Origin: Afifellaceae bacterium
GTDB lineage: Bacteria > Pseudomonadota > Alphaproteobacteria > Rhizobiales > Afifellaceae
Assembly (NCBI GenBank): GCA_028284625.1
Contig: JANQRH010000008.1
Location: 1-64,000 of the forward strand
Direction of reading: 5' to 3'
DNA: 64,000 nt
The notes under the pieces are model-generated. The model was not told the DNA's origin. It searched no databases and saw nothing but the letters and a program-made list of their open reading frames with translations. A program made the translations under genes and the position numbers. Below are positions 1-64,000 of the stretch, piece by piece. Every line of letters begins with the position of its first letter. Positions within the stretch are counted from its first letter, which is position 1.

Positions 1-575
1 ACGTCGATGATCTTCAGTTCCGGCTCGTCCATGCCGCCATAGAGATGGTTGAGGAACATCTCCTTGGTGAGGGTGGTGCCTTTGCGGAGCGATAGGAGCT
101 CCAGCATCTGATATTCCTTGCCGGTCAGATGCACGCGGCTGCCATTCACCTCGACGGTCTTGGTGTCGAGATTGACGCGCAGGTCGCCGGTTTGAATGAC
201 GGATTGGGCGTGGCCCTTGGAGCGCCGCACAATGGCGTTGATGCGGGCGATCAGCTCGTCCTTGTGGAACGGCTTGGTCATGTAATCGTCGGCGCCGAAG
301 CCGAGACCGCGGACCTTGTCTTCGATGGCGCCGAGGCCCGACAGAATGAGGATCGGGGTCTTCACCTTGGCCACGCGCAGCGTCTTCAAGACGTCGTAGC
401 CACTCATGTCGGGGAGGTTCAGGTCGAGGAGAATGATGTCGTAATCGTACAGCTTGCCGAGATCGACGCCTTCTTCTCCGAGATCCGTAATATAAACGTT
501 GAAGTTCTCCGACTTCAGCATCAACTCGATCGACTGTGCCGTTGCACTGTCGTCTTCGATCAAAAGGACCCGCAT
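1..575 (-). CDS. ctrA: Cell cycle response regulator CtrA (3' end cut by window edge)
   Basis: Reverse-strand translation from ATG at 573-575: [67 protein letters not shown]...[21 protein letters not shown]..., OmpR-type receiver + wHTH typical of CtrA. Absent from the ORF track because it is open at the edge. Confidence 0.96.
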
Positions 576-684
576 CCCAATCCCCTTGTCAGCCCCTTAG
601 GCGCCAGAGTGATTTAACTCAACGCATGCCGGCGCACAGAAGCAGATCAATTCCGACGCACAGGCTAACCCGGAATGGTTAACA

Positions 685-755
685 GATTCTGTTTCGGGCC
701 GGCAACCGGGTCCCGTGAACAATCTTCTGTAGCGTCTTGAATCCATTCTTGAATC
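685..755 (-). promoter_or_regulatory. ctrA upstream region with three GANTC (CcrM) sites and a TTAACCAT-like CtrA half-site
   Basis: GATTC 685-689, GAATC 739-743, GAATC 751-755; reverse-strand gTTAACCATT just beside the first site. Confidence 0.5.
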
Positions 756-997
756 TAAACCCGACCCTGTCGGTGCCCCGGCCGAACTTCTTCCGCTAAC
801 AGGCCATCGCACGGCCGCCTCATTAAGGGCGTCGGCCCAAACAGGCGACCCAAGGTGTGGATTTACCCGGCCTTAAATCATCTCGGGCATGATTAATGCG
901 ACCCGTAAACGAAACGTTACCGTCTGCCGGCTAAAGCCGATGGGTCAAGGAAGCACAAGGCAGGTGGGCGGCTCGGGACTTTGGGGGAGTATTGCGT

Positions 998-1372
998 ATG
1001 AAGTCACGGGACTCGGCTATCCGCATGCTGCGGTTTCAGGCCGAAGAGAGGCGTCGCCAGGTCGGCCAGATCGAGACGATGATCGAGGAGTTCGCCCGTA
1101 TGGTGTCCGACCTTGACCTGGAAATCGCCGCCGAACACCGCCGCACCGGCATCGAGGACGAGAAGCATTTTGCCTACTCGACCTTCGCCCGCGCGGCCAG
1201 TCAGCGCCGGGAAAACCTGCAGGCGTCCATCGACGAGCTCAACCAGCAGCTCGACACCGCCAAGGCGGCATTCGATCTCGCGGAGGCGGAAGTCCACCGC
1301 GAGGAGGAGAAGCTGCAGCGGGAGACGGCGCAGGATCCGGCCCATCACGAAGCCGAACGGGCGGCCGGGTAA
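998..1372 (+). CDS. fliJ: FliJ-like flagellar export chaperone family protein
   Basis: Small coiled-coil protein MKSRDSAIRMLRFQAEERRRQVGQIETMIEEFARMVSDLDLEI...; divergent neighbour of ctrA; RBS-like gggggag upstream of ATG 998. Confidence 0.7.
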   Translation: MKSRDSAIRMLRFQAEERRRQVGQIETMIEEFARMVSDLDLEIAAEHRRTGIEDEKHFAYSTFARAASQRRENLQASIDELNQQLDTAKAAFDLAEAEVHREEEKLQRETAQDPAHHEAERAAG

Positions 1373-1378
1373 GCCTTA

Positions 1379-2128
1379 CTATAAAGCGCGCGCGGCAAGC
1401 CGCTCGTAGATCGGCAGCGCCTCATCCGCGAGGCGCTGCATGCGGGGCATCTCTAGTTTTGGGTGGGGCTTGGCCGGCGCGAAACCGGTCGACCGGTTCA
1501 CCGTGTCGTACCAATGCGCCGCCCACACGCCATCGGTCTCGCGTGGCCCGGCGGGCCAGCTCAGCATCTCCTCGTGGAAGGGTATGGCGAGAGCCGCGCA
1601 GAGCCGGCTGAGCACGCCGCGCGGGTCCGCCAGAAGCGTGTCGGCATCCACCACCGGCGGCGCCTCGCCGGCCAGGTCGGCGGCTTCGTTGAAGAGCTCT
1701 TCCTGCTCCTGGAATCCGATATCGGCGAAGGCGACCGTTTCCCGCTTGCCGGCATAGGAGGCGAGGACCCGCACTGGATGGCGGATGAGAAAAGCGTGGC
1801 GGCAGGCGCGCATCCAATCGCGCCCGATCTCCGGGCGCATATGATGCGTCATGTGCTTCTGGTACCACAGTTGTGCACCATCGGGAGCCGGCCCGACCAG
1901 GCTCGCGGCGACTTCGCGCCAGTCGGTGGGCTGGCTTTGCAGCACCTCCTCGCGCATCGGATGGTCGGCGCCGGAAAGCGCCAGATAGGCGGCGTAGAAC
2001 GGCTCATCGCTGACCGCACAGTCCGGCCGGTTGCCGAAGGAGCGCATCAGCGCTGTGGAGAGATTGCGCGGGCCGGACCACATGGCGATGCGTACGGTCT
2101 CCGCGCCGCGGTCGTTGTCTGCACTCAC
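1379..2128 (-). CDS. Sulfotransferase-like P-loop family protein
   Basis: MWSGPRNLSTALMRSFGNRPDC (PAPS-loop-like N-terminus), ...HAFLIRHPVRVLASY; overlaps the upstream aminotransferase stop. Confidence 0.65.
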   Translation of the reverse strand: MSADNDRGAETVRIAMWSGPRNLSTALMRSFGNRPDCAVSDEPFYAAYLALSGADHPMREEVLQSQPTDWREVAASLVGPAPDGAQLWYQKHMTHHMRPEIGRDWMRACRHAFLIRHPVRVLASYAGKRETVAFADIGFQEQEELFNEAADLAGEAPPVVDADTLLADPRGVLSRLCAALAIPFHEEMLSWPAGPRETDGVWAAHWYDTVNRSTGFAPAKPHPKLEMPRMQRLADEALPIYERLAARAL

Positions 2129-3063
2129 CGGGCGGGCTCGGCAATCGGTGTCAGAGAACGCTGCGTGAGGTCCTTATAGAGTGCCGCCAGTCGGGTGGTG
2201 AGCGGGCCGGGGAGGGCGGCTCCGTCGCCGATCGCGCGACCGTCGACGCTTGCCACAGGAACGGTGCCGGCAAAGGTCCCCGTCACGAAGGCTTCGTCAG
2301 CGCCGTAGACATCGGTCAGCGAGAATCGTTTCTCCAGCGCCGGAATGCCGGCATCGCGGGCGACGCTCAAGATGTTCCCGCGCGTGATGCCGCCCAGGCA
2401 GTAATCCGGCGGCGAGGTCCATAACTCGCCGCGCCGCACGATAAAGAAGTGTGTGGAGTTGCACGTAGCGACGAAGCCCGCCGGATCGAGCATCAGCGCT
2501 TCGTCGACGCCGGCCTTGGACGCCTGGATGCAGGCCAGGATGCAGTTCAGCTTGGAATGGGAGTTGAGCTTCTGGTCCTGCTCGGCGGGCCCCGTGCGAC
2601 GCACGTGAACGGTGAAGAGGCGGATGCCGCTTTGCTGCAGCTCCGGCTTGGGGGCCTTGTATTCTGGGATGATGACGATCGTCGCCGGCCCGATCGTGAC
2701 CCTCGGGTCCTGGTAAGGCGTGCGCTTCACGCCGCGTGTGACCATGAGACGGACGTGCACGCCGTCGTGCATGGCGTTGGCGCGGAGGCAGGCGAAGAGC
2801 TGTTCCGACAGCGTATCGCGCGATAAGCCGATCTCCATATCGATCGCCTTGGCGCCTTCGTAGAGCCGGTCGAGATGTGCATCGAGAAAGGCAACGCCGC
2901 CGTCTTTCAGACGAAGGCCTTCCCAAACGCCGTCACCGAGGACGAAGCCGGAATCGAAGACGGAGACCACCGCCTTGTCGCGCGGCAGGAGTTCGCCGTT
3001 GACCGACACAAGGATGTCGGCATTGCGCGGATCGTCGACATATTCGTGGGTGCCGGTGGTCAT
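2125..3063 (-). CDS. Class IV aminotransferase (branched-chain / D-amino acid aminotransferase family)
   Basis: VNGELLPRDKAVVSVFDSGFVLGDGVWEGLRLKDG..., LNSHSKLNCILA, typical fold-type IV PLP enzyme; likely start ATG 3061-3063. Confidence 0.85.
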   Translation of the reverse strand: MTTGTHEYVDDPRNADILVSVNGELLPRDKAVVSVFDSGFVLGDGVWEGLRLKDGGVAFLDAHLDRLYEGAKAIDMEIGLSRDTLSEQLFACLRANAMHDGVHVRLMVTRGVKRTPYQDPRVTIGPATIVIIPEYKAPKPELQQSGIRLFTVHVRRTGPAEQDQKLNSHSKLNCILACIQASKAGVDEALMLDPAGFVATCNSTHFFIVRRGELWTSPPDYCLGGITRGNILSVARDAGIPALEKRFSLTDVYGADEAFVTGTFAGTVPVASVDGRAIGDGAALPGPLTTRLAALYKDLTQRSLTPIAEPAR

Positions 3064-3070
3064 GCCGCAC

Positions 3071-3132
3071 TCTCCCCCTCTCCCGACCCTGGCGCAAGCG
3101 CGAGGGCCACCCTCTCCCACCGGGGGAGAGGG
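3071..3132. repeat. Palindromic intergenic element with CCCTCTCCC-ACC-GG-GGGAGAGGG hairpin
   Basis: tctccccctctcccgaccctggcgcaagcgcgagggccaccctctcccaccgggggagaggg between two genes; inverted arms 3110-3118 / 3124-3132. Confidence 0.6.
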
Positions 3133-3162
3133 CGCTTTGCCATCATTGGGAGAGCGGAAGGA

Positions 3163-3438
3163 TCAGTCGCGGTATTTCTGGATCTTGGTTGTGCGGAGGC
3201 CCGCCAACCCGTGCTGGTCGATCGACATCTGCCAGGAGAGGAACTCCTCCACGGTCAGCGTGTAGCGCTCGCAAGCCTCTTCCAGGCTCAGGAGGCCGCC
3301 ACGCACGGCCGCAACCACCTCAGCCTTGCGCCGGATCACCCAACGCTTGGTGTTGGTTGAGGGAAGATCGGCGATCGTGAGGGGGCTACCGTCGGGTCCG
3401 ATCACATATTTTACGCGCGGACGGATGTGTTCAGCCAT
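3163..3438 (-). CDS. sciP: CtrA inhibitor SciP (DUF1153)
   Basis: MAEHIRPRVKYVIGPDGSPLTIADLPSTNTKRWVIRRKAEVVAAVRGGLLSLEEACERYTLTVEEFLSWQ...: characteristic DUF1153/SciP sequence. Confidence 0.92.
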   Translation of the reverse strand: MAEHIRPRVKYVIGPDGSPLTIADLPSTNTKRWVIRRKAEVVAAVRGGLLSLEEACERYTLTVEEFLSWQMSIDQHGLAGLRTTKIQKYRD

Positions 3439-3490
3439 GTCGATGACTCTTACGCACTACAGGTCACGAGCCTCGTCTAAACCCTTCCCC

Positions 3491-3514
3491 TTAAAAATCG
3501 CCTAAGTCAGAGTC
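3491..3514 (-). promoter_or_regulatory. Candidate CtrA box (TTAA-N7-CTAA) plus GANTC site upstream of sciP
   Basis: ttaa aaatcgc ctaa 3491-3505, one mismatch from TTAA-N7-TTAA; GAGTC at 3510-3514 and GACTC at 3445-3449. Confidence 0.4.
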
Positions 3515-3591
3515 TTGAATTCCCTTAACTTTTGGCAACCGACCTTGCTCGCCGGGCCGCCTGGGCTATATGTCCCTCCCGGAGTGACGGC

Positions 3592-4749
3592 ATGATGGAT
3601 ATCGATCTCGGTCTACCTGGCCCGCGCGCGGAGAAGCGCGTGCTCGTCGCCATGTCCGGCGGCGTCGATTCCTCCGTGGCGGCGGCGCTGGTGGCGCGTG
3701 CCGGCTACGACGCCGTTGGCGTGACGCTGCAGCTCTACGACCACGGCGACGCAACGCACCGCAAAGGCGCGTGCTGCGCCGGGCAGGACATTCATGACGC
3801 GCGGCAGGTCGCGGCGCGGCTTGGCATTCCGCATTATGTGCTGGATTACGAGGAGCGGTTCCGCACCCAGGTGATGGAGCCCTTTGCCGACAGCTACGTG
3901 CAAGGGGAGACGCCGATCCCGTGCGTCTCCTGCAACCAGACGGTCAAATTCGCCGATCTTCTGGAGACGGCCCGGGAGCTCGACGCTCAGGCGATGGTCA
4001 CCGGCCATTACGTGCGCTCGCGGATCGTCGGCGAACGGCGAGCCATGTTCCGGCCGGTCGATCTCGATCGGGACCAAAGCTACTTTCTGTTCGCCACGAC
4101 GCCGGAGCAGTTGGACTTCCTGCGCTTCCCACTTGGCGAACTGACCAAGGACGAGACGCGCGAGCTGGCGCGCGAGATGGGGCTCGCCGTAGCGGAGAAG
4201 CACGACAGCCAAGACATCTGCTTCGTGCCGCAGGGCCGCTACACCGATGTCGTGGAGAAGCTGAAGCCCGAAGCCGTCCGGCCCGGCGACATCGTGCATG
4301 TGGACGGCACCGTGCTCGGCCGACATGACGGGGTGATCCACTTCACGATCGGTCAGCGTCGCGGTTTGGGGATCGCCGCCGGCGAGCCGCTGTTCGTCGT
4401 GCGGCTCGATGCGAAGAATGCGCGCGTCATCGTCGGCCCGCGTGAAGCGCTTGCCGCGCGCAGCATCCGGCTTCGCGATTTCAATTGGCTCGGCGATGGC
4501 GAACTCGCCGACCTCTCGGCAGACGGGGTCGCCGCTTATGCACGCGTGCGCTCCACGCGGCCGCCTGTCGCCGCGACGATCCGGCTCGGTGATGGCCGGC
4601 CTGTCGTGGAGCTTGCCGGCGACGAGACCGGCGTGGCGCCCGGCCAGGCCTGTGTTCTTTATGACGGAGCCGGCGCGGATGCGCGCGTTCTGGGCGGCGG
4701 CGTCATCGATGCGACGGTCTCCGCGGCGGAGCACGCTGCAGCGGCCTGA
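3592..4749 (+). CDS. mnmA: tRNA-specific 2-thiouridylase MnmA
   Basis: [34 protein letters not shown] (PP-loop), [10 protein letters not shown], ...[10 protein letters not shown]..., [11 protein letters not shown]. Confidence 0.95.
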
Positions 4750-4866
4750 ATACGGCCGTCGTTTACCGGTGCGTCCCTAAATCGGGCGCACGCGGCCCGA
4801 TATCCTCTATAAAGTCTGCAGAGAGCCGCTGGCCCGAACCGGCGGCATTCACGAGACGGAGGCGTT

Positions 4867-5220
4867 ATGGCAAGCGAGACATCCGGCAGCAGCCGACAAT
4901 CGCGCAGTGGCAGCCAGTCCGCCGCGAGTGGCAACACGGAAGAGCTGCAGGCGCAAATCGAGACCTTGAAGGAAGACCTGGCGGCGATCGGCGCAACGCT
5001 CGCCGAGCTCGTCAAATCGGGCGTGCGCGAAGGACGCAGTAAAGTCGAGCAGGCCGCCGACGACTATAAGCGCAAAGGCGCTGAGCAGGCCGACGAGGCC
5101 CTGAAAGAAGCGCGCGCCTATGGTGAGGCGCTGGAAGCGAAGATCGTGCAGAACCCCTTCGCCGCTGTGCTGGTGGCGCTCGGGCTCGGCTTTCTCGCTG
5201 GGCTGATAACGCGCCGATAG
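4867..5220 (+). CDS. DUF883 (ElaB/YqjD-like) family protein
   Basis: Amphipathic N-terminus plus C-terminal TM 'NPFAAVLVALGLGFLAGLITRR'. Confidence 0.75.
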   Translation: MASETSGSSRQSRSGSQSAASGNTEELQAQIETLKEDLAAIGATLAELVKSGVREGRSKVEQAADDYKRKGAEQADEALKEARAYGEALEAKIVQNPFAAVLVALGLGFLAGLITRR

Positions 5221-5229
5221 GCGTTCGCC

Positions 5230-5679
5230 ATGCTCAAGCAGGCTCGCTCGGTCGGCATCGCGCTTGTCACGTCACGCGTGAAGCGACGGGTCCGCGCCAT
5301 TGCGGTGCGCGGGTCGCTTGGCTTTGCCGGTGCCATCGTCTTTTTCGGCGCACTTTGCTTCCTGCTTCTGGCTGCACATCTGGGGCTTTCCGCGCTCATC
5401 AATCCGATCGCGTCGGCGGCGATCATTGGCGGCGTACTTTTGGTTGCCGCGCTCATCCTCTTCCTTCTTGCCTCCAGACCGATCAAGGCCGGCGATCGGA
5501 AAGGGCAGGACTCGGTCGAGGAAGCGGTGGATGAACTTAAGGAGAGCGTCTCGCGGCTCGGCGATAGGCTCGGCACCGATCAGCCGCCGTTGAAGAACCC
5601 CATCGTGGTCGGCGCCGGATTGGCTTTGGTGATCGGCTTCTTGCTCGGACGCCGTGATCGGCGTCGCGACGAGACATAA
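5230..5679 (+). CDS. Phage-holin-like / Phage_holin_3_6 family membrane protein
   Basis: Two adjacent TM segments and position directly after a DUF883 gene. Confidence 0.6.
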   Translation: MLKQARSVGIALVTSRVKRRVRAIAVRGSLGFAGAIVFFGALCFLLLAAHLGLSALINPIASAAIIGGVLLVAALILFLLASRPIKAGDRKGQDSVEEAVDELKESVSRLGDRLGTDQPPLKNPIVVGAGLALVIGFLLGRRDRRRDET

Positions 5680-5683
5680 GCCT

Positions 5684-6619
5684 CTAGAATAGCGGCGTCA
5701 GGAGCGGCTTGCCGGCGAAGTGCGCGGCGAGGTTGTCGAGCACCAGTTGACCCATGGCGCGTCGCGTCTCAATGGTGGCGCTCCCCTGGTGCGGCTGCAG
5801 CACGACGTTGTCCATTGCGAAGAGCGCTTCGGGCACGTTCGGCTCGTCGACGAAGACATCGAGCCCGGCGGCCCCGAGCCGTCCCTCCTGCAGCGCGGCC
5901 ACGAGCTCCGGCTCGTCGACGACAGAACCACGCGCAATGTTGACGAGGATGCCCTCCGGCCCCAGCGCATCGATAACGTGGCGGTCGATGAGGTTCTTCG
6001 TATCCGCGCCGCCCGGCACGATGACGACAAGAGCATCGCTGTCGCGCGCCAGCTCCGCGACATCGGAATAGTAGCGATAGGGTGCGTCGGGTCTTTCGCT
6101 GCGGGCGAAGTAAGCGATCGTGCAGTGAAAGACGCTCAGCTTGTCGGCGATGGTGCGTCCGATCCGGCCGAGCCCGACAATGCCGACCTGACGCTCGGCA
6201 ATGGAATGGGTGAGGGGCGGATCGCCCTCGCGCACCCAGCGCCCCTCTCGGACATAACGATCATACGCTATGAAGCGGCGGATCGTGGTGAGCAGCAGAA
6301 GAACGGCGGTGTTGGCAACCTCGTCGTTCAGCACGTCCGGCGTGTTGCAGACGGGCACGCCGCGCGTCTTTGCATGCTCTGAATCGATCCCGTCGGTCCC
6401 GACCCCGAACGAGCTGATAATCTCGGCATTGGGGCAGGCATCGATCAACGCCGCGGAGGCGCGCCCGCCGGTGGCAATCCCTCTGATGCGCTCGCCAACG
6501 GACGCCAGAAAGGCCTCCGGATCCTTCGCCTCATAGAGCTTGTGGAGCGTGTAGCGTTCCTCAAGCGCCTCCATCACAAACGGCATGAGCGGCACGACGA
6601 CGAGAACGTCCGGCTTCAT
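5684..6619 (-). CDS. 2-hydroxyacid dehydrogenase (D-isomer specific)
   Basis: VGIVGLGRIGRTIADKL, VNIARGSVVDEPELVAALQEGRLGAAGLDVFVDEP; start likely ATG 6617-6619. Confidence 0.88.
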   Translation of the reverse strand: MKPDVLVVVPLMPFVMEALEERYTLHKLYEAKDPEAFLASVGERIRGIATGGRASAALIDACPNAEIISSFGVGTDGIDSEHAKTRGVPVCNTPDVLNDEVANTAVLLLLTTIRRFIAYDRYVREGRWVREGDPPLTHSIAERQVGIVGLGRIGRTIADKLSVFHCTIAYFARSERPDAPYRYYSDVAELARDSDALVVIVPGGADTKNLIDRHVIDALGPEGILVNIARGSVVDEPELVAALQEGRLGAAGLDVFVDEPNVPEALFAMDNVVLQPHQGSATIETRRAMGQLVLDNLAAHFAGKPLLTPLF

Positions 6620-6960
6620 AGGTCTCCCCATAGCTTTGGCCGTCTTCCCTGGGGCGCGCGTGGCAATTGGTCAAGCGGCGGCGAGCGCATTGGTCGGGCG
6701 CCGAGGTCGGCTACGAAAAGCGAGGGGCCGTAATGTCAAGAGGAGAGGCAGGGAGCGCCCAGTGCGTCAGCGCGTTCGCCGGGATCGCTCCCAAGCGCTC
6801 CATCGTTTGTCGTTGCCGACTCGACCAGAGAGTGAGCGGGCGCGGAACGCTCTATCGGACATCGTTTGCGCTACCGCAATGAATCTACCGGCTTTTTTGG
6901 GCAAGGACAGGGGTGTTCGGTTCAAGTCCTCCCTCCACCAAATTCCCCAAAGAGGTTCCC

Positions 6961-7545
6961 GTGGAACATCAACCAAACCGGTCGCGGGTCGAGCTCGCGG
7001 ACGACACCGCCAATCCAGCGCCGCTTGGGCTCAGCGCCTTCGGTCTCACGACGATCTTGCTGAACCTTCACAATGCCGGTCTTTATCCGCTCGATGCGAT
7101 GATCCTTGCCATGGGCATCTTCTATGGCGGGCTTGCCCAGGTCCTCGCCGGGCTGATGGAATGGCGAAAGGGCAACAGCTTTGGCACGACCGCGTTCACG
7201 TCTTACGGGCTCTTCTGGCTGAGCCTTGGCGGCATCTTCGTCATTCCGCACCTGCAATGGGGCGTCGCGCCGGGCCCGGTCGCGATGGCGGCCTATCTTG
7301 GACTGTGGGGCCTGTTCACGGCGATCCTGTTTATCGGCACCTTGAAGCTCGGGCGCGGTTTGCAGGTCGTGTTCGCGATGCTGACCGTGCTGTTCCTCCT
7401 GTTGGCGCTGGCCAACGTGACAGGCAGCGGATTGGTCCTTCGCATCGCCGGCTTGGAGGGGATCGCCTGTGGCGCGGTCGCTGTCTATGTCGGCCTGGCC
7501 CAGCTCCTCAATGAGGTTCACGGCCGCAGATTCCTGCCTGTGTGA
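6961..7545 (+). CDS. Acetate uptake transporter (GPR1/FUN34/YaaH, SatP family)
   Basis: NPAPLGLSAFGLTTILLNLHNAGLY..., FYGGLAQVLAGLMEWRKGNSFGTTAFTSYGLFW; likely GTG start at 6961. Confidence 0.88.
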   Translation: MEHQPNRSRVELADDTANPAPLGLSAFGLTTILLNLHNAGLYPLDAMILAMGIFYGGLAQVLAGLMEWRKGNSFGTTAFTSYGLFWLSLGGIFVIPHLQWGVAPGPVAMAAYLGLWGLFTAILFIGTLKLGRGLQVVFAMLTVLFLLLALANVTGSGLVLRIAGLEGIACGAVAVYVGLAQLLNEVHGRRFLPV

Positions 7546-7800
7546 GGCCCGCTCGTTTCTCTCGCCGGCCCGAAACGGGCGCCTTGCCCGAACGCGGCGT
7601 GCGGTGGCCTCTGCCCCATGGTGGCCGGGAGCCGGCCACCTATCTATATTGCCGGTCGATATTGCGGGCGACAGATGAAAGTTGCCTCCGGGAGGGCGCG
7701 GTGGCATATACGCCCGCGCTATCCGGCTGTGCCTGAGAACGGCCGACAGAGAGCCAAGTGTTCAGCACCTCGGCGGTGAAGCCGGCGGATAGATCGGATT

Positions 7801-7877
7801 GGCGGAGTAGCTCAGTTGGTTAGAGCAGCGGAATCATAATCCGCGTGTCGGGGGTTCGAGTCCCTCCTCCGCTACCA
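7801..7877 (+). tRNA. tRNA-Met (CAT anticodon)
   Basis: ggcggagtagctcagttggttagagcagcggaatCATaatccgcgtgtcgggggttcgagtccctcctccgctacca; complete cloverleaf with encoded CCA. Confidence 0.96.
7833..7877 (+). repeat. Direct repeat copy 1 (attL-like, within tRNA-Met)
   Basis: atcataatccgcgtgtcgggggttcgagtccctcctccgctacca, identical to 17520-17564. Confidence 0.97.
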
Positions 7878-7891
7878 GGTTTCTCAGATAG

Positions 7892-8020
7892 TTAGATGCA
7901 TCGTGGCCCGGCATTGGCGCCGGTGTCGGCGTCCCACAGCCGTGCGGTGTTGTCATCGGATGCGGTCACCACGCGCTGCCCCCTAGCACAGATGCATGCC
8001 CCGGAGACATCGCTGCCACT
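7892..8020 (-). pseudogene. WD40-repeat protein remnant
   Basis: Reverse-strand reading ...CSSGSDVSGACICARGQRVVTASDDNTARLWDADTGANAGPRCI*: one recognisable WD40 blade with no adequate upstream ORF. Confidence 0.6.
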
Positions 8021-8059
8021 CGAGCAGCGGCTAGGCAGCAATCGGTGCTGGTAGAGGCG

Positions 8060-9085
8060 CTATCCGGAGAGAAGGCGTTCGCCCAGACGCTGATCGACGC
8101 AAAGATGTGTGACGAGATTCCCGGCCAGAGCGGCCCTCACGGCCTCTAGTCTATCCTCGCCGCACACGACGTGCAGTTTCTTGCGCGCGCGTTTCAGGTC
8201 GTCGACCCCAGCGGCGATGATCCGGTCGTCGGGCGGCAGCGGCATGTGCTGACCGTCCGCATCGATGAACCGACAGCATAGAACGCCTCTTGCTCCGGTG
8301 TCGCGCGCGCGCCGGATCTCGTCACTGCTTGCCATGCCTGATGCGCGGAGATGGGTTTCATCGTCCAGGTTGCCGATCGATGCGACAGTCAGGTCGAGCG
8401 ACTTCAGCCGGTCAAGCTGCTGGTGGATCGTGGGCTCGCTCCGAAAGGTCTCCGCCAGTGACGCCGAGGCCAGGATCGCGGGCGAATGCAGCGTGTAGCA
8501 GGTCGCTTCGATCATATTGGCGATCCTGATGGCACAGCTCTCCGACGTCGGCACACGGTCGGTGATCATTGAACCAATCATCTGACGAATGGTCACATCG
8601 GGCACGCGATTGCGCGGCATCGCTTCCGACACGGCGCGTATGGTCTCGCCCCATGCGACACCGACAATATCACCGGGCTCGACAAGATCGAGCATTGCTA
8701 TGCTGGCGACCCGCCCCACATGGGCCAGCGCGGACTGTCGGGAGTGTGGCTCACCCGGCTTGGAGTCGTCGGAAGCGATATAGACGTCGCTCAGTCCGTA
8801 CGCCTCGCGCAAGCCACGCGACAGGTTGGAGAGCTTCAGACGCTTGCCGTCGACCCGTATCTCTACGATGCCGCGCTCTCGGCACTCGCGCAGCATGTTC
8901 ACCACGGTCGCGCGCGACACCCGCAGCCGTCGGGCGATCTCGCTCTGCGTTAGCCCCTCGCCGTAGTAGAGCAGCGCGACATTAGACAGGATCGCCTCTT
9001 CGCCGCCCGATATGCGATTATGCGGAGTGTCGCCTGACAAAGGATTATGCGCTGCTGCGGTTTCTGTGGGGGGCGACAAAGACAT
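8060..9085 (-). CDS. SorC-family sugar-binding transcriptional regulator
   Basis: LLYYGEGLTQSEIARRLRVSRATVVNMLRECRERGIVEIRV HTH plus C-terminal sugar-binding domain (GDIVGVAWGETIRAVSEAM...). Confidence 0.85.
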   Translation of the reverse strand: MSLSPPTETAAAHNPLSGDTPHNRISGGEEAILSNVALLYYGEGLTQSEIARRLRVSRATVVNMLRECRERGIVEIRVDGKRLKLSNLSRGLREAYGLSDVYIASDDSKPGEPHSRQSALAHVGRVASIAMLDLVEPGDIVGVAWGETIRAVSEAMPRNRVPDVTIRQMIGSMITDRVPTSESCAIRIANMIEATCYTLHSPAILASASLAETFRSEPTIHQQLDRLKSLDLTVASIGNLDDETHLRASGMASSDEIRRARDTGARGVLCCRFIDADGQHMPLPPDDRIIAAGVDDLKRARKKLHVVCGEDRLEAVRAALAGNLVTHLCVDQRLGERLLSG

Positions 9086-9216
9086 CGTGACCCGCCTCCG
9101 GCAGGTTCTTCACGATGCCCTTGCCCATCAATACCGCGCCGATAACGCTAACTTTCATCGCCAATTCCGATCATTGATTTGGCGGACGGGGCGAGTCCTA
9201 GTCGGCTGCGCGCTGG

Positions 9217-11496
9217 TTATTGCTCGCTCACCATCGCCTCAAAAACCTTGTCATGCTCGATCGCGCCTTGCGGCCCCAGCCTCACTTCGACGTCGTCGAG
9301 CGTTCCGGTGAATGGGAAGGGCGCCGTGTAGCGTTGGCTGACGGACATGCCGCCGCGGTCGGCGCCGCAGCTCAGGTTGCCGTGGATGGGCAGAAGGCGC
9401 GGGATCGTGCGCGGGATCTCTGTCGTGCCGGTTTCGACGCCGCCGATGCGTAGCGTGAGCACGCCGCGATGTTCCCCGGTCTTTCTGAACTCAGCCGCAA
9501 CATCGACGACCGCGTCGAAGTCGCAGGCGGCTTCCGCGTGATATTCCGCTTCGCCGCAATAATTGTAGACGAAGTGCAGCGCCCCGCCGCTGACGTAGAG
9601 GACGTATCCTCCGTAGCGGTTGCCATGCGACAGGATCACGCCCTCTGTGGCAAGGTCGGCGGCCGGCGTGACCCGCGCAGAGATGGTGAAGTCGCGGTTC
9701 TTGCAGTCGGGCGCGGCGCGCTCGAAGATCGGTTGCCCATTCTGGTGAAAGGCGTAGGTCTCTGTCTGCAGCCGCGTTGTGGGTCGCGGATCGCGCCAAC
9801 GCTCGAACCCGCGGTCATCGAGCGGCAGGACACCATAGCGGCCGGCCTCGACCCACCAGCGGTCGACGAGGTCGCGGACAATTTCGGGGTGAACGGCGGC
9901 AAGATCGTTTACCTCGTTGGGGTCGTCGGGAAGATAAAACAGTTCCCACTCGTCCCGGTCGAAGTTGCCAGCGCCGGACAGTGGCCGGTGCTTCGAGACA
10001 GCCTTCCAACCCCTATAGTAGAGCGCGCGCGAGCCGAGCATCTCGTAGTACTGTACGATCTTCTCGCCGGGCGCGGCCTCGTTGCCCGTCGTGTACCACA
10101 TGCTGACCCCGTGGATCGGCGTCTGGTGCGCGCCCCTGATCGTTTCCGGTATTTCGGCGCCGACCGCTTCGATGATCGTCGGCAGCAGATCGACGACGTG
10201 GTGGTATTGGTTGCGGATGGACCCTGCATCGGTCAGGACATCCGGCCAGTGCATGATCAACGGGTCGGCGATGCCGCCTTGGTAGGTGGAACGCTTCCAC
10301 TCGCGGAAGGGGGTGTTGCCGGCCATCGACCAGCCCATCGGATAATTGTTGATGAAGCCAGGTCCGCCGATCCGGTCGATGTTTTTCAGCAGATCGGCGA
10401 AGTCGTGCTCAACGCCGTTGTAGAAGGCGTATTCATTGAGCCTGCCCTCGGGTCCGCCCTCCAGGCTGGCGCCGTTGTCGGACATGAGGACAATGAGGGT
10501 GTCGTCGAGTCGGCCAATGGCATCGAGCGCGTCGACGACGCGGCCGATCTGCTCGTCGGTGTGGGTCATGAAGCCGGCGAAGACCTCCTGGAAGCGCGCG
10601 TAGACGCGCTTGCGGTCTTCGTCGAGATCCTCCCAGCAGGGGACTTCGTCGGGCCGGGGCGGCAGGACGACGTGCTCCGGCATGATGCCGAGCTCTTTCT
10701 GCCGTGTCAGTATGGTCTCGCGCTCAGCGTCCCAGCCGCGATCGAACTGGCCCTTATAGGAATCGGCGTATTCGGGTGCCACGTGATGCGGCGAGTGGCC
10801 AGCGCCGTAGGCCAGATAGAGGAAGAAGGGCTTGTCAGGATCGACAGCGTGGGCATCGCGCACGAAGCCGATGGCGTGATCGGTCAGATCCTCAGACAGG
10901 TGGTAGCCATTGCCGCCAGGAACGTCGACAAAGTGGTTGTCGCGGGTGAGGGCTCCGGGGTTCCAGTGGTCGATCATCCCCATGAGGAAGCCGTAGAACC
11001 GCTCGAATCCTCGGCCGAGCGGCCAGCGGTCGAACGGACCTGCCGGATGCGTCTCGGTATCGGGCGCAAGATGCCATTTGCCAACCGCCAAAGTACTGTA
11101 GCCGTTAGAGCCGAGAACCTCAGCCAGGGTGCCGTTCTCACGCGGCATGTAGGCGTTGTGCGCGGGGTAGGCCAACGCCAGCTGCGGAATCGAAGCCAGT
11201 CCGTTGCTGTGATGGTTGCGCCCGGTCAGGAGGGACGCGCGGGTCGGCGAGCAGAGCGCTGTTGTGTGGAAGCAGGTGTACCGCAAGCCGCCGTCTGCGA
11301 GCCTGTCGATATTGGGGGTTCGGATAGACGAGCCATAGCAGCCGAGCTGGCCGAAGCCGACATCGTCGAGAACGATGAGCACGACATTCGGCTTGCCGTG
11401 GCCGTCGGTTTGCGCCGCCGGCCAGTGTGCCTCTGAAGCATCGATCGTCTTGTCGATATGCGGCGGCCGCTGGTGTCTCTTGTTCTTGCCTGCCAT
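9217..11496 (-). CDS. Arylsulfatase (type I, formylglycine-dependent; no evident signal peptide)
   Basis: NVVLIVLDDVGFGQLGCYGS, CSPTRASLLTGRNHHSNG (C-x-P-x-R active site), KWHLAP; C-terminal beta-sandwich region. Confidence 0.93.
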   Translation of the reverse strand: MAGKNKRHQRPPHIDKTIDASEAHWPAAQTDGHGKPNVVLIVLDDVGFGQLGCYGSSIRTPNIDRLADGGLRYTCFHTTALCSPTRASLLTGRNHHSNGLASIPQLALAYPAHNAYMPRENGTLAEVLGSNGYSTLAVGKWHLAPDTETHPAGPFDRWPLGRGFERFYGFLMGMIDHWNPGALTRDNHFVDVPGGNGYHLSEDLTDHAIGFVRDAHAVDPDKPFFLYLAYGAGHSPHHVAPEYADSYKGQFDRGWDAERETILTRQKELGIMPEHVVLPPRPDEVPCWEDLDEDRKRVYARFQEVFAGFMTHTDEQIGRVVDALDAIGRLDDTLIVLMSDNGASLEGGPEGRLNEYAFYNGVEHDFADLLKNIDRIGGPGFINNYPMGWSMAGNTPFREWKRSTYQGGIADPLIMHWPDVLTDAGSIRNQYHHVVDLLPTIIEAVGAEIPETIRGAHQTPIHGVSMWYTTGNEAAPGEKIVQYYEMLGSRALYYRGWKAVSKHRPLSGAGNFDRDEWELFYLPDDPNEVNDLAAVHPEIVRDLVDRWWVEAGRYGVLPLDDRGFERWRDPRPTTRLQTETYAFHQNGQPIFERAAPDCKNRDFTISARVTPAADLATEGVILSHGNRYGGYVLYVSGGALHFVYNYCGEAEYHAEAACDFDAVVDVAAEFRKTGEHRGVLTLRIGGVETGTTEIPRTIPRLLPIHGNLSCGADRGGMSVSQRYTAPFPFTGTLDDVEVRLGPQGAIEHDKVFEAMVSEQ

Positions 11497-11570
11497 CGGC
11501 TCATCCCAGAATGCACTTGGAGTTCGGTATGGGGGTGTCGGGAGGTCGGTCTTTCGAGCGGAAGAACGTC

Positions 11571-11636
11571 GGTTTGGCGGCCACGATCCGGGCAGTGTGC
11601 TCGCCTGCAGAGCCGCGAGAACGCGGCCGCCAAACC
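11571..11636 (-). other. Intercistronic 12-bp perfect inverted repeat (hairpin) after solute-binding-protein gene
   Basis: GGTTTGGCGGCC (11571-11582) / GGCCGCCAAACC (11625-11636), located 14-79 nt 3' of the SBP stop. Confidence 0.75.
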
Positions 11637-11649
11637 TAGTTTCAGCCGC

Positions 11650-12945
11650 CTAGCGCCGCATGATGCGCTGCACCCGCCGGTCAACCGCCTCCAGTTCGGT
11701 GGCGACGTCTGCGCCTGCCAGGATCTTCTGATAGCCCTCGACGAGCTCATCCAGCATCGAGTTGAACTGCGGATGGAAGATGGGGTTGTCGTAAGTGCCC
11801 CCAAGCGCATCGACGAAGACTTGGATGTATTCGTCGTCGCCCATCGCGCCGCTGGTCAGAAGGTTCTTGTTGCCGCTGGTGAGGAAGTCGGTCGCCTCAT
11901 AATAGAACTGGACGAAATCCCGATTCGTGGTCGCGAACCGAATCAGCTCCGCGGCCAGTTCCTTCTTCTCTGACGCGGCGGTGATTGCGAGCTGGTGCGG
12001 GTTGCCGATCGTACGGGTGTTGCCCGACGGGTCACGCGGCATCGTCGTGACCCACAGGTCGCCGTCCGGCGCAGTGCGTAGGTTGTCGCCCGACAGGTTC
12101 AGGAGCATGCCTTTGCCCCACGGCCCTTCGAAGATGAACGCGGCGCGCCCTTCGCCCATCAGGTTACGCGTTTCGGCGATCGACAGACCGGTCGGCGCGC
12201 AGTCCTCAGCCACCAGGTCCTGGATGAAACTATAAGCAGCGACGGTCTCGGGCGTATTGAACTTCGGGTTGCCGTCGGCGTCGATGATGTCGCCGCCATG
12301 GCCGTAGATGAACGGAATCGTCCACTGTGCGGAGTTCGCGAACCGATCGCTTCGCAGGGCCATCCCGTAGACCTTGCCGGTTTCTTTTTCAGGCAACGCA
12401 CAGACGGCCAGCATGGCTTCCTTGAGCTCCGGCCATGTCTGCGGTGGCGCGTCGGGATCCCAGCCCGCTTCGGCCAGCAGGTTGCGGTTGTAGAACAGGA
12501 GGATCGGCGCCGTTATCCAGGGCATGGAGTACATCTTGCCGTCGTTCGTCACGGCATTGCGTGTCGTCTCCGGGATCGCCGCGAGTTCTTCTTCCGTGAA
12601 TAGGTCGTTCAACGGCTCAAGCGCGCCGGCGGCGGCAAGTGCTGGAACATGAACGGCCATCATCTGCACGATATCGGTCATCGTGCCTGCTAGATGCGCG
12701 GATTGAGCCTGCTGCACCGTCTGCTCGAACGGCACGTCGTTGCGCTGGAAGTCGACACCGGGGCTTGCGGATTCGAAGTCGGTTTCGAGTCTTTCGATAA
12801 CCGGCTGGGTGATGTTGAACAGGCCCAGCCACCCGGTGAACGTCAGAGCCTCATCCTGCGCCATCGCCGGAGTAGTTGCGATGGCCGCGCTGCAGACCAG
12901 GCCCAATGCAAGGCTCCGTAGCCTCGCCGATGTCATGTCACTCAC
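11650..12945 (-). CDS. Carbohydrate ABC transporter, extracellular solute-binding protein
   Basis: Signal peptide (LALGLVCSAAIATTPAMAQD) and MalE/UgpB-type sequence next to two permeases. Confidence 0.9.
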   Translation of the reverse strand: MSDMTSARLRSLALGLVCSAAIATTPAMAQDEALTFTGWLGLFNITQPVIERLETDFESASPGVDFQRNDVPFEQTVQQAQSAHLAGTMTDIVQMMAVHVPALAAAGALEPLNDLFTEEELAAIPETTRNAVTNDGKMYSMPWITAPILLFYNRNLLAEAGWDPDAPPQTWPELKEAMLAVCALPEKETGKVYGMALRSDRFANSAQWTIPFIYGHGGDIIDADGNPKFNTPETVAAYSFIQDLVAEDCAPTGLSIAETRNLMGEGRAAFIFEGPWGKGMLLNLSGDNLRTAPDGDLWVTTMPRDPSGNTRTIGNPHQLAITAASEKKELAAELIRFATTNRDFVQFYYEATDFLTSGNKNLLTSGAMGDDEYIQVFVDALGGTYDNPIFHPQFNSMLDELVEGYQKILAGADVATELEAVDRRVQRIMRR

Positions 12946-13020
12946 TCTTTCCTCCTGATACGCGTTTGCCGGTGCGTTGGTTGGTGTGTGCGGATGTCCG
13001 GCTCCGCCTGGAAATTGGCG

Positions 13021-13914
13021 CTATCCCTTGACGGCGCCTGCGGTGACGCCTCGTAGGAAGGCGTTCTGGAAGAAGACGAAAATGAGCAGGACTGGGATTG
13101 AGACGATGACGGCCAGTGCCATCATCTCGCTCCACTGACCTTCGAACTCCTGCAGGAAGATCATGATGATGCCGGCCGGCAGGGGACGCAGCTCGGTGTC
13201 GCTGACGAAGGTCAGTCCGAACAGCAGCTCGTTCCACGAGGTCACGAATACAAAGATCGCAGCGGAGGAAACCGCCGGCTTGGCCATCGGCAGCACGATC
13301 CGAAAGAGAGTGTACCAAGGGCCGGCACCGTCGATCAGCGCCGCTTCCTCGACCTCGCCGGGAAGCTGATCGAAGAAGTTCCTGAGCAGCCAGACGGTGA
13401 CCGGGAGCGTGATTACGACATGCCCCAGGATCATCGCCCAGTACGTGTTCAGGAGGCCGAAATTGGCGAACATGATGTAGGTAGTGATCATGATCATGGG
13501 GATCGGGAAGGCGAGGGTGGCCATGAAGAACAGCATGACGGCGTCGTTGCCGCTGAACCGAAACCGGGCGATCGCGTAGCCGGTCATGGCGCCGACAATC
13601 GTGGAGACGCCGGCGGAGATGATGCCCACGGCGAAGCTGTTGAAGAACATGCGGCCGAGAACCGGATCGAACATGGCCCGGTAGTTCTCGAAGGTGACGT
13701 CACGCGGCACGAACTGCGGCGGGTAATCGAACACCTGATCCAGCGGTTTGAAGGACGTTGAGATCGTCCACGCGACCGGGATCAGCAGTACGGCGAGCGA
13801 TCCGATCACGCCGGCGTAGATCGCAAGATCGATCGCGATCTTCACCCAATCGGTGGGCGGCCTCTGGAGCGGGCCGGGGACGGCAGTGGGGTCGGTGGTT
13901 GCGGCCTGGGTCAT
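13021..13914 (-). CDS. Carbohydrate ABC transporter permease (MalG type)
   Basis: EEAALIDGAGPWYTLFRIVLPMAKPA EAA motif; multi-TM. Confidence 0.92.
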   Translation of the reverse strand: MTQAATTDPTAVPGPLQRPPTDWVKIAIDLAIYAGVIGSLAVLLIPVAWTISTSFKPLDQVFDYPPQFVPRDVTFENYRAMFDPVLGRMFFNSFAVGIISAGVSTIVGAMTGYAIARFRFSGNDAVMLFFMATLAFPIPMIMITTYIMFANFGLLNTYWAMILGHVVITLPVTVWLLRNFFDQLPGEVEEAALIDGAGPWYTLFRIVLPMAKPAVSSAAIFVFVTSWNELLFGLTFVSDTELRPLPAGIIMIFLQEFEGQWSEMMALAVIVSIPVLLIFVFFQNAFLRGVTAGAVKG

Positions 13915-13926
13915 CGTACGTCCTCG

Positions 13927-14808
13927 CTAGGTCGTCGGCCGTAAGACGAACTTCATCATCGCCACCGCCAGCAGCATGATCATGATCAGCCAAAGGATGG
14001 CGGCGGCCGCCGCGAGGCCGAACTCCCAGTCCTCGAACGCCAGCTTGTAGGTGAACAGGCTCAACACCATGGTGGCGTTGACGGGGCCGCCTTTGGTCAG
14101 CACGAAGACCAGTGTGATTTCCTGAAGGAGGCGAACCGACTGCAACAGCATCGCCACGACCAGGATGTTGCGTATCAGCGGCAACACGATCAGCCGCTGG
14201 CGCTGGACGAAGCTGGCGCCGTCGATCATCGCGGATTCGTTCACGTCGTTCGGGACGCCTTGCAGCGCCGCCAGAATGATGACCATCAGGAACGGGATCG
14301 ACCGCCACGAATAGCCCATGATCACCGCCCATTGGCTGCCCTGCGGATGGAACAGCCACTTGAACGGTTCGTCGTAGAAGCCCAGCCAAATGGCGATGTA
14401 GTTGACGAGGCCGTAGTTCTCGCTGAACAGCCAGGCCCACAGGATGGCGATGACGATCCAGGGAACGACCCAGATCTGGAAAACCGCTGTTCTAAGAAAC
14501 TTTGCACCACGCAGGCCGGTGTTGAGCGCGAGCGCGAGCAGGTAGGCGATCGACGTGGCGCCGAAGATCGATACGCCGACGATCAGCACGGTGTTGCCGA
14601 CCGATTCCCAGAAGCCGGATTCGGTCACCAGGAATTGGTAGTTATCGAGAGCGACGAAACGCGTGTCCGGGAAGAGCGGCGAGGTGTTGGTGAAGCTCGT
14701 GTAGACGCCGTTGATCAGTGGATAGAGGATTAGGCTCGAGACGATCAGCACGCCCGGCAGAACCAGGCCCGCGTAGAATCCGGGCTGCTTCCTGATCGCG
14801 ATCTGCAT
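13927..14808 (-). CDS. Sugar ABC transporter permease (MalF type)
   Basis: NESAMIDGASFVQRQRLIVLPLIRNIL EAA motif; multi-TM. Confidence 0.92.
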   Translation of the reverse strand: MQIAIRKQPGFYAGLVLPGVLIVSSLILYPLINGVYTSFTNTSPLFPDTRFVALDNYQFLVTESGFWESVGNTVLIVGVSIFGATSIAYLLALALNTGLRGAKFLRTAVFQIWVVPWIVIAILWAWLFSENYGLVNYIAIWLGFYDEPFKWLFHPQGSQWAVIMGYSWRSIPFLMVIILAALQGVPNDVNESAMIDGASFVQRQRLIVLPLIRNILVVAMLLQSVRLLQEITLVFVLTKGGPVNATMVLSLFTYKLAFEDWEFGLAAAAAILWLIMIMLLAVAMMKFVLRPTT

Positions 14809-14888
14809 GGCGTTTCCACCCGTCGCCGGTCACGCGGCGCGGCCCGTTAACGGCCTCTCTTCCCTCCTCCGTAACACGATCTGACGGA

Positions 14889-14954
14889 TTGTGTAAATCA
14901 ATTAGCGAGTATCCATTTGTGTAAATTGTGTTGCAGATTGCTTCACATTGTGTT
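14889..14954. promoter_or_regulatory. Candidate operator array in the divergent promoter (four TTGTGT repeats)
   Basis: TTGTGTAAAT at 14889-14898 and 14917-14926; TTGTGTT at 14926-14932 and 14948-14954. Confidence 0.45.
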
Positions 14955-15049
14955 GGCCCTGGGGTATACCCTTGTTCCAAATCGGTTCCAGCGGTCTCGT
15001 GCCGGCTCGGGATTTGCCGCGAGGCCGCAGCAGTTTGGTGGAGGCAGGC

Positions 15050-16120
15050 ATGGCCAGGGTTCAGTTGACGAATCTGGTGAAGCACTACGGGTCGATTGAA
15101 GCGGTCAAGTCGATCAACCTCGCCATCGGGAGCGGCGAGTTCACGGTGCTCGTCGGCCCTTCAGGCTGCGGCAAGAGCACGACGTTGCGGATGATCGCCG
15201 GGCTGGAGGACGTCACCACCGGCGACATCCAGATCGCCGGCAGATCGGTTGTCAGAGTCTCGCCGTCCAAGCGGGAGATCGCCATGGTCTTCCAGTCGTA
15301 CGCGCTCTATCCGCATCTGACGGTGGCCGACAACATGGGCTTCTCGCTGCGGGTGCGGAAGCGTCCGAAACCGGAAATCCAGCAGCGTGTGCTGCGTGCT
15401 GCGGAGATGCTCAAGATCGAGAATCTGCTCGACCGCAAACCTGGCGCGCTGTCGGGAGGCCAGCGCCAACGCGTTGCAATCGGCCGAGCGATCGTGCGTA
15501 ACCCTAAGGTCTTCCTATTCGACGAACCGCTGAGCAATCTCGATGCTGCCTTACGGGTCGAGATGCGGCTCGAACTGGCGCGTCTTCACAACTCCATGGA
15601 CACGACCATGATCTACGTTACGCACGATCAGGTTGAGGCCATGACATTGGCCGATCGAATTGTGGTGATGAGCCAGGGCGTAATCGAACAGGTCGGGACG
15701 CCGGAGGAGATCTTTTCTTCACCGCAAAGCCTGTTTGTTGCCGGGTTCATCGGCGCGCCGAAGATGAACTTCCTACCCGCGCGCATAGCCGGTGCAGCCA
15801 ACGGAAGCACGGACGTTGCGCTCAAAGGCGGGCAGAAGCTGCAGATCGGCGGCGGCTTCCCGCAAGCCTCTTCGGAAATCACGCTCGGCGTGCGGCCTGA
15901 ACACATCGTGCTGGCTGACGACGATGGCGGCTTTGATTTCAACGTTGGCGTCTCGGAGAATCTTGGCAGCGAAAGCATCCTCTACGGAGACATCGAGGGC
16001 GGGCAGGATCTGGTTGTAAAGGTCGATGCGGCGCTGCAAATCAAAAGCGGGCACCGCGTTAAGGTCACGCCCCGTCCGGGCTTCTGCCACGTCTTTGGCT
16101 CCGACGGGTATCGCCTTTGA
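15050..16120 (+). CDS. ABC transporter ATP-binding protein (UgpC/MalK type)
   Basis: GPSGCGKSTTLRMIAGLEDVTTGDI, LSGGQRQRVAIGRAIVRNPKVFLFDEPLSNLDA; C-terminal TOBE region. Confidence 0.94.
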   Translation: MARVQLTNLVKHYGSIEAVKSINLAIGSGEFTVLVGPSGCGKSTTLRMIAGLEDVTTGDIQIAGRSVVRVSPSKREIAMVFQSYALYPHLTVADNMGFSLRVRKRPKPEIQQRVLRAAEMLKIENLLDRKPGALSGGQRQRVAIGRAIVRNPKVFLFDEPLSNLDAALRVEMRLELARLHNSMDTTMIYVTHDQVEAMTLADRIVVMSQGVIEQVGTPEEIFSSPQSLFVAGFIGAPKMNFLPARIAGAANGSTDVALKGGQKLQIGGGFPQASSEITLGVRPEHIVLADDDGGFDFNVGVSENLGSESILYGDIEGGQDLVVKVDAALQIKSGHRVKVTPRPGFCHVFGSDGYRL

Positions 16121-17236
16121 GTGCAATGTGATGACGGAGATTCACCACCGGCCGGTGTCGCGCACATGAACAACCTGATCCAAGACCTTGAAGCTTATGT
16201 GCGCGCCGGCAAGCCGGGCGACAGGCTGCCCACGGTGCGCGAGCTCATCAAGCAACACAATGCAACGCAATCGGCCGTGAAGACGGCGCTGGCGGACCTC
16301 AAGGACCGGAACTTGATTACGTCGCACGTTGGGCGCGGCACATTCATCGCCGAGGACAGCTCGGTGCGACAGATATTCCAGGATCAGAAGCGCATTCTTC
16401 TGCTGACCAAGCAAGGGGTCATGCCGCGTGGTGTTCGTGCGATGGAGGGATTGGGCGATCAGTTTGCCAAAGACGGTCATCGGGCGATCCAAGTCATTTA
16501 TCAAAACTTCGAGGATCTCCTCGAGATGCTGCCGAATTCCGCGCCCTTCGATGGTTGCGTGTTGAGCACGCGCTTTTCGACCGTTCCCGTTTCTTTGCTG
16601 TCTTCTTTGAAGCGCCTCGCTCGCGTGACCGTCATCGATGGCGCGATCGTGTCCGGCCTGGACGTCGACTGCGTCGGCATCAATTGGTCGGACGCCATGG
16701 ATTTGGCCGTGTCGAAACTCAGATCACTCGGGCATCGCAAAGTCCTGCTTGTCGCCACCACCTCGGAAGCGGGTCCTATGGCTCAGGCCAAGAGCCACTT
16801 TGCCTCGCTCGTCCGCTGGGGAATCGTCGAGGGCGACGAAAGGTCGATCATCTGTGTCGACAACGTCGCCGGTGATGAAGCCGCGATTGAGGCCGAGATG
16901 GCCGACAAACTGGCGGAGCGCCTTTCAGGCCGGGACGCCGGAGGCTACACGGCCGTGGTGACGCTTGGATTGTTTGACGGCGCTGTTGTCGTCAGATGTC
17001 TAGACTCGCTCCGCCTTGAGATCCCTGACGATATCAGCGTGATCGCACTGGGCACCAACGACATCCTGGTTGAGCATCTAGACTTCCTGACGACTGCCGG
17101 AAGCTCGACGGGTGCGGCGGTGGATCGTTTGAGCATGATCATGCGCGACCGCCTCGCAGACGCACCTGCTGCATACCGAACGCATTACCTGCCGACCGAT
17201 CTCGTGGAGCGAAGCAGCTGTCGCGCGGTTGTATGA
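16121..17236 (+). CDS. GntR-type HTH / LacI-type sensor transcriptional regulator
   Basis: GDRLPTVRELIKQHNATQSAVKTALADLKDRNLITSHVGRGTFIAE wHTH plus periplasmic-binding-like domain; ATG at 16166 also possible. Confidence 0.8.
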   Translation: MQCDDGDSPPAGVAHMNNLIQDLEAYVRAGKPGDRLPTVRELIKQHNATQSAVKTALADLKDRNLITSHVGRGTFIAEDSSVRQIFQDQKRILLLTKQGVMPRGVRAMEGLGDQFAKDGHRAIQVIYQNFEDLLEMLPNSAPFDGCVLSTRFSTVPVSLLSSLKRLARVTVIDGAIVSGLDVDCVGINWSDAMDLAVSKLRSLGHRKVLLVATTSEAGPMAQAKSHFASLVRWGIVEGDERSIICVDNVAGDEAAIEAEMADKLAERLSGRDAGGYTAVVTLGLFDGAVVVRCLDSLRLEIPDDISVIALGTNDILVEHLDFLTTAGSSTGAAVDRLSMIMRDRLADAPAAYRTHYLPTDLVERSSCRAVV

Positions 17237-17519
17237 ATCATTCGTTCGTCGTCCGACCAGTGCTCGAATAGCGAAGGTGCTGATGAGCATAGAGAGCAAC
17301 GAGAAACCGGCGCTGGCGCGTAGCCTATGTTTTCTGAAAGGAATTGGAGAACCAACTATCCTCTCGAGGGGTTTTCATATGGGTTCGTGAACGTCCGGGC
17401 TCGAATGCGACGGAGCAGAAGAGTTTGAGACGAGTTGGAGACAGAAATCCAAGCGTGGTCGATCATTTACGGGATGGAACACGACGGCTTGGAACTAAAT
17501 GACTGGGTTTCTAGACTTC

Positions 17520-17564
17520 ATCATAATCCGCGTGTCGGGGGTTCGAGTCCCTCCTCCGCTACCA
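17520..17564 (+). repeat. Direct repeat copy 2 (attR-like tRNA-Met 3' fragment)
   Basis: 45-bp identical copy of 7833-7877 without the tRNA 5' half. Confidence 0.97.
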
Positions 17565-17826
17565 TCGAGCACGGTATCGCGCGCCGCGCCTTTCCGTCCT
17601 GCGATAGCGTAAACTGCTTTTTCTGAGGACGGGGTCGCCGATGAAGCGCTGCCTGACCCGATCCGCGAACGGGTGCTGCATTGCGGCAATCGGCAAACGC
17701 GGCTTCCCGGCCGGCGTTAGCTGGCATACCGCGATCGGATCAGGCTTGTAGAAATTTGCCGGGGCGCAGCAGCCAAGCTGCTCCGATCCGCCCGATCTCG
17801 TCATCGCATATGAGCGAAGACAGGAG

Positions 17827-18738
17827 TCACTGGGCGTCAGGCCGAGCATCGCGAAGCTGTGCCGGTGTGACACCGATCTGGCGACGCAGCATCGTCGTCA
17901 AGTGGCTTTGCGATGAGAACCCGGTCGCATAAGCGATTTCAGCAATCGGAAGACTGGTCGTTTGCAAGAGGGAGCGTGCCGTCTCAACGCGACGGTTCAG
18001 GACGAACCGATGCGGCGTCTCTCCGACCATGGATTTGAACGCCCGGCTGAACCGGTGCGTGACGACACCGGACAAGCGCGCAAGAGCTTCGACGGTGAGC
18101 TCAGAATCGAGATTGGCATCGATGTAGGTCAAAACGGAGCGCAGGGTTTTGTCGTCGAAGCTCTCCCCTCGGCCGGTCGATCGATGCGTCGTCGGCAGCC
18201 GCATCATTTCGACGAGCAAGACCATACACATGGCCTTGAGGTATTCGTTTGAAACGTCGTCGCGCACTATGTGGCGCCGAATGCGTTGAGCCAGCTCCGT
18301 AGTCAGCGGTTTCGGGCCGTCAATGATGACGCGGGGTTCCAATATGTCCGGCGAAACCTGAAGCGCGGCGGCGACATCCTGACGGATGGCGTCGAACTCA
18401 AATACATAGACCAGAACTTCCGGCGCGGACTCCGATTCACCGCGGAGAGGGAAGCTCGGCGGCGCGACGATGAACTCATAAGGGCGGCGCTCGTAGGGCC
18501 TCAACCGATCCCCGGCCAATGAACTGCGCCCCTCGTCGGCACCGAAGCTGATGCTCGCAAAGGACTGGTCCAACCGAACGTTTAGCCGACGCGGGCCGGC
18601 CGGCACTAACTCCACAAAAAAGTCGTCGAGGAGCACGCGCCGGCCCCATTCGGGAAGGTTGCCGCGCGGCGGTGCCAAGAGGTTCATCGCCTGTTTCATG
18701 GCCCTACAGGCTGCTCGGTTCGCTCCGTTCGTCGACAT
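17827..18738 (-). CDS. AraC family transcriptional regulator
   Basis: C-terminal double HTH: LTVEALARLSGVVTHRFSRAFKSMVGETPHRFVLNRRVETARSLLQTTSLPIAEIAYATGFSSQSHLTTMLRRQIGVTPAQLR. Confidence 0.92.
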   Translation of the reverse strand: MSTNGANRAACRAMKQAMNLLAPPRGNLPEWGRRVLLDDFFVELVPAGPRRLNVRLDQSFASISFGADEGRSSLAGDRLRPYERRPYEFIVAPPSFPLRGESESAPEVLVYVFEFDAIRQDVAAALQVSPDILEPRVIIDGPKPLTTELAQRIRRHIVRDDVSNEYLKAMCMVLLVEMMRLPTTHRSTGRGESFDDKTLRSVLTYIDANLDSELTVEALARLSGVVTHRFSRAFKSMVGETPHRFVLNRRVETARSLLQTTSLPIAEIAYATGFSSQSHLTTMLRRQIGVTPAQLRDARPDAQ

Positions 18739-18906
18739 CGACCAACCTTCGGAGTCTTCCGGCTCGGTGTCCCGCGGTCAACCGCGTTCCTTGGTGGCCG
18801 GTGCCGCCGAGCTGTCTGAATCTGAAAAGTCGTAATCTGAAAGAGACCCACTCAGCGCGATGCCACTTTGCGTGACGCTTCGCAGCGCACGCCAGGAGAG
18901 GCATCC

Positions 18907-19164
18907 ATGAACACACTGCCGCAACAGGCGAACAGCGACTTAAGGCACGCTCTTGCCGCGCGTCGGCTCGATCGCTTCAGCCGCCTGATTGAGATGGATA
19001 CGCCTGACATCGTGCTCCGCAACGAGTGGCGCCTCGTAAGGGACGCGCTGCGAGGAGAGGGGGACCGCCTGACGCTCCAGACGGCGATCCTGCCCGAGCC
19101 GCATGCGTCGTATCCACGCGCCTTCCACACAACCACACGCTTCGCCGTCGACGGCGGGCTCTAG
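18907..19164 (+). CDS. Small hypothetical protein
   Basis: ATG 18907 preceded by ccaggagaggc; first ORF of a plus-strand train; no recognisable domain. Confidence 0.5.
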   Translation: MNTLPQQANSDLRHALAARRLDRFSRLIEMDTPDIVLRNEWRLVRDALRGEGDRLTLQTAILPEPHASYPRAFHTTTRFAVDGGL

Positions 19165-19206
19165 CTCAGATCGCGCACAGAAATCAGCCAGCACAGGAGA
19201 CGAAGG

Positions 19207-19800
19207 ATGAAAGTACTGCATGCAGCACTGATTTTCGGGGTGGCCGTGGCTTCCGTCGACGCTTTGGCCCAGTCGCAGACCGCGATCGCTCCGGCTGAGT
19301 TCAACGCGGAGAACGCCGCGAAGCGTCCGGAAGGCTATCGTCAATGGATCTTCGTCGGCGCACCGCTGACGCCCAATGCCCTGAACGGGGGTGAGGCTCC
19401 CTTCCCAGAGTTTCACAACGTCTATGTCGAGCCGTCTGCCTTCGCGCACTACACGGAGACCGGCGCGTGGGCGGAGGGGACGCAGATCGTCAAGGAATTG
19501 GTGACCGTCCGCGAGAACGACAACGACGAGGTGGGCGCCACGCAGGAAGTGTCCGGCCGCGGCTACCAGCAGGGCGAGTTCGCGGGACTGGAGCTCACTG
19601 TAAAGGATTCCGCCCGCTTCCCCGATATGCCGGGCGGCTGGGCCTACTTCTCATTCGGTCACCATGCACCGCCTTACGCGGAGGAGGCCGCAGCATTCCC
19701 CGCCGATGCCTGCAACGCCTGCCATGAGGCGAGTGCGGAGACCGACTTCGTCTTCACGCAATTCTATCCGGTGCTTCGCGCTTTGGCCGCGGAGAAGTGA
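19207..19800 (+). CDS. Cytochrome P460 family protein
   Basis: Signal peptide; GYRQWIFVGAPLTPNALNGG; haem-binding CNACH near C-terminus. Confidence 0.8.
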   Translation: MKVLHAALIFGVAVASVDALAQSQTAIAPAEFNAENAAKRPEGYRQWIFVGAPLTPNALNGGEAPFPEFHNVYVEPSAFAHYTETGAWAEGTQIVKELVTVRENDNDEVGATQEVSGRGYQQGEFAGLELTVKDSARFPDMPGGWAYFSFGHHAPPYAEEAAAFPADACNACHEASAETDFVFTQFYPVLRALAAEK

Positions 19801-19850
19801 ATGCGGCCTGCGCCTCTGCAGATCCACCACGACGAGAACAGGAGACAGCA

Positions 19851-20390
19851 ATGAACCGTCACAGACATATCCTTCTCGCGGCCGCGGCAGCCGTTGTGCT
19901 CACCGTCACGCCCGCCAACGCAGAGAACGGCGTGCTGAACGATCTGGAGATCGCTCACGCTGCCTATACAGCCGGCGAGATCGACGTGCGCTACGCGCAT
20001 CTCGCGCTGGCGATCTCGGAGAACGCCAGCGTCCGCGAGTTCGCGGCAACGATGATTCGCGACCACTCGGCCGTGAACGAGGCTGCGTTGACACTTGTCG
20101 GGCAGCTCAACGTCACGCCGCAGGACAACGACCTCAGCCGCGTTCTCGTGGACACTGCGACGCAGAAGCGCGCGGAGTTGAAGGCCATGGAAGGGAAAGC
20201 GTTCGACTGTGCCTATGCACAGAACGAGCTTGTCTATCATCAGCTCGTGAACGAGACGGTCGAGGGGCACTTCATTCCGAGCGCGACCGTGCCGGAACTG
20301 AAGGCGCTCCTTTCCGAAGCCCTGGCGACATTCAAAGTGCACGAAGGCCATGCCGAACACATGGTCGCGGCGCTCGGCTGCAGCACCTGA
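19851..20390 (+). CDS. DUF4142 domain-containing periplasmic protein
   Basis: Signal peptide MNRHRHILLAAAAAVVLTVTPANA; helical DUF4142-type sequence (RYAHLALAISENASVREFAATMIRDHSAVNEAAL). Confidence 0.75.
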   Translation: MNRHRHILLAAAAAVVLTVTPANAENGVLNDLEIAHAAYTAGEIDVRYAHLALAISENASVREFAATMIRDHSAVNEAALTLVGQLNVTPQDNDLSRVLVDTATQKRAELKAMEGKAFDCAYAQNELVYHQLVNETVEGHFIPSATVPELKALLSEALATFKVHEGHAEHMVAALGCST

Positions 20391-20398
20391 TCGCCGCC

Positions 20399-20758
20399 AT
20401 GTCGCGCCCATATCTCATAGCGTCATGCGGAATTGTCGCCGCTGCAATTGCTGCCGCGGCGTCGGTCGCAGCGGCGGACAACCGTCCTCACCGCGTTGTG
20501 GTCCGGAGCTTCGCTTTCGAGCAGCAACGCCTGGAAGTGAAGGTCGGCGACCGGGTCGAGTGGGTCAATGAGGATATCGCCCCCCACACCGCCACGGCCG
20601 TTAGCGGGGAATGGGACACCGGGGCGCTGACCCGGGGCCAATCAGCCGCCATCAGTTTTGGGGCACCGGGGACCTTTGCCTACCGGTGCGCGTACCACCC
20701 GCAAATGCGCGCGACCATCGTCGTAACCGAAACAGAAGCCGACGGGGCAGCGCACTAG
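20399..20758 (+). CDS. Cupredoxin / plastocyanin-amicyanin-like blue copper protein
   Basis: VKVGDRVEWVNEDIAPHTAT ... GTFAYRCAYHPQMRATIVV: type-1 Cu ligands H, C, H, M. Confidence 0.88.
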   Translation: MSRPYLIASCGIVAAAIAAAASVAAADNRPHRVVVRSFAFEQQRLEVKVGDRVEWVNEDIAPHTATAVSGEWDTGALTRGQSAAISFGAPGTFAYRCAYHPQMRATIVVTETEADGAAH

Positions 20759-20799
20759 CGCGCTGACCATCCCCACGCAAACGCCAGGAGGCGAGAGCC

Positions 20800-21288
20800 A
20801 TGTCCAACACAGTCATTAGCCAATCCAACGACCGGCCGATCGCCGGCATCCCGGCATCTGTGCTTTCCCAGATCGGCCGCTACGCAACGCTCTACGGCCT
20901 GGTCATCGTGTTCGGCTGGATCGGCGCGATGAAGTTTACGGCCTATGAGGCAGCCGCGATTGAGGGTCTCGTCGCATCCAGCCCGCTGCTGTCGTGGCTT
21001 TACATGATCTTCGACCAGCGCGGCGCCGCCAACCTCATCGGCACCGTTGAGATATCAACCGCGCTGCTTCTGGCCCTGCGGCCGTGGTCGCCATTGGCCG
21101 GGGCGATCGGCGCGTTGTTCGTTGTGGCGACCACGGCCGTCACGCTGAGCTTCTTGCTCACGGCGCCCGGCTGGGAACCGTCGCTCGGTGGTTTTCCAGC
21201 ATTGTCGGTGGTGCCTGGGCAGTTCCTCTTGAAGGACACGGTGCTTCTCGGTGCGGCCATGTGGATCCTCTGCGACGCCGTTCGCTAG
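20800..21288 (+). CDS. DUF417 family membrane protein (YkgB/RclC-like)
   Basis: LYGLVIVFGWIGAMKFTAYEAAAIEGLVASSPLLSWLY..., four TM, KDTVLLGAAMW. Confidence 0.85.
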   Translation: MSNTVISQSNDRPIAGIPASVLSQIGRYATLYGLVIVFGWIGAMKFTAYEAAAIEGLVASSPLLSWLYMIFDQRGAANLIGTVEISTALLLALRPWSPLAGAIGALFVVATTAVTLSFLLTAPGWEPSLGGFPALSVVPGQFLLKDTVLLGAAMWILCDAVR

Positions 21289-21397
21289 CGCGGGCGCATG
21301 TGGGCGGCGCGTCCTCCTCCCGCGCGCCGCCCACCCGCCCAAAGGGAGAGCGACGGACAACACGCAACACAGACGGGGCAACAGAAGGAGCAAGACA

Positions 21398-22127
21398 ATG
21401 ACAGCCACGACTTGCGGGCATCACCAATGCGAGACCAACGTGATCGATATCAGGCGCCGTCGCCTTCTAAAGGGCATGGCGGGCGTCGCTGCGGCCGGTG
21501 TTGCGCTTGCGGCATCCGACACGCAAGCCGCCACCGAAGCGGCGCGGCAGCAATATGCCGATCCTGCCGAACCCGCATTGCCCACGCGGCCGTTTGAGGT
21601 CGATCTCAAAAACACTGCTTTGGTGGTCACCGATCCGCAGGTCGATTTTCTTTCGCCCGACGGCGTGACCTGGGGTGTGGTCGGTGAAAGCGTGAAGGAG
21701 CAACAGACCGTCAGGAATATCGAGAAGCTCTTCATCGCGGCCAGGCCCGCTTGATCTGGACGGTTTTGTTGGATCGGGCGCCGATTGGATGCCGCAATAC
21801 AAAAAATACATCGACGATGGTGAGACTGTCGTGACGTCGCCGCACAAGGTCTACGGACCGGAGCAGAACGATCTCAATCTGCAGCTCCGCAAGCGCGGGA
21901 TCGACCGGGTGATCCTGGCCGGCATGTCGGCGAATCTCTGCGTGCAGGCGCACCTCTATGAGCTCCTGGAGCAGGGGTATGAGGTCGCCGTCGTTCGCGA
22001 CGCCACCGCTGGCGCCAAAGTACCGGAGGGCGATGGCTATCTCGCCGCGCTCATCAACTTCCGCTTCGTCGCAAGCGCCGTGTGGTGGACCGACGAAGCG
22101 GTGACCGCGATCCAGGCCGCCGCGTAG
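21398..22127 (+). pseudogene. Isochorismatase-family cysteine hydrolase, split by internal deletion and frameshift
   Basis: First part ...LVVTDPQVDFLSPDGVTWGVVGESVKEQQTVRNIEKLFIAARPA*; second part in the +1 frame GPLDLDGFVGSGADWMPQYKKYIDDGETVVTSPHKVYGPEQNDLNLQLRKRGIDRVILAGMSANLCVQAH...; central segment missing. Confidence 0.82.
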
Positions 22128-22225
22128 ATCGACCGCGGCACATCAAGCACACGCCGGGCGTGACGCCGGATCTGCCTAAGGGAGCAGCCGGGGGCTCGCG
22201 CATCCGAATTGAAAGGAACTTCGAC

Positions 22226-23194
22226 ATGAACCGCATAACCAGACAATTGGCGCTTGCCGCAGCGTTGGCACTGGCGATGCCATTCACAGTGGTTGGCGCC
22301 GCGACCGGGGAGACACCGGAAAGCCGCGTCCACTACCGCAGCGAAACGATCGATGGCCTTGAGATCGCCTATCGGGAGGCCGGCGACCCGTCACGGCCAA
22401 CGGTTCTGCTTCTGCACGGCTTCCCGACGTCGTCGCACATGTTCCGCAATCTCATTCCGGAGCTTGCGACGCGCTATCACGTGCTGGCGCCCGACTATCC
22501 GGGCTTCGGCGCGTCAGCGATGCCGTCGGCCGACGCGTACGAATATTCCTTCGCTGGCATCGCGAGGACTGTGACCGAACTTCTCAACCGAAAGGGCGTG
22601 GATCGCTACACCGTCTATCTCATGGATTACGGGGCTCCGGTCGGCTACCGGATGTTCGCCGCCGATCCAACGCGCGTCTCAGCCTTCATTATCCAGAACG
22701 GCAATGCTTACGAAGAAGGTCTTCGCGCGTTCTGGGACCCGATCAAGGCCTATTGGGCTGATCCATCAAAGGAGAACGGCGACGCGCTTCGCGGCTTCCT
22801 GACACTGGATGCGACCAAGTGGCAGTTCACGCACGGCACGCAGAATCCGGAATGGATCAGTCCCGACAATTACTGGCACGTTCAATATCTCCTCGACCGG
22901 CCGGGCAATCAGGAGGTTCAGCTTGAGCTGTTCCTCGACTACGGAACGAACGTCGCGGAATATCCGAAATGGCAGGCGTTGTTTCGCGAGGTTCAACCGC
23001 CGGCGCTCCTGGTGTGGGGCCAGAACGACCAGATCTTTCCTGCCGAAGGCGCTCATCCCTACAAGCGCGATCTGGCCGATCTGGAGTTCCATCTCCTCGA
23101 TACCGGGCACTTCGCGCTTGAGGAATACGGCCCGGAGATCGCCACGCGGATGCTCAGCTTCCTGGATCGCGTGACGGACAGCGCGACGAACTGA
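22226..23194 (+). CDS. Alpha/beta hydrolase (epoxide hydrolase/haloalkane dehalogenase-like), exported
   Basis: Signal peptide [77 protein letters not shown]. Confidence 0.87.
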
Positions 23195-23278
23195 GGCCGC
23201 GCCAATTTCGCTGCGCTGGCCCCTGGCCGGCGCGGCGTTGCGGGCCACACCATGTCCAGCCGCCGGCGGCGGCCCCGG

Positions 23279-24958
23279 ATGGAGCACGACATGCAAGACC
23301 AGGCTGTGACGATACCCCGGCGTGCCGACGACCACTCGCCGTTCCATGTCGGCGAGCGGCAAGTCCAAGAGCGACTCGGTGTGCGCGACATCGAGTTCTG
23401 GGCCCGGAAAATCGTGCGCAACGACCTCCCGCCGGAGCACAGGGCCTTTCACACCTCCTTGCCGTTTCTCATCGCCGCCGCCCGCGATGCGGAGGGGCGA
23501 CCATGGGCAACGCTCTTGACTGGGCCAGACGGATTCGTGACGTCGCCGGATTCCCACTCGCTTGTTATCAAGGCGATGCCCGCGGGCGGCGATGGTTTGG
23601 AGACGGCGCTGACGCCTGGTGCCGACCTCGGAATCCTCGGCATTGAATTCGCGACGCAAAGGCGCAACCGCGTCAACGGCCGCATCTCCGAGAATGGCTC
23701 AGACGGCGTTGTCTTCAAGGTGGATCAATCGTTCGGCAATTGCCCTCAATACATAAGAGAGCGGCAATGGCGGCGCGAACCGGATGCCTCACCTGCAACA
23801 CCACTGCGAAGCAAGCGCCTAACATCGTCCCAGAAAGACTGGATCGCGTCGTCCGATACGTTCTTCATCGCCAGCGGCTATCGTGGCGCGGGCGAGGATG
23901 CGGCCTTCGGCATGGACGCCTCGCACCGTGGCGGCGATCGCGGCTTCGTCCGTGTGATCGATGGCACGCAGCTGGAGTTCCCGGATTACGCCGGCAACAA
24001 CCACATGAACACGATCGGCAATCTTGAGCTCGATCCAAGGGCCGGGCTGCTCTTCGTCGATTTTGAGACCGGAGGCCTGCTCCAGCTGACAGGACGGACG
24101 CAGATTGACTGGAAGCCCGACACGGGAGCGCATGCCGCCGGCGTGCAGCGTGTGATCTCTTTGGAGATCGATGAGGTTATCGAACTGCCCGGTGCGGTCC
24201 CGCTTCGTTGGGATGCGGACGCTGCATCGGTGCGGTCGCTGCGGTTGATCGACAAAACCCGCGAAAGCGACGACGTGACCTCATTTGTGTTCGCATCCCG
24301 CGATGGCGGACCATTGCCGGCGTTCAAGGCGGGCCAGCACCTGCCAATCGAGTTGTACGTGCCGGGGTTCAAAGAGCCGGTCCGTCGCACCTATTCGCTG
24401 TCAGGTGCGCCATCGACCAGCCGCTACCGCATAAGTGTGAAGCGCCAGCCCCTGGGCGTCGCGTCGCGCTATCTGCACGATAACGTCGAAGCTGGGACGA
24501 TTCTGAACGCCCGCAAACCGGCCGGCAGCTTTGTCTTGCCCCGCGGCAAGTACCCCGTCGTTCTGATCAGCGCTGGGGTCGGTCTCACACCGCTGGTGAG
24601 CATGCTGCAAGCGCTTAAGGCGGAGGAGGGGGCTCGACCGGTTTGGTTCATCCACGGCGCGCGCGACGGCCGCCACCATCCTTTGGCCGAGGAGGTTCGG
24701 GACCTGGCGGCGCGGCGCGCAAACATAAATGTTCATGTGGCCTATAGTCGTCCTCGCGCCGGCGACTGCCTGGGTGAGGACTATCACTCGGAAGGCCGCA
24801 TCGACGGCGCGCTTCTCGCAAGCCTGACAAAGGCTGCCGATGTACATTACTTCATATGCGGCCCGTCGCGCTTCATGGCGGATATTCAGGAGGCGCTGGA
24901 GTGTCAGGACATTCCAGCGGAGCGCATCCATTCAGAATCGTTCGGGCCAGCGAGCTGA
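23279..24958 (+). CDS. PNPOx-like flavin-binding + ferredoxin-NADP reductase-type fusion protein
   Basis: N-terminal split-barrel (NNHMNTIGNLELDPRAGLLFVDFETGGLLQLTGRTQIDW) and C-terminal FAD/NAD domain (RTYSLSGAPSTSRYRISVKR, GVGLTPLVSMLQAL, YFICGPSRFM). Confidence 0.85.
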   Translation: MEHDMQDQAVTIPRRADDHSPFHVGERQVQERLGVRDIEFWARKIVRNDLPPEHRAFHTSLPFLIAAARDAEGRPWATLLTGPDGFVTSPDSHSLVIKAMPAGGDGLETALTPGADLGILGIEFATQRRNRVNGRISENGSDGVVFKVDQSFGNCPQYIRERQWRREPDASPATPLRSKRLTSSQKDWIASSDTFFIASGYRGAGEDAAFGMDASHRGGDRGFVRVIDGTQLEFPDYAGNNHMNTIGNLELDPRAGLLFVDFETGGLLQLTGRTQIDWKPDTGAHAAGVQRVISLEIDEVIELPGAVPLRWDADAASVRSLRLIDKTRESDDVTSFVFASRDGGPLPAFKAGQHLPIELYVPGFKEPVRRTYSLSGAPSTSRYRISVKRQPLGVASRYLHDNVEAGTILNARKPAGSFVLPRGKYPVVLISAGVGLTPLVSMLQALKAEEGARPVWFIHGARDGRHHPLAEEVRDLAARRANINVHVAYSRPRAGDCLGEDYHSEGRIDGALLASLTKAADVHYFICGPSRFMADIQEALECQDIPAERIHSESFGPAS

Positions 24959-25015
24959 TCGAGGCGCGGACCGGCGAGGACAATCGCGTAAGCTCGCAGA
25001 TACAGGGAGGGCCAG

Positions 25016-26401
25016 ATGTCGAAACGATTTGACGCAATCATCGTCGGCACAGGTCAGGCTGGCCCGTCGCTGGCGGCCCGGATGACGCAGGCGGGGCACA
25101 AGGTCGCCATCATCGAGCGAAAGCTCTTTGGCGGTACGTGCGTGAATGTCGGGTGCACGCCGACAAAGACGTTGGTTGCGAGTGCCAGAGCTGCGCACAT
25201 GGCGCGCCGCGCGGCTGATTTCGGCGTCGCCATCAGCAGCTCGGTTGCGGTGGATATGAAGAAGGTCAAGGCCCGCAAGGATGCGGTCGTCCGGCAGTCG
25301 AACGAAGGCGTGACCAATTGGCTTAAAGGCATGGACGGACTGACCGTCTACGAAGGCCACGGTCGCTTGGAAAGCGCGTCTTCTGTGCGTGTCAACGGAG
25401 ATGTGCTCGAGGCCGACAAAATCGTCCTGAATGTCGGAGGCCGCGCGCACATCCCTGACATGCCGGGCGTTGATACGACGCCGTTTCTCACGAACTCCGG
25501 TATGATGGAGCTCGATGAGCTGCCCGAGCATCTGATCGTGGTCGGTGGCAGCTACATCGGGTTGGAGTTTGCTCAGATGTACCGCCGCTTCGGCAGCCGC
25601 GTGACGGTCGTGGAACGGAGCGATCGATTGATCACCCGCGACGACGTGGACGTCTCCGAGGCTGTGGACGATATTCTGGTGGCCGAAGGCACTGATGTAA
25701 GGCTCAACGCGAACTGCATCGCGTTGGCCCTAAGAGGTGACCAAATCGCCGTTACAGCCGACTGTCCGCCGGGGCCGGAGGAGATCGTCGGCAGCCACGT
25801 GCTTCTGGCTGTCGGCCGTCGTCCCAACACCGACGATCTGGGTCTCGACAAAGCCGGCGTGGAGACCGACGCGCGCGGTTTCGTTACTGTCGACGATCAG
25901 CTTCGCACCAACGTGCCCGGCATCTGGGCGATCGGCGATGTCAACGGCCGCGGCGCGTTCACGCACACGTCCTACAACGACTTTGAGATCGTCGCCGCCA
26001 ACCTGCTCGACGGCGAGTCAAGGCGCGTTACCGATCGCATCACGGCGTACGGATTGTTTATCGACCCGCCGTTGGGACGCGTTGGGATGACTGAACGCGA
26101 AGTGCGCGAGTCGGGACGCAAGGCGCTGATCGGGAAGATGATGATGACGCGGGTCGGGCGAGCCCGGGAGCGCGGCGAGACGCAAGGATTCATGAAGGTC
26201 CTGGTCGACGCGGAGTCCAAACACATCCTCGGAGCGGCGGTGCTCGGCATCGGCGGTGATGAGGTCGTTCAATCGGTTCTCAACGTCATGTATGCCGGCG
26301 CGCCGTACATGGTGATGCAGCGTGCCGTACACATCCACCCGACGGTCACCGAACTGATCCCGACCATGTTGGGCGATCTTCAGCCGCTGGAAGCGGCCTG
26401 A
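25016..26401 (+). CDS. Pyridine nucleotide-disulfide oxidoreductase (mercuric reductase/RclA-like)
   Basis: DAIIVGTGQAGPSLAARMTQAGHKVAIIERKLFGGTCVNVGCTPTKTLVASAR (redox-active CVNVGC); HIHPTVTELIPTM C-terminus. Confidence 0.9.
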   Translation: MSKRFDAIIVGTGQAGPSLAARMTQAGHKVAIIERKLFGGTCVNVGCTPTKTLVASARAAHMARRAADFGVAISSSVAVDMKKVKARKDAVVRQSNEGVTNWLKGMDGLTVYEGHGRLESASSVRVNGDVLEADKIVLNVGGRAHIPDMPGVDTTPFLTNSGMMELDELPEHLIVVGGSYIGLEFAQMYRRFGSRVTVVERSDRLITRDDVDVSEAVDDILVAEGTDVRLNANCIALALRGDQIAVTADCPPGPEEIVGSHVLLAVGRRPNTDDLGLDKAGVETDARGFVTVDDQLRTNVPGIWAIGDVNGRGAFTHTSYNDFEIVAANLLDGESRRVTDRITAYGLFIDPPLGRVGMTEREVRESGRKALIGKMMMTRVGRARERGETQGFMKVLVDAESKHILGAAVLGIGGDEVVQSVLNVMYAGAPYMVMQRAVHIHPTVTELIPTMLGDLQPLEAA

Positions 26402-26542
26402 CGTGGTAAAGTACTAGCGGGTGGAGGCGCGGCTATGTTCGCTACAGCGGCCGGCGGTCTTCCTTCAGGCCGCAGGCTCTCGTAGGTTACCGATGGGTGC
26501 TGCAGAGCGCACCTTGTTTGTTACGCACCGAGGGAGTGAACG

Positions 26543-26755
26543 ATGGCAAATAGCGTCTACAAGGTGATCGAGTTGGTGGGCACGAGCACAGAGTCTTGGG
26601 AGCAAGCTGCGCGGGCTGCTGTAGAAAGAGCGGGACAAAGCCTGCGTCATCTGCGGATCGCCGAAGTCACTGAGCAGGATATGGTCATCAAAGATGGTAA
26701 GGTGGAAGCGTTTCGGGCGAAGGTGAAAGTCTCCTTCAAATACGAGAACGACTAG
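26543..26755 (+). CDS. Dodecin family flavoprotein
   Basis: MANSVYKVIELVGTSTESWEQAARAAVERAGQSLRHLRIAEVTEQDMVIKDGKVEAFRAKVKVSFKYE. Confidence 0.92.
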   Translation: MANSVYKVIELVGTSTESWEQAARAAVERAGQSLRHLRIAEVTEQDMVIKDGKVEAFRAKVKVSFKYEND

Positions 26756-27099
26756 AACCTGAGTTCCGGAGGGGTGCCCACCTACGATGCGGCGCCCCGA
26801 CGAGACTTAGCCGTCGACGATGTGCGGGTTGATCCGCGCCATCGAAGCGTGCAACTGCCGAGTAGCGCGCAGATGGCACACGGCCAACCTAAAGCATTGA
26901 AATCATTGCACTGTGGGTGAACTGAGGAGCCACGTGTCGGCGGTTCGATTTCACCGCCTCCGGCTCCGGCCGCGAGTTCGCCTGGAAGTTTCCGGTGGCG
27001 CAATCCGCGCCAAAAGTGCCGGCTTGATTCAACACAAAGCAAATCGCCTGCGGTTTGGCGCAAAATCCAAAGCCGCCATTCATCGCTGAGCGCCAGGTC

Positions 27100-28095
27100 A
27101 TGAAAAAGACGACAAGCGGAATTCTCGCTGCAGCGGCGCTCTTGATCGTAGGAGCGGCACTTTACGTATTCTTCTCGGAGAGCCGTGAAGGATTGCCGGC
27201 TGGCTTCGTCCAGGGCAATGGGCGGATTGAGGCCGAGCAGGTCGAAATCGCACCGACCATGGCCGGACGTGTCGCGCAGGTCATGGCGGACGAGGGCAGT
27301 TTGGTTGCCTTGGGCGATGTCCTTGTCCAGATGGACATCGACGAACTCTCCGCAGCACTGGACCGGGCCAAAGCCGAGGTTGCGCTGGCGCGCCAGGCGA
27401 AGGCTGAAGCCGAAGCGGTCGTCATCCAGCGTCAGAGCGAGCTGCGGCGAGCGGCGCACGAGTTTGACCGCGGCAGGGCGTTGCTGGCCGGCGAGAATAT
27501 CTCCGAGAGCGTCTTTGAGGAACGCCAAACCGCCCACCAAGTCGCCAAAGCAGTGCTGGGTGCGGCCGAGGCCCGAGTGGCAACCGCCGATAGCCAGATC
27601 GCAGCTGCTGAGGCCGAGGTCCGCAGGATCGTAGCGCAAATTGCGGATAGCACCCTTCACGCACCTATGCCGGGGCGTGTGCTCTATCGACTGGCGGAGC
27701 CAGGTGAGGTCGTCAGCGCAGGCGGGCCGGTTCTGACGCTACTCAGCCTGGAGAATGTCTACATGGAGGTGTTCCTCCCGGCCCGCGAGGCAGGGCTCCT
27801 GCCGATCGGAGCCGAGGCGCGCATCGTGCTCGACGCCCTGCCAGACTATGCCATCCCCGCAGTCGTCAGTTTTGTCTCACCGGAGGCCCAGTTCACGCCG
27901 AAGCAAGTCGAGACGATGAGCGAACGCGAGCAACTGGTGTTTCGTGTCCGCGTCCGTATCCCTGAGGATCTGGTCGAGGGCCGGATCGAGCATGTGAAGA
28001 CCGGTCTTCGCGGCATCGCTGTGATCAGGCTTGACCGCGATAGCGCATGGCCGGAGGCACTGGAGCAGCGTATTCCGCCTGAGTTGTTTGAATGA
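27100..28095 (+). CDS. HlyD/MFP-family membrane fusion (periplasmic adaptor) protein
   Basis: N-terminal TM, GNGRIEAEQVEIAPTMAGRVAQVMADEGSLVALGDVLVQMD biotinyl-lipoyl-like region. Confidence 0.88.
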   Translation: MKKTTSGILAAAALLIVGAALYVFFSESREGLPAGFVQGNGRIEAEQVEIAPTMAGRVAQVMADEGSLVALGDVLVQMDIDELSAALDRAKAEVALARQAKAEAEAVVIQRQSELRRAAHEFDRGRALLAGENISESVFEERQTAHQVAKAVLGAAEARVATADSQIAAAEAEVRRIVAQIADSTLHAPMPGRVLYRLAEPGEVVSAGGPVLTLLSLENVYMEVFLPAREAGLLPIGAEARIVLDALPDYAIPAVVSFVSPEAQFTPKQVETMSEREQLVFRVRVRIPEDLVEGRIEHVKTGLRGIAVIRLDRDSAWPEALEQRIPPELFE

Positions 28096-30788
28096 GTGCT
28101 GAGGGCGCCGCGACGGCGATTCGCATCGTCGATGTCACGCATCGATACCGCAAGCACGCTGCACTAGACGCGCTGTCGCTGGACTTGCCTACCGGTCAGC
28201 TCGTTGGATTCATCGGTCCGGATGGGGTCGGCAAGTCAACGCTATTGGGCCTCATCACCGGTGCAAAGAAACTTCAGGCCGGAACGATCGACGTCCTCGG
28301 AGGGCCAATCGACGATCCCGCGCATCGACGCGGCGTGAGCCCGGCAATCGCCTTCATGCCGCAGGGGCTGGGTCGTAATCTCTATGCTGAGCTGTCGGTG
28401 CGCGAGAACCTGGAGTTCTTCTCGCGTCTCTTCGGGCAAGGCCAGAAGGAACGCGACATCCGGATCGCGGCTTTGTTGTCGGCAACAGGTCTTGCGCCTT
28501 TCGCTGACCGGCTGATGGGTAAGCTTTCTGGCGGCATGAAGCAGAAGCTGGGGCTCTGCTGCGCGCTGATCCACGACCCGAAGCTCTTGGTCCTGGACGA
28601 GCCCACAACCGGTGTTGACCCTCTGTCACGCCGTCAGTTCTGGGCGCTGATTGACGCAATCCGGGAACACGATCCGGAACTCTCAATTCTGGTCTCGACA
28701 GCGTACATGGAGGAGGCGGAGCGCTTCGACTGGATTGTCGCGATGGATGCGGGACGCGCGCTCTTTCAGGGCAGCCCCGCCGAGTTGAAGGGTGAGGCTG
28801 AGGATCTCGAGACTGCGTACCGGCGGCTTCAGGCGCGTGGAAAGATGCCGTCGGCGCCGGACGTGGTGCCCGACAAACGGACCGATGCGGAGCCCGTGAT
28901 CGTGGCGCGCGGACTGACGCGGCGCTTCGGCGATTTCACGGCCGTCGATAGCGTCAATTTCTCGATCCATCTCGGCGAGATCTTCGGTTTCCTCGGGTCG
29001 AACGGCTGCGGCAAGTCGACGACAATGAAGATGCTGACGGGCCTCCTGCCCAGTAGCGCGGGAGAGGCGTCGCTGTTCGGGAAGGCGGTCGACGCACGCA
29101 ATCGCGAACTGCGCCGTGAGATCGGCTACATGAGCCAGGCGTTCTCGCTTTATGGCGAGTTGACCGTGCACCAGAACCTCCAGCTCCACGCCCGCATCTT
29201 CGCAATCCCGGATCAGGAGGCGCGGATCGACGAGTTGACGGAACGCTTCGGGCTGAACGCGCATCGCGAGACGTTGGCAGCCGCGTTACCGCTTGGCATC
29301 AAGCAGCGTTTGTCGCTGGCTGTCGCCGTGATCCATCGCCCACGTGTACTGATCCTGGACGAGCCCACATCGGGCGTGGACCCTGAGGCGCGCGATTCAT
29401 TCTGGGCGCTGCTGGTTGAGCTGTCGCGCGGAGAGAACGTCACGATCTTCGTCTCGACCCATTTCATGGGCGAGGCAGAGCGCTGCGACCGGGTCTCATT
29501 CATGCATGCGGGCCAAGTTCTCGCCGAAGGGACGCCGGGCGATTTGATCGCCGCAGAGGGCGCAGACAGTCTGGAAGGCGCGTTTATCGCGATATTGGAA
29601 GCCGCGGAGCCCCCGGCGCCGGTGGCAGCGCCTGAGGTTTCGGTTGACGCCACGAGTGCCGAATCCGGCGGCGGGGTCGGGCGTGCCGCGGCCTATGCGC
29701 GGCGCGAAACGGTCGAGGTTTTGCGCGATCCCGTGCGCCTGGCCTTCGCCTTCGTAGGATCGGCCCTCTTGATGCTGGTTTTCTGCTTTGGGATCACGCT
29801 GGATATCGAGGAACTGGATTTCGCCGTCCTCGACCTGTCGCAAAGCCCCGAGAGCCGCGCCTATATCTCCGAGATCGCCGGTTCTCGGTATTTTGAGCCC
29901 ACACCGCCGTTGGAAAGCGCTGCGGAAGGCCGCCAACGGCTGACCGCGGGCGAGGTCTCGCTGGTCGTCGAGTTGCCACCCGATTTCGGGCGCAAGCTGC
30001 GCGCCGGCGAGCCGACCGAAGTCCTGGCAACCGTCGACGGTTCAATTCCCTTCAAGGGTGAGACGGTGGAGGGTTATGTCGCCGGGCTTCACCAGACCTT
30101 TCTGGACGCGCTGGCCCGCGACAGCGGCGTCCGCCAACCTGAGATCGCGCGTATCGAACCGCGTTTTCGCTACAATCAGAGCTTCGAAAGCATCGCCGCG
30201 TTGGCGCCGGCCATGCCGGCGATCCTACTCATCATGCTGCCGGCCGTGCTGACCGCGGTCAGCGTCGCGCGGGAACGGGAGTTGGGCTCGGTCACCAATT
30301 TCTATGTCACACCGACGACGCGCTTTGAGTTCCTGATCGGCAAGCAGCTTCCCTATATCGCCATTGCATTCGCGAACTTCCTGTTGCTCACAGCGATGAC
30401 GATCGTGGTTTTCGGGGTGCCGCTGAAGGGCAATCCCGTTCCGCTTGCGATTGGCGCGTTGCTCTATGTTTGGGCCACCACATCCTATGGATTGCTGATC
30501 GCGACCATGACGTCGAGCCAGGTGGCAGCAACTTTCGCCACGGTCATCGCCTCCGTCGTCCCGACGATCCAGTTTTCCGGCTTGCTGCAGCCGGTCTCAA
30601 CGCTAGAAGGAGGCGCCCAGACGATCGGCTCACTTTGGCCGTCATCGTATTTTTTGCACCTGAACGTCGGCGCCTTCACCAAGGGTCTGAGCTGGGAGGC
30701 ACTCGGCCCCGACATCCTGGCGCTGGCCTGCTTCGGACCGGTGTTGACTGTGATCGCAGCCCTGTCGCTCCGGTCGCAGGAGAAGTAG
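28092..30788 (+). CDS. RbbA-like fused ABC transporter (two ATPase domains + ABC2 membrane domain)
   Basis: Two Walker A/LSGG sets (GPDGVGKSTLLGLI; GSNGCGKSTTMKML) and C-terminal TMs with ARERELGSVTNFYVTPTTRFEFLIGKQLPY. Confidence 0.9.
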   Translation: MSAEGAATAIRIVDVTHRYRKHAALDALSLDLPTGQLVGFIGPDGVGKSTLLGLITGAKKLQAGTIDVLGGPIDDPAHRRGVSPAIAFMPQGLGRNLYAELSVRENLEFFSRLFGQGQKERDIRIAALLSATGLAPFADRLMGKLSGGMKQKLGLCCALIHDPKLLVLDEPTTGVDPLSRRQFWALIDAIREHDPELSILVSTAYMEEAERFDWIVAMDAGRALFQGSPAELKGEAEDLETAYRRLQARGKMPSAPDVVPDKRTDAEPVIVARGLTRRFGDFTAVDSVNFSIHLGEIFGFLGSNGCGKSTTMKMLTGLLPSSAGEASLFGKAVDARNRELRREIGYMSQAFSLYGELTVHQNLQLHARIFAIPDQEARIDELTERFGLNAHRETLAAALPLGIKQRLSLAVAVIHRPRVLILDEPTSGVDPEARDSFWALLVELSRGENVTIFVSTHFMGEAERCDRVSFMHAGQVLAEGTPGDLIAAEGADSLEGAFIAILEAAEPPAPVAAPEVSVDATSAESGGGVGRAAAYARRETVEVLRDPVRLAFAFVGSALLMLVFCFGITLDIEELDFAVLDLSQSPESRAYISEIAGSRYFEPTPPLESAAEGRQRLTAGEVSLVVELPPDFGRKLRAGEPTEVLATVDGSIPFKGETVEGYVAGLHQTFLDALARDSGVRQPEIARIEPRFRYNQSFESIAALAPAMPAILLIMLPAVLTAVSVARERELGSVTNFYVTPTTRFEFLIGKQLPYIAIAFANFLLLTAMTIVVFGVPLKGNPVPLAIGALLYVWATTSYGLLIATMTSSQVAATFATVIASVVPTIQFSGLLQPVSTLEGGAQTIGSLWPSSYFLHLNVGAFTKGLSWEALGPDILALACFGPVLTVIAALSLRSQEK

Positions 30789-31913
30789 ATGCAACGGCTG
30801 CGCTGCATCTTCTGGCTCGGTCTGAAAGAGATGATGAGCCTGCGCCGCGACTGGGTGATGATGGCTCTGCTTGCCTGGTCATTCACATTGGCGCCGGTGA
30901 TGGAAGCGACCGGGGTGGCGAGCTCGGTCAACAACGCGTCAATTGCGTTTGCGGATGAGGACGACTCACCGCTTTCGCGCGCCCTTGCGGCGGCGTTCTT
31001 TCCACCAGAGTTCCAGCCTGTCGTCCAGATTGTGCCGGGGACGGGTGCCGCAGCAATGGATGCAGGGCGGTTTCTCTTCGTCGTCGCCGTGCCACCCGGA
31101 TTTGAGAAGGATGTTCGCGCCGGCCGCGCACCGGAGGTTCAGGTTCTGATCGACGCCACCGCGATGGAACAGGCCGGGATCGGTGCAAGCTATATCGCCA
31201 ACATTCTAAGCGCCGAGATCCGGCGGTTTGCGATCGGAGCAGACCTGGTGGATCCGCCTCCTGTTGATCTCGTCCTGCGCAGCGCCTTCAATCCGAACCG
31301 GGACGCGGTGCGTTTTGCCGGCATTGTCGCGCTAATCGGCCAGATCATGTGGCTGACCACGATTCTGACAGGTGCGGCCATGATCCGGGAGCGTGAGCAT
31401 GGAACAATCGAGCACCTGCTCGCCATGCCGCTTGCACCCTTCGACATTGCGGTGGCCAAGATCTGGGCGAACGCGGCGGTTGTCCTGGTTGCAGGGTGGC
31501 TATCGCTGACTTTTATCCTGCAGGGCTCTTTAGGAATAACAGTCGCGGGGTCGAAGGCGCTGTTCCTTCTTGGCACGGCGTTCTTTCTTTTCACCGCGAC
31601 GGCGCTGGGGGTCTTCCTGGCAACACTCGCACGGTCGATGGCGCAGTTCGCGCTCTTGGTGATGTTGACGGTCTTGCCAATGCTGATGCTGTCGGGGGGG
31701 CAAACACCGGTCGAGGGTCAGCCCGCGTGGCTGCAGGCTGGAACGCTTATCCTCCCGTCTCGCCATTACATGTCGGCAAGCCAATCAATCGTCTTCAAAG
31801 GCGCGGGGGTCGAAACAGTCTGGCCAGAGTTCCTATGGATGGCTCTATTGGGCACCGCGCTTTTGGCGACAAGCCTCCTGCTCTTCAGGCGATCGGTCGC
31901 ACAGGAGAGATAG
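30789..31913 (+). CDS. ABC-2 type transporter permease (YhhJ-like)
   Basis: IREREHGTIEHLLAMPLAPFDIAVAKIWAN; co-oriented with the RbbA-like gene. Confidence 0.88.
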   Translation: MQRLRCIFWLGLKEMMSLRRDWVMMALLAWSFTLAPVMEATGVASSVNNASIAFADEDDSPLSRALAAAFFPPEFQPVVQIVPGTGAAAMDAGRFLFVVAVPPGFEKDVRAGRAPEVQVLIDATAMEQAGIGASYIANILSAEIRRFAIGADLVDPPPVDLVLRSAFNPNRDAVRFAGIVALIGQIMWLTTILTGAAMIREREHGTIEHLLAMPLAPFDIAVAKIWANAAVVLVAGWLSLTFILQGSLGITVAGSKALFLLGTAFFLFTATALGVFLATLARSMAQFALLVMLTVLPMLMLSGGQTPVEGQPAWLQAGTLILPSRHYMSASQSIVFKGAGVETVWPEFLWMALLGTALLATSLLLFRRSVAQER

Positions 31914-32005
31914 CGCGGGAGCCTTGATGGGCGGCCGGACTGGAATCGCATGGGAGGCAAAGAAGGCCGCAAAAGCCAGTGCGAACTCCGACCAGCCGTT
32001 CAAGG

Positions 32006-33205
32006 TCAGCTCGCCGCGTGACGGCGCGTCAAAAGAAGCGGGCCGTAGATCAGAGCAAAACCGGCAAAGCCAGCGCACCACAACAGGCCCGCGAGTCCGT
32101 AGAGCCACAGCTCCCATTGCGGCAGGACGCCACCCATAAGACGCGCGGGCACGGAAGCGATGACCAGCCCGTATATGGCGATTGTGCCGGGACCGGCGGT
32201 CAGCGTGCGGCCGGTGTGGCCAAGAGTGGCGCGGGTCATGACCGCCAACGTCATGATTCCGATGGCGCCTGCCATCCAGATGTGCTGGGCCGCGGCCGGC
32301 GTCAGCGTGTCGGGCGAAAGAGCGGCGGCTCCCATCACCAGCATGCCGATCGGCACGCACGCATATCCGACGTGCAGAATCCAAACCAAGGGTTCAATTG
32401 CGGTGCGCGTGCCCTGCCAACGATAAAGCCGCACGGCTTGCACAAGCCCAGCGGCGAAGAGGGCAGCACCACTGGCAGTCCAGGTCGGAGCGGCAAACCA
32501 AAGTGTCAGGGCCACAAGGGTCGCGACCAGCGTCAGCCTGTCCCATGGACCAAACGGCGCCGGCAGCGACTTTGCCTGCCGCTTCACAAGCCAGTTGCGC
32601 GTGAAGGACGGCACGATGCGGCCGCCGATCAAAGTGATCATCATGATCGCCGTGGCCAGGCCAAGGCGAAGCCCATGGCCTGAGGCAGCGATGCCTCCCT
32701 GGGTCGCTTCCCAATGAAACAGCGCGTTACTCGTGACGAAGATGCCAAGCAACGCGACGACCATGAGGTTGCGCCAGTTCCTGCCGGCAATGATCTCGCG
32801 CAGGAGAAGTATGGCGAGCGCTGCCAGGAAGGACAGGTCGGCTGTGGCCGTGACCAATGCTGGGAGGTGGCCGGAGATCGCAACCGCCACGCGGCCCAAG
32901 AACCATAGAACAGCGAGCCCAAAGAGCGTCCATCCAACGACGGGAAGCCGGCCGGTCCAGTTCGGAACGGCCGTCAGCAGGAACCCGGCGATCACCGCAC
33001 CCAGATAGCCGAACAGCGCTTCATGCGCATGCCAGGACACCGGATCGAGCGATGTCGGCATGTTGAGATGCCCGGCGAGCATCAGCATCCAAAGCGCCAT
33101 GCTTAGCGCCGCCCAAATTGCCGCTGAAAGAAAGAACGGCCGGAAACCGAACGAGAGGACGGCGGGGCCGGACCAGGCGCGCATCTGCTCAGCGGAGGTC
33201 GTCAT
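32006..33205 (-). CDS. nnrS: NnrS family haem/copper membrane protein
   Basis: LSFGFRPFFLSAAIWAALSMALWMLML...DPVSWHAHEALFGYLGAVIAGFLLTAVPNWTGR; 12-TM NnrS pattern. Confidence 0.9.
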   Translation of the reverse strand: MTTSAEQMRAWSGPAVLSFGFRPFFLSAAIWAALSMALWMLMLAGHLNMPTSLDPVSWHAHEALFGYLGAVIAGFLLTAVPNWTGRLPVVGWTLFGLAVLWFLGRVAVAISGHLPALVTATADLSFLAALAILLLREIIAGRNWRNLMVVALLGIFVTSNALFHWEATQGGIAASGHGLRLGLATAIMMITLIGGRIVPSFTRNWLVKRQAKSLPAPFGPWDRLTLVATLVALTLWFAAPTWTASGAALFAAGLVQAVRLYRWQGTRTAIEPLVWILHVGYACVPIGMLVMGAAALSPDTLTPAAAQHIWMAGAIGIMTLAVMTRATLGHTGRTLTAGPGTIAIYGLVIASVPARLMGGVLPQWELWLYGLAGLLWCAGFAGFALIYGPLLLTRRHAAS

Positions 33206-33233
33206 ACTTTGTCGCCCGCTTCTTCGTTCGATA

Positions 33234-33371
33234 TCAGTCCGCCGCCGACATGGCGCGAGCCTCAACATCGGCAGCCGCTTGGGGCGTAACACGGGTGGGC
33301 TTCGGCCAGTAGGCGGCAAGCCAGGCAACGAAGGCGCTGGCCCAGGCGATTGCCGCCAGGCTGAAGGAAAC
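33234..33371 (-). pseudogene. Truncated C-terminal fragment of a membrane protein upstream of nnrS
   Basis: Reverse-strand LALGVSFSLAAIAWASAFVAWLAAYWPKPTRVTPQAAADVEARAMSAAD*; no start codon before the neighbouring GntR gene. Confidence 0.45.
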
Positions 33372-33373
33372 TC

Positions 33374-34117
33374 CTAGTGCCAGATGTTGATAGTCGCCAG
33401 CGTCTGCATCAAATAGTCGGACGTCAGTTCCTCGGCGCGCTGGGCGTTGCGATCGGCGATCGCATCGGCAATCGCGACCAGGTTCTTATGTGTCTGCTTA
33501 CGCACGGCGTCCGGCACCTGCTTGGCGCTTCCTCGACCGTCGAATGCAACGGCGCGCCGATCACTGACGATGTTGTCCATGATCTGCACCAAAAAGCGGT
33601 TCTTGGTCGTTGCGTAGATTGATCGATGAAAGGCGTAGATGCATTCCTTGAAGTCATGCCAAGTAGGCGCAACGAGGACTTTGTCTAGGATGCGGTATAT
33701 CTCGTCGATGTCCGACTGCTCGGCGCGGCTGACAACAAGGCTCATCATCGCCGGTTCAAACAGCAAGCGGCCCTCGGTGATCTCAACAAAGGACGGTACC
33801 GACTTGTGCGCGTTGACCGGTGTCTGATCCATCTTGTCGAAGACCGACAGCGCTTCGTCGGTCAGAAAGGTGCCGCTGCCGACCTGTCTTCGCACCAAGC
33901 CTTGTCGCTCCATCATTGCTAGCGCCGCTCGTACAGCGGACCGGCTGGCGTTGAGCTGGCTTGCCAGTTCGCGCTCGTTGGGAATCTTGCCGCCCGGCAC
34001 GAGAGCGCCACTCCGAACGCTTCGTAGAAGCGCACGATAGACCAGCGACGGAGTCGCCCGCTCGTTGCTTGTGATGTCGACAGTGCCGACGGATGTATCG
34101 ACTGAACTCATGGACAC
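33374..34117 (-). CDS. GntR/FadR family transcriptional regulator
   Basis: GGKIPNERELASQLNASRSAVRAALAMMERQGLVRRQVGSGTFL wHTH, FCD-type C-terminal domain. Confidence 0.9.
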   Translation of the reverse strand: MSMSSVDTSVGTVDITSNERATPSLVYRALLRSVRSGALVPGGKIPNERELASQLNASRSAVRAALAMMERQGLVRRQVGSGTFLTDEALSVFDKMDQTPVNAHKSVPSFVEITEGRLLFEPAMMSLVVSRAEQSDIDEIYRILDKVLVAPTWHDFKECIYAFHRSIYATTKNRFLVQIMDNIVSDRRAVAFDGRGSAKQVPDAVRKQTHKNLVAIADAIADRNAQRAEELTSDYLMQTLATINIWH

Positions 34118-34226
34118 CTCAGCTTTCGGTGCTGCGCCGGAGGGCTCTGCCCAAGTCTCGAACCTGGTGTTCCATAGCGCGTCGCGAAGTCCGCCGAAAA
34201 GGTTGCAATTAGGCCAAAGTGGTTCA

Positions 34227-34238
34227 TATCATGTGATA
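34227..34238. promoter_or_regulatory. Candidate FadR/GntR operator TATCA-TG-TGATA
   Basis: Perfect 5-bp half-site inverted repeat between the regulator and the divergent SBP gene. Confidence 0.45.
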
Positions 34239-34311
34239 AGCGGTCCGCGTCAATGCTCCATGACGCGGTCCGCTGGCGAAGCGATGTTCTTTCGAAAAGG
34301 GAGGACCAGTC

Positions 34312-35592
34312 ATGAACATCAAAATGATGGCCGCGGCTGCGGTCGTGGGCGTAATGGCGGCGTCGATGCCGGCTGCCCAGGCGGAAGATGTCACGCTCGA
34401 ATTCGTCGTCTGGAATTACTCGCTCGATACAATTCAGGACAATATTAAGAAGTTCGAGGAGCTAAACCCAGGCATCAAGGTCAATCTGACCGACTACACT
34501 TGGCCCGATTACCAAGACAGCCTTGTTTTGCGCTTCCGCGGCGGGACGCAAACGGATGTTATCTATGGCGGTCAGGATTGGTTGCCGGCCTGGGCCGCAG
34601 CCGGCTGGGTCGCGCCGCTGAGCTCGATCGCTCCTGAGGGCAAGGTCGATGCGCTCGCAGGCGATATCGCCGGCTTTGCCCTTAGCGACGTCACTTATGA
34701 CGAGGAGGTCTACGGCCTGCCCTACTACGCCGACACGATCTCATTCATCTACAACGCGAAGGTGCTGGAGGAGAACGGCGTCGAGGTCCCCAAGACCTGG
34801 GCGGAGGTCATGGCTGCGTCGGAGCAGCTACAGGCAGGCGGAATGGATCGCCCGATTGTATATGAATACAATCAGGAGCTTCCCAATTTCTTCGATGCCT
34901 TCGTTGCGCAAGCCTACGGACGCGGCGGCGCTTTGTTCGACGACGAAGGTCGAGCGATCTTCGACGATCCAAGCAATCCGGCCTATCAGCATCTTGAGTG
35001 GCTACAGGAGGCGTTCAAGAAGGATCTGGTTCAACCCGAGCCGCATGAGTCCAATATCATCACGACTATGAACACCGGTCAGCACGCCTTCACCGTCGTG
35101 TACAACTATGTGCTGGCTGCGATGAACAATGCAGGCGAACAGCCGCTTGCCGGCGACTTTGCGTTGGCCCGCATGCCGGGCGACACCAACTCGACCCTTG
35201 GATTTGCGAAGTTCTATGCGGTCACGGCAACAGCCGCAGCGGATCCGGTAACGGCCGAAGCCGCTTGGAAGTTCGTCGACTTCATGGCGGGATCGCCCTA
35301 TGCGGTCGCCAAGCGCTGGGCGGTTGAGAAGGGACTCGGATTCGGGCAGCTGCCGTTGCTTTCCGACCAGGACGTGATCGACGCCTGGAACGATTGGATC
35401 GATATGGGGACCCTGGCTGCCCAGGTTGAATCGGCGAAAGCCGGAACCTGGACGGAGTGGACGGCCGTGTGGTCCGCCTACTTCCGCCCGTTGCTCGCAC
35501 AGGCGATGGTGGGTGAGGCAAGTGTTGATGAGGTGATGTCGGCCGGCGCTGAACGCTGGAATATGCTGCGCGAGCAGTTCGCCAACCGCTAG
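34312..35592 (+). CDS. Carbohydrate ABC transporter, extracellular solute-binding protein
   Basis: Signal peptide MNIKMMAAAAVVGVMAASMPAAQAED; MalE/UgpB-type. Confidence 0.92.
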   Translation: MNIKMMAAAAVVGVMAASMPAAQAEDVTLEFVVWNYSLDTIQDNIKKFEELNPGIKVNLTDYTWPDYQDSLVLRFRGGTQTDVIYGGQDWLPAWAAAGWVAPLSSIAPEGKVDALAGDIAGFALSDVTYDEEVYGLPYYADTISFIYNAKVLEENGVEVPKTWAEVMAASEQLQAGGMDRPIVYEYNQELPNFFDAFVAQAYGRGGALFDDEGRAIFDDPSNPAYQHLEWLQEAFKKDLVQPEPHESNIITTMNTGQHAFTVVYNYVLAAMNNAGEQPLAGDFALARMPGDTNSTLGFAKFYAVTATAAADPVTAEAAWKFVDFMAGSPYAVAKRWAVEKGLGFGQLPLLSDQDVIDAWNDWIDMGTLAAQVESAKAGTWTEWTAVWSAYFRPLLAQAMVGEASVDEVMSAGAERWNMLREQFANR

Positions 35593-35609
35593 AACCGTGA
35601 TGCATCAAA

Positions 35610-35635
35610 CGTGGGTCGTCTGCGGGCGGCCCACG
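35610..35635 (+). other. Hairpin after solute-binding-protein gene
   Basis: CGTGGGTCGTC-tgcg-GGCGGCCCACG: 11-bp stem (2 GU), tetraloop, 17 nt after the stop. Confidence 0.8.
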
Positions 35636-35673
35636 ACGACTGGACGTGTCGCCTGACCGCCGGCGTTTGATTT

Positions 35674-36552
35674 ATGTGGACCCTCAAACGGTACCCGTTC
35701 GTCTGGTTGCTACCGGCGCTTCTGCCGGTCGCCCTCGTCACGCTTTATCCGGTTGGCCACGCGCTGTGGACAAGTTTGCATAGCGTCATGCTTCTCTTTC
35801 CCGGCGAGCCGTTCGTCGGTTTGGAGAACTACACCCGAGTCGTTACGAGCAACTACTTCGCCGTAGCCCTACGGAACTCGGCAACCTTCACCGCACTCGC
35901 CGCGCCGGCCGTCGTGGCAATCGGCGTCAGTCTGGCGCTCTTTCTGCGGCGCCGGTTCTTCGGGCGGACGATGGTGCGTTCAATCGTCCTGCTCCCCTGG
36001 GTCTTGCCGGGCGCCATAAGCGCGGTTCTTTGGACCTGGGTCTTCCATCCGAGCTTCGGCCTGTTGAACTGGGTGCTTCTTGAGATTGGCATTCTTGATC
36101 GCTCGGTGTCGTTCCTGGCCTCACCGTGGCTCGCCTTCATCTCGGTCCTTGTCGCCCATGTGTGGACGCAGATACCGTTCGCCGTCGTCCTAACAATGGC
36201 GTCGCTTGCCGCCATTCATCCCGAAACGATGGAGGCGGCTAGGCTCGACAGCCGCAGCTCCTGGAAGCGATTTCGGTTCGTGATCTTTCCGGAGATCAAG
36301 CCGATGGTTGTTGTCCTGTTGATCTACAACGCACTGATGGCTTTCACGAGCTATGACCTCGTCTACGCCATGACCGGCGGCGGCCCTGGGACAGCTACGA
36401 CCTTGCTCGCTTTCCAGATCTGGCGCGAGAGTTTCTCCATGTATGATTTCGGAGCGGGGGCCGCCGTTGCGTTCATCGTTGTTGTCATCTCCGCATTGCT
36501 GATTATCGCCATCACACGGGCGCTGCCCTCGGACCTTTTCGGGGATCGTTGA
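35674..36552 (+). CDS. Sugar ABC transporter permease (MalF type)
   Basis: METMEAARLDSRSSWKRFRFVIFPEIKPM EAA motif; multi-TM. Confidence 0.92.
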   Translation: MWTLKRYPFVWLLPALLPVALVTLYPVGHALWTSLHSVMLLFPGEPFVGLENYTRVVTSNYFAVALRNSATFTALAAPAVVAIGVSLALFLRRRFFGRTMVRSIVLLPWVLPGAISAVLWTWVFHPSFGLLNWVLLEIGILDRSVSFLASPWLAFISVLVAHVWTQIPFAVVLTMASLAAIHPETMEAARLDSRSSWKRFRFVIFPEIKPMVVVLLIYNALMAFTSYDLVYAMTGGGPGTATTLLAFQIWRESFSMYDFGAGAAVAFIVVVISALLIIAITRALPSDLFGDR

Positions 36553-37433
36553 TGCACCGTCGTTCCGCCTTCGACCTCTCCGTCGCCGCGCTGGTACTTC
36601 TATTCACGGGCGGACCGATCTTTCTCGCGCTTTACGGCAGCATTGTCCCCGATCGGATTCTGCTTGATCCCGACGTCTCGATCCTCGATGTCGGACCGAA
36701 CCTTGAAAGCTACCGCTACATCTTCACGGGCGAGCTACCGGCAACTTACAGCGAGGGAAGAGCCAATCGCCGGATGATTTCCGATGCCGCGCGGCAGGTG
36801 CCTGGAAGCTTGTGGAACAGCATAAGGATCGCGCTGGCGGCAATGGTGCTGAACATCGTCTTGGGTGCGCCGGCCGCCTTCATGTTCGCGCGCTACACGT
36901 TCCCTGCGAAGCGCCTGAGCTTCATGTTCCTGATCCTAAGTCCGTTGGTGCCGGCTGTGGCTTTGTTGGTCCCCATCTACATGACGATGCAGGCTCTCGG
37001 CCTCGTCGGTAGCATCTGGGGCATCATCTTGGTTCACACAGCTCGAACGCTGCCGTTCACGGTGTTGATTCTGTCCGTGTTCTTCCGACGGTTGCCGGCG
37101 GAGCTGTTTGAGGCCGCCCGGCTCGACCGCTGCAACAGCTTTCAGAGTTTTTTACGTATCGCAGTCCCTCTGGCTCTGCCGTCGATCGGTGCAACGGGGC
37201 TGTTTGCGTTCATGCTGTCCTATTCGGAGTACATGTTCTCGCTGGTGCTCTCTGGCGAAGCGCAGTCGCGAACCGTCTCCGTCGTGATGGCCGCGCTGGC
37301 GCGGAACACCGACGTCTCGTGGAACCTGCTCAATACCGGCATTTTCATTGCCATTATCCCGACCCTGATCGTCGTGGTCGTGATCTGGCGGTTTGTCGTC
37401 GAAGGCTTGCTAAAGGGCGGGGTCAACGGGTAG
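36552..37433 (+). CDS. Carbohydrate ABC transporter permease (MalG type)
   Basis: ELFEAARLDRCNSFQSFLRIAVPLALPS EAA motif; multi-TM. Confidence 0.92.
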   Translation: MHRRSAFDLSVAALVLLFTGGPIFLALYGSIVPDRILLDPDVSILDVGPNLESYRYIFTGELPATYSEGRANRRMISDAARQVPGSLWNSIRIALAAMVLNIVLGAPAAFMFARYTFPAKRLSFMFLILSPLVPAVALLVPIYMTMQALGLVGSIWGIILVHTARTLPFTVLILSVFFRRLPAELFEAARLDRCNSFQSFLRIAVPLALPSIGATGLFAFMLSYSEYMFSLVLSGEAQSRTVSVVMAALARNTDVSWNLLNTGIFIAIIPTLIVVVVIWRFVVEGLLKGGVNG

Positions 37434-37650
37434 CCGGCCCTGCTGACGAGATTCCACTGCGATGGTTGAGGCTAAGCGGCGGAGCGAGCACACGAGACCA
37501 CGCGATGATTACGACCGGTAAGCGCACGTAGGCGCTCGGCGGTGTGTCGGTCATATCGGCGCCATCGCCAGTTGAAATGTTGTGCGACGAACCGGAAACG
37601 GCCATCTGAATGGGCGATGGACCGTGCCGCTATGCACGGCCCAAAATTGT

Positions 37651-37667
37651 TGCCAATGTTGTTGGCA
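37651..37667. promoter_or_regulatory. Inverted repeat TGCCAA-N5-TTGGCA upstream of the RbsA-type operon
   Basis: tgccaa tgttg ttggca, ~66-82 nt upstream of the ATPase start; candidate operator. Confidence 0.4.
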
Positions 37668-37732
37668 CAGTCGATGCCTGTTTCACTGCATGGACGCAGG
37701 TGGTAGCTTGAACCACGAAACGTCTTGTTGGG

Positions 37733-38506
37733 GTGTCGATGATCACTGAAGCGCTGGAGCCGCATCAGCCTCTTCTCTCTGTGCGCGACATCGACAAATC
37801 CTATGGTGGATTAAGGGCGATCGATGGCGTCAGCCTCGACATTAAGCGCGGCGAAATCGTTGCGCTTGTGGGAGACAACGGCGCCGGCAAGTCGACACTC
37901 ATCAAGATGATATGCGGTGCTTTAAGGCCTGACGGGGGAGAAATCCTTCTGCGAGGCGCACCGGTTTCTTTCGGAAGTCCGAAGGACGCGACCGATTCAG
38001 GGATTGAGACGGTCCATCAGTCGCTCGGATTGGTTGAAACGCTGAACGTTCCTGAAAATGTGTTTCTCGGCCGCGAGAAAACGTTCCGGGTGTTCGGTCT
38101 GTTCAACCAGCTCGACCTGCCCAAGATGCGCGCGGAGACGCGAAGACTTCTGGAGAAGTTCCGGATATCCGTTCCGACTCTAAATGAGCCGGTCTTTCGG
38201 CTGTCGGGGGGGCAGCGCCAGACCATCGCGATCTCGCGGCTGCTCTTGTCGGAACCGGACGTCATCATCATGGATGAGCCGATGGCGGCACTCGGTGTCG
38301 ATGAGGGGCGACAAGTCATGGACCTCGTCGTCAATCTGAGGGACCAGGGGATCGCGGTCCTCATGATCAGCCACAATTTGGAGCATGTGTTTCAGATCGC
38401 TGATCGAATCGCCGTTCTTAAGAACGGCCGCTTGGTCGGCGTCGTGGCGACAGCCGAAACCAGTCGCGAAGCGGTCGTTGCGATGATCACACTGGGCGCT
38501 GCCTAA
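37733..38506 (+). CDS. Sugar ABC transporter ATP-binding protein (single-domain RbsA/FrcA type)
   Basis: GDNGAGKSTLIKMICGALRPDGG; LSGGQRQTIAISRLLLSEPDVIIMDEPMAALGV. Confidence 0.92.
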   Translation: MSMITEALEPHQPLLSVRDIDKSYGGLRAIDGVSLDIKRGEIVALVGDNGAGKSTLIKMICGALRPDGGEILLRGAPVSFGSPKDATDSGIETVHQSLGLVETLNVPENVFLGREKTFRVFGLFNQLDLPKMRAETRRLLEKFRISVPTLNEPVFRLSGGQRQTIAISRLLLSEPDVIIMDEPMAALGVDEGRQVMDLVVNLRDQGIAVLMISHNLEHVFQIADRIAVLKNGRLVGVVATAETSREAVVAMITLGAA

Positions 38507-38530
38507 CGCACTTTGGAGTTGAGGGGGGAG

Positions 38531-39577
38531 ATGTCGACAACGACAGCGGACGTTCGGGCTGAAGACGGCAAGTCGATCGGTAGCGCTGATCGTCGCTTCC
38601 GGCTGGAGGGTCTGGGTCTTACCCTGGTGATCGTGGCGCTTGGCATCATTTTCACGCTGATCAACCCGCGCTTTGCCAGCGTCGACAACTTTCTGAATAT
38701 CCTCACGCAGGCCTCCACCTACATCATCGTCGCGATGGGCATGACCTTCGTCATTGCCAAAGCGGGCATCGATCTTTCGGTCGGCTCGACATTGGCGGTC
38801 GTGACCTGCGTGTTCTTTGGCTTCATCGATGACGGGATGCCGTGGGCTTTGGCGTTGTTCATCATGTTTGCCCTCGGCGCCGCGCTTGGCGCAGTCAACG
38901 GCTTGATGGTCGCCTTCCTGGCGGTGCCGGCACTCATTGCGACGCTCGGCACCATGGTCGCCTATCGTGGCGCCGCGCTGCTGCACTCCTCCGGCAAACT
39001 CTATCACGGCCTGCCGCCGGAGATCGTCTGGCTGGGGCAGGGCAGACTCTTCGGTATCCCCGTCCCGGTGATCATGGCGGCGATCTTTGTGGCCTTCTGT
39101 TGGTGGCTGTTCAACCGGACGCGTTTTGGACTCCACTGCCGCAGCGTCGGCGGCAATCGAGAGGCGGCCCGCCTCGCCGGCGTCCCGGTCAGCCGAATTG
39201 AGGTTCTGGTCTACACCTTCATGGGCGTTTGCGTGACGATCGGGGGCTTGATCTGGATGGCCCGCATCGACGGTACGCAGGCGACGTTGGGCACGGCCAT
39301 GGAGATCCATGTCATCGCCGCGACGATCATCGGCGGAACGAGCCTATTCGGCGGCCGCGGAACGATCTATGGCTCGCTCGCCGGTGCAATCCTGCTGACG
39401 ATGCTGAACAACGCACTAGTGATCGCCGGAGTAGAGTTCTTTTGGCAGCTGGTCGCGATCGGCGTCATCGTGGTTATCGCTGTCACTGTGAACAATGTTC
39501 GCGAAAACAGGATCGTCTGGCTCGATACGCTCCGGACGCGCCGCAATCAAAAATCGCGACGGGCGCGTGGCGCCTGA
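38531..39577 (+). CDS. Sugar ABC transporter permease (RbsC/FrcC type)
   Basis: AGIDLSVGSTLAVVTC; GTSLFGGRGTIYGSLAGAILLTMLNNAL. Confidence 0.92.
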   Translation: MSTTTADVRAEDGKSIGSADRRFRLEGLGLTLVIVALGIIFTLINPRFASVDNFLNILTQASTYIIVAMGMTFVIAKAGIDLSVGSTLAVVTCVFFGFIDDGMPWALALFIMFALGAALGAVNGLMVAFLAVPALIATLGTMVAYRGAALLHSSGKLYHGLPPEIVWLGQGRLFGIPVPVIMAAIFVAFCWWLFNRTRFGLHCRSVGGNREAARLAGVPVSRIEVLVYTFMGVCVTIGGLIWMARIDGTQATLGTAMEIHVIAATIIGGTSLFGGRGTIYGSLAGAILLTMLNNALVIAGVEFFWQLVAIGVIVVIAVTVNNVRENRIVWLDTLRTRRNQKSRRARGA

Positions 39578-39616
39578 CCGCCGGATCCGGAAGTAACCAC
39601 CAAGGGAGGAACTGAC

Positions 39617-40612
39617 ATGATCTCTTCATTTACGCGCTGCGTCGCGTTCGGTGTTGGGGCGCTTGCTCTCAGCGCTTTGACTATTGTGGAGGAGGCGAAG
39701 GCCGACACGCTAGAGATCGCCTATCTCTCGCCGTCCTTCGATATTTCCGACGCATGGGAACGTGTCTTTCACGCGATGAGTGGCCGGCTCGACGAGCTGG
39801 GCGTGGACTATAACGTCCAGCAGCTTGCCGTCGCCAACGCCACCGATCATGCCGGTCAGTTGGCACAGGTGGAAAGCGTCATCCAGCGCGGCGTCGACTA
39901 CGTCTTCCTCGGTGCAACCGAGTACGAGTCCGCAATTCCAGCCCTGCGTAAGCTGAAGGCTGCCGGCATTCCCACTGTGGTCTACAACTTCCTTGAACCC
40001 CACGAGGACGAACAAGCCCGTGCGATGCGCTACATCGCATTTGACCACGAAGAGGGCGGGCGTCTCGCCGGCGCTTGGGCAGCACTTGCGTTGGACGGCA
40101 AGGGCAAGATCGCGATTCTGCAGGGCGTGCCCGGGGTGGTGAGCGATAAGCGGATGAACGGTTTTCGCTCCGTCGTAGAGAACTTTCCCGACATCGAAGT
40201 GCTGGTTGGCGTCCACACGGACTTCGACCGCGTCAAGGCGTTTGACGCGACGCAGAACCTGCTGGCTGCTCACGACGACATCGATCTGATCTACGGTGTC
40301 TCCACTGCGGTCGGTCTCGGCGCGGGGCAAGCTGTACGGCAGGCCGGCAAATCCGAGGAAATCATGACGATGGGCTTCGGCGGCACGGGCGACGAGATCA
40401 CGGCGATGGCCGAAGGGTGGCTGAGCGCATCGCCTCTGCGCTGCATCGACGATAGCGGCGTCGCTGTGGCGGATGCGTTCATCCAGGAGATGAAGGGCGA
40501 AGACGTTTCGGTTGTTTGGTCGGGCCCGTTCCGGATGATCGATGCGGAGACGGACGCCGCGGCTATGATTGAGCAGTGCACGCGCTACTCGCGCGCTGCG
40601 ATGGGCCGGTAA
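39617..40612 (+). CDS. Sugar ABC transporter substrate-binding protein (RbsB/FrcB type)
   Basis: Signal peptide; DTLEIAYLSPSFDISDAWERVFHAMSGRLDELGVDYNVQQLAVAN..., periplasmic-binding fold. Confidence 0.9.
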   Translation: MISSFTRCVAFGVGALALSALTIVEEAKADTLEIAYLSPSFDISDAWERVFHAMSGRLDELGVDYNVQQLAVANATDHAGQLAQVESVIQRGVDYVFLGATEYESAIPALRKLKAAGIPTVVYNFLEPHEDEQARAMRYIAFDHEEGGRLAGAWAALALDGKGKIAILQGVPGVVSDKRMNGFRSVVENFPDIEVLVGVHTDFDRVKAFDATQNLLAAHDDIDLIYGVSTAVGLGAGQAVRQAGKSEEIMTMGFGGTGDEITAMAEGWLSASPLRCIDDSGVAVADAFIQEMKGEDVSVVWSGPFRMIDAETDAAAMIEQCTRYSRAAMGR

Positions 40613-40627
40613 GCGAGCTATAACACA

Positions 40628-40652
40628 GCTTGGTCGGCGCCGCCGGCCAAGC
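40628..40652 (+). other. Hairpin after solute-binding-protein gene
   Basis: GCTTGGTCGG-cgccg-CCGGCCAAGC: 10-bp stem (1 GU), 15 nt after the stop. Confidence 0.8.
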
Positions 40653-40674
40653 ACCTCTTAGCAGGGAGGCCAGC

Positions 40675-41400
40675 TTGGAATTTGAAGGTCAACGCGTGCT
40701 CGTAACAGGCGCGGGCAAGGGGATCGGCCGCGCCATCGCCAAAGAACTCGCCGCGCGCGGCGCTACTGTCGTTGCGCTGAGCCGCAGCGCCGGGGACCTG
40801 GAGAGTCTCAGCCAGGAGATGCCTTGCGAAACGATCGCCTGCGACCTCGGCGATCTCGATGCCACGCGGCAGGCCGCGGCGCGGGCGCTGCCGATTGACG
40901 GTCTCGTCAACAATGCCGGCACGACGGAGCTTACGTCGTTCCTGGAGACCGGAATCGACGAGTTCGATCACATCATGACGGTCAACACCAAATCAGCGAT
41001 GGTGATTGCGCAGATCGTCGCGAAGGACATGATCGCCCGCGGACGCCAGGGCGCAATCGTCAACGTATCGAGCACCGCGTCGCGGCTCGGTCTGGCGAAC
41101 CATACTTCTTATTGTGCGTCGAAGGCGGCGCTCGACGGATTGACGCGGGTCATGGCGGTTGAACTCGGCCAGCACGGCATCCGCGTGAACAGCGTCAACC
41201 CGGTCGTGACACTGACGCCGATGGCGGTGAAGGCTTGGAGCGACCCGGCGAAGTCCGAACCGATGTTGCGGCGCATACCTATGGGTCGTTTCGTAGAGCC
41301 GGAGGAGGTGGCCAAGGCCGTCGCCTTCCTTCTCGGCGACGGCGCGGCGATGGTCCACGGCCACAGCCTGCCGGTCGACGGCGGCTTTTGGACAAACTAG
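40675..41400 (+). CDS. SDR-family oxidoreductase (L-xylulose reductase-like)
   Basis: RVLVTGAGKGIGRAIAKELAARGATV; YCASKAALDGLTRVMAVELG; likely TTG start 40675 preceded by gggagg. Confidence 0.88.
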   Translation: MEFEGQRVLVTGAGKGIGRAIAKELAARGATVVALSRSAGDLESLSQEMPCETIACDLGDLDATRQAAARALPIDGLVNNAGTTELTSFLETGIDEFDHIMTVNTKSAMVIAQIVAKDMIARGRQGAIVNVSSTASRLGLANHTSYCASKAALDGLTRVMAVELGQHGIRVNSVNPVVTLTPMAVKAWSDPAKSEPMLRRIPMGRFVEPEEVAKAVAFLLGDGAAMVHGHSLPVDGGFWTN

Positions 41401-41432
41401 GTGGACCTGCGGCACACCCCCCCGTTCTTCTG

Positions 41433-42476
41433 TTAATGCGGCATCTCGATTTGCATCTTCACGTCGCTCGGCGGCGCCGAAGCGGCGACCTCGAAAGCGT
41501 GGACACTGTCCTTGAAAGGAAAGGTCCGGGTGATGAGCGGTTTCACGTCGATCGCGCCTGAGCCGATCATCGACACGCAGCGCGGAAAGACGTGTGCGTA
41601 GCGGAAGATGTTCTCCACCCGCGCCTCGCGCACCATCGCGGCGCCCGCGTCATAGGCGATCGGATCGGACTGACCGCCAATCAAGACGACGCAGCCGCCG
41701 GGGCATAGCGCCTCAAAGATCGTCGCGGCGGCCTTCGGGCTGCCTGTCGCCTCGAAGACGATTTCGACGCCCCATCCGTCGGTCTCCTTGAGGATGCGCT
41801 CGGCCAGGTTTTCCCGGGTGACGTTGATCGGTGTGACCGGCCCGAGGCCGGCGGCAATCTCCAACTTGGCGTCGGCGAGGTCGCTGACATAGACCCGGGC
41901 GCAGCCCGAGGCGAGGGCCGCCAGCGCCGTAACCAACCCGATCGGGCCAGCGCCCATCACCAGGGCGACGTCACCGGGCTTGATCCTGGCCTTGGTCGCG
42001 GCGTGGACGCCGACGGCCAACGGTTCGACCATCGCCGCCTCGGCGAAGGAGACATTGTCCGGCAGCTTGAAAGTGAAGTTTTCGGGATGAACGCAGGTCG
42101 GACGAAGGATGCCGTGGACTGGAGGCGTCGCCCAGAACCGAACCGCCGGGTCGACATTATACATGCCGAGCCGCGTCGCCCGGCTGTTTGGATCGGGAAT
42201 GCCGGGCTCCATGCAAACCCGGTCTCCCGCCTTCAGCGACATGACCTCCGCGCCGACCTCCAGGACGGTGCCCGATGCCTCGTGGCCCAAGATCATCGGG
42301 GCGTTCACCACGAACGGGCCGATCCTCCCATGGGTATAGTAGTGCACGTCCGAGCCGCAGATGCCGATTGTGTGAAGCTTGATGCGAATGTCGCGAGCGC
42401 CGAGCGCTTCTTCCTTTTCGATCGGGAAGTCCCGCAGAGACAGTTCCTTGGTGCGTTCTAAGACGAGAGATTCCAT
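41433..42476 (-). CDS. Zinc-dependent alcohol dehydrogenase (xylitol/sorbitol dehydrogenase family)
   Basis: [51 protein letters not shown]. Confidence 0.92.
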
Positions 42477-42494
42477 TCTCACTCCCTCCCGCCG

Positions 42495-42755
42495 TCAGCC
42501 CCTGGAGATGATGAGTAGAGCGAGGGCAACGGCGATTATGTTCGATATCCACAGTGACAGGCCAAGCGGTTCAAAGAAGCGCATCCAAAACAGAGACAGA
42601 GCGACCCAGATCACGACGGAAATGAACAGTCGGTCGAACCAGTTCGTGACAATGGGCAGGAACCCCTTGCGGCTCTCTTGGACGACGATTCCTCCGGACT
42701 CGTCCTCCTCAAGAGTGGCGACGGGCGTTTTGATGTCTTCGATCTTCTCGGTCAT
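42495..42755 (-). CDS. Small (86 aa) membrane protein embedded in a polyol ABC operon
   Basis: Two hydrophobic helices (LFISVVIWVALSLFWMRFF; LWISNIIAVALALLIISRG); starts 4 bp after the permease stop. Confidence 0.65.
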   Translation of the reverse strand: MTEKIEDIKTPVATLEEDESGGIVVQESRKGFLPIVTNWFDRLFISVVIWVALSLFWMRFFEPLGLSLWISNIIAVALALLIISRG

Positions 42756-42759
42756 CGGC

Positions 42760-43596
<837 letters not shown>

Positions 43597-43612
43597 GAGT
43601 TCGCCTCCGGCC

Positions 43613-44482
43613 CTATTTGTTCCTGGGGGCCAGCAGGGCCACGTAGAGCAGCCAACAGACCACGATGGTAAGGTAGAGGACGACAACCGATATCGTTGCG
43701 CCGTAGCCGTAATCCGTCTTTGGAAAGACGATCTTCCAGATGTGAAGGCCGACATAGCGGGTCGCCGCACCCGGTCCTCCGCCCGTCAGCATCCAGACCT
43801 CATCCACGGTCCTCAGCGCATCCATGAGGCGGATGAACACGGTAGCCAGAATTGCCGGCTGAATCATCGGAAGGGTGATGTACCAGAAGATCTGCGACTT
43901 GCTGGCGCCATCGATCTGCGCTTGCTCGAACGGATCAGGCGGCAGAGACACCAGCGCTGCGATCAGCGTCAACGTCACCAAGGGCGTCCAGTGCCAAACA
44001 TCCATGATTATGGTCAAGAGAAACGCGGTCGGCGCGCTGGTGCCGATGTTCATCTGGAAGCCGAACCATTCGTCCAGAAGGTGCGGTATGATTCCGATCG
44101 ACGGTGTTGTCATGAGCCGCCAAACCGAGCCGACCACAATCGGCGCGACAATGAGCGGCAGAGTATGGATGGTGCGGAACCACGCCTTGCCGGGGAAGTT
44201 CTTCATCAACGCCTGGGCCAAGAAGTAGCCGAGGATCAATTCGCTTACCACGGCGAACACGACGAAGCCGGATGTTGCTCCCACCGAGGCCAGGAACTCG
44301 GCGTCGAAAACCAGACGCCGAAAATTGTCGGCGCCGATATAGACAATGTCGGGGTTGGCGCCGAAGGGATTCCAGCGCTGGAAAGCGAGCCAGAGAACGT
44401 AGAGGAACGGAACTACACCGAAGACGCCGAGAAGAAAGAGCGTCGGGGCGAGCAATATCCAGCCCATTCTGTTGGACTGCAA
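43613..44482 (-). CDS. Sugar ABC transporter permease (MalF type)
   Basis: FEQAQIDGASKSQIFWYITLPMIQPAI; probable TTG start with gga ggg RBS (ORF extends to 44548). Confidence 0.9.
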   Translation of the reverse strand: MQSNRMGWILLAPTLFLLGVFGVVPFLYVLWLAFQRWNPFGANPDIVYIGADNFRRLVFDAEFLASVGATSGFVVFAVVSELILGYFLAQALMKNFPGKAWFRTIHTLPLIVAPIVVGSVWRLMTTPSIGIIPHLLDEWFGFQMNIGTSAPTAFLLTIIMDVWHWTPLVTLTLIAALVSLPPDPFEQAQIDGASKSQIFWYITLPMIQPAILATVFIRLMDALRTVDEVWMLTGGGPGAATRYVGLHIWKIVFPKTDYGYGATISVVVLYLTIVVCWLLYVALLAPRNK

Positions 44483-44571
44483 GGGCCCTCCTTCCGGCCA
44501 TGGAGGTTTCGAGTTTGAAACCCTGGCTGCGATCGCTCCGCCACGCAAGCGTCCACTGCGGCGAGCAAAGC

Positions 44572-44595
44572 GGGCCGCCGGTTAACCGGCGGCCC
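44572..44595 (-). other. 24-bp perfect palindrome (hairpin) after solute-binding-protein gene
   Basis: GGGCCGCCGGTTAACCGGCGGCCC, 24 nt 3' of the SBP stop on the minus strand. Confidence 0.85.
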
Positions 44596-44618
44596 AAGTC
44601 GGCGTCTGGGAGGTTCGG

Positions 44619-46052
44619 CTACTTCCGATATCCCAGGTTCTTCAGCTCGGCTTCGGCGGCGGCGGCCATCTGATCCAGCCCGTCCTTCGGCGAAACCTCG
44701 CCAAGCAGGATATTGAAGAAGATCGGCGCCGTAGCCTCGCGCACCTGAGCGTGGAACGGATAGGGCGGTGCACCGGCGAACAGGTAGCCCTGATCGCGCA
44801 GGAGGTCGTAATAGCCGCCCAGCTCCTCGTTCATGGCCTGGACTTCGGGAGCCTCGTAGGTTGCCGTGTGCGTGATGCGCGGAGCGGCAACCGCCCAACC
44901 CGGCTGTACCTCTTCCTGCGCCATATATTGCAGGAACAGAATCGCGGCTTCCTTGTTCTTCGAGGTGACCGGTATGCCGAACGCCCCACCGTCATAGTAG
45001 CCGATGTAGCCGGCGCCGGATTCGGCGTCTGCCATGACGCCCTCGGCGAGCGGAGGCAGCGCGACGCCGACATTGCCGACGACCCGCGACTTGGACTCAT
45101 CTGACGCGATCCAGGCCGCGTTCTCACCATAGACAAGACCCTGGGCCGCACGGCCAGCGGCGAAGGTCGTGCCGACTTCGGTCCAGGTCGAGGCCGGCGA
45201 TTCGGGCGGTGCGATGTCGCGCATGGACAGCCACCATTCCATGGCGGCAAGCGCCTCGGGGCTGTTCATCTGCCCGCCATTTTCGACCGACGCCGCGTAG
45301 TTGTTGTCGGCGTCGATTCCCCAGTTGTAGACGCCGAAGGTCGGCGCGACCGACTCGTAGTACTCGTACCAGGACGCGACATGACCGGTATGGGCCTGGG
45401 CCGTTGTGCCCCAAAGCTCCATATCGTTTGCCTGGCCGTAATCCGTGAAGAACTGAGCGATCTCGGCGTATTCGGCATGCGTCTTGGCGGGAACGAGATC
45501 GCGACCGGTCTTCTCCTTGAACGCGGCCTGTATGTCGGCATCACCGAACAGGTCGGTCCGATAGAGGTACAGCTTGATGAAAGCCTCCATCGGGATACCG
45601 AACAGATCGCCGTTGTCGCCCTTGAAGTAGTTCGCGAAGGTGGTGAAGTTCGCCTCGTCGTAATTCGGCGCCTTCAAAGCCGCATTGTCGGCCAGCTTCT
45701 GTGTGGTGTTGACCAGGAAGTCACGCGACAGGTAGGCGTAAATGATGTCCTGCTCGATATAGACCATGTCATAGATACCGGTACCGGCTTCCATGTCCTG
45801 GATCGCCTTGGTGTACATCTGGTCCCAGGATGTGGTCTCGATCTCGACGCGGATGCCCGTCAGTTCTTCGAACTCCTTGGCGATGACATCCGAGATGTAG
45901 TTGGAGGGCGGGGTTGCTTCCGTCACACCGCGCAGCGTCATGCCCTTGTACGGCTCAGCGGCCTTCTTCCAGAACGCATCGTCCGCGAGCGCAGCGCCGG
46001 CGGAGAGCAGGATCGCCAGCGCAGATGCGCCGGCCTTCAGTGAAAAACTCAT
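44619..46052 (-). CDS. Extracellular solute-binding protein (polyol-type ABC)
   Basis: Signal peptide [25 protein letters not shown]; MalE-type sequence. Confidence 0.92.
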
Positions 46053-46135
46053 CGATTACCTCCCGAAGTGCACATCGACGGGTCCGCGGTTCCTTTGGCC
46101 TGATCAACGGTCGTCCCACGGCGCCCAATGTCGAC

Positions 46136-46211
46136 AATTGCATCTGCATCGGGTTGCATGCAAGTGAAATTGCAAATGCATGGCTTGCGATACAAACGCA
46201 TCGCATGCATT
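46136..46211. promoter_or_regulatory. TGCA-rich operator array in divergent promoter
   Basis: TTGCATGCAA palindrome 46154-46163; TGCGAT-N8-ATCGCA 46186-46205; further attgcatctgcat, attgcaaatgcat and gcatgcatt. Confidence 0.55.
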
Positions 46212-46263
46212 GTTTGGGGTGCACTCGCGGCCGTTGCGCCGCTGAAATGGTTAGAGGCGGCGC

Positions 46264-47220
46264 ATGCATAGCGGCGCAGACAACGATGATACTCTCGTGA
46301 CCGAGGTCTGTTGGCACTACTATGTCAACGAGCTAACGCAGGCCGAGGTAGCAAAGGTCATGGGCCTCACCCGCCTTCGCGTCAACCAAGCCATCGGTCG
46401 GGCAAAAGCGCTTGGCATGGTGCGGGTGGAAATAACGTCGCCATTCCTTCCCCGTGTCGAGCTTCAGGACAAGTTGCAGCGCGAACTGAGCATCGGCAAA
46501 GCTCTTGTGGTTCCGGCCAACCGGGGAGCCTACGACTACCATGTTCCGGCTGGCGCGGCACTTGCGAGCTACCTGTTGTCACGCCTGGAATCGAAGTCCT
46601 GGCGAAAGGTTGGCGTTTCCTGGGGCATGACTTTGGCGAGCGCGATTGAGCGGCTGCCCCGCCAGGCGCGGCCCGATCTGGACATCGTCTCGCTGATCGG
46701 CGGGACGACGGCGGGGGCGGCGTTCAACGCCTTCGGCATTGCCTCAGGCTTTGCCGAAAAGCTCGGCGCGAGCTATTCGCTGCTAGCGGCGCCGATCTAC
46801 TTGCCCGCCGAGGTGGATCGCGACGTATTTCTGTCGCTGGCGGCGTTTACGACTCACCTTACGAAATGTCGTCAACTCGAAGCCGCTCTTCTGGTCGCGG
46901 GAGACCTCTCCCGCCGCTCTTTCATGATTTCATCGGGTTTGCCGCGGGATGTGTCCGCCAAGAACCTGGCGGCCGCCGGTGCCGTGGGCGATGTCCTCGG
47001 TCGTTTTCTCGACAAGGACGGAGCGACAATCGATCATCCTTTGAACGATCGCACGGTTGGCGTTGACCTCGACGTGTTGGCGTCGATTCCAGAGAAAATC
47101 CTCGCCGCCGCCGGTCCGCACAAGGTCAAGATCATTCGCGCCGCCGCCAGGCGCGGCCTGGTTGACGTACTCATTACCGATGACTTGACCGCCGAGTTGC
47201 TGACGAAGGGCCGGGAATGA
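46264..47220 (+). CDS. SorC/DeoR-type sugar-binding transcriptional regulator
   Basis: WHYYVNELTQAEVAKVMGLTRLRVNQAIGRAKALGMVRVEI; KVGVSWGMTLASAIERLPRQ... Confidence 0.87.
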   Translation: MHSGADNDDTLVTEVCWHYYVNELTQAEVAKVMGLTRLRVNQAIGRAKALGMVRVEITSPFLPRVELQDKLQRELSIGKALVVPANRGAYDYHVPAGAALASYLLSRLESKSWRKVGVSWGMTLASAIERLPRQARPDLDIVSLIGGTTAGAAFNAFGIASGFAEKLGASYSLLAAPIYLPAEVDRDVFLSLAAFTTHLTKCRQLEAALLVAGDLSRRSFMISSGLPRDVSAKNLAAAGAVGDVLGRFLDKDGATIDHPLNDRTVGVDLDVLASIPEKILAAAGPHKVKIIRAAARRGLVDVLITDDLTAELLTKGRE

Positions 47221-47963
47221 CGGCCGGCGGACGATTGGCCATCATCTTCGATTTCGACGGGGTCCTGGTCAACAGTGAGGTCATCGCCATCGCCGAACTC
47301 CAGGATATTCTCCGCGACTTCGGGATCGACTCCGACTGGGACGAGATGATCCGCAACTTCCTTGGCGCCTCGTTCGACGATATCGAGGCATATATCCATC
47401 GCAAGACCGGATCGTACCCCGGAAACGCGTTTCGGGAGACTTGGTATGCGCGTCTGTTCGACCACTATGCGGAGGAACTGACGGTCATGCCGGGCGCGAT
47501 AGAGCTTCTTGATCGATTGGATGACCGCGGGGTTACCTATTGCATCGCGTCCGGGGGATCGTATCGGCGGCTAAAGTTCGCCCTCGACCTCACTGGACTC
47601 GGTCACCGTTTCGGAGAACGCGTCTTTAGCAGGGACTCTGTTGTAAGGGGCAAGCCGGCGCCAGATCTGTTCTTGTTTGCTGCCGAACATATGGACATCG
47701 ATGCGGGGATCGTCGTCGAAGACGCCGTTCCGGGCGTCCGGGCGGCGGTCGCAGCGGGCATTGACGCGATCGGCTTTGTCGGCGGCGATCATCTTGCGTC
47801 AGGACGAGAGGAACACGGCAAGCAACTGCGCGAGGCCGGCGCCAGGGCGGTGGTCACAGACATCCGCGACCTGCTCAAGTTTATCGGGCCGGGCGACACC
47901 ACAATGGCCCGGGCGGAGGCCTTACCAATAGCGAACCGCAGCCGACGGGGGATTAAGGTATGA
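47217..47963 (+). CDS. HAD family (subfamily IA) hydrolase
   Basis: IIFDFDGVLVNSEVIAIAELQDILRDFGI; GKPAPDLFLFAAEHMDIDAGIVVEDAVPGVRAAVAAGI. Confidence 0.9.
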   Translation: MTAGGRLAIIFDFDGVLVNSEVIAIAELQDILRDFGIDSDWDEMIRNFLGASFDDIEAYIHRKTGSYPGNAFRETWYARLFDHYAEELTVMPGAIELLDRLDDRGVTYCIASGGSYRRLKFALDLTGLGHRFGERVFSRDSVVRGKPAPDLFLFAAEHMDIDAGIVVEDAVPGVRAAVAAGIDAIGFVGGDHLASGREEHGKQLREAGARAVVTDIRDLLKFIGPGDTTMARAEALPIANRSRRGIKV

Positions 47964-48688
47964 GTGAGTTTTTGAGCGGCAAAGTCGCTGCAATAACAGG
48001 CGCGGCGTCAGGAATCGGACGGGCCAGCGCCGAGGCAATGGTTAGCGCCGGCGCGAAAGTCGTGATGGTCGACCGCGATGAACCGGCGCTGGAAGCAGTT
48101 GCCGAGGCACTGGGCGAAATGGCAATCCCCGTCGCTCTCGACCTGCTCGACACCGACGATTGTTCGATGATGGTCCCGAGGATCCTCGAAAAGGCGGGCA
48201 GGCTCGACATTCTTCACGCCAACGCCGGTACCTATATCGGCGGCGATCTCATGGAGACCGATACCGCCACAATCGACCGCATGCTCAATCTCAACGTCAA
48301 CGTCGTGATGAAGAACGTGCGGGACGCCCTGCCACACATGATTGAGCGCGGCACCGGCGACATCGTCGTTACGGCCTCCGTCGCGGGCCACTATCCGGTG
48401 CCGTGGGAACCTGTGTACTCGGCGTCGAAATGGGCCATGACTTGCTTCGTTCAGACGATGCGCCGCCAGGCCAACAAAAAGGGCATCCGCGTTGCCCAGG
48501 TTTCGCCAGGTCCGGTCAGTACGGCATTGCTCTCCGACTGGGAGGAGGACCGGCTGCAGGCCGCCAAGGATTCCGGCAGCCTGATCGAGCCGGCTGAGGT
48601 GGCCGACGCTGTAATGTTCATCCTGTCACGGCCGCGCAACGTCACCATCCGCGACATCGTCGTCCTACCTACTATGTTCGACATTTGA
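47960..48688 (+). CDS. SDR-family oxidoreductase
   Basis: KVAAITGAASGIGRASAEAMVSAGAKVVMVDRD; YSASKWAMTCFVQTMRRQ. Confidence 0.9.
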   Translation: MSEFLSGKVAAITGAASGIGRASAEAMVSAGAKVVMVDRDEPALEAVAEALGEMAIPVALDLLDTDDCSMMVPRILEKAGRLDILHANAGTYIGGDLMETDTATIDRMLNLNVNVVMKNVRDALPHMIERGTGDIVVTASVAGHYPVPWEPVYSASKWAMTCFVQTMRRQANKKGIRVAQVSPGPVSTALLSDWEEDRLQAAKDSGSLIEPAEVADAVMFILSRPRNVTIRDIVVLPTMFDI

Positions 48689-48803
48689 TGACCGGTGCTT
48701 GGCCCTTGCAGCCGTCGGGTGAGTGGGATTGGGATGCGATCGCGGCGGCAGACGATGAGCTTCGAGACGGGTGGCGCGTGACGGCGCGAACCGGGGAACG
48801 ACA

Positions 48804-48887
48804 ATGCAGCGCATGGGCACGGTGATCGGACAGAAGCCCTACAGGATCGAAGACTACAAACGCCTCCACGCCGAGACCTGGTCGTGA
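48804..48887 (+). pseudogene. Truncated L-rhamnose mutarotase (rhaM) paralogue
   Basis: MQRMGTVIGQKPYRIEDYKRLHAETWS* aligns to the start of the intact copy at 51896-52225 (MQRMGMLIGLKADKVAEYKRLHAEVWPDIL...). Confidence 0.8.
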
Positions 48888-49224
48888 GCTTCTTTCGCAT
48901 ACCGCCAGGCTAGTACAGCAGCGATCTCCGTGTCAGGTCCGATCTGAGATGGTTTGCAAATACCGCTTTGGACCCGTCGGACACATTTCGGTGTGCTGCA
49001 CATTGCTGCCTGCAGAGAAGGCAGATCACGACCGTTCGCATATGAGCCGTCCATTTGTCCTGGCGCATCTGCGTAGCCGCTTGATGTACGCATCACGATA
49101 ATGGGAGGCTCTTGTGAGGCCGCGCGCGTGTCATGGCCCAAGCGCTTGCTAGCACTCGTCACTCCAAGCGGGCAGAGATCATGACTCGATGCTGCGCGAT
49201 CCGAAGCAGCCTGTCCGCCAGAGT

Positions 49225-50073
49225 TTAGACTAGTCCGTAGACGCGGCGCGCATTGGCGGCCGCAACGGCTTCAGCCTCACTCTCCGACAGTCCATGGAGA
49301 ATCCGTCGGGTGATCCCGATCCAAGCGGGCAGATCGGACGTCATGTTCACCACCGGCCAGTCGCTGCCCCAGACGAGGCGCTGAGGTCCGAACACGTCAA
49401 GCACATGGTCGACATAGGGCTGGATGGTCTCAAGGCTTACGCTTCCGGGCGCGCAGTAGGCGAGCAGACCCGACAGCTTGCAATGGACATGGGGGAGGGC
49501 GGCGAGCGCCTTCATGTCGGCGCGCCACGGATCGAGCCCGCCATTTGCGATGTCCGGCACGCCGCAATGGTCGAGAACCAGCGTGGTGTTGTCGCAGGCC
49601 ATTGCGAGCTCACGCGCGATGGGCAGTTGGCGGGCGAGGAAGCACATGTCGAACACCCGGCCCGCATCGCCAATCTTGCGAACGTTGCTGCGGAACGTTT
49701 CAGACTGCGACACCGCATCGTCGACCACATGCAATATGCGGCGGTAGCCGACGATGCCAAGCGTCGCCGCACGCTCCAGTTCCGCCTCGAAGCCGTCGTC
49801 GCTTTCCGGACGAATGGTGGCGATCAGCCCGAGAATATTGCTGTCTTGCGCGGCAGCGCGCCTGGCGATGAAGGGCGCCTCGTCCGTCCAGCGTTCATCG
49901 TCCACCGCAGCTTCCATAAACAGGGTTCCGGCGATGCCGAGATCGGTCGTCAGTGCCTTGTAGTCGTCGAGCGTGAAGGCTCGGCCGGCCAGTGCCTCGA
50001 TTCCAGCCGTCCAGCCGTAGGGCAGTTCGTCGGCGTAGATCAGGTGCTGGTGCGTATCGATGAGCGGTATCAT
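49225..50073 (-). CDS. Amidohydrolase (COG3618, L-fuconolactonase-like)
   Basis: MIPLIDTHQHLIYADELPYGW; LDHCGVPDIANGG; LVWGSDWPV. Confidence 0.88.
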   Translation of the reverse strand: MIPLIDTHQHLIYADELPYGWTAGIEALAGRAFTLDDYKALTTDLGIAGTLFMEAAVDDERWTDEAPFIARRAAAQDSNILGLIATIRPESDDGFEAELERAATLGIVGYRRILHVVDDAVSQSETFRSNVRKIGDAGRVFDMCFLARQLPIARELAMACDNTTLVLDHCGVPDIANGGLDPWRADMKALAALPHVHCKLSGLLAYCAPGSVSLETIQPYVDHVLDVFGPQRLVWGSDWPVVNMTSDLPAWIGITRRILHGLSESEAEAVAAANARRVYGLV

Positions 50074-50136
50074 GGTGTCCTCCCTTGCCGATGGCCTGAC
50101 GGGCGACAACAGCCCGCCGGCTGGCGATCGCCGGCG

Positions 50137-51249
50137 CTATACTTGCGCAAAAGTCGCGTTGTCGATGAGGTCCCAGTCCAGATCGATCCCAAGGCCCGGG
50201 CCTTCCGGCATGGTTGCGATGCCCCCCTTGATCGGCAGCGGTTTCGCCAAGCCGAACGCGAAGGTGTCGATAGGCCATAGCAGCTCGAAATAGCTGGAAT
50301 TGGCTACGGCGCCGTTGAGGTGCAGATTGACCAGCTCCAGCGGGTGCAGGATGGTCGTGTGCAGCTCGCAGTTGGCGTGAAAGGCCTCGGCGAGCCGCGC
50401 CGTCTTCAAGGTCCCGGTAATTCCACCCGTCCAGCTCGGGTCGGCACGCACGACATCGACAACCCGCGTCGCCAGACATTCGGCGACAGAGTAGGGGTGC
50501 TTGGCCAGAACCTCCGTGCCGACCACAGGGATGTCCAGGACACGGGTCAGCTCGCGCAGCGCGCCGAAGGCCTCGTCAGGCAGCGGTTCTTCCAGCCAAA
50601 GATAACCGAGCTTCTCCAGTTCGCGGCCGAAGCGCACGGCCTCTTCGAGCGTGTAGGGCTGTACCGGATCGGCCATGAGCGTGAAATCGTCGCCGACGGC
50701 CGCGCGTACAGCCCGGTGAATTTCGATATCCTCGTCGACGCTTCTGCCAGGCGGGTGGGTCTTGTAGGCTTTCATGCCGGCCGCCTGGACTGCCTTTGCC
50801 TCGGCGGCATAGGCGTCGGCATCGGCAAGCACCATGGAGGAGCAATAGACCGGCACCTCCTGCCTGACGCCGCCGATATAGCGCCACAGCGGCTGGCTTG
50901 CCGCCTCGGCGCCTAGAATCCACAAGCAGCAATCGACAGGGCCATAGGAGTAGATCGGCAGGTGATGCCACCAGCGATCGGCGGTGCGCCAGTCCTGCCA
51001 TGCGCGTTCGCGGTCAAGCGCATCCCGGCCGATCAGGAATTCACGCAAGGAGGCCGCCGCCAGGTGGCCTGCCCCCAGTGCCGAACGGCCGGCGAAGCCG
51101 AACATGGACGCCGAAGCGCCATCATCGCATGTGATTGTGTAGACGAGGAATTCCATCGCCTTCTGCGCCTGACCGTCGCGCATCGAAGCGCCGGGAATGG
51201 AGGAGCCGTCATGGCGGCAGCACCGGATGTCGAGGCTGGTGATTTTCAT
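50137..51249 (-). CDS. Mandelate racemase/muconate lactonizing enzyme (enolase superfamily; L-fuconate dehydratase-like)
   Basis: GMKAYKTHPPG, DDFTLMADPVQPYTLEEAVRFGRELEKLGYLWLEEPLPDEA, VVGTEVL. Confidence 0.88.
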   Translation of the reverse strand: MKITSLDIRCCRHDGSSIPGASMRDGQAQKAMEFLVYTITCDDGASASMFGFAGRSALGAGHLAAASLREFLIGRDALDRERAWQDWRTADRWWHHLPIYSYGPVDCCLWILGAEAASQPLWRYIGGVRQEVPVYCSSMVLADADAYAAEAKAVQAAGMKAYKTHPPGRSVDEDIEIHRAVRAAVGDDFTLMADPVQPYTLEEAVRFGRELEKLGYLWLEEPLPDEAFGALRELTRVLDIPVVGTEVLAKHPYSVAECLATRVVDVVRADPSWTGGITGTLKTARLAEAFHANCELHTTILHPLELVNLHLNGAVANSSYFELLWPIDTFAFGLAKPLPIKGGIATMPEGPGLGIDLDWDLIDNATFAQV

Positions 51250-51252
51250 GGT

Positions 51253-51903
51253 TCAGAACTTCCCGTACTTTAGATAGGCCTCCTGGGGATCGATCCCTTC
51301 CAGGATCGCCTTGCGCACCAGGCTCTCGGTTCGCATCGCAGCGACCGCCGCCTCGATCACCTCGTCGAGGATCTCCGCGGGGATGCAGACCATCCCATCC
51401 CTGTCGCCGTGCAGCCAGTCGCCGGGCCGCACGAGCACCTCGCCGATCATGATGTCGACATCGGTGCCGGTGGGCAGCCACACTCCGACGATATCGCGGG
51501 GCGTGTGATGCGTACCCCAACACGGGAAACCGAGCCTGATAATGAAATTGGTGTCGCGTAGCGCGCCGTCGATCACGCAGCCGAGGACGCCCTTGGCGTG
51601 CAGCGTTTCCGCCGAGAGCTCACCCATCTGTGCGACCAGGTGCGTATGCGGTTGTGCACACCAGACGTGACCCGGCTTTGCCTTGGATAGCAACCCGGTC
51701 CAGGCGAGAAGGGTCTCGTGCGGATCGGCGGTCTCGTCGATCCTGCCTTCGATCGTGAAGGCCGGACCGGCTAGCGTCGTGTCCGGTTGCAATGGGGTGA
51801 TGGTTGGCGGCAGCGTGAAATTGCGTCGTCCCATGCCGCGCATCACGTCGTGCACCACGCCAGTGTAGCAGTTCGCCAGCTTCTCAACGCGCTGGTCAGC
51901 CAT
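51253..51903 (-). CDS. RraA family protein (HMG/CHA aldolase-like)
   Basis: VLGCVIDGALRDTNFIIRLGFPCWGTHHTPRDIVGVW; GDWLHGDRDGMVCIPAEI. Confidence 0.88.
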   Translation of the reverse strand: MADQRVEKLANCYTGVVHDVMRGMGRRNFTLPPTITPLQPDTTLAGPAFTIEGRIDETADPHETLLAWTGLLSKAKPGHVWCAQPHTHLVAQMGELSAETLHAKGVLGCVIDGALRDTNFIIRLGFPCWGTHHTPRDIVGVWLPTGTDVDIMIGEVLVRPGDWLHGDRDGMVCIPAEILDEVIEAAVAAMRTESLVRKAILEGIDPQEAYLKYGKF

Positions 51904-52225
51904 GATGGAAAACTTCTTCCATCATGGCCCACCACTCACCCTCTTCTCGCGTGTCGAGCGGAACCTGGCACGGCATGCACACGTCCCACCATTCCTGCGT
52001 GCGCGGATCGGCGGCCATCTTCGCGGCGTCGGCCGCAAAGTCGTCGCCGGTATATTCCCAGTAGCCGAACAGCAGGTTCTCCGGCTCCTTGAGGAAGATG
52101 GTGTAGTTGGTGATGTTGCACTTGGAGATCATGTCCAGGATGTCCGGCCAGACCTCGGCGTGAAGGCGCTTGTACTCGGCAACCTTGTCGGCTTTGAGCC
52201 CGATGAGCATTCCCATGCGTTGCAT
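51896..52225 (-). CDS. rhaM: L-rhamnose mutarotase
   Basis: MQRMGMLIGLKADKVAEYKRLHAEVWPDILDMISKCNITNYTIFLKEPENLLFGYWEYTGDDF. Confidence 0.9.
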   Translation of the reverse strand: MQRMGMLIGLKADKVAEYKRLHAEVWPDILDMISKCNITNYTIFLKEPENLLFGYWEYTGDDFAADAAKMAADPRTQEWWDVCMPCQVPLDTREEGEWWAMMEEVFHHG

Positions 52226-52257
52226 CTGCGTGTTCTCCTTTGCGGCTTGCTGCGCGG

Positions 52258-53352
<1,095 letters not shown>

Positions 53353-53355
53353 GGG

Positions 53356-54213
53356 CTATCCTTTCACACCGCCGAACGTCAGTCCGGAGATGAGGTGTTT
53401 TTGGACCAGGAACGTCAGGACCAGCGCCGGCACGATGATGATGACGGCCATGGCGCACATCCCGGCCCAGTCGATTGTGAACTGTGCGGTGAAGTCCATC
53501 AGGCCGACCGGCAGGGTCTTTGAATCTGTTGATCGCGTCAGTTGGCTGGCCAGAGCGAATTCGTTCCAGCTTGTCAGGAAGGCGAACACGCCGGCGGCGG
53601 CAACGCCGGAGCGCGCCAGTGGGAACTCGATCTTCCAAAACGCTTGCCAGCGCGTACAGCCATCGACCTGCGCGGCCTCAGACAGGGATATCGGGATCTG
53701 CCGGAAGAAACCGTCGATCAGCCAGATCGTGAACGGTACGTTGAGCGAGACGTAGACAATGATGAGGCCAAGCTGCGTGTCGATGATGCCAAGCCACGAC
53801 CACAACATAAAAACCGGCAACGAAAGCGCGATGCCCGGCACGGCACGAAACAGCATCAGCCCGAGGAAAACCGAGTTCTTGAATCGGAACCGGAAGCGGG
53901 CGAAGGCATAGCCGCCGGCCATACCGATGCTCAGCGCGATGAGCGTCGACGTGATTGCGATCACCATCGAGTTCCCGAAATAGCTCAGAACGGGAATCGC
54001 GACCTGTTCGGCGCCGAAGCCGAAGATCTTGGCGAAATTGGAAAGCGTCAGGTCCTGCGGAATCCAGATCGGCGGCTTAGCCAGGATCTCCCGGTTCGGG
54101 CGGAATCCCGACAGCACCACCCACAGGCCGGGCACGCACATGATGACCATCACAACGAACGTGGCGAGCCACAGCCCGGCGGCCTTGATCTGGTTCTTCA
54201 AGGCCCGGTTCAT
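53356..54213 (-). CDS. Carbohydrate ABC transporter permease (MalG type)
   Basis: Start MNRALKNQIKAAGLWLATF; SLSEAAQVDGCTRWQAFWKIEFPLARSG EAA motif. Confidence 0.92.
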   Translation of the reverse strand: MNRALKNQIKAAGLWLATFVVMVIMCVPGLWVVLSGFRPNREILAKPPIWIPQDLTLSNFAKIFGFGAEQVAIPVLSYFGNSMVIAITSTLIALSIGMAGGYAFARFRFRFKNSVFLGLMLFRAVPGIALSLPVFMLWSWLGIIDTQLGLIIVYVSLNVPFTIWLIDGFFRQIPISLSEAAQVDGCTRWQAFWKIEFPLARSGVAAAGVFAFLTSWNEFALASQLTRSTDSKTLPVGLMDFTAQFTIDWAGMCAMAVIIIVPALVLTFLVQKHLISGLTFGGVKG

Positions 54214-55121
54214 TCTGCGCCCCCCATGTAACGGCGGGCGGCGACCAGCTTGGTGAAGAAGTAGTAGGTGAACGCGATCGAAAGGATCGTCGAAATGTAG
54301 GCCATGGCATTCGCCTGGCCCATGCGCGCATTCTCGTAACCGGTTCGCGCGATCATGGTCCATAGAAGCTCGGTGCGGCCGGCGGGCCCGCCATCGGTCA
54401 TCACCGCCACGATGTCGTAGGCGCGGGCCACGTCCAGCGAGCGTATGGTCATGGCGATGAAGGCGAACGGCATGAGAAACGGCAGGGTGATGTGGCGGAA
54501 CACCTGCCAGGGATTGCAGCCGTCGACCCTGGCCGCCTCGATCGGGTCGCGCGGCATGGCGAACAGTCCGGCCAGCAGCAGGATCGCGAACACCGAGGTG
54601 CTCATCCAAACCTCGGCGAAGATGATGGAGAACATCGCGAGCCGACCGTCGACCAGCCAGGCGATCGCCTGATCGGTGATGCCCAGGGACTGAAGGGCGT
54701 TGTTCAGGATGCCGATATTGTCATTGAAGATGAACTTGAACTGGAAGCCGACGAGGATAGGCGAGAACATCATGGGAAACATCATGATGGTGCGCAGCAT
54801 CCGCTGACCCCAGGTGATCTTGTTGATCAGCAGGGCGATGCAAAGTCCGAGCAGGAACTCCACATTCAGTGCGATCGCGAGGAACAGAATCGTCCGTCCG
54901 AACGCGGCCCAGAAATCCTCATCCTGGAACAGGCGGATGTAGTTGCGCAGGCCGATGAAGGTCTCGATCGTTTCCGGTCGCGTCAGCCGGTACGGCGTCA
55001 GCGACGTCCACAGCGAGAACGCAAGCGGCATCGCCACAACGAACAGCATCGTGAGGATGGCTGGCGCCAGAAGCAGAACCGGCGTGAGCCTGGTTTGATG
55101 CGTGCGAATGTAACGGATCAA
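54210..55121 (-). CDS. Sugar ABC transporter permease (MalF type)
   Basis: IEAARVDGCNPWQVFRHITLPFLMP EAA motif. ORF extends to 55187 but the first ~22 codons encode a GC hairpin; TTG at 55119-55121 (LIRYIRTHQTR) is the probable start. Confidence 0.85.
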   Translation of the reverse strand: MIRYIRTHQTRLTPVLLLAPAILTMLFVVAMPLAFSLWTSLTPYRLTRPETIETFIGLRNYIRLFQDEDFWAAFGRTILFLAIALNVEFLLGLCIALLINKITWGQRMLRTIMMFPMMFSPILVGFQFKFIFNDNIGILNNALQSLGITDQAIAWLVDGRLAMFSIIFAEVWMSTSVFAILLLAGLFAMPRDPIEAARVDGCNPWQVFRHITLPFLMPFAFIAMTIRSLDVARAYDIVAVMTDGGPAGRTELLWTMIARTGYENARMGQANAMAYISTILSIAFTYYFFTKLVAARRYMGGAE

Positions 55122-55146
55122 GTCCGGGCCTCGCCGGCGAAGCGGA

Positions 55147-55176
55147 GGCGCGGGGCCGACTGCGCGGCCCCGCGCC
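55147..55176 (-). other. Hairpin just after solute-binding-protein gene
   Basis: GGCGCGGGGCCG-actgcg-CGGCCCCGCGCC: 12-bp perfect stem, 7 nt 3' of the SBP stop. Confidence 0.85.
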
Positions 55177-55183
55177 GTTTCAA

Positions 55184-56515
55184 TCATAGATACCCGGCGT
55201 CTTCCATGACGATGCGAGCGTCGGCGGCGGCTTCGTCAAGCGCCTCCTTGGCGCTCTTGTCGCCGATCATCGCCGCCTGCAATTGCGGCCACAACACGTT
55301 CGACACCTCGATCCATTCAGGGATCAGCGGCGGTGTGAAGGCGTCCTCAGCCATCGACGCCTGATAGGTCTCAAACACCGTAACCAGGAAGTCGTTGCCA
55401 TCGGCGCGGAACTCGGCCTTGGCGTCGTCCCAGACCTGAGTGCGAGTCGGCAGGAGGCCCTTGCGCGCCTCGACCATCTGGCGGTCATAGTCGGTCAGGA
55501 AACTGACGAAGGATGCGGCAGCTTCCTTGTTGTCGCAGGTTTCGGTTACCGAGAAAGTGTGCGAGCCGGACCAGCCGGTGCGGATGCCGGCGGAGCCCTT
55601 CGGGGCCCGGGTCAGCCCGACATCGCCGGCGACCTTTGAGTTCTCCGGATCGTTGAAGAAGGCCGACCAGCCGCCCCAGTCGAGATTCATGGCGACGGTG
55701 CCGGAGGCGAAGCCGAGGCCGGTGTCGTCCCATAGATAGTTCGGTACGCCCGCGGGAACCGCACCGGCCTGATAGAGGTCTACGAACCAGGTGAGGGCGC
55801 GTACGCCGGCTTCGGAGTTGAAGGTCGGCTCCCAGCCATCGTTGAAGAGCTGACCGCCCTCCGCCACCAGCATCTCATAGAAGCGGCCGGTGATGGCCTC
55901 GTCCTTGCCGACAAACTGAGTGCCGAAAAAATCCGGCGGATTGGCGAAGAACTTGGCCTGGTCGGAGACCTGCTGCCAGGTTTCCGGCGGTGCCAGGTCG
56001 TAGCCGTATTCGGCGGCGAACTGAGACTGGTTGTCTGCGTCCTGGTAGAGCGACTTGATGTAGAACAGATTGGAAACATCGGAATGGCGCGGCAGCTGAA
56101 CCAGCCGGTCGTTGACCGTGGAGTGCTCCAAAACAAGCGGCACAAAGCCGGCCAGCACGTCCCCTGAAACGTGGTCGCGCAGGTCGACATAGATGTTGCC
56201 GTATTGCGGAGCGAAGCTGGTGTGGTTGGAGCCAACGCACCAGTCCAGCGTGCCGGCCGCGATATCCTGCTTGATTTCCCGATCGAGCTCAAAGTGGTTC
56301 TTGCGCGAGAGGATTTCCACCGTGGCACCGGTGGCCTCCTCCCATTTGGAGATCTCGGCATAAAGTGGCTCGTATTGCGCGCCGCCAATCAGCTTCACAC
56401 GCAGCGTGTAATCCTCGAAGCTGCCATAATCGCCGGCGGCAAACGCTGTGCCCGCAAGAAGCGCTGGGATCAGCGCCGCCGAAGCGGCCATTGTCTTGAA
56501 CGCGTTAAGTGACAT
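55184..56515 (-). CDS. Extracellular solute-binding protein (carbohydrate ABC)
   Basis: Signal peptide MSLNAFKTMAASAALIPALLAGTAFAAGD; MalE-type. Confidence 0.92.
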   Translation of the reverse strand: MSLNAFKTMAASAALIPALLAGTAFAAGDYGSFEDYTLRVKLIGGAQYEPLYAEISKWEEATGATVEILSRKNHFELDREIKQDIAAGTLDWCVGSNHTSFAPQYGNIYVDLRDHVSGDVLAGFVPLVLEHSTVNDRLVQLPRHSDVSNLFYIKSLYQDADNQSQFAAEYGYDLAPPETWQQVSDQAKFFANPPDFFGTQFVGKDEAITGRFYEMLVAEGGQLFNDGWEPTFNSEAGVRALTWFVDLYQAGAVPAGVPNYLWDDTGLGFASGTVAMNLDWGGWSAFFNDPENSKVAGDVGLTRAPKGSAGIRTGWSGSHTFSVTETCDNKEAAASFVSFLTDYDRQMVEARKGLLPTRTQVWDDAKAEFRADGNDFLVTVFETYQASMAEDAFTPPLIPEWIEVSNVLWPQLQAAMIGDKSAKEALDEAAADARIVMEDAGYL

Positions 56516-56567
56516 GTCGTCCTCCCTGGTTCCACCGGTTCCATGAGGCGTTGCGCGCTATCTGCGC

Positions 56568-57779
56568 TCAACGCACTCTTTTTTCCGCCACGCTTCCCGC
56601 AGGCATGAGATCGGGAAGCAATTGGGAAAGAATCATCTCTGTGTGCTCACCCAACGCGGGCGCGGCGCGTTCCGATTTCAGCGTCTGCCCATCGACGCGA
56701 ACCGGGCCGCGCAGCGCATTCAGTTGCGTGTTGTTGCTGCGGTGAATGGTTTGCTGGAAGTCGAGTGTGGCGAAGGCCTCCGAGGCCAGCATCTGTGGCC
56801 AGTCCAGCACTTCTGAACACCAGATATCGGCTGGTTGGAGTATGGCCAACCAGTCAGCGGTGGTGCGCGTTGCGATGGCCTTGGCGAGAATGCCTTTAGT
56901 CGCATCGCGCTCTCGCATCATGGCTTTCGGATCATCGTAGAATGCGTCGAGGCCCTCGATCTCCATGAGTTCGGCGAGCGTCTTCAGTGAAGGCGTCATG
57001 GCGATGGCGAGATGCCCATCAAGCGTCTCATAAACGCCATAGGGCGCGCCAAGATAAGCGTGCGCTCCCGTCACCGCGCTGCGCTCAGGTGGGCGGCGCC
57101 CATCGTTCAGATGGGTGGTCAGCACCTCGAACTGAAAGTCGATCATTGCCTCAATCAGCGAGGTGTCTATGCGCGCGCCGCGCCCGTGGATGCCACGCCC
57201 GACCAGTGCCGCAAGGATGCCTTCGCACAAGGCATGGCCAGCCAGCATGTCGGCCACAGCCAGCCCCATGGGCATGGGGGGATCGCCGGCGCTGCCTGTC
57301 AGCCATAAAAGACCGGAGCGTGCTTGGGCCAACAGGTCCTGGCCCGGCAGGTCTTTCCACGGACCATCCTCGCCATAACCAGATATCGAACCGTAGATGA
57401 TGCGCGGGTTTATGGCTTTGACGTCCTCGTAGCCGAAACCCTGCCGTTCGATCACGCCTGGCCGGAAATTCTGGACCATCACATCCGCCGTCGCGATAAG
57501 CTCTTTGAGCTTCGCCCGGTCGTTTTCGTTCTTGAGGTCGGCGGTGATCGATTCCTTATTGCGGTTGATTGCATGGAAGAGCGAGTTGTCGCCGTTGATG
57601 TCGACATCGGAAATGTAGAGATGCCGGCACAGATCGCCGGTGCCGGGTCGTTCGACCTTGATGACACGCGCACCGAAATCGGCAAGCTTGAGGGTACAGA
57701 ACGGACCTGAAAGGAACTGGCTGAAATCCAGAACAATGAGGCCGGCGAGCGGCCGGTCGGCCATCGGGAGATTGTTCAT
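56568..57779 (-). CDS. CaiB/BaiF family CoA transferase
   Basis: PLAGLIVLDFSQFLSGPFCTLKLADFGARVIKVERPGTGDLCR; VQNFRPGVIERQGFGYEDVKAINPRIIYGSISGYGEDGPW. Confidence 0.93.
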   Translation of the reverse strand: MNNLPMADRPLAGLIVLDFSQFLSGPFCTLKLADFGARVIKVERPGTGDLCRHLYISDVDINGDNSLFHAINRNKESITADLKNENDRAKLKELIATADVMVQNFRPGVIERQGFGYEDVKAINPRIIYGSISGYGEDGPWKDLPGQDLLAQARSGLLWLTGSAGDPPMPMGLAVADMLAGHALCEGILAALVGRGIHGRGARIDTSLIEAMIDFQFEVLTTHLNDGRRPPERSAVTGAHAYLGAPYGVYETLDGHLAIAMTPSLKTLAELMEIEGLDAFYDDPKAMMRERDATKGILAKAIATRTTADWLAILQPADIWCSEVLDWPQMLASEAFATLDFQQTIHRSNNTQLNALRGPVRVDGQTLKSERAAPALGEHTEMILSQLLPDLMPAGSVAEKRVR

Positions 57780-58912
57780 CGCCGGCTCTCCCGATAGCTG
57801 GTCTCAAGGGCGTTCAGCGTCGGCTCGGCCCGTGCCTCTCCGCGCAAAAACGCGTGGATGATATCGCCCGCCTCATCTTGAAAGCGCATGTAGCCGTCAT
57901 ATCGAGGGCGTAGCCACGCCGTCTCAAGCGTCTGCCGGGTTCTGCGGAAAAAGTCGCGCGTGGCGGCGTTGCAGGAATCGTCGTCCCAGGCGACAGCGTT
58001 GGCCGGCTGCCCGCCTGACTGGAAGAACAGACCTTTTTGGCAACCCGCGCCCGCGACCCAGAAAGCGTAGGCAGCGGCGGCATCGCGGTGCTGGGAGGAC
58101 GACGCGACCGCGATGCCTGCGCCGCCGATCACCGTTCCGCACGGCCCGTTGTCGGCGATGCTCGGCGCGTCGGCGAAGACAAGCGGGAAGGGGCAGTAAC
58201 CCTCTCGGCTGTAATTGGTGTAGCCGTAACCGAACGGCGAATAAGCGGGTGCATTCTCGCTGCGGCCCATCCATTCATAGATGCCGATCGGATCAAGGTT
58301 CAGGCAGCGCGGATCGAGAAGTGCTGCTATCTCGGCCATTTGGTCGAGCACGTGCCGGCCCTCGCCGCCTGCGATGAACTCTTCGCCTTCGGCAATGACG
58401 AAGCCCTGGTTGCGTGCAAGGCCCATGAAGGTCGTGAGCGCGTTGACCGGGATGAGCGCAAAGCAGACCTCGCCGGCGCGCGCCAGATCGATCACGTCAT
58501 GCCAGCGGCTTGGCGCGGTGCCGATCTTATCGGGACGGAAGGCCGCCACGGGCGTGGCAGCATCGATTGCCAGTGCCCATTGGCGCCCGTCGAACGCATA
58601 GGAATCGTGCGACACGCCAACCGACTGACTTGCGATCGCGGCTAGCTCGTCGTCGTGGCCGACGCCGTCCAGCGCCATCAGCAAACCATTGCGGGCTGCT
58701 TCGCCCACATGCGGGTGATCGATTACCATGAGATCGTAGGTGTCGGCCATCTCCTCGATCGGCCGGTCGGCAAAGGCCTGCAGGGGTCGCTTGTCCCAGC
58801 TTATGGTTATGCCTGGATGGTCGGCCGCGTAGGCAGCGGATGTCGCCACCATCGGGTCGTAGCCGCGACTATGGTCCCAGGTCATGCCCCGCAAGTGGGC
58901 TGGCTCAGCCAT
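57776..58912 (-). CDS. Solute-binding-protein homologue without signal peptide
   Basis: [70 protein letters not shown]...: SBP family 1 core starting directly at the mature domain; overlaps both neighbours. Confidence 0.78.
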
Positions 58913-59477
58913 TTCTTGCGGCTTTCTTCTCGGCGATCACCTTGTCCGCTTCCTCGGCGAACCCAGACGGATCGCGATAGAGCGCCGTCATCAGATGCTC
59001 GCAATAAAGGACATGTTCGCCCTCGCCCTTATAGACGGAGTAGCTGACGCGGACTTTGCCCATCGTGTGGTCATGGACCTTCTTTTCGAGATTTTCGCGG
59101 ATGGTGTAGATCGTGTCGCCGATGAAGACGGGCGCGATGAAGCGCAGCCGGTCATACCCGTAGGAGAAGGAATTCAGGCAGTTGGTTGCCGCAAGGCCCA
59201 GCCCATAGGAAAACACCATTGCGCCGGCGACGAGCCGCTTGCCGAACCGGCCTTCTTCCACGGCGAACTGCTCATCGGACACATACGGGTGGTGGTCCAT
59301 GACAAGCGAGTTGAACAACATCGACTCGCCCTCAGAGACCGTCCGTCGGATGGAGCGGATGCGATCGCCGACTTCAAAATCCTCGAAGAACCAATCCTCG
59401 GCGTTCCACACCGGAATGGCCGCGTGTTCACCGGGCAGGCCCGGCAGCCCGCGCGCCTTCTGGCCGATTTGGGCCAT
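58905..59477 (-). CDS. MaoC family (hotdog) dehydratase
   Basis: [44 protein letters not shown]..., [17 protein letters not shown]. Confidence 0.88.
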
Positions 59478-59602
59478 GTTTCCTCCCAAGGCCACTATTT
59501 TCAAATACAAAGAGCTTTTTTATATATGATGTCAAGTGCGCGTGGTGGACGCGAGGCGCGGATCGTGCGCATCGACGGGCGGCGTCATCGACGGGGGAGA
59601 GC

Positions 59603-60061
59603 ATGGAAGTCGAACAATACTTTGAGGATTATGAGATCGGTGCGATGCGACAGACTGTGGGTCGGACAATCTCTGAGGCCGATATCGTATTCCATGCGGG
59701 GCATTCGGGTGACTTCTTTCCCCACCACATGGACGAAGAGTGGTGCAAAACACAGCCTTTCGGTGCGCGGGTTGCTCACGGCACGATGACCTTCGCCATT
59801 GGGATCGGATTGACCGCGACGCAGATCAATCCACGTGCCTTCACCTATGGCTATGAGCGCCTGCGCTTCCCCAGGCCGGTCTATATTGGCGACACGATCC
59901 GGACCACGGTGACTGTTGGCCGCAAGGAAGACGACCCCAAGCGCCCGGGATACGGACGCGTGGTGGAAGTCTGCGAAACCACCAAGCAGGACGGCTCGAC
60001 GGTGATGTATTGCGAGCACGTCTTGCTCGTCGAACGGCGTGGAGCAGAAAATGGGCATTGA
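59603..60061 (+). CDS. MaoC family (hotdog) dehydratase
   Basis: [76 protein letters not shown]. Confidence 0.92.
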
Positions 60062-61115
60062 TTTCAAACAGAGCTGGCCGGCGCCGACGGCGCCAAAGCC
60101 GATCGTCATCATCGGCGCGGGTGGTATCGTGCGCGATGCCCATTTGCCGGCCTACCGCAAGGCTGGGCTCATCACCGCTGGCGTGACCGACGTTGATGAA
60201 GGGCGCGCCCAAACGCTCGCCGATGACTGGGACATTCCCACCGCTTACCGAACGCTTGACGAAGCGGTGGACGCTCACGGCACCGATGCGGTTTACGACA
60301 TCGCAACTCCGCCTCATGTGATCACCGATATTCTCCCTGCGCTGCCGGACGGCGCTGCGGTGCTCGTTCAAAAACCGATGGGCGCCGACCAGGATCAAGC
60401 GCGGGCGATCCGGCAAACATGCCGCGATAAAGGTCTTAAAGCGGCGGTGAATTTTCAGCTGCGGTTTTCGCCGATGATGATGGCGGTCGCGGATGCGCTC
60501 GACCGCGGCCTCTTGGGTGAGCTGCTTGAGATCGAGGTGCACCTCAACCTATTCACGCCGTGGCACCTGTTTCCCTTCCTTATTCCGATGAAACGGGTCG
60601 AAATCGCCGTCCACTCGATTCACTACCTTGACACGATCCGCGCACTCGCCGGCAATCCGAACGGCGTGTTCGCCCGTTCGATAGGCGATCCGCGCGCGCC
60701 GGAATTTGCCCAGACCCGCACGTCGGCCATCCTCGATTATGGAGACCGGCTGCGCTCCACGATGACCATCAATCACAACCATCCCTTCGGCCGGAAATTC
60801 CAATCGGCGTGGCTGCGCGTGGAGGGCAGCGAGGGCGCAATGATGGGCAAGTTCGGCGTGCTCTACGACTATCCGAACGGCGAGCCGGATGAATTGTGGT
60901 TCGCCCGCAAAGACACAGACTGGGAGCAAATTCCGCTGCGGGGCGCCTGGTTCGTCGACGCCTTCACGGGCACGATGCGCAACGTTCAGCGCTTCGATGC
61001 CGGCGAGGATGATGCCCTCTATACCGGCGTGGAGGACGCCTATCAGACCATGGCACTTGTTGAAGCGTGCTTCCGCGCCATGGAGAAACCGGCCGAGCCG
61101 CTTATCCTCGACTGA
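60051..61115 (+). CDS. Gfo/Idh/MocA family oxidoreductase
   Basis: [62 protein letters not shown]. Confidence 0.92.
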
Positions 61116-61905
61116 CCAGATCGGCGTGCTCGGCGATGGCGCCGCCGAGGTTGCGCGAAATATGATTGGCGGTCTCGAACAACTCGCGGCAGCACGTGTC
61201 GAAATCGATCGGATCGTTGTAGCGATCCAGGTAGGGGATGGTGAGGGCTGCCACCGCCTGGCCGGTATGATCGAAGACGGGCGCTGCGATGTTGGTCACA
61301 CCCCGCAGCACGAAGCTCTTGGTGATCTCATGTCCACGCGCGCGGATGGCAGCGAACTCCTTGCGCATCGCGCCCGCGCTCTTGCCTTCGGGCAGCGGCA
61401 CGCGCGAGAAAAAATCCTCGACATCCTCGCTCGGCATGAAGGCGAGGATCACGCGACTTGAAGACGCCTTCCAAAGATCGATGCGGGCACCCAGTCGTAC
61501 GCTGAGGGTGTTGTTGCCTGGCGAATCCACCTGTCCGATGACAAGCAGGGCGTCATTGCTGATGACGCCCATATGGACCGTCTGGTTGATCCGCCGCGAC
61601 AGAGCGCGCATCTGCGGGCCGGCGATGGCCGTGAGCCGCTTCACCAGGGGCGTACGGTGCGCGACCTCAAATAAGAGCGTCGTCAGCATATAGCGATCAG
61701 TGTCCGGATCGGGCGCCACATATCCGCGCTCGGTGAGCACCACCAGCATGCGAAAGATTTCGCTGACGGATCGGCCAAGCGCTCGCGAGATTTCGGACTG
61801 CGTCAGGCCGGCCTCCTGCTCCGATAGCAGTTCAAGGATGTCGAGGCCTTTCTCGAGAGCCGGGGCCGAATATTGTTTGCGCTTGATGTCGTCCTGCGCT
61901 TTCAA
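61102..61905 (-). CDS. IclR family transcriptional regulator
   Basis: ALEKGLDILELLSEQEAGLTQSEISRALGRSVSEIFRMLVVLTERGYV; C-terminal IclR effector domain. Confidence 0.92.
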   Translation of the reverse strand: MKAQDDIKRKQYSAPALEKGLDILELLSEQEAGLTQSEISRALGRSVSEIFRMLVVLTERGYVAPDPDTDRYMLTTLLFEVAHRTPLVKRLTAIAGPQMRALSRRINQTVHMGVISNDALLVIGQVDSPGNNTLSVRLGARIDLWKASSSRVILAFMPSEDVEDFFSRVPLPEGKSAGAMRKEFAAIRARGHEITKSFVLRGVTNIAAPVFDHTGQAVAALTIPYLDRYNDPIDFDTCCRELFETANHISRNLGGAIAEHADLVSRG

Positions 61906-62039
61906 ACGTCCATTCCTCGCGCTGCTCTTAGTGGCTCGGGCGCGGTGCTTCCCGAATGCCTGCGAATGTCGGGCGGCTTCAATAAAGCATGATGAGCGCC
62001 AATAAAAGCGGCCTCCATCCGCTCCAGTGTGATCCGGAC

Positions 62040-62089
62040 GCGCTACATGTTTCCTGTTGAGCGCCTAAGCTTCATGCTCCTGATCCTAG
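62040..62089 (+). pseudogene. Decayed MalG-type permease gene fragment
   Basis: cgctacatgtttcctgttgagcgcctaagcttcatgctcctgatccta matches 36891-36938 of the intact permease with ~7 mismatches in 48 nt (RYMFPVERLSFMLLIL vs RYTFPAKRLSFMFLIL). Confidence 0.65.
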
Positions 62090-62181
62090 CGGCCGCAATC
62101 GACGCGCCAGAGCACGCGTTATCGTGAAATGTCGCAACGAGCTGCCGGAGCAGCGTTTGGGCTACGGCACACGCTAAGATT

Positions 62182-63192
62182 CTAACTGCCCCTGTAGGCG
62201 ACCACCACGACGCCCACGCAGTTGCCGCGCGCAACGCGGCCCGGTTGGCGCCGGGCATACAATCTGCCGGAGCTCCTGTAGTGCGCTTCGACTGGCGGCC
62301 TCCCTGGGTCATCGAGAAAATGCACCATTCCAGCGAGCTCGCCCTTCTCGACCAGGGCGCCCTTTTCATGCAGCGGCTCGTAAACGCCGGCCGCTGGCGC
62401 GTAGACGTACCCGTCCGAACCGGGCACGCACACTAGGTTTCTCTCGTCATCTCGCGGTCCGTTCGGCTCGCCCTCCATGAGGCCGAGGTGCTTGAGCACA
62501 TTGCGTACACCGCGCTCGGCAAGCTCGATTGAATCCAGCGAGACCGCGCCGCCGCGACCCAGCTCGGTGCCAACGGTGATCAGACCGTTTTCGACCGCAG
62601 ATGCAGTCGACGTGCGCGGATCGCCCAGATTGTTGAGGACGACCGTATAGGTCGCGCCAAACGCTTGAACGGCATCGAGAGTTTTCGCCATGAGGTCAGG
62701 ATTGTCCGAAGGCTCAACCACCGCGCTTGGAAGAATATCGAGAGACGAACCGCCCGAATGGAGATCGACGAAGGCGTCCGCCAGGGGGAAGAGAACGCTG
62801 TGAACGTAGTGGACGATCTGCTGAGTCATGGAGCCATGCGGATCGCCTGGAAAACACCGATTGAAGTTTAGGCCGTCGACCGGGGACGTCCGTTGCCCGG
62901 CGAGCACCGCAGGAATGTTTATGGCCGGGATAATGATCAGTCGTCCCCGGATTTCAGCGGGATCGAGGTCGCGGATGATTCTGCCCAGGACGATCGGCCC
63001 TTCGTATTCGTCGCCGTGATTGCCGCCCTCCATGAGCACGGTCGGGCCGCTGCCGTTCTTGATGACCGCGATCGGGATGGGCATCACGCCCCACGCGTCG
63101 GTATGCGGCGAATGGGGCAGGTGAAGTTCCGATACCTGCCGTCCATCGCGATCGAAATCGATGTCGGTATGGATCAACGAACGTTCGTTCAT
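62182..63192 (-). CDS. Succinylglutamate desuccinylase/aspartoacylase family protein (DoeB-like deacetylase)
   Basis: VLMEGGNHGDEYEGPIVLGRIIRDLDPAEIRGRLIIIPAINIPAVLAGQRTSPVDGLNFNRCFPG; VDLHSGG zinc-carboxypeptidase motifs. Confidence 0.85.
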   Translation of the reverse strand: MNERSLIHTDIDFDRDGRQVSELHLPHSPHTDAWGVMPIPIAVIKNGSGPTVLMEGGNHGDEYEGPIVLGRIIRDLDPAEIRGRLIIIPAINIPAVLAGQRTSPVDGLNFNRCFPGDPHGSMTQQIVHYVHSVLFPLADAFVDLHSGGSSLDILPSAVVEPSDNPDLMAKTLDAVQAFGATYTVVLNNLGDPRTSTASAVENGLITVGTELGRGGAVSLDSIELAERGVRNVLKHLGLMEGEPNGPRDDERNLVCVPGSDGYVYAPAAGVYEPLHEKGALVEKGELAGMVHFLDDPGRPPVEAHYRSSGRLYARRQPGRVARGNCVGVVVVAYRGS

Positions 63193-63243
63193 GGCCTGCC
63201 GCTTGTATGGACTGTCAGGTGGTAGAGGGATGCAGGGCTGCGC

Positions 63244-63280
63244 GACCCGCCATTCACCCGTGCCAGACGAATGACGGGTC
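63244..63280 (-). other. Hairpin after amino-acid-type solute-binding-protein gene
   Basis: GACCCGCCATTC (63244-63255) / GAATGACGGGTC (63269-63280), 12-bp stem with one GU on the transcribed strand, 11 nt 3' of the SBP stop. Confidence 0.75.
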
Positions 63281-63291
63281 GGATCGATCGG

Positions 63292-64000
63292 TCAGAGCGA
63301 GGGCAGATCAGCCAACGGCTCGCCCATCCACTTCTGATGCAGCGCGTCGAGCGAACCGTTCATCTTGCTGAAGAAGATGAACGTGTCGAGCCAGCGCAGC
63401 AGGTCGGACTCGCCGTGTCGCACGCCCATATGGGCCGGGCTCGTGCGGATCTTGTAGACGGTCGCGAATTCCGTGTCCGGGTTCTGCTTGGCCAGATCCA
63501 CGGCGACGATATTGGCCGTCCCGAAGACATCTACCTGACCTGACAGATATGCCGCAACGGTTGTCGCGTCGTCTTCAAAGCGAACAATGTTGCCATCGGG
63601 ATGGAGTTCGCTGATTGCAAGATCCTGCGTTGTACCCCGCGGCACGCCGATTTTGAGGTCGCCGAGATCCTTGGGATCGCTGACCGCGTGCTCCGCCGGA
63701 CCGAACAAACCGATGAACAGGCCCGAATAGGGCGAGGAGAACATGATCGATTTGGCCCGCGCGGGCGTGGCACCCATCACGGAGATGACAATATCGACCT
63801 TGTTGGTGACCAGGAACGGAATCCGGTTGGCGCCGGTGATCTGCTGCATTTCAAGTTCGACGCCCAGTTGTTCAGCGACCAGATTCGCAATATCGATATC
63901 GAGGCCGGCAGGTTCCTGGTTCTCGTCGACGAAGCCATAAACCGGGACGTCAAGCGGCACACCGATCCGCACCACGCCCGCGTCCAGAATGTCTTGCAGG
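63292..64000 (-). CDS. Amino-acid-type ABC transporter substrate-binding protein (SBP family 3; 5' end beyond window)
   Basis: LQDILDAGVVRIGVPLDVPVYGFVDENQEPAGLDIDIANLVAEQLGVELEMQQITGANRIPFLVTNKVDIVI; reading frame continues off the window edge. Confidence 0.92.
   Translation of the reverse strand, partial: LQDILDAGVVRIGVPLDVPVYGFVDENQEPAGLDIDIANLVAEQLGVELEMQQITGANRIPFLVTNKVDIVISVMGATPARAKSIMFSSPYSGLFIGLFGPAEHAVSDPKDLGDLKIGVPRGTTQDLAISELHPDGNIVRFEDDATTVAAYLSGQVDVFGTANIVAVDLAKQNPDTEFATVYKIRTSPAHMGVRHGESDLLRWLDTFIFFSKMNGSLDALHQKWMGEPLADLPSL

What the first reader, a model, noticed from the sequence alone, without database searches (positions are those of the whole stretch)
49225..59477. Twelve-gene train coupling a deoxysugar-acid pathway to CoA chemistry
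Genes at 59477 down to 49225 are co-oriented and mostly overlapping: MaoC, leaderless SBP, CaiB/BaiF, SBP, MalF, MalG, MalK, RhaM, RraA, enolase-superfamily dehydratase, fuconolactonase-like hydrolase. Mutarotase, lactonase and dehydratase fit the non-phosphorylative L-rhamnose/L-fucose route, with RraA a plausible 2-keto-3-deoxy acid aldolase. A CoA transferase plus MaoC hydratases is not part of any such pathway I know, suggesting a route that ends through acyl-CoA intermediates or a different sugar acid.
Basis: partly seen in the sequence, partly recalled or inferred. Interest (0 to 1): 0.78.

Follow-up and report, generated by a model that had tools for sequence, protein, structure and literature searches.

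The report
L-fucose operon with CoA-dependent module
A bacterial operon for eating an L-fucose-type sugar carries, in the same gene train, a conserved and uncharacterised set of genes (a CoA transferase, hydratases and a solute-binding-type protein that stays inside the cell) that recurs next to sugar genes in several phyla, suggesting that part of the sugar is broken down while attached to coenzyme A.

Summary
The gene train is real: eleven (not twelve) co-directional genes, no junction above 63 nt, no promoter-like break between the halves. The divergent MaoC2, a Gfo/Idh/MocA oxidoreductase and an IclR regulator belong to it. The two halves do co-occur: 25 relatives in other genomes share the layout, and a motif between MaoC1 and MaoC2 is kept in 24 of 25 loci. 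The "RhaM" is an L-fucose mutarotase by sequence. Wider sampling (76 loci: Pseudomonadota, Bacteroidota, Streptomyces) shows a core of leaderless solute-binding-fold protein (cSBP), CaiB and hydratase. The hydratase is MaoC or, in other lineages, an unrelated crotonase, which points to CoA-thioester chemistry. In Persicobacter plasmids the core sits with RhaT and no ABC genes, in one beside alpha-L-fucosidase and a lactonase, so cSBP is not a transporter part. Best explanation: CaiB loads an aldonic acid (probably L-fuconate) onto CoA, the hydratase dehydrates it, and CoA passes to the next substrate (carnitine CaiB/CaiD logic), with cSBP as cytosolic partner of CaiB. The chemistry is inferred, not shown. 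The sugar half is a known pathway type; the CoA module with an SBP-fold partner is uncharacterised.

The parts
58905..59477 (-). MaoC1: MaoC-fold protein lacking the catalytic His of R-specific hydratases (Asp kept, His replaced by Val); possibly a non-catalytic partner of MaoC2
   Evidence: Pfam PF01575; D,V in 34 of 34 orthologues
57776..58912 (-). cSBP: leaderless, cytosolic solute-binding-fold protein, partner of CaiB
   Evidence: SBP_bac_1 weakly; AlphaFold pLDDT 89.4; PDB fold match to sugar SBPs, SmoF TM 0.83; no leader; invariant residues
56568..57779 (-). CaiB/BaiF class III CoA-transferase, catalytic Asp kept
   Evidence: PF02515 E 1e-103; Asp in 71 of 71 rows; nearest solved: YfdE, formyl-CoA transferase, SUGCT
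55184..56515 (-). transport solute-binding protein with signal peptide
   Evidence: PF01547; hydrophobic leader
54210..55187 (-). MalF-type permease
   Evidence: PF00528
53356..54213 (-). MalG-type permease
   Evidence: PF00528; start from gene caller
52258..53352 (-). MalK/UgpC-type ATPase
   Evidence: PF00005, NF008653 above cut-off
51896..52225 (-). L-fucose mutarotase (FucM type; Pfam rhaM)
   Evidence: phmmer E 1e-44 to 7byu/7byw L-fucose mutarotase versus 1e-7 to 1e-8 for L-rhamnose mutarotase
51253..51903 (-). RraA-like protein, possible 2-keto-3-deoxy acid aldolase
   Evidence: PF03737; remote to 4-carboxy-4-hydroxy-2-oxoadipate aldolase
50137..51249 (-). mandelate racemase-type acid-sugar dehydratase of unknown substrate
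   Evidence: PF13378; best solved relatives 1rvk/4hcd/4mmw, E 1e-45 to 1e-44, named only isomerase/lactonizing enzyme
49225..50073 (-). amidohydrolase, L-fucono-1,5-lactonase-like
   Evidence: PF04909; NF052480 E 1e-37, below its cut-off
59603..60061 (+). MaoC2: MaoC hydratase/dehydratase with intact Asp/His, divergent from MaoC1
   Evidence: PF01575 E 1e-22; D,H in all 39 orthologues and 5 Rf_MaoC rows; close relative of 4ffu, then PaaZ hydratase domain and beta-methylmalyl-CoA dehydratase
60039..61115 (+). Gfo/Idh/MocA oxidoreductase, candidate L-fucose 1-dehydrogenase (by elimination)
   Evidence: PF01408/PF02894; within 12 kb in 48 of 76 cSBP loci
61102..61905 (-). IclR-family regulator of the block
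   Evidence: PF01614/PF09339; next to the block in nearly all relatives
59498..59530 (.). conserved operator/promoter-like motif between MaoC1 and MaoC2 (relatives: TTTGACATATGAAAA, overlapping a TTGACA box)
   Evidence: found in 24 of 25 intergenic regions, 0.2 expected in shuffles

Best explanation
This is one operon for catabolism of an imported 6-deoxyhexose, most likely L-fucose. L-fucose is mutarotated (RhaM/FucM), oxidised at C1 (probably by the Gfo/Idh/MocA enzyme) and its lactone is opened (LacH) to L-fuconate. The fuconate is dehydrated by enolase- or UxaA-type dehydratases and, in parallel or for a related stereoisomer, by a CoA-dependent route. In that route CaiB moves CoA onto the sugar acid, the thioester makes the C2 proton acidic, MaoC2 (with MaoC1 as possible non-catalytic partner) removes the C3 hydroxyl, and CaiB passes CoA from the product acyl-CoA to the next sugar acid, as CaiB/CaiD do for carnitine. 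The 2-keto-3-deoxy product ends as pyruvate plus lactaldehyde or lactate. cSBP is a cytosolic solute-binding fold recruited as partner or enzyme for the CaiB step. Shown: gene content, conservation, the MaoC1-MaoC2 motif, lack of leader, intact or lost catalytic residues, recurrent CaiB-cSBP-hydratase linkage. Inferred: co-transcription, substrate, order of steps and the role of cSBP.
For: Gene order conserved in 25 contigs. Mutarotase is of L-fucose type. In S. meliloti pSymB the orthologous operon carries LacH, IclR, ABC, MR_MLE, mutarotase, Gfo, a MaoC2-like ORF, SDR, FAH hydrolase and annotated L-fuconate dehydratase, with CaiB-cSBP about 10 kb away; Nitratireductor and Roseibium plasmids have all of these within about 15 kb. 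The FAH protein of relatives scores 431 bits to the 2,4-didehydro-3-deoxy-L-rhamnonate hydrolase model (cut-off 500); the own genome has an FAH hydrolase (449 bits) and a 62% SDR on other contigs. CaiB lies within 12 kb of 68 of 76 cSBP genes and a MaoC or crotonase of 66 of 76; within one well-supported clade MaoC (Bacteroidota loci) is replaced by crotonase (two other genomes), with CaiBa and CaiBb kept. The two folds are unrelated and share acyl-CoA hydratase chemistry. The crotonases in which the motif was found keep GGG.E and PE motifs. Persicobacter psychrovividus has the core beside TonB/SusD, RhaT, a lactonase, alpha-L-fucosidase and a sulfatase, with no ABC permease listed. A neighbouring ALDH scores 497 bits on the AldA model (cut-off 500), fitting a lactaldehyde product. 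A regulatory motif is kept in 24 of 25 loci.
Against: No biochemical datum in any source I could read ties CaiB, MaoC or cSBP to a sugar acid. The presence of ordinary dehydratases (enolase, UxaA) in 30 of 46 MaoC-bearing loci makes a second, CoA-dependent dehydration look redundant, unless it serves another stereoisomer. Crotonase-type loci have other dehydrogenases and mostly no fucose mutarotase, so the CoA core is not tied to L-fucose alone. LacH and the FAH relatives fall below NCBIfam equivalog cut-offs. The role of the Gfo enzyme is by elimination. The linkage counts come from loci picked by cSBP homology, many closely related.
Confidence: 0.42

Rival explanations
1. Beta-oxidation-like route: the aldonyl-CoA made by CaiB is oxidised at C3 (Gfo here, 3-hydroxyacyl-CoA dehydrogenase in crotonase-type clusters) and the 3-keto-aldonyl-CoA is cleaved by retro-Claisen chemistry, with cSBP or the crotonase as carbon-carbon hydrolase.
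For: The own-genome paralogue cluster has CaiB, crotonase, 3HCDH and an MBL hydrolase beside cSBP; a CoA route for a sugar acid with glyceryl-CoA as intermediate is known for deoxyribonate (PMC9007349).
Against: No thiolase or BKACE gene in the window-type cluster; MaoC is a hydratase family and would be unexplained; an AldA-type ALDH neighbour points to C3-C4 cleavage.
Confidence: 0.18
2. The CoA core serves a different, co-occurring substrate (for example an acid substituent or a modified deoxysugar taken up with the sugar) and is only co-regulated with the L-fucose genes.
For: The core travels with different transporters (maltose-type ABC, ribose-type ABC, TRAP, RhaT) and different sugar genes; in S. 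meliloti CaiB-cSBP lies about 10 kb from the operon.
Against: In most of the 25 relatives it is inside the operon with little room for separate control; it meets sugar genes in most loci, not a fixed second pathway.
Confidence: 0.22
3. The CoA genes process the C3 product (lactate or lactaldehyde) as acyl-CoA.
For: Lactate/lactaldehyde is the expected product of non-phosphorylative L-fucose routes (PMC11199699).
Against: Lactate has no 3-hydroxyl for a MaoC or crotonase to eliminate, and lactate oxidation needs no CoA transferase.
Confidence: 0.06
4. cSBP is merely a cytosolic sugar sensor or buffer, and the operon is an ordinary L-fucose operon with incidental CoA genes.
For: Its fold is that of sugar-binding SBPs.
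Against: Linkage to CaiB in 68 of 76 loci and conservation from Pseudomonadota to Bacteroidota and Streptomyces are more than incidental.
Confidence: 0.12

Closest known systems
Non-phosphorylative L-fucose pathway (FucM, FucA, FucB, FucC, then FucF/FucG or FucH; PMC11199699; Campylobacter variant PMC6946681)
   Same: Mutarotase of the L-fucose type, lactonase-like amidohydrolase, acid-sugar dehydratase, candidate aldolase; SDR and FAH hydrolase in relatives and elsewhere in the own genome
   Different: Adds CaiB, MaoC1, MaoC2, cSBP and a Gfo/Idh/MocA enzyme; the usual SDR-type L-fucose dehydrogenase is not in the operon
Carnitine CaiB/CaiD (class III CoA-transferase plus crotonase acting as a CoA-recycling dehydratase) and FldA/FldBC (from memory)
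   Same: CoA transferase beside a hydratase, CoA presumably recycled between product and substrate
   Different: MaoC instead of crotonase in this clade, a probable sugar-acid substrate, and an SBP-fold partner that, as far as I recall, those systems do not have
Sugar ABC-importer solute-binding proteins (SmoF, cyclodextrin-binding protein, LpqY)
   Same: Overall fold, TM about 0.8
   Different: No export leader; found in Bacteroidota clusters without ABC genes; recurrent linkage to CaiB
Unknown 'rhamnose' locus of Rhodobacteraceae bin08 (Leyn et al. 2017, PMC5507952)
   Same: RhaM-family mutarotase, ABC transporter and several enzymes of unclear function, proposed to be a novel pathway in Rhodobacteraceae
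   Different: The text names no CaiB, MaoC or cSBP and calls the transporter RhaFGHJ; I could not check whether it is the same locus

Membership tests
Non-phosphorylative L-fucose pathway | L-fucose-type mutarotase | tested here: met
   E 1e-44 to 7byu/7byw; rhamnose mutarotase only 1e-7 to 1e-8
Non-phosphorylative L-fucose pathway | L-fucono-1,5-lactonase | tested here: inconclusive
   NF052480 E 1e-37 but 130 bits against a cut-off of 400
Non-phosphorylative L-fucose pathway | L-fuconate dehydratase | tested here: inconclusive
   MR_MLE protein without an equivalog hit; a protein annotated L-fuconate dehydratase sits in the orthologous operons of S. meliloti, Nitratireductor and Roseibium
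Non-phosphorylative L-fucose pathway | KDF aldolase, or KDF dehydrogenase plus diketo acid hydrolase | tested here: inconclusive
   RraA-like in the operon; SDR (62%) and FAH hydrolase (449 bits) elsewhere in the genome
Non-phosphorylative L-fucose pathway | growth on L-fucose | not testable with these tools
   needs culture
CoA-recycling dehydratase (CaiB/CaiD logic) | class III CoA-transferase with catalytic Asp | tested here: met
   71 of 71 rows
CoA-recycling dehydratase (CaiB/CaiD logic) | linked hydratase with intact catalytic residues | tested here: met
   MaoC2 Asp/His in all 39 orthologues and 5 Rf_MaoC rows; crotonase Glu motifs in the clusters that use crotonase where the motif was found
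CoA-recycling dehydratase (CaiB/CaiD logic) | CoA transfer to, and dehydration of, the acid | not testable with these tools
   needs purified enzymes
R-specific MaoC hydratase (MaoC1) | catalytic Asp and His | tested here: not met
   His is Val in 34 of 34
ABC-importer solute-binding protein (cSBP) | SBP fold | tested here: met
   AlphaFold model and Foldseek
ABC-importer solute-binding protein (cSBP) | export signal or lipobox | tested here: not met
   5 of 124 with any upstream hydrophobic stretch against 37 of 37 controls
ABC-importer solute-binding protein (cSBP) | own permease partner | tested here: not met
   No ABC permease in the Rufibacter and Persicobacter loci; elsewhere the operon has a separate, exported SBP

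The most novel reading that the evidence does not exclude
A leaderless solute-binding-fold protein has become an enzyme, or an obligatory substrate-handing subunit, of a class III CoA-transferase, and together with a hydratase degrades sugar acids as CoA thioesters: a route to L-fucose-type sugars that needs neither an enolase-type dehydratase nor an aldolase, shared by Pseudomonadota and Bacteroidota.
Probability: 0.3. Interest if true: 0.86.

Novelty: new variant of a known kind. Interest (0 to 1): 0.66.

Why it matters
L-fucose and related deoxysugars are major carbon sources in plant mucilage, algal fucoidan and gut mucus. The pathways known to me for their acids run on free acids or phosphates. 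A conserved operon that adds CoA-thioester chemistry, and a solute-binding fold kept in the cytosol next to a CoA transferase, would add a branch to sugar-acid metabolism. It would also correct annotation: these proteins are now often named 'extracellular solute-binding protein' in public records, and several structural-genomics orphans (4ffu, the 1rvk family) may belong to this pathway. It is directly testable in a laboratory rhizobium.

Tried and rejected
(1) L-rhamnose as substrate because of the name RhaM: disfavoured by the mutarotase comparison, although RhaT in Bacteroidota keeps rhamnose open. (2) cSBP as a mis-started exported SBP: rejected by overlap with MaoC1, the upstream hydrophobicity test and its positive control. 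(3) cSBP fused to CaiB: long open frames upstream look like GC-rich non-coding frames, not fusions (by eye). (4) A separate promoter before SBP: none found; gap 0-83 nt and no operator. (5) Locating further sites of the operator in the own genome: no match with the consensus pattern, because the window's site has a one-base shorter form; not pursued. (6) Literature on this gene set: six full-text searches for combinations of MaoC, CaiB, mutarotase, fuconate, signal-less SBP and the S. meliloti locus tag found no relevant paper. (7) Phage origin: no cSBP in 50,697 phage records.
Full report
What is there. The title says twelve; the list and the sequence give eleven. Junctions are -8, -4, +52, -4, -4, +3, +32, -8, +3 and +63 nt with ribosome-site-supported starts for RhaM (52225) and LacH (50073). 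On the plus strand, divergent from MaoC1, lie a second MaoC (59603-60061) and a Gfo/Idh/MocA oxidoreductase (60039-61115), followed by an IclR regulator on the minus strand. These three belong to the same unit, as the relatives show.

The two halves co-occur. A scan of GTDB genomes with the leaderless SBP returned 25 loci, 63-76% identical, in Rhodobacterales, Hyphomicrobiales and other Alphaproteobacteria. Almost all that are long enough keep IclR | Gfo, MaoC2 | MaoC1, cSBP, CaiB, SBP, MalF, MalG, MalK, [second MR_MLE], mutarotase, RraA, [MR_MLE], [SAF + UxaA dehydratase], [SDR]. The CaiB-SBP gap is 0-83 nt and holds only a ribosome site and sometimes a small hairpin. A consensus promoter scan finds none there in the window and no more hits than shuffles. 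A motif (TTTGACATATGAAAA in most relatives, TTTGTATTTGAAAA at 59511-59498 here) stands between MaoC1 and MaoC2 in 24 of 25 loci against 0.2 in shuffles. Co-transcription itself is inferred, not shown.

Which sugar. The 'RhaM' protein matches solved L-fucose mutarotases 7byu/7byw at E 1e-44 and solved L-rhamnose mutarotases only at 1e-7 to 1e-8. The orthologous operon of S. meliloti pSymB reads LacH, IclR, ABC, MR_MLE, mutarotase, Gfo, MaoC2-like ORF, SDR, FAH hydrolase and annotated L-fuconate dehydratase, with CaiB-cSBP about 10 kb upstream. Nitratireductor and Roseibium plasmids have CaiB-cSBP directly next to LacH-IclR and the rest. The FAH protein of a relative scores 431 bits on the 2,4-didehydro-3-deoxy-L-rhamnonate hydrolase model. 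The own genome lacks SDR and FAH in the operon but has a 62% SDR and a 449-bit FAH elsewhere. From memory, not tested here, the S. meliloti operon is the one reported as L-fucose-specific in transporter-induction and transposon-fitness data. D-arabinose, L-galactose and L-rhamnose remain possible; C. [quoted passage not shown]

The CoA core is a module of its own. Beyond the close relatives the order changes but cSBP, CaiB, MaoC2, Gfo and IclR tend to stay together. Of 76 distinct cSBP loci, 68 have CaiB and 66 a MaoC or crotonase within 12 kb. In Rufibacter and Persicobacter the cluster is RhaT, cSBP1, two CaiB, a second SBP-family protein cSBP2, Gfo and MaoC, with IclR nearby and no ABC permease; P. 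psychrovividus adds MDR, SDR, a lactonase, alpha-L-fucosidase and a sulfatase. cSBP2 in Croceibacterium starts directly at the fold without a leader. In two other genomes of the same well-supported clade (L103, L104) MaoC is replaced by a crotonase beside CaiBa and CaiBb, with an aldehyde dehydrogenase near the lactaldehyde dehydrogenase model (497 bits, cut-off 500, tested for L104) in the locus. MaoC and crotonase are unrelated folds whose common ground is acyl-CoA hydration and dehydration. This swap is the strongest sequence evidence that the module works on a CoA thioester.

Active sites. CaiB keeps the class III catalytic Asp in 71 of 71 rows. MaoC2 keeps the Asp/His pair in all 39 orthologues, as do 5 Rf_MaoC rows. 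MaoC1 has Asp but Val for His in 34 of 34, so it is unlikely to be an ordinary hydratase and may be a partner subunit. The crotonases in which the motif could be found keep their Glu motifs. The closest solved MaoC2 relative, 4ffu, is an entry named only 'oxidase', and the next are the PaaZ hydratase domain and beta-methylmalyl-CoA dehydratase among a few MaoC-fold proteins.

cSBP. AlphaFold gives a confident two-lobed SBP fold (pLDDT 89.4). The best PDB matches are sugar-binding SBPs (SmoF, TM 0.83; cyclodextrin-binding proteins; LpqY). Across 88 sequences W12, R16, D60, D65, P67, D117, Q292, Q302, W309 and R335 are invariant or nearly so, and H14 and H66 are 97-99%. The protein has no leader: 5 of 124 loci show any hydrophobic stretch upstream, against 37 of 37 for the transport SBP of the same operons. 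Because it recurs with CaiB in clusters with maltose-type ABC, ribose-type ABC, TRAP or RhaT transport, it is not an importer subunit. Whether it is an enzyme or a binding partner cannot be told from sequence.

Mechanism. I commit to the following as most likely (0.42). L-fuconate, made by mutarotase, C1 dehydrogenase (Gfo, by elimination) and lactonase, receives CoA from CaiB. MaoC2 eliminates the 3-hydroxyl of the thioester. CaiB hands the CoA to the next acid, as in carnitine CaiB/CaiD (from memory). The 2-keto-3-deoxy acid is then cleaved by RraA or by SDR plus FAH hydrolase to pyruvate and lactaldehyde or lactate, the end products of the known routes (PMC11199699). This explains the CaiB-hydratase pairing, the hydratase swap, and why Bacteroidota loci lack a dehydratase gene. 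It does not by itself explain cSBP or the presence of ordinary dehydratases in 30 of 46 MaoC-bearing loci; a second stereoisomer or a cSBP-gated substrate would.

Novelty. The L-fucose half is a known pathway type. An unknown 'rhamnose' locus with RhaM, a transporter and six enzymes of unclear function was noted in a Rhodobacteraceae genome (PMC5507952) and may be this one, but no source I could read describes CaiB, MaoC and a leaderless SBP in such an operon. I call it a new variant of a known kind; the SBP-fold enzyme reading would be categorically new if shown.

Limits. Loci were gathered by cSBP homology, and many are close relatives, so counts are not independent. Gene calls outside annotated plasmids are from my own caller; in S. 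meliloti it cut MaoC2 to 110 residues. Function is inferred from families and context only.

Noticed in passing
G000 C13:153751-160672 (L002, L076): A second, distant cSBP cluster in the same genome: CaiB, crotonase, MBL-fold hydrolase, 3-hydroxyacyl-CoA dehydrogenase, MDR and SDR beside a maltose-type ABC transporter; the cSBP there is a long branch (33% identity).
   Followed up: partly
L118 15540-16788, L119 3429-4616, L105 15978-17168, L120, L146: A second family of leaderless SBP_bac_1 proteins (cSBP2) next to the Gfo gene in Bacteroidota and some alphaproteobacterial clusters, annotated as extracellular SBP.
   Followed up: partly
G000 C20:480375-481523 (L137): A CaiB paralogue (41%) with one in-frame TGA, a possible pseudogene.
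   Followed up: no
L034 16659-17780 and orthologues (c11): A second enolase-superfamily protein between MalK and the mutarotase in most relatives is missing from the window's operon.
   Followed up: partly
window 50137-51249: Closest solved relatives (1rvk, 4hcd, 4mmw) are enolase-superfamily proteins named only isomerase/lactonizing enzyme; this operon context may help to assign them.
   Followed up: no
window 34312-48688: Further sugar ABC operons with SDR, MDR, SorC-type regulator and HAD phosphatase lie beside the cluster, suggesting a sugar-catabolism island.
   Followed up: no
window 62182-63975: AstE/AspA-type protein and an SBP_bac_3 protein, minus strand, beyond IclR; not found with the block in the relatives.
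   Followed up: no
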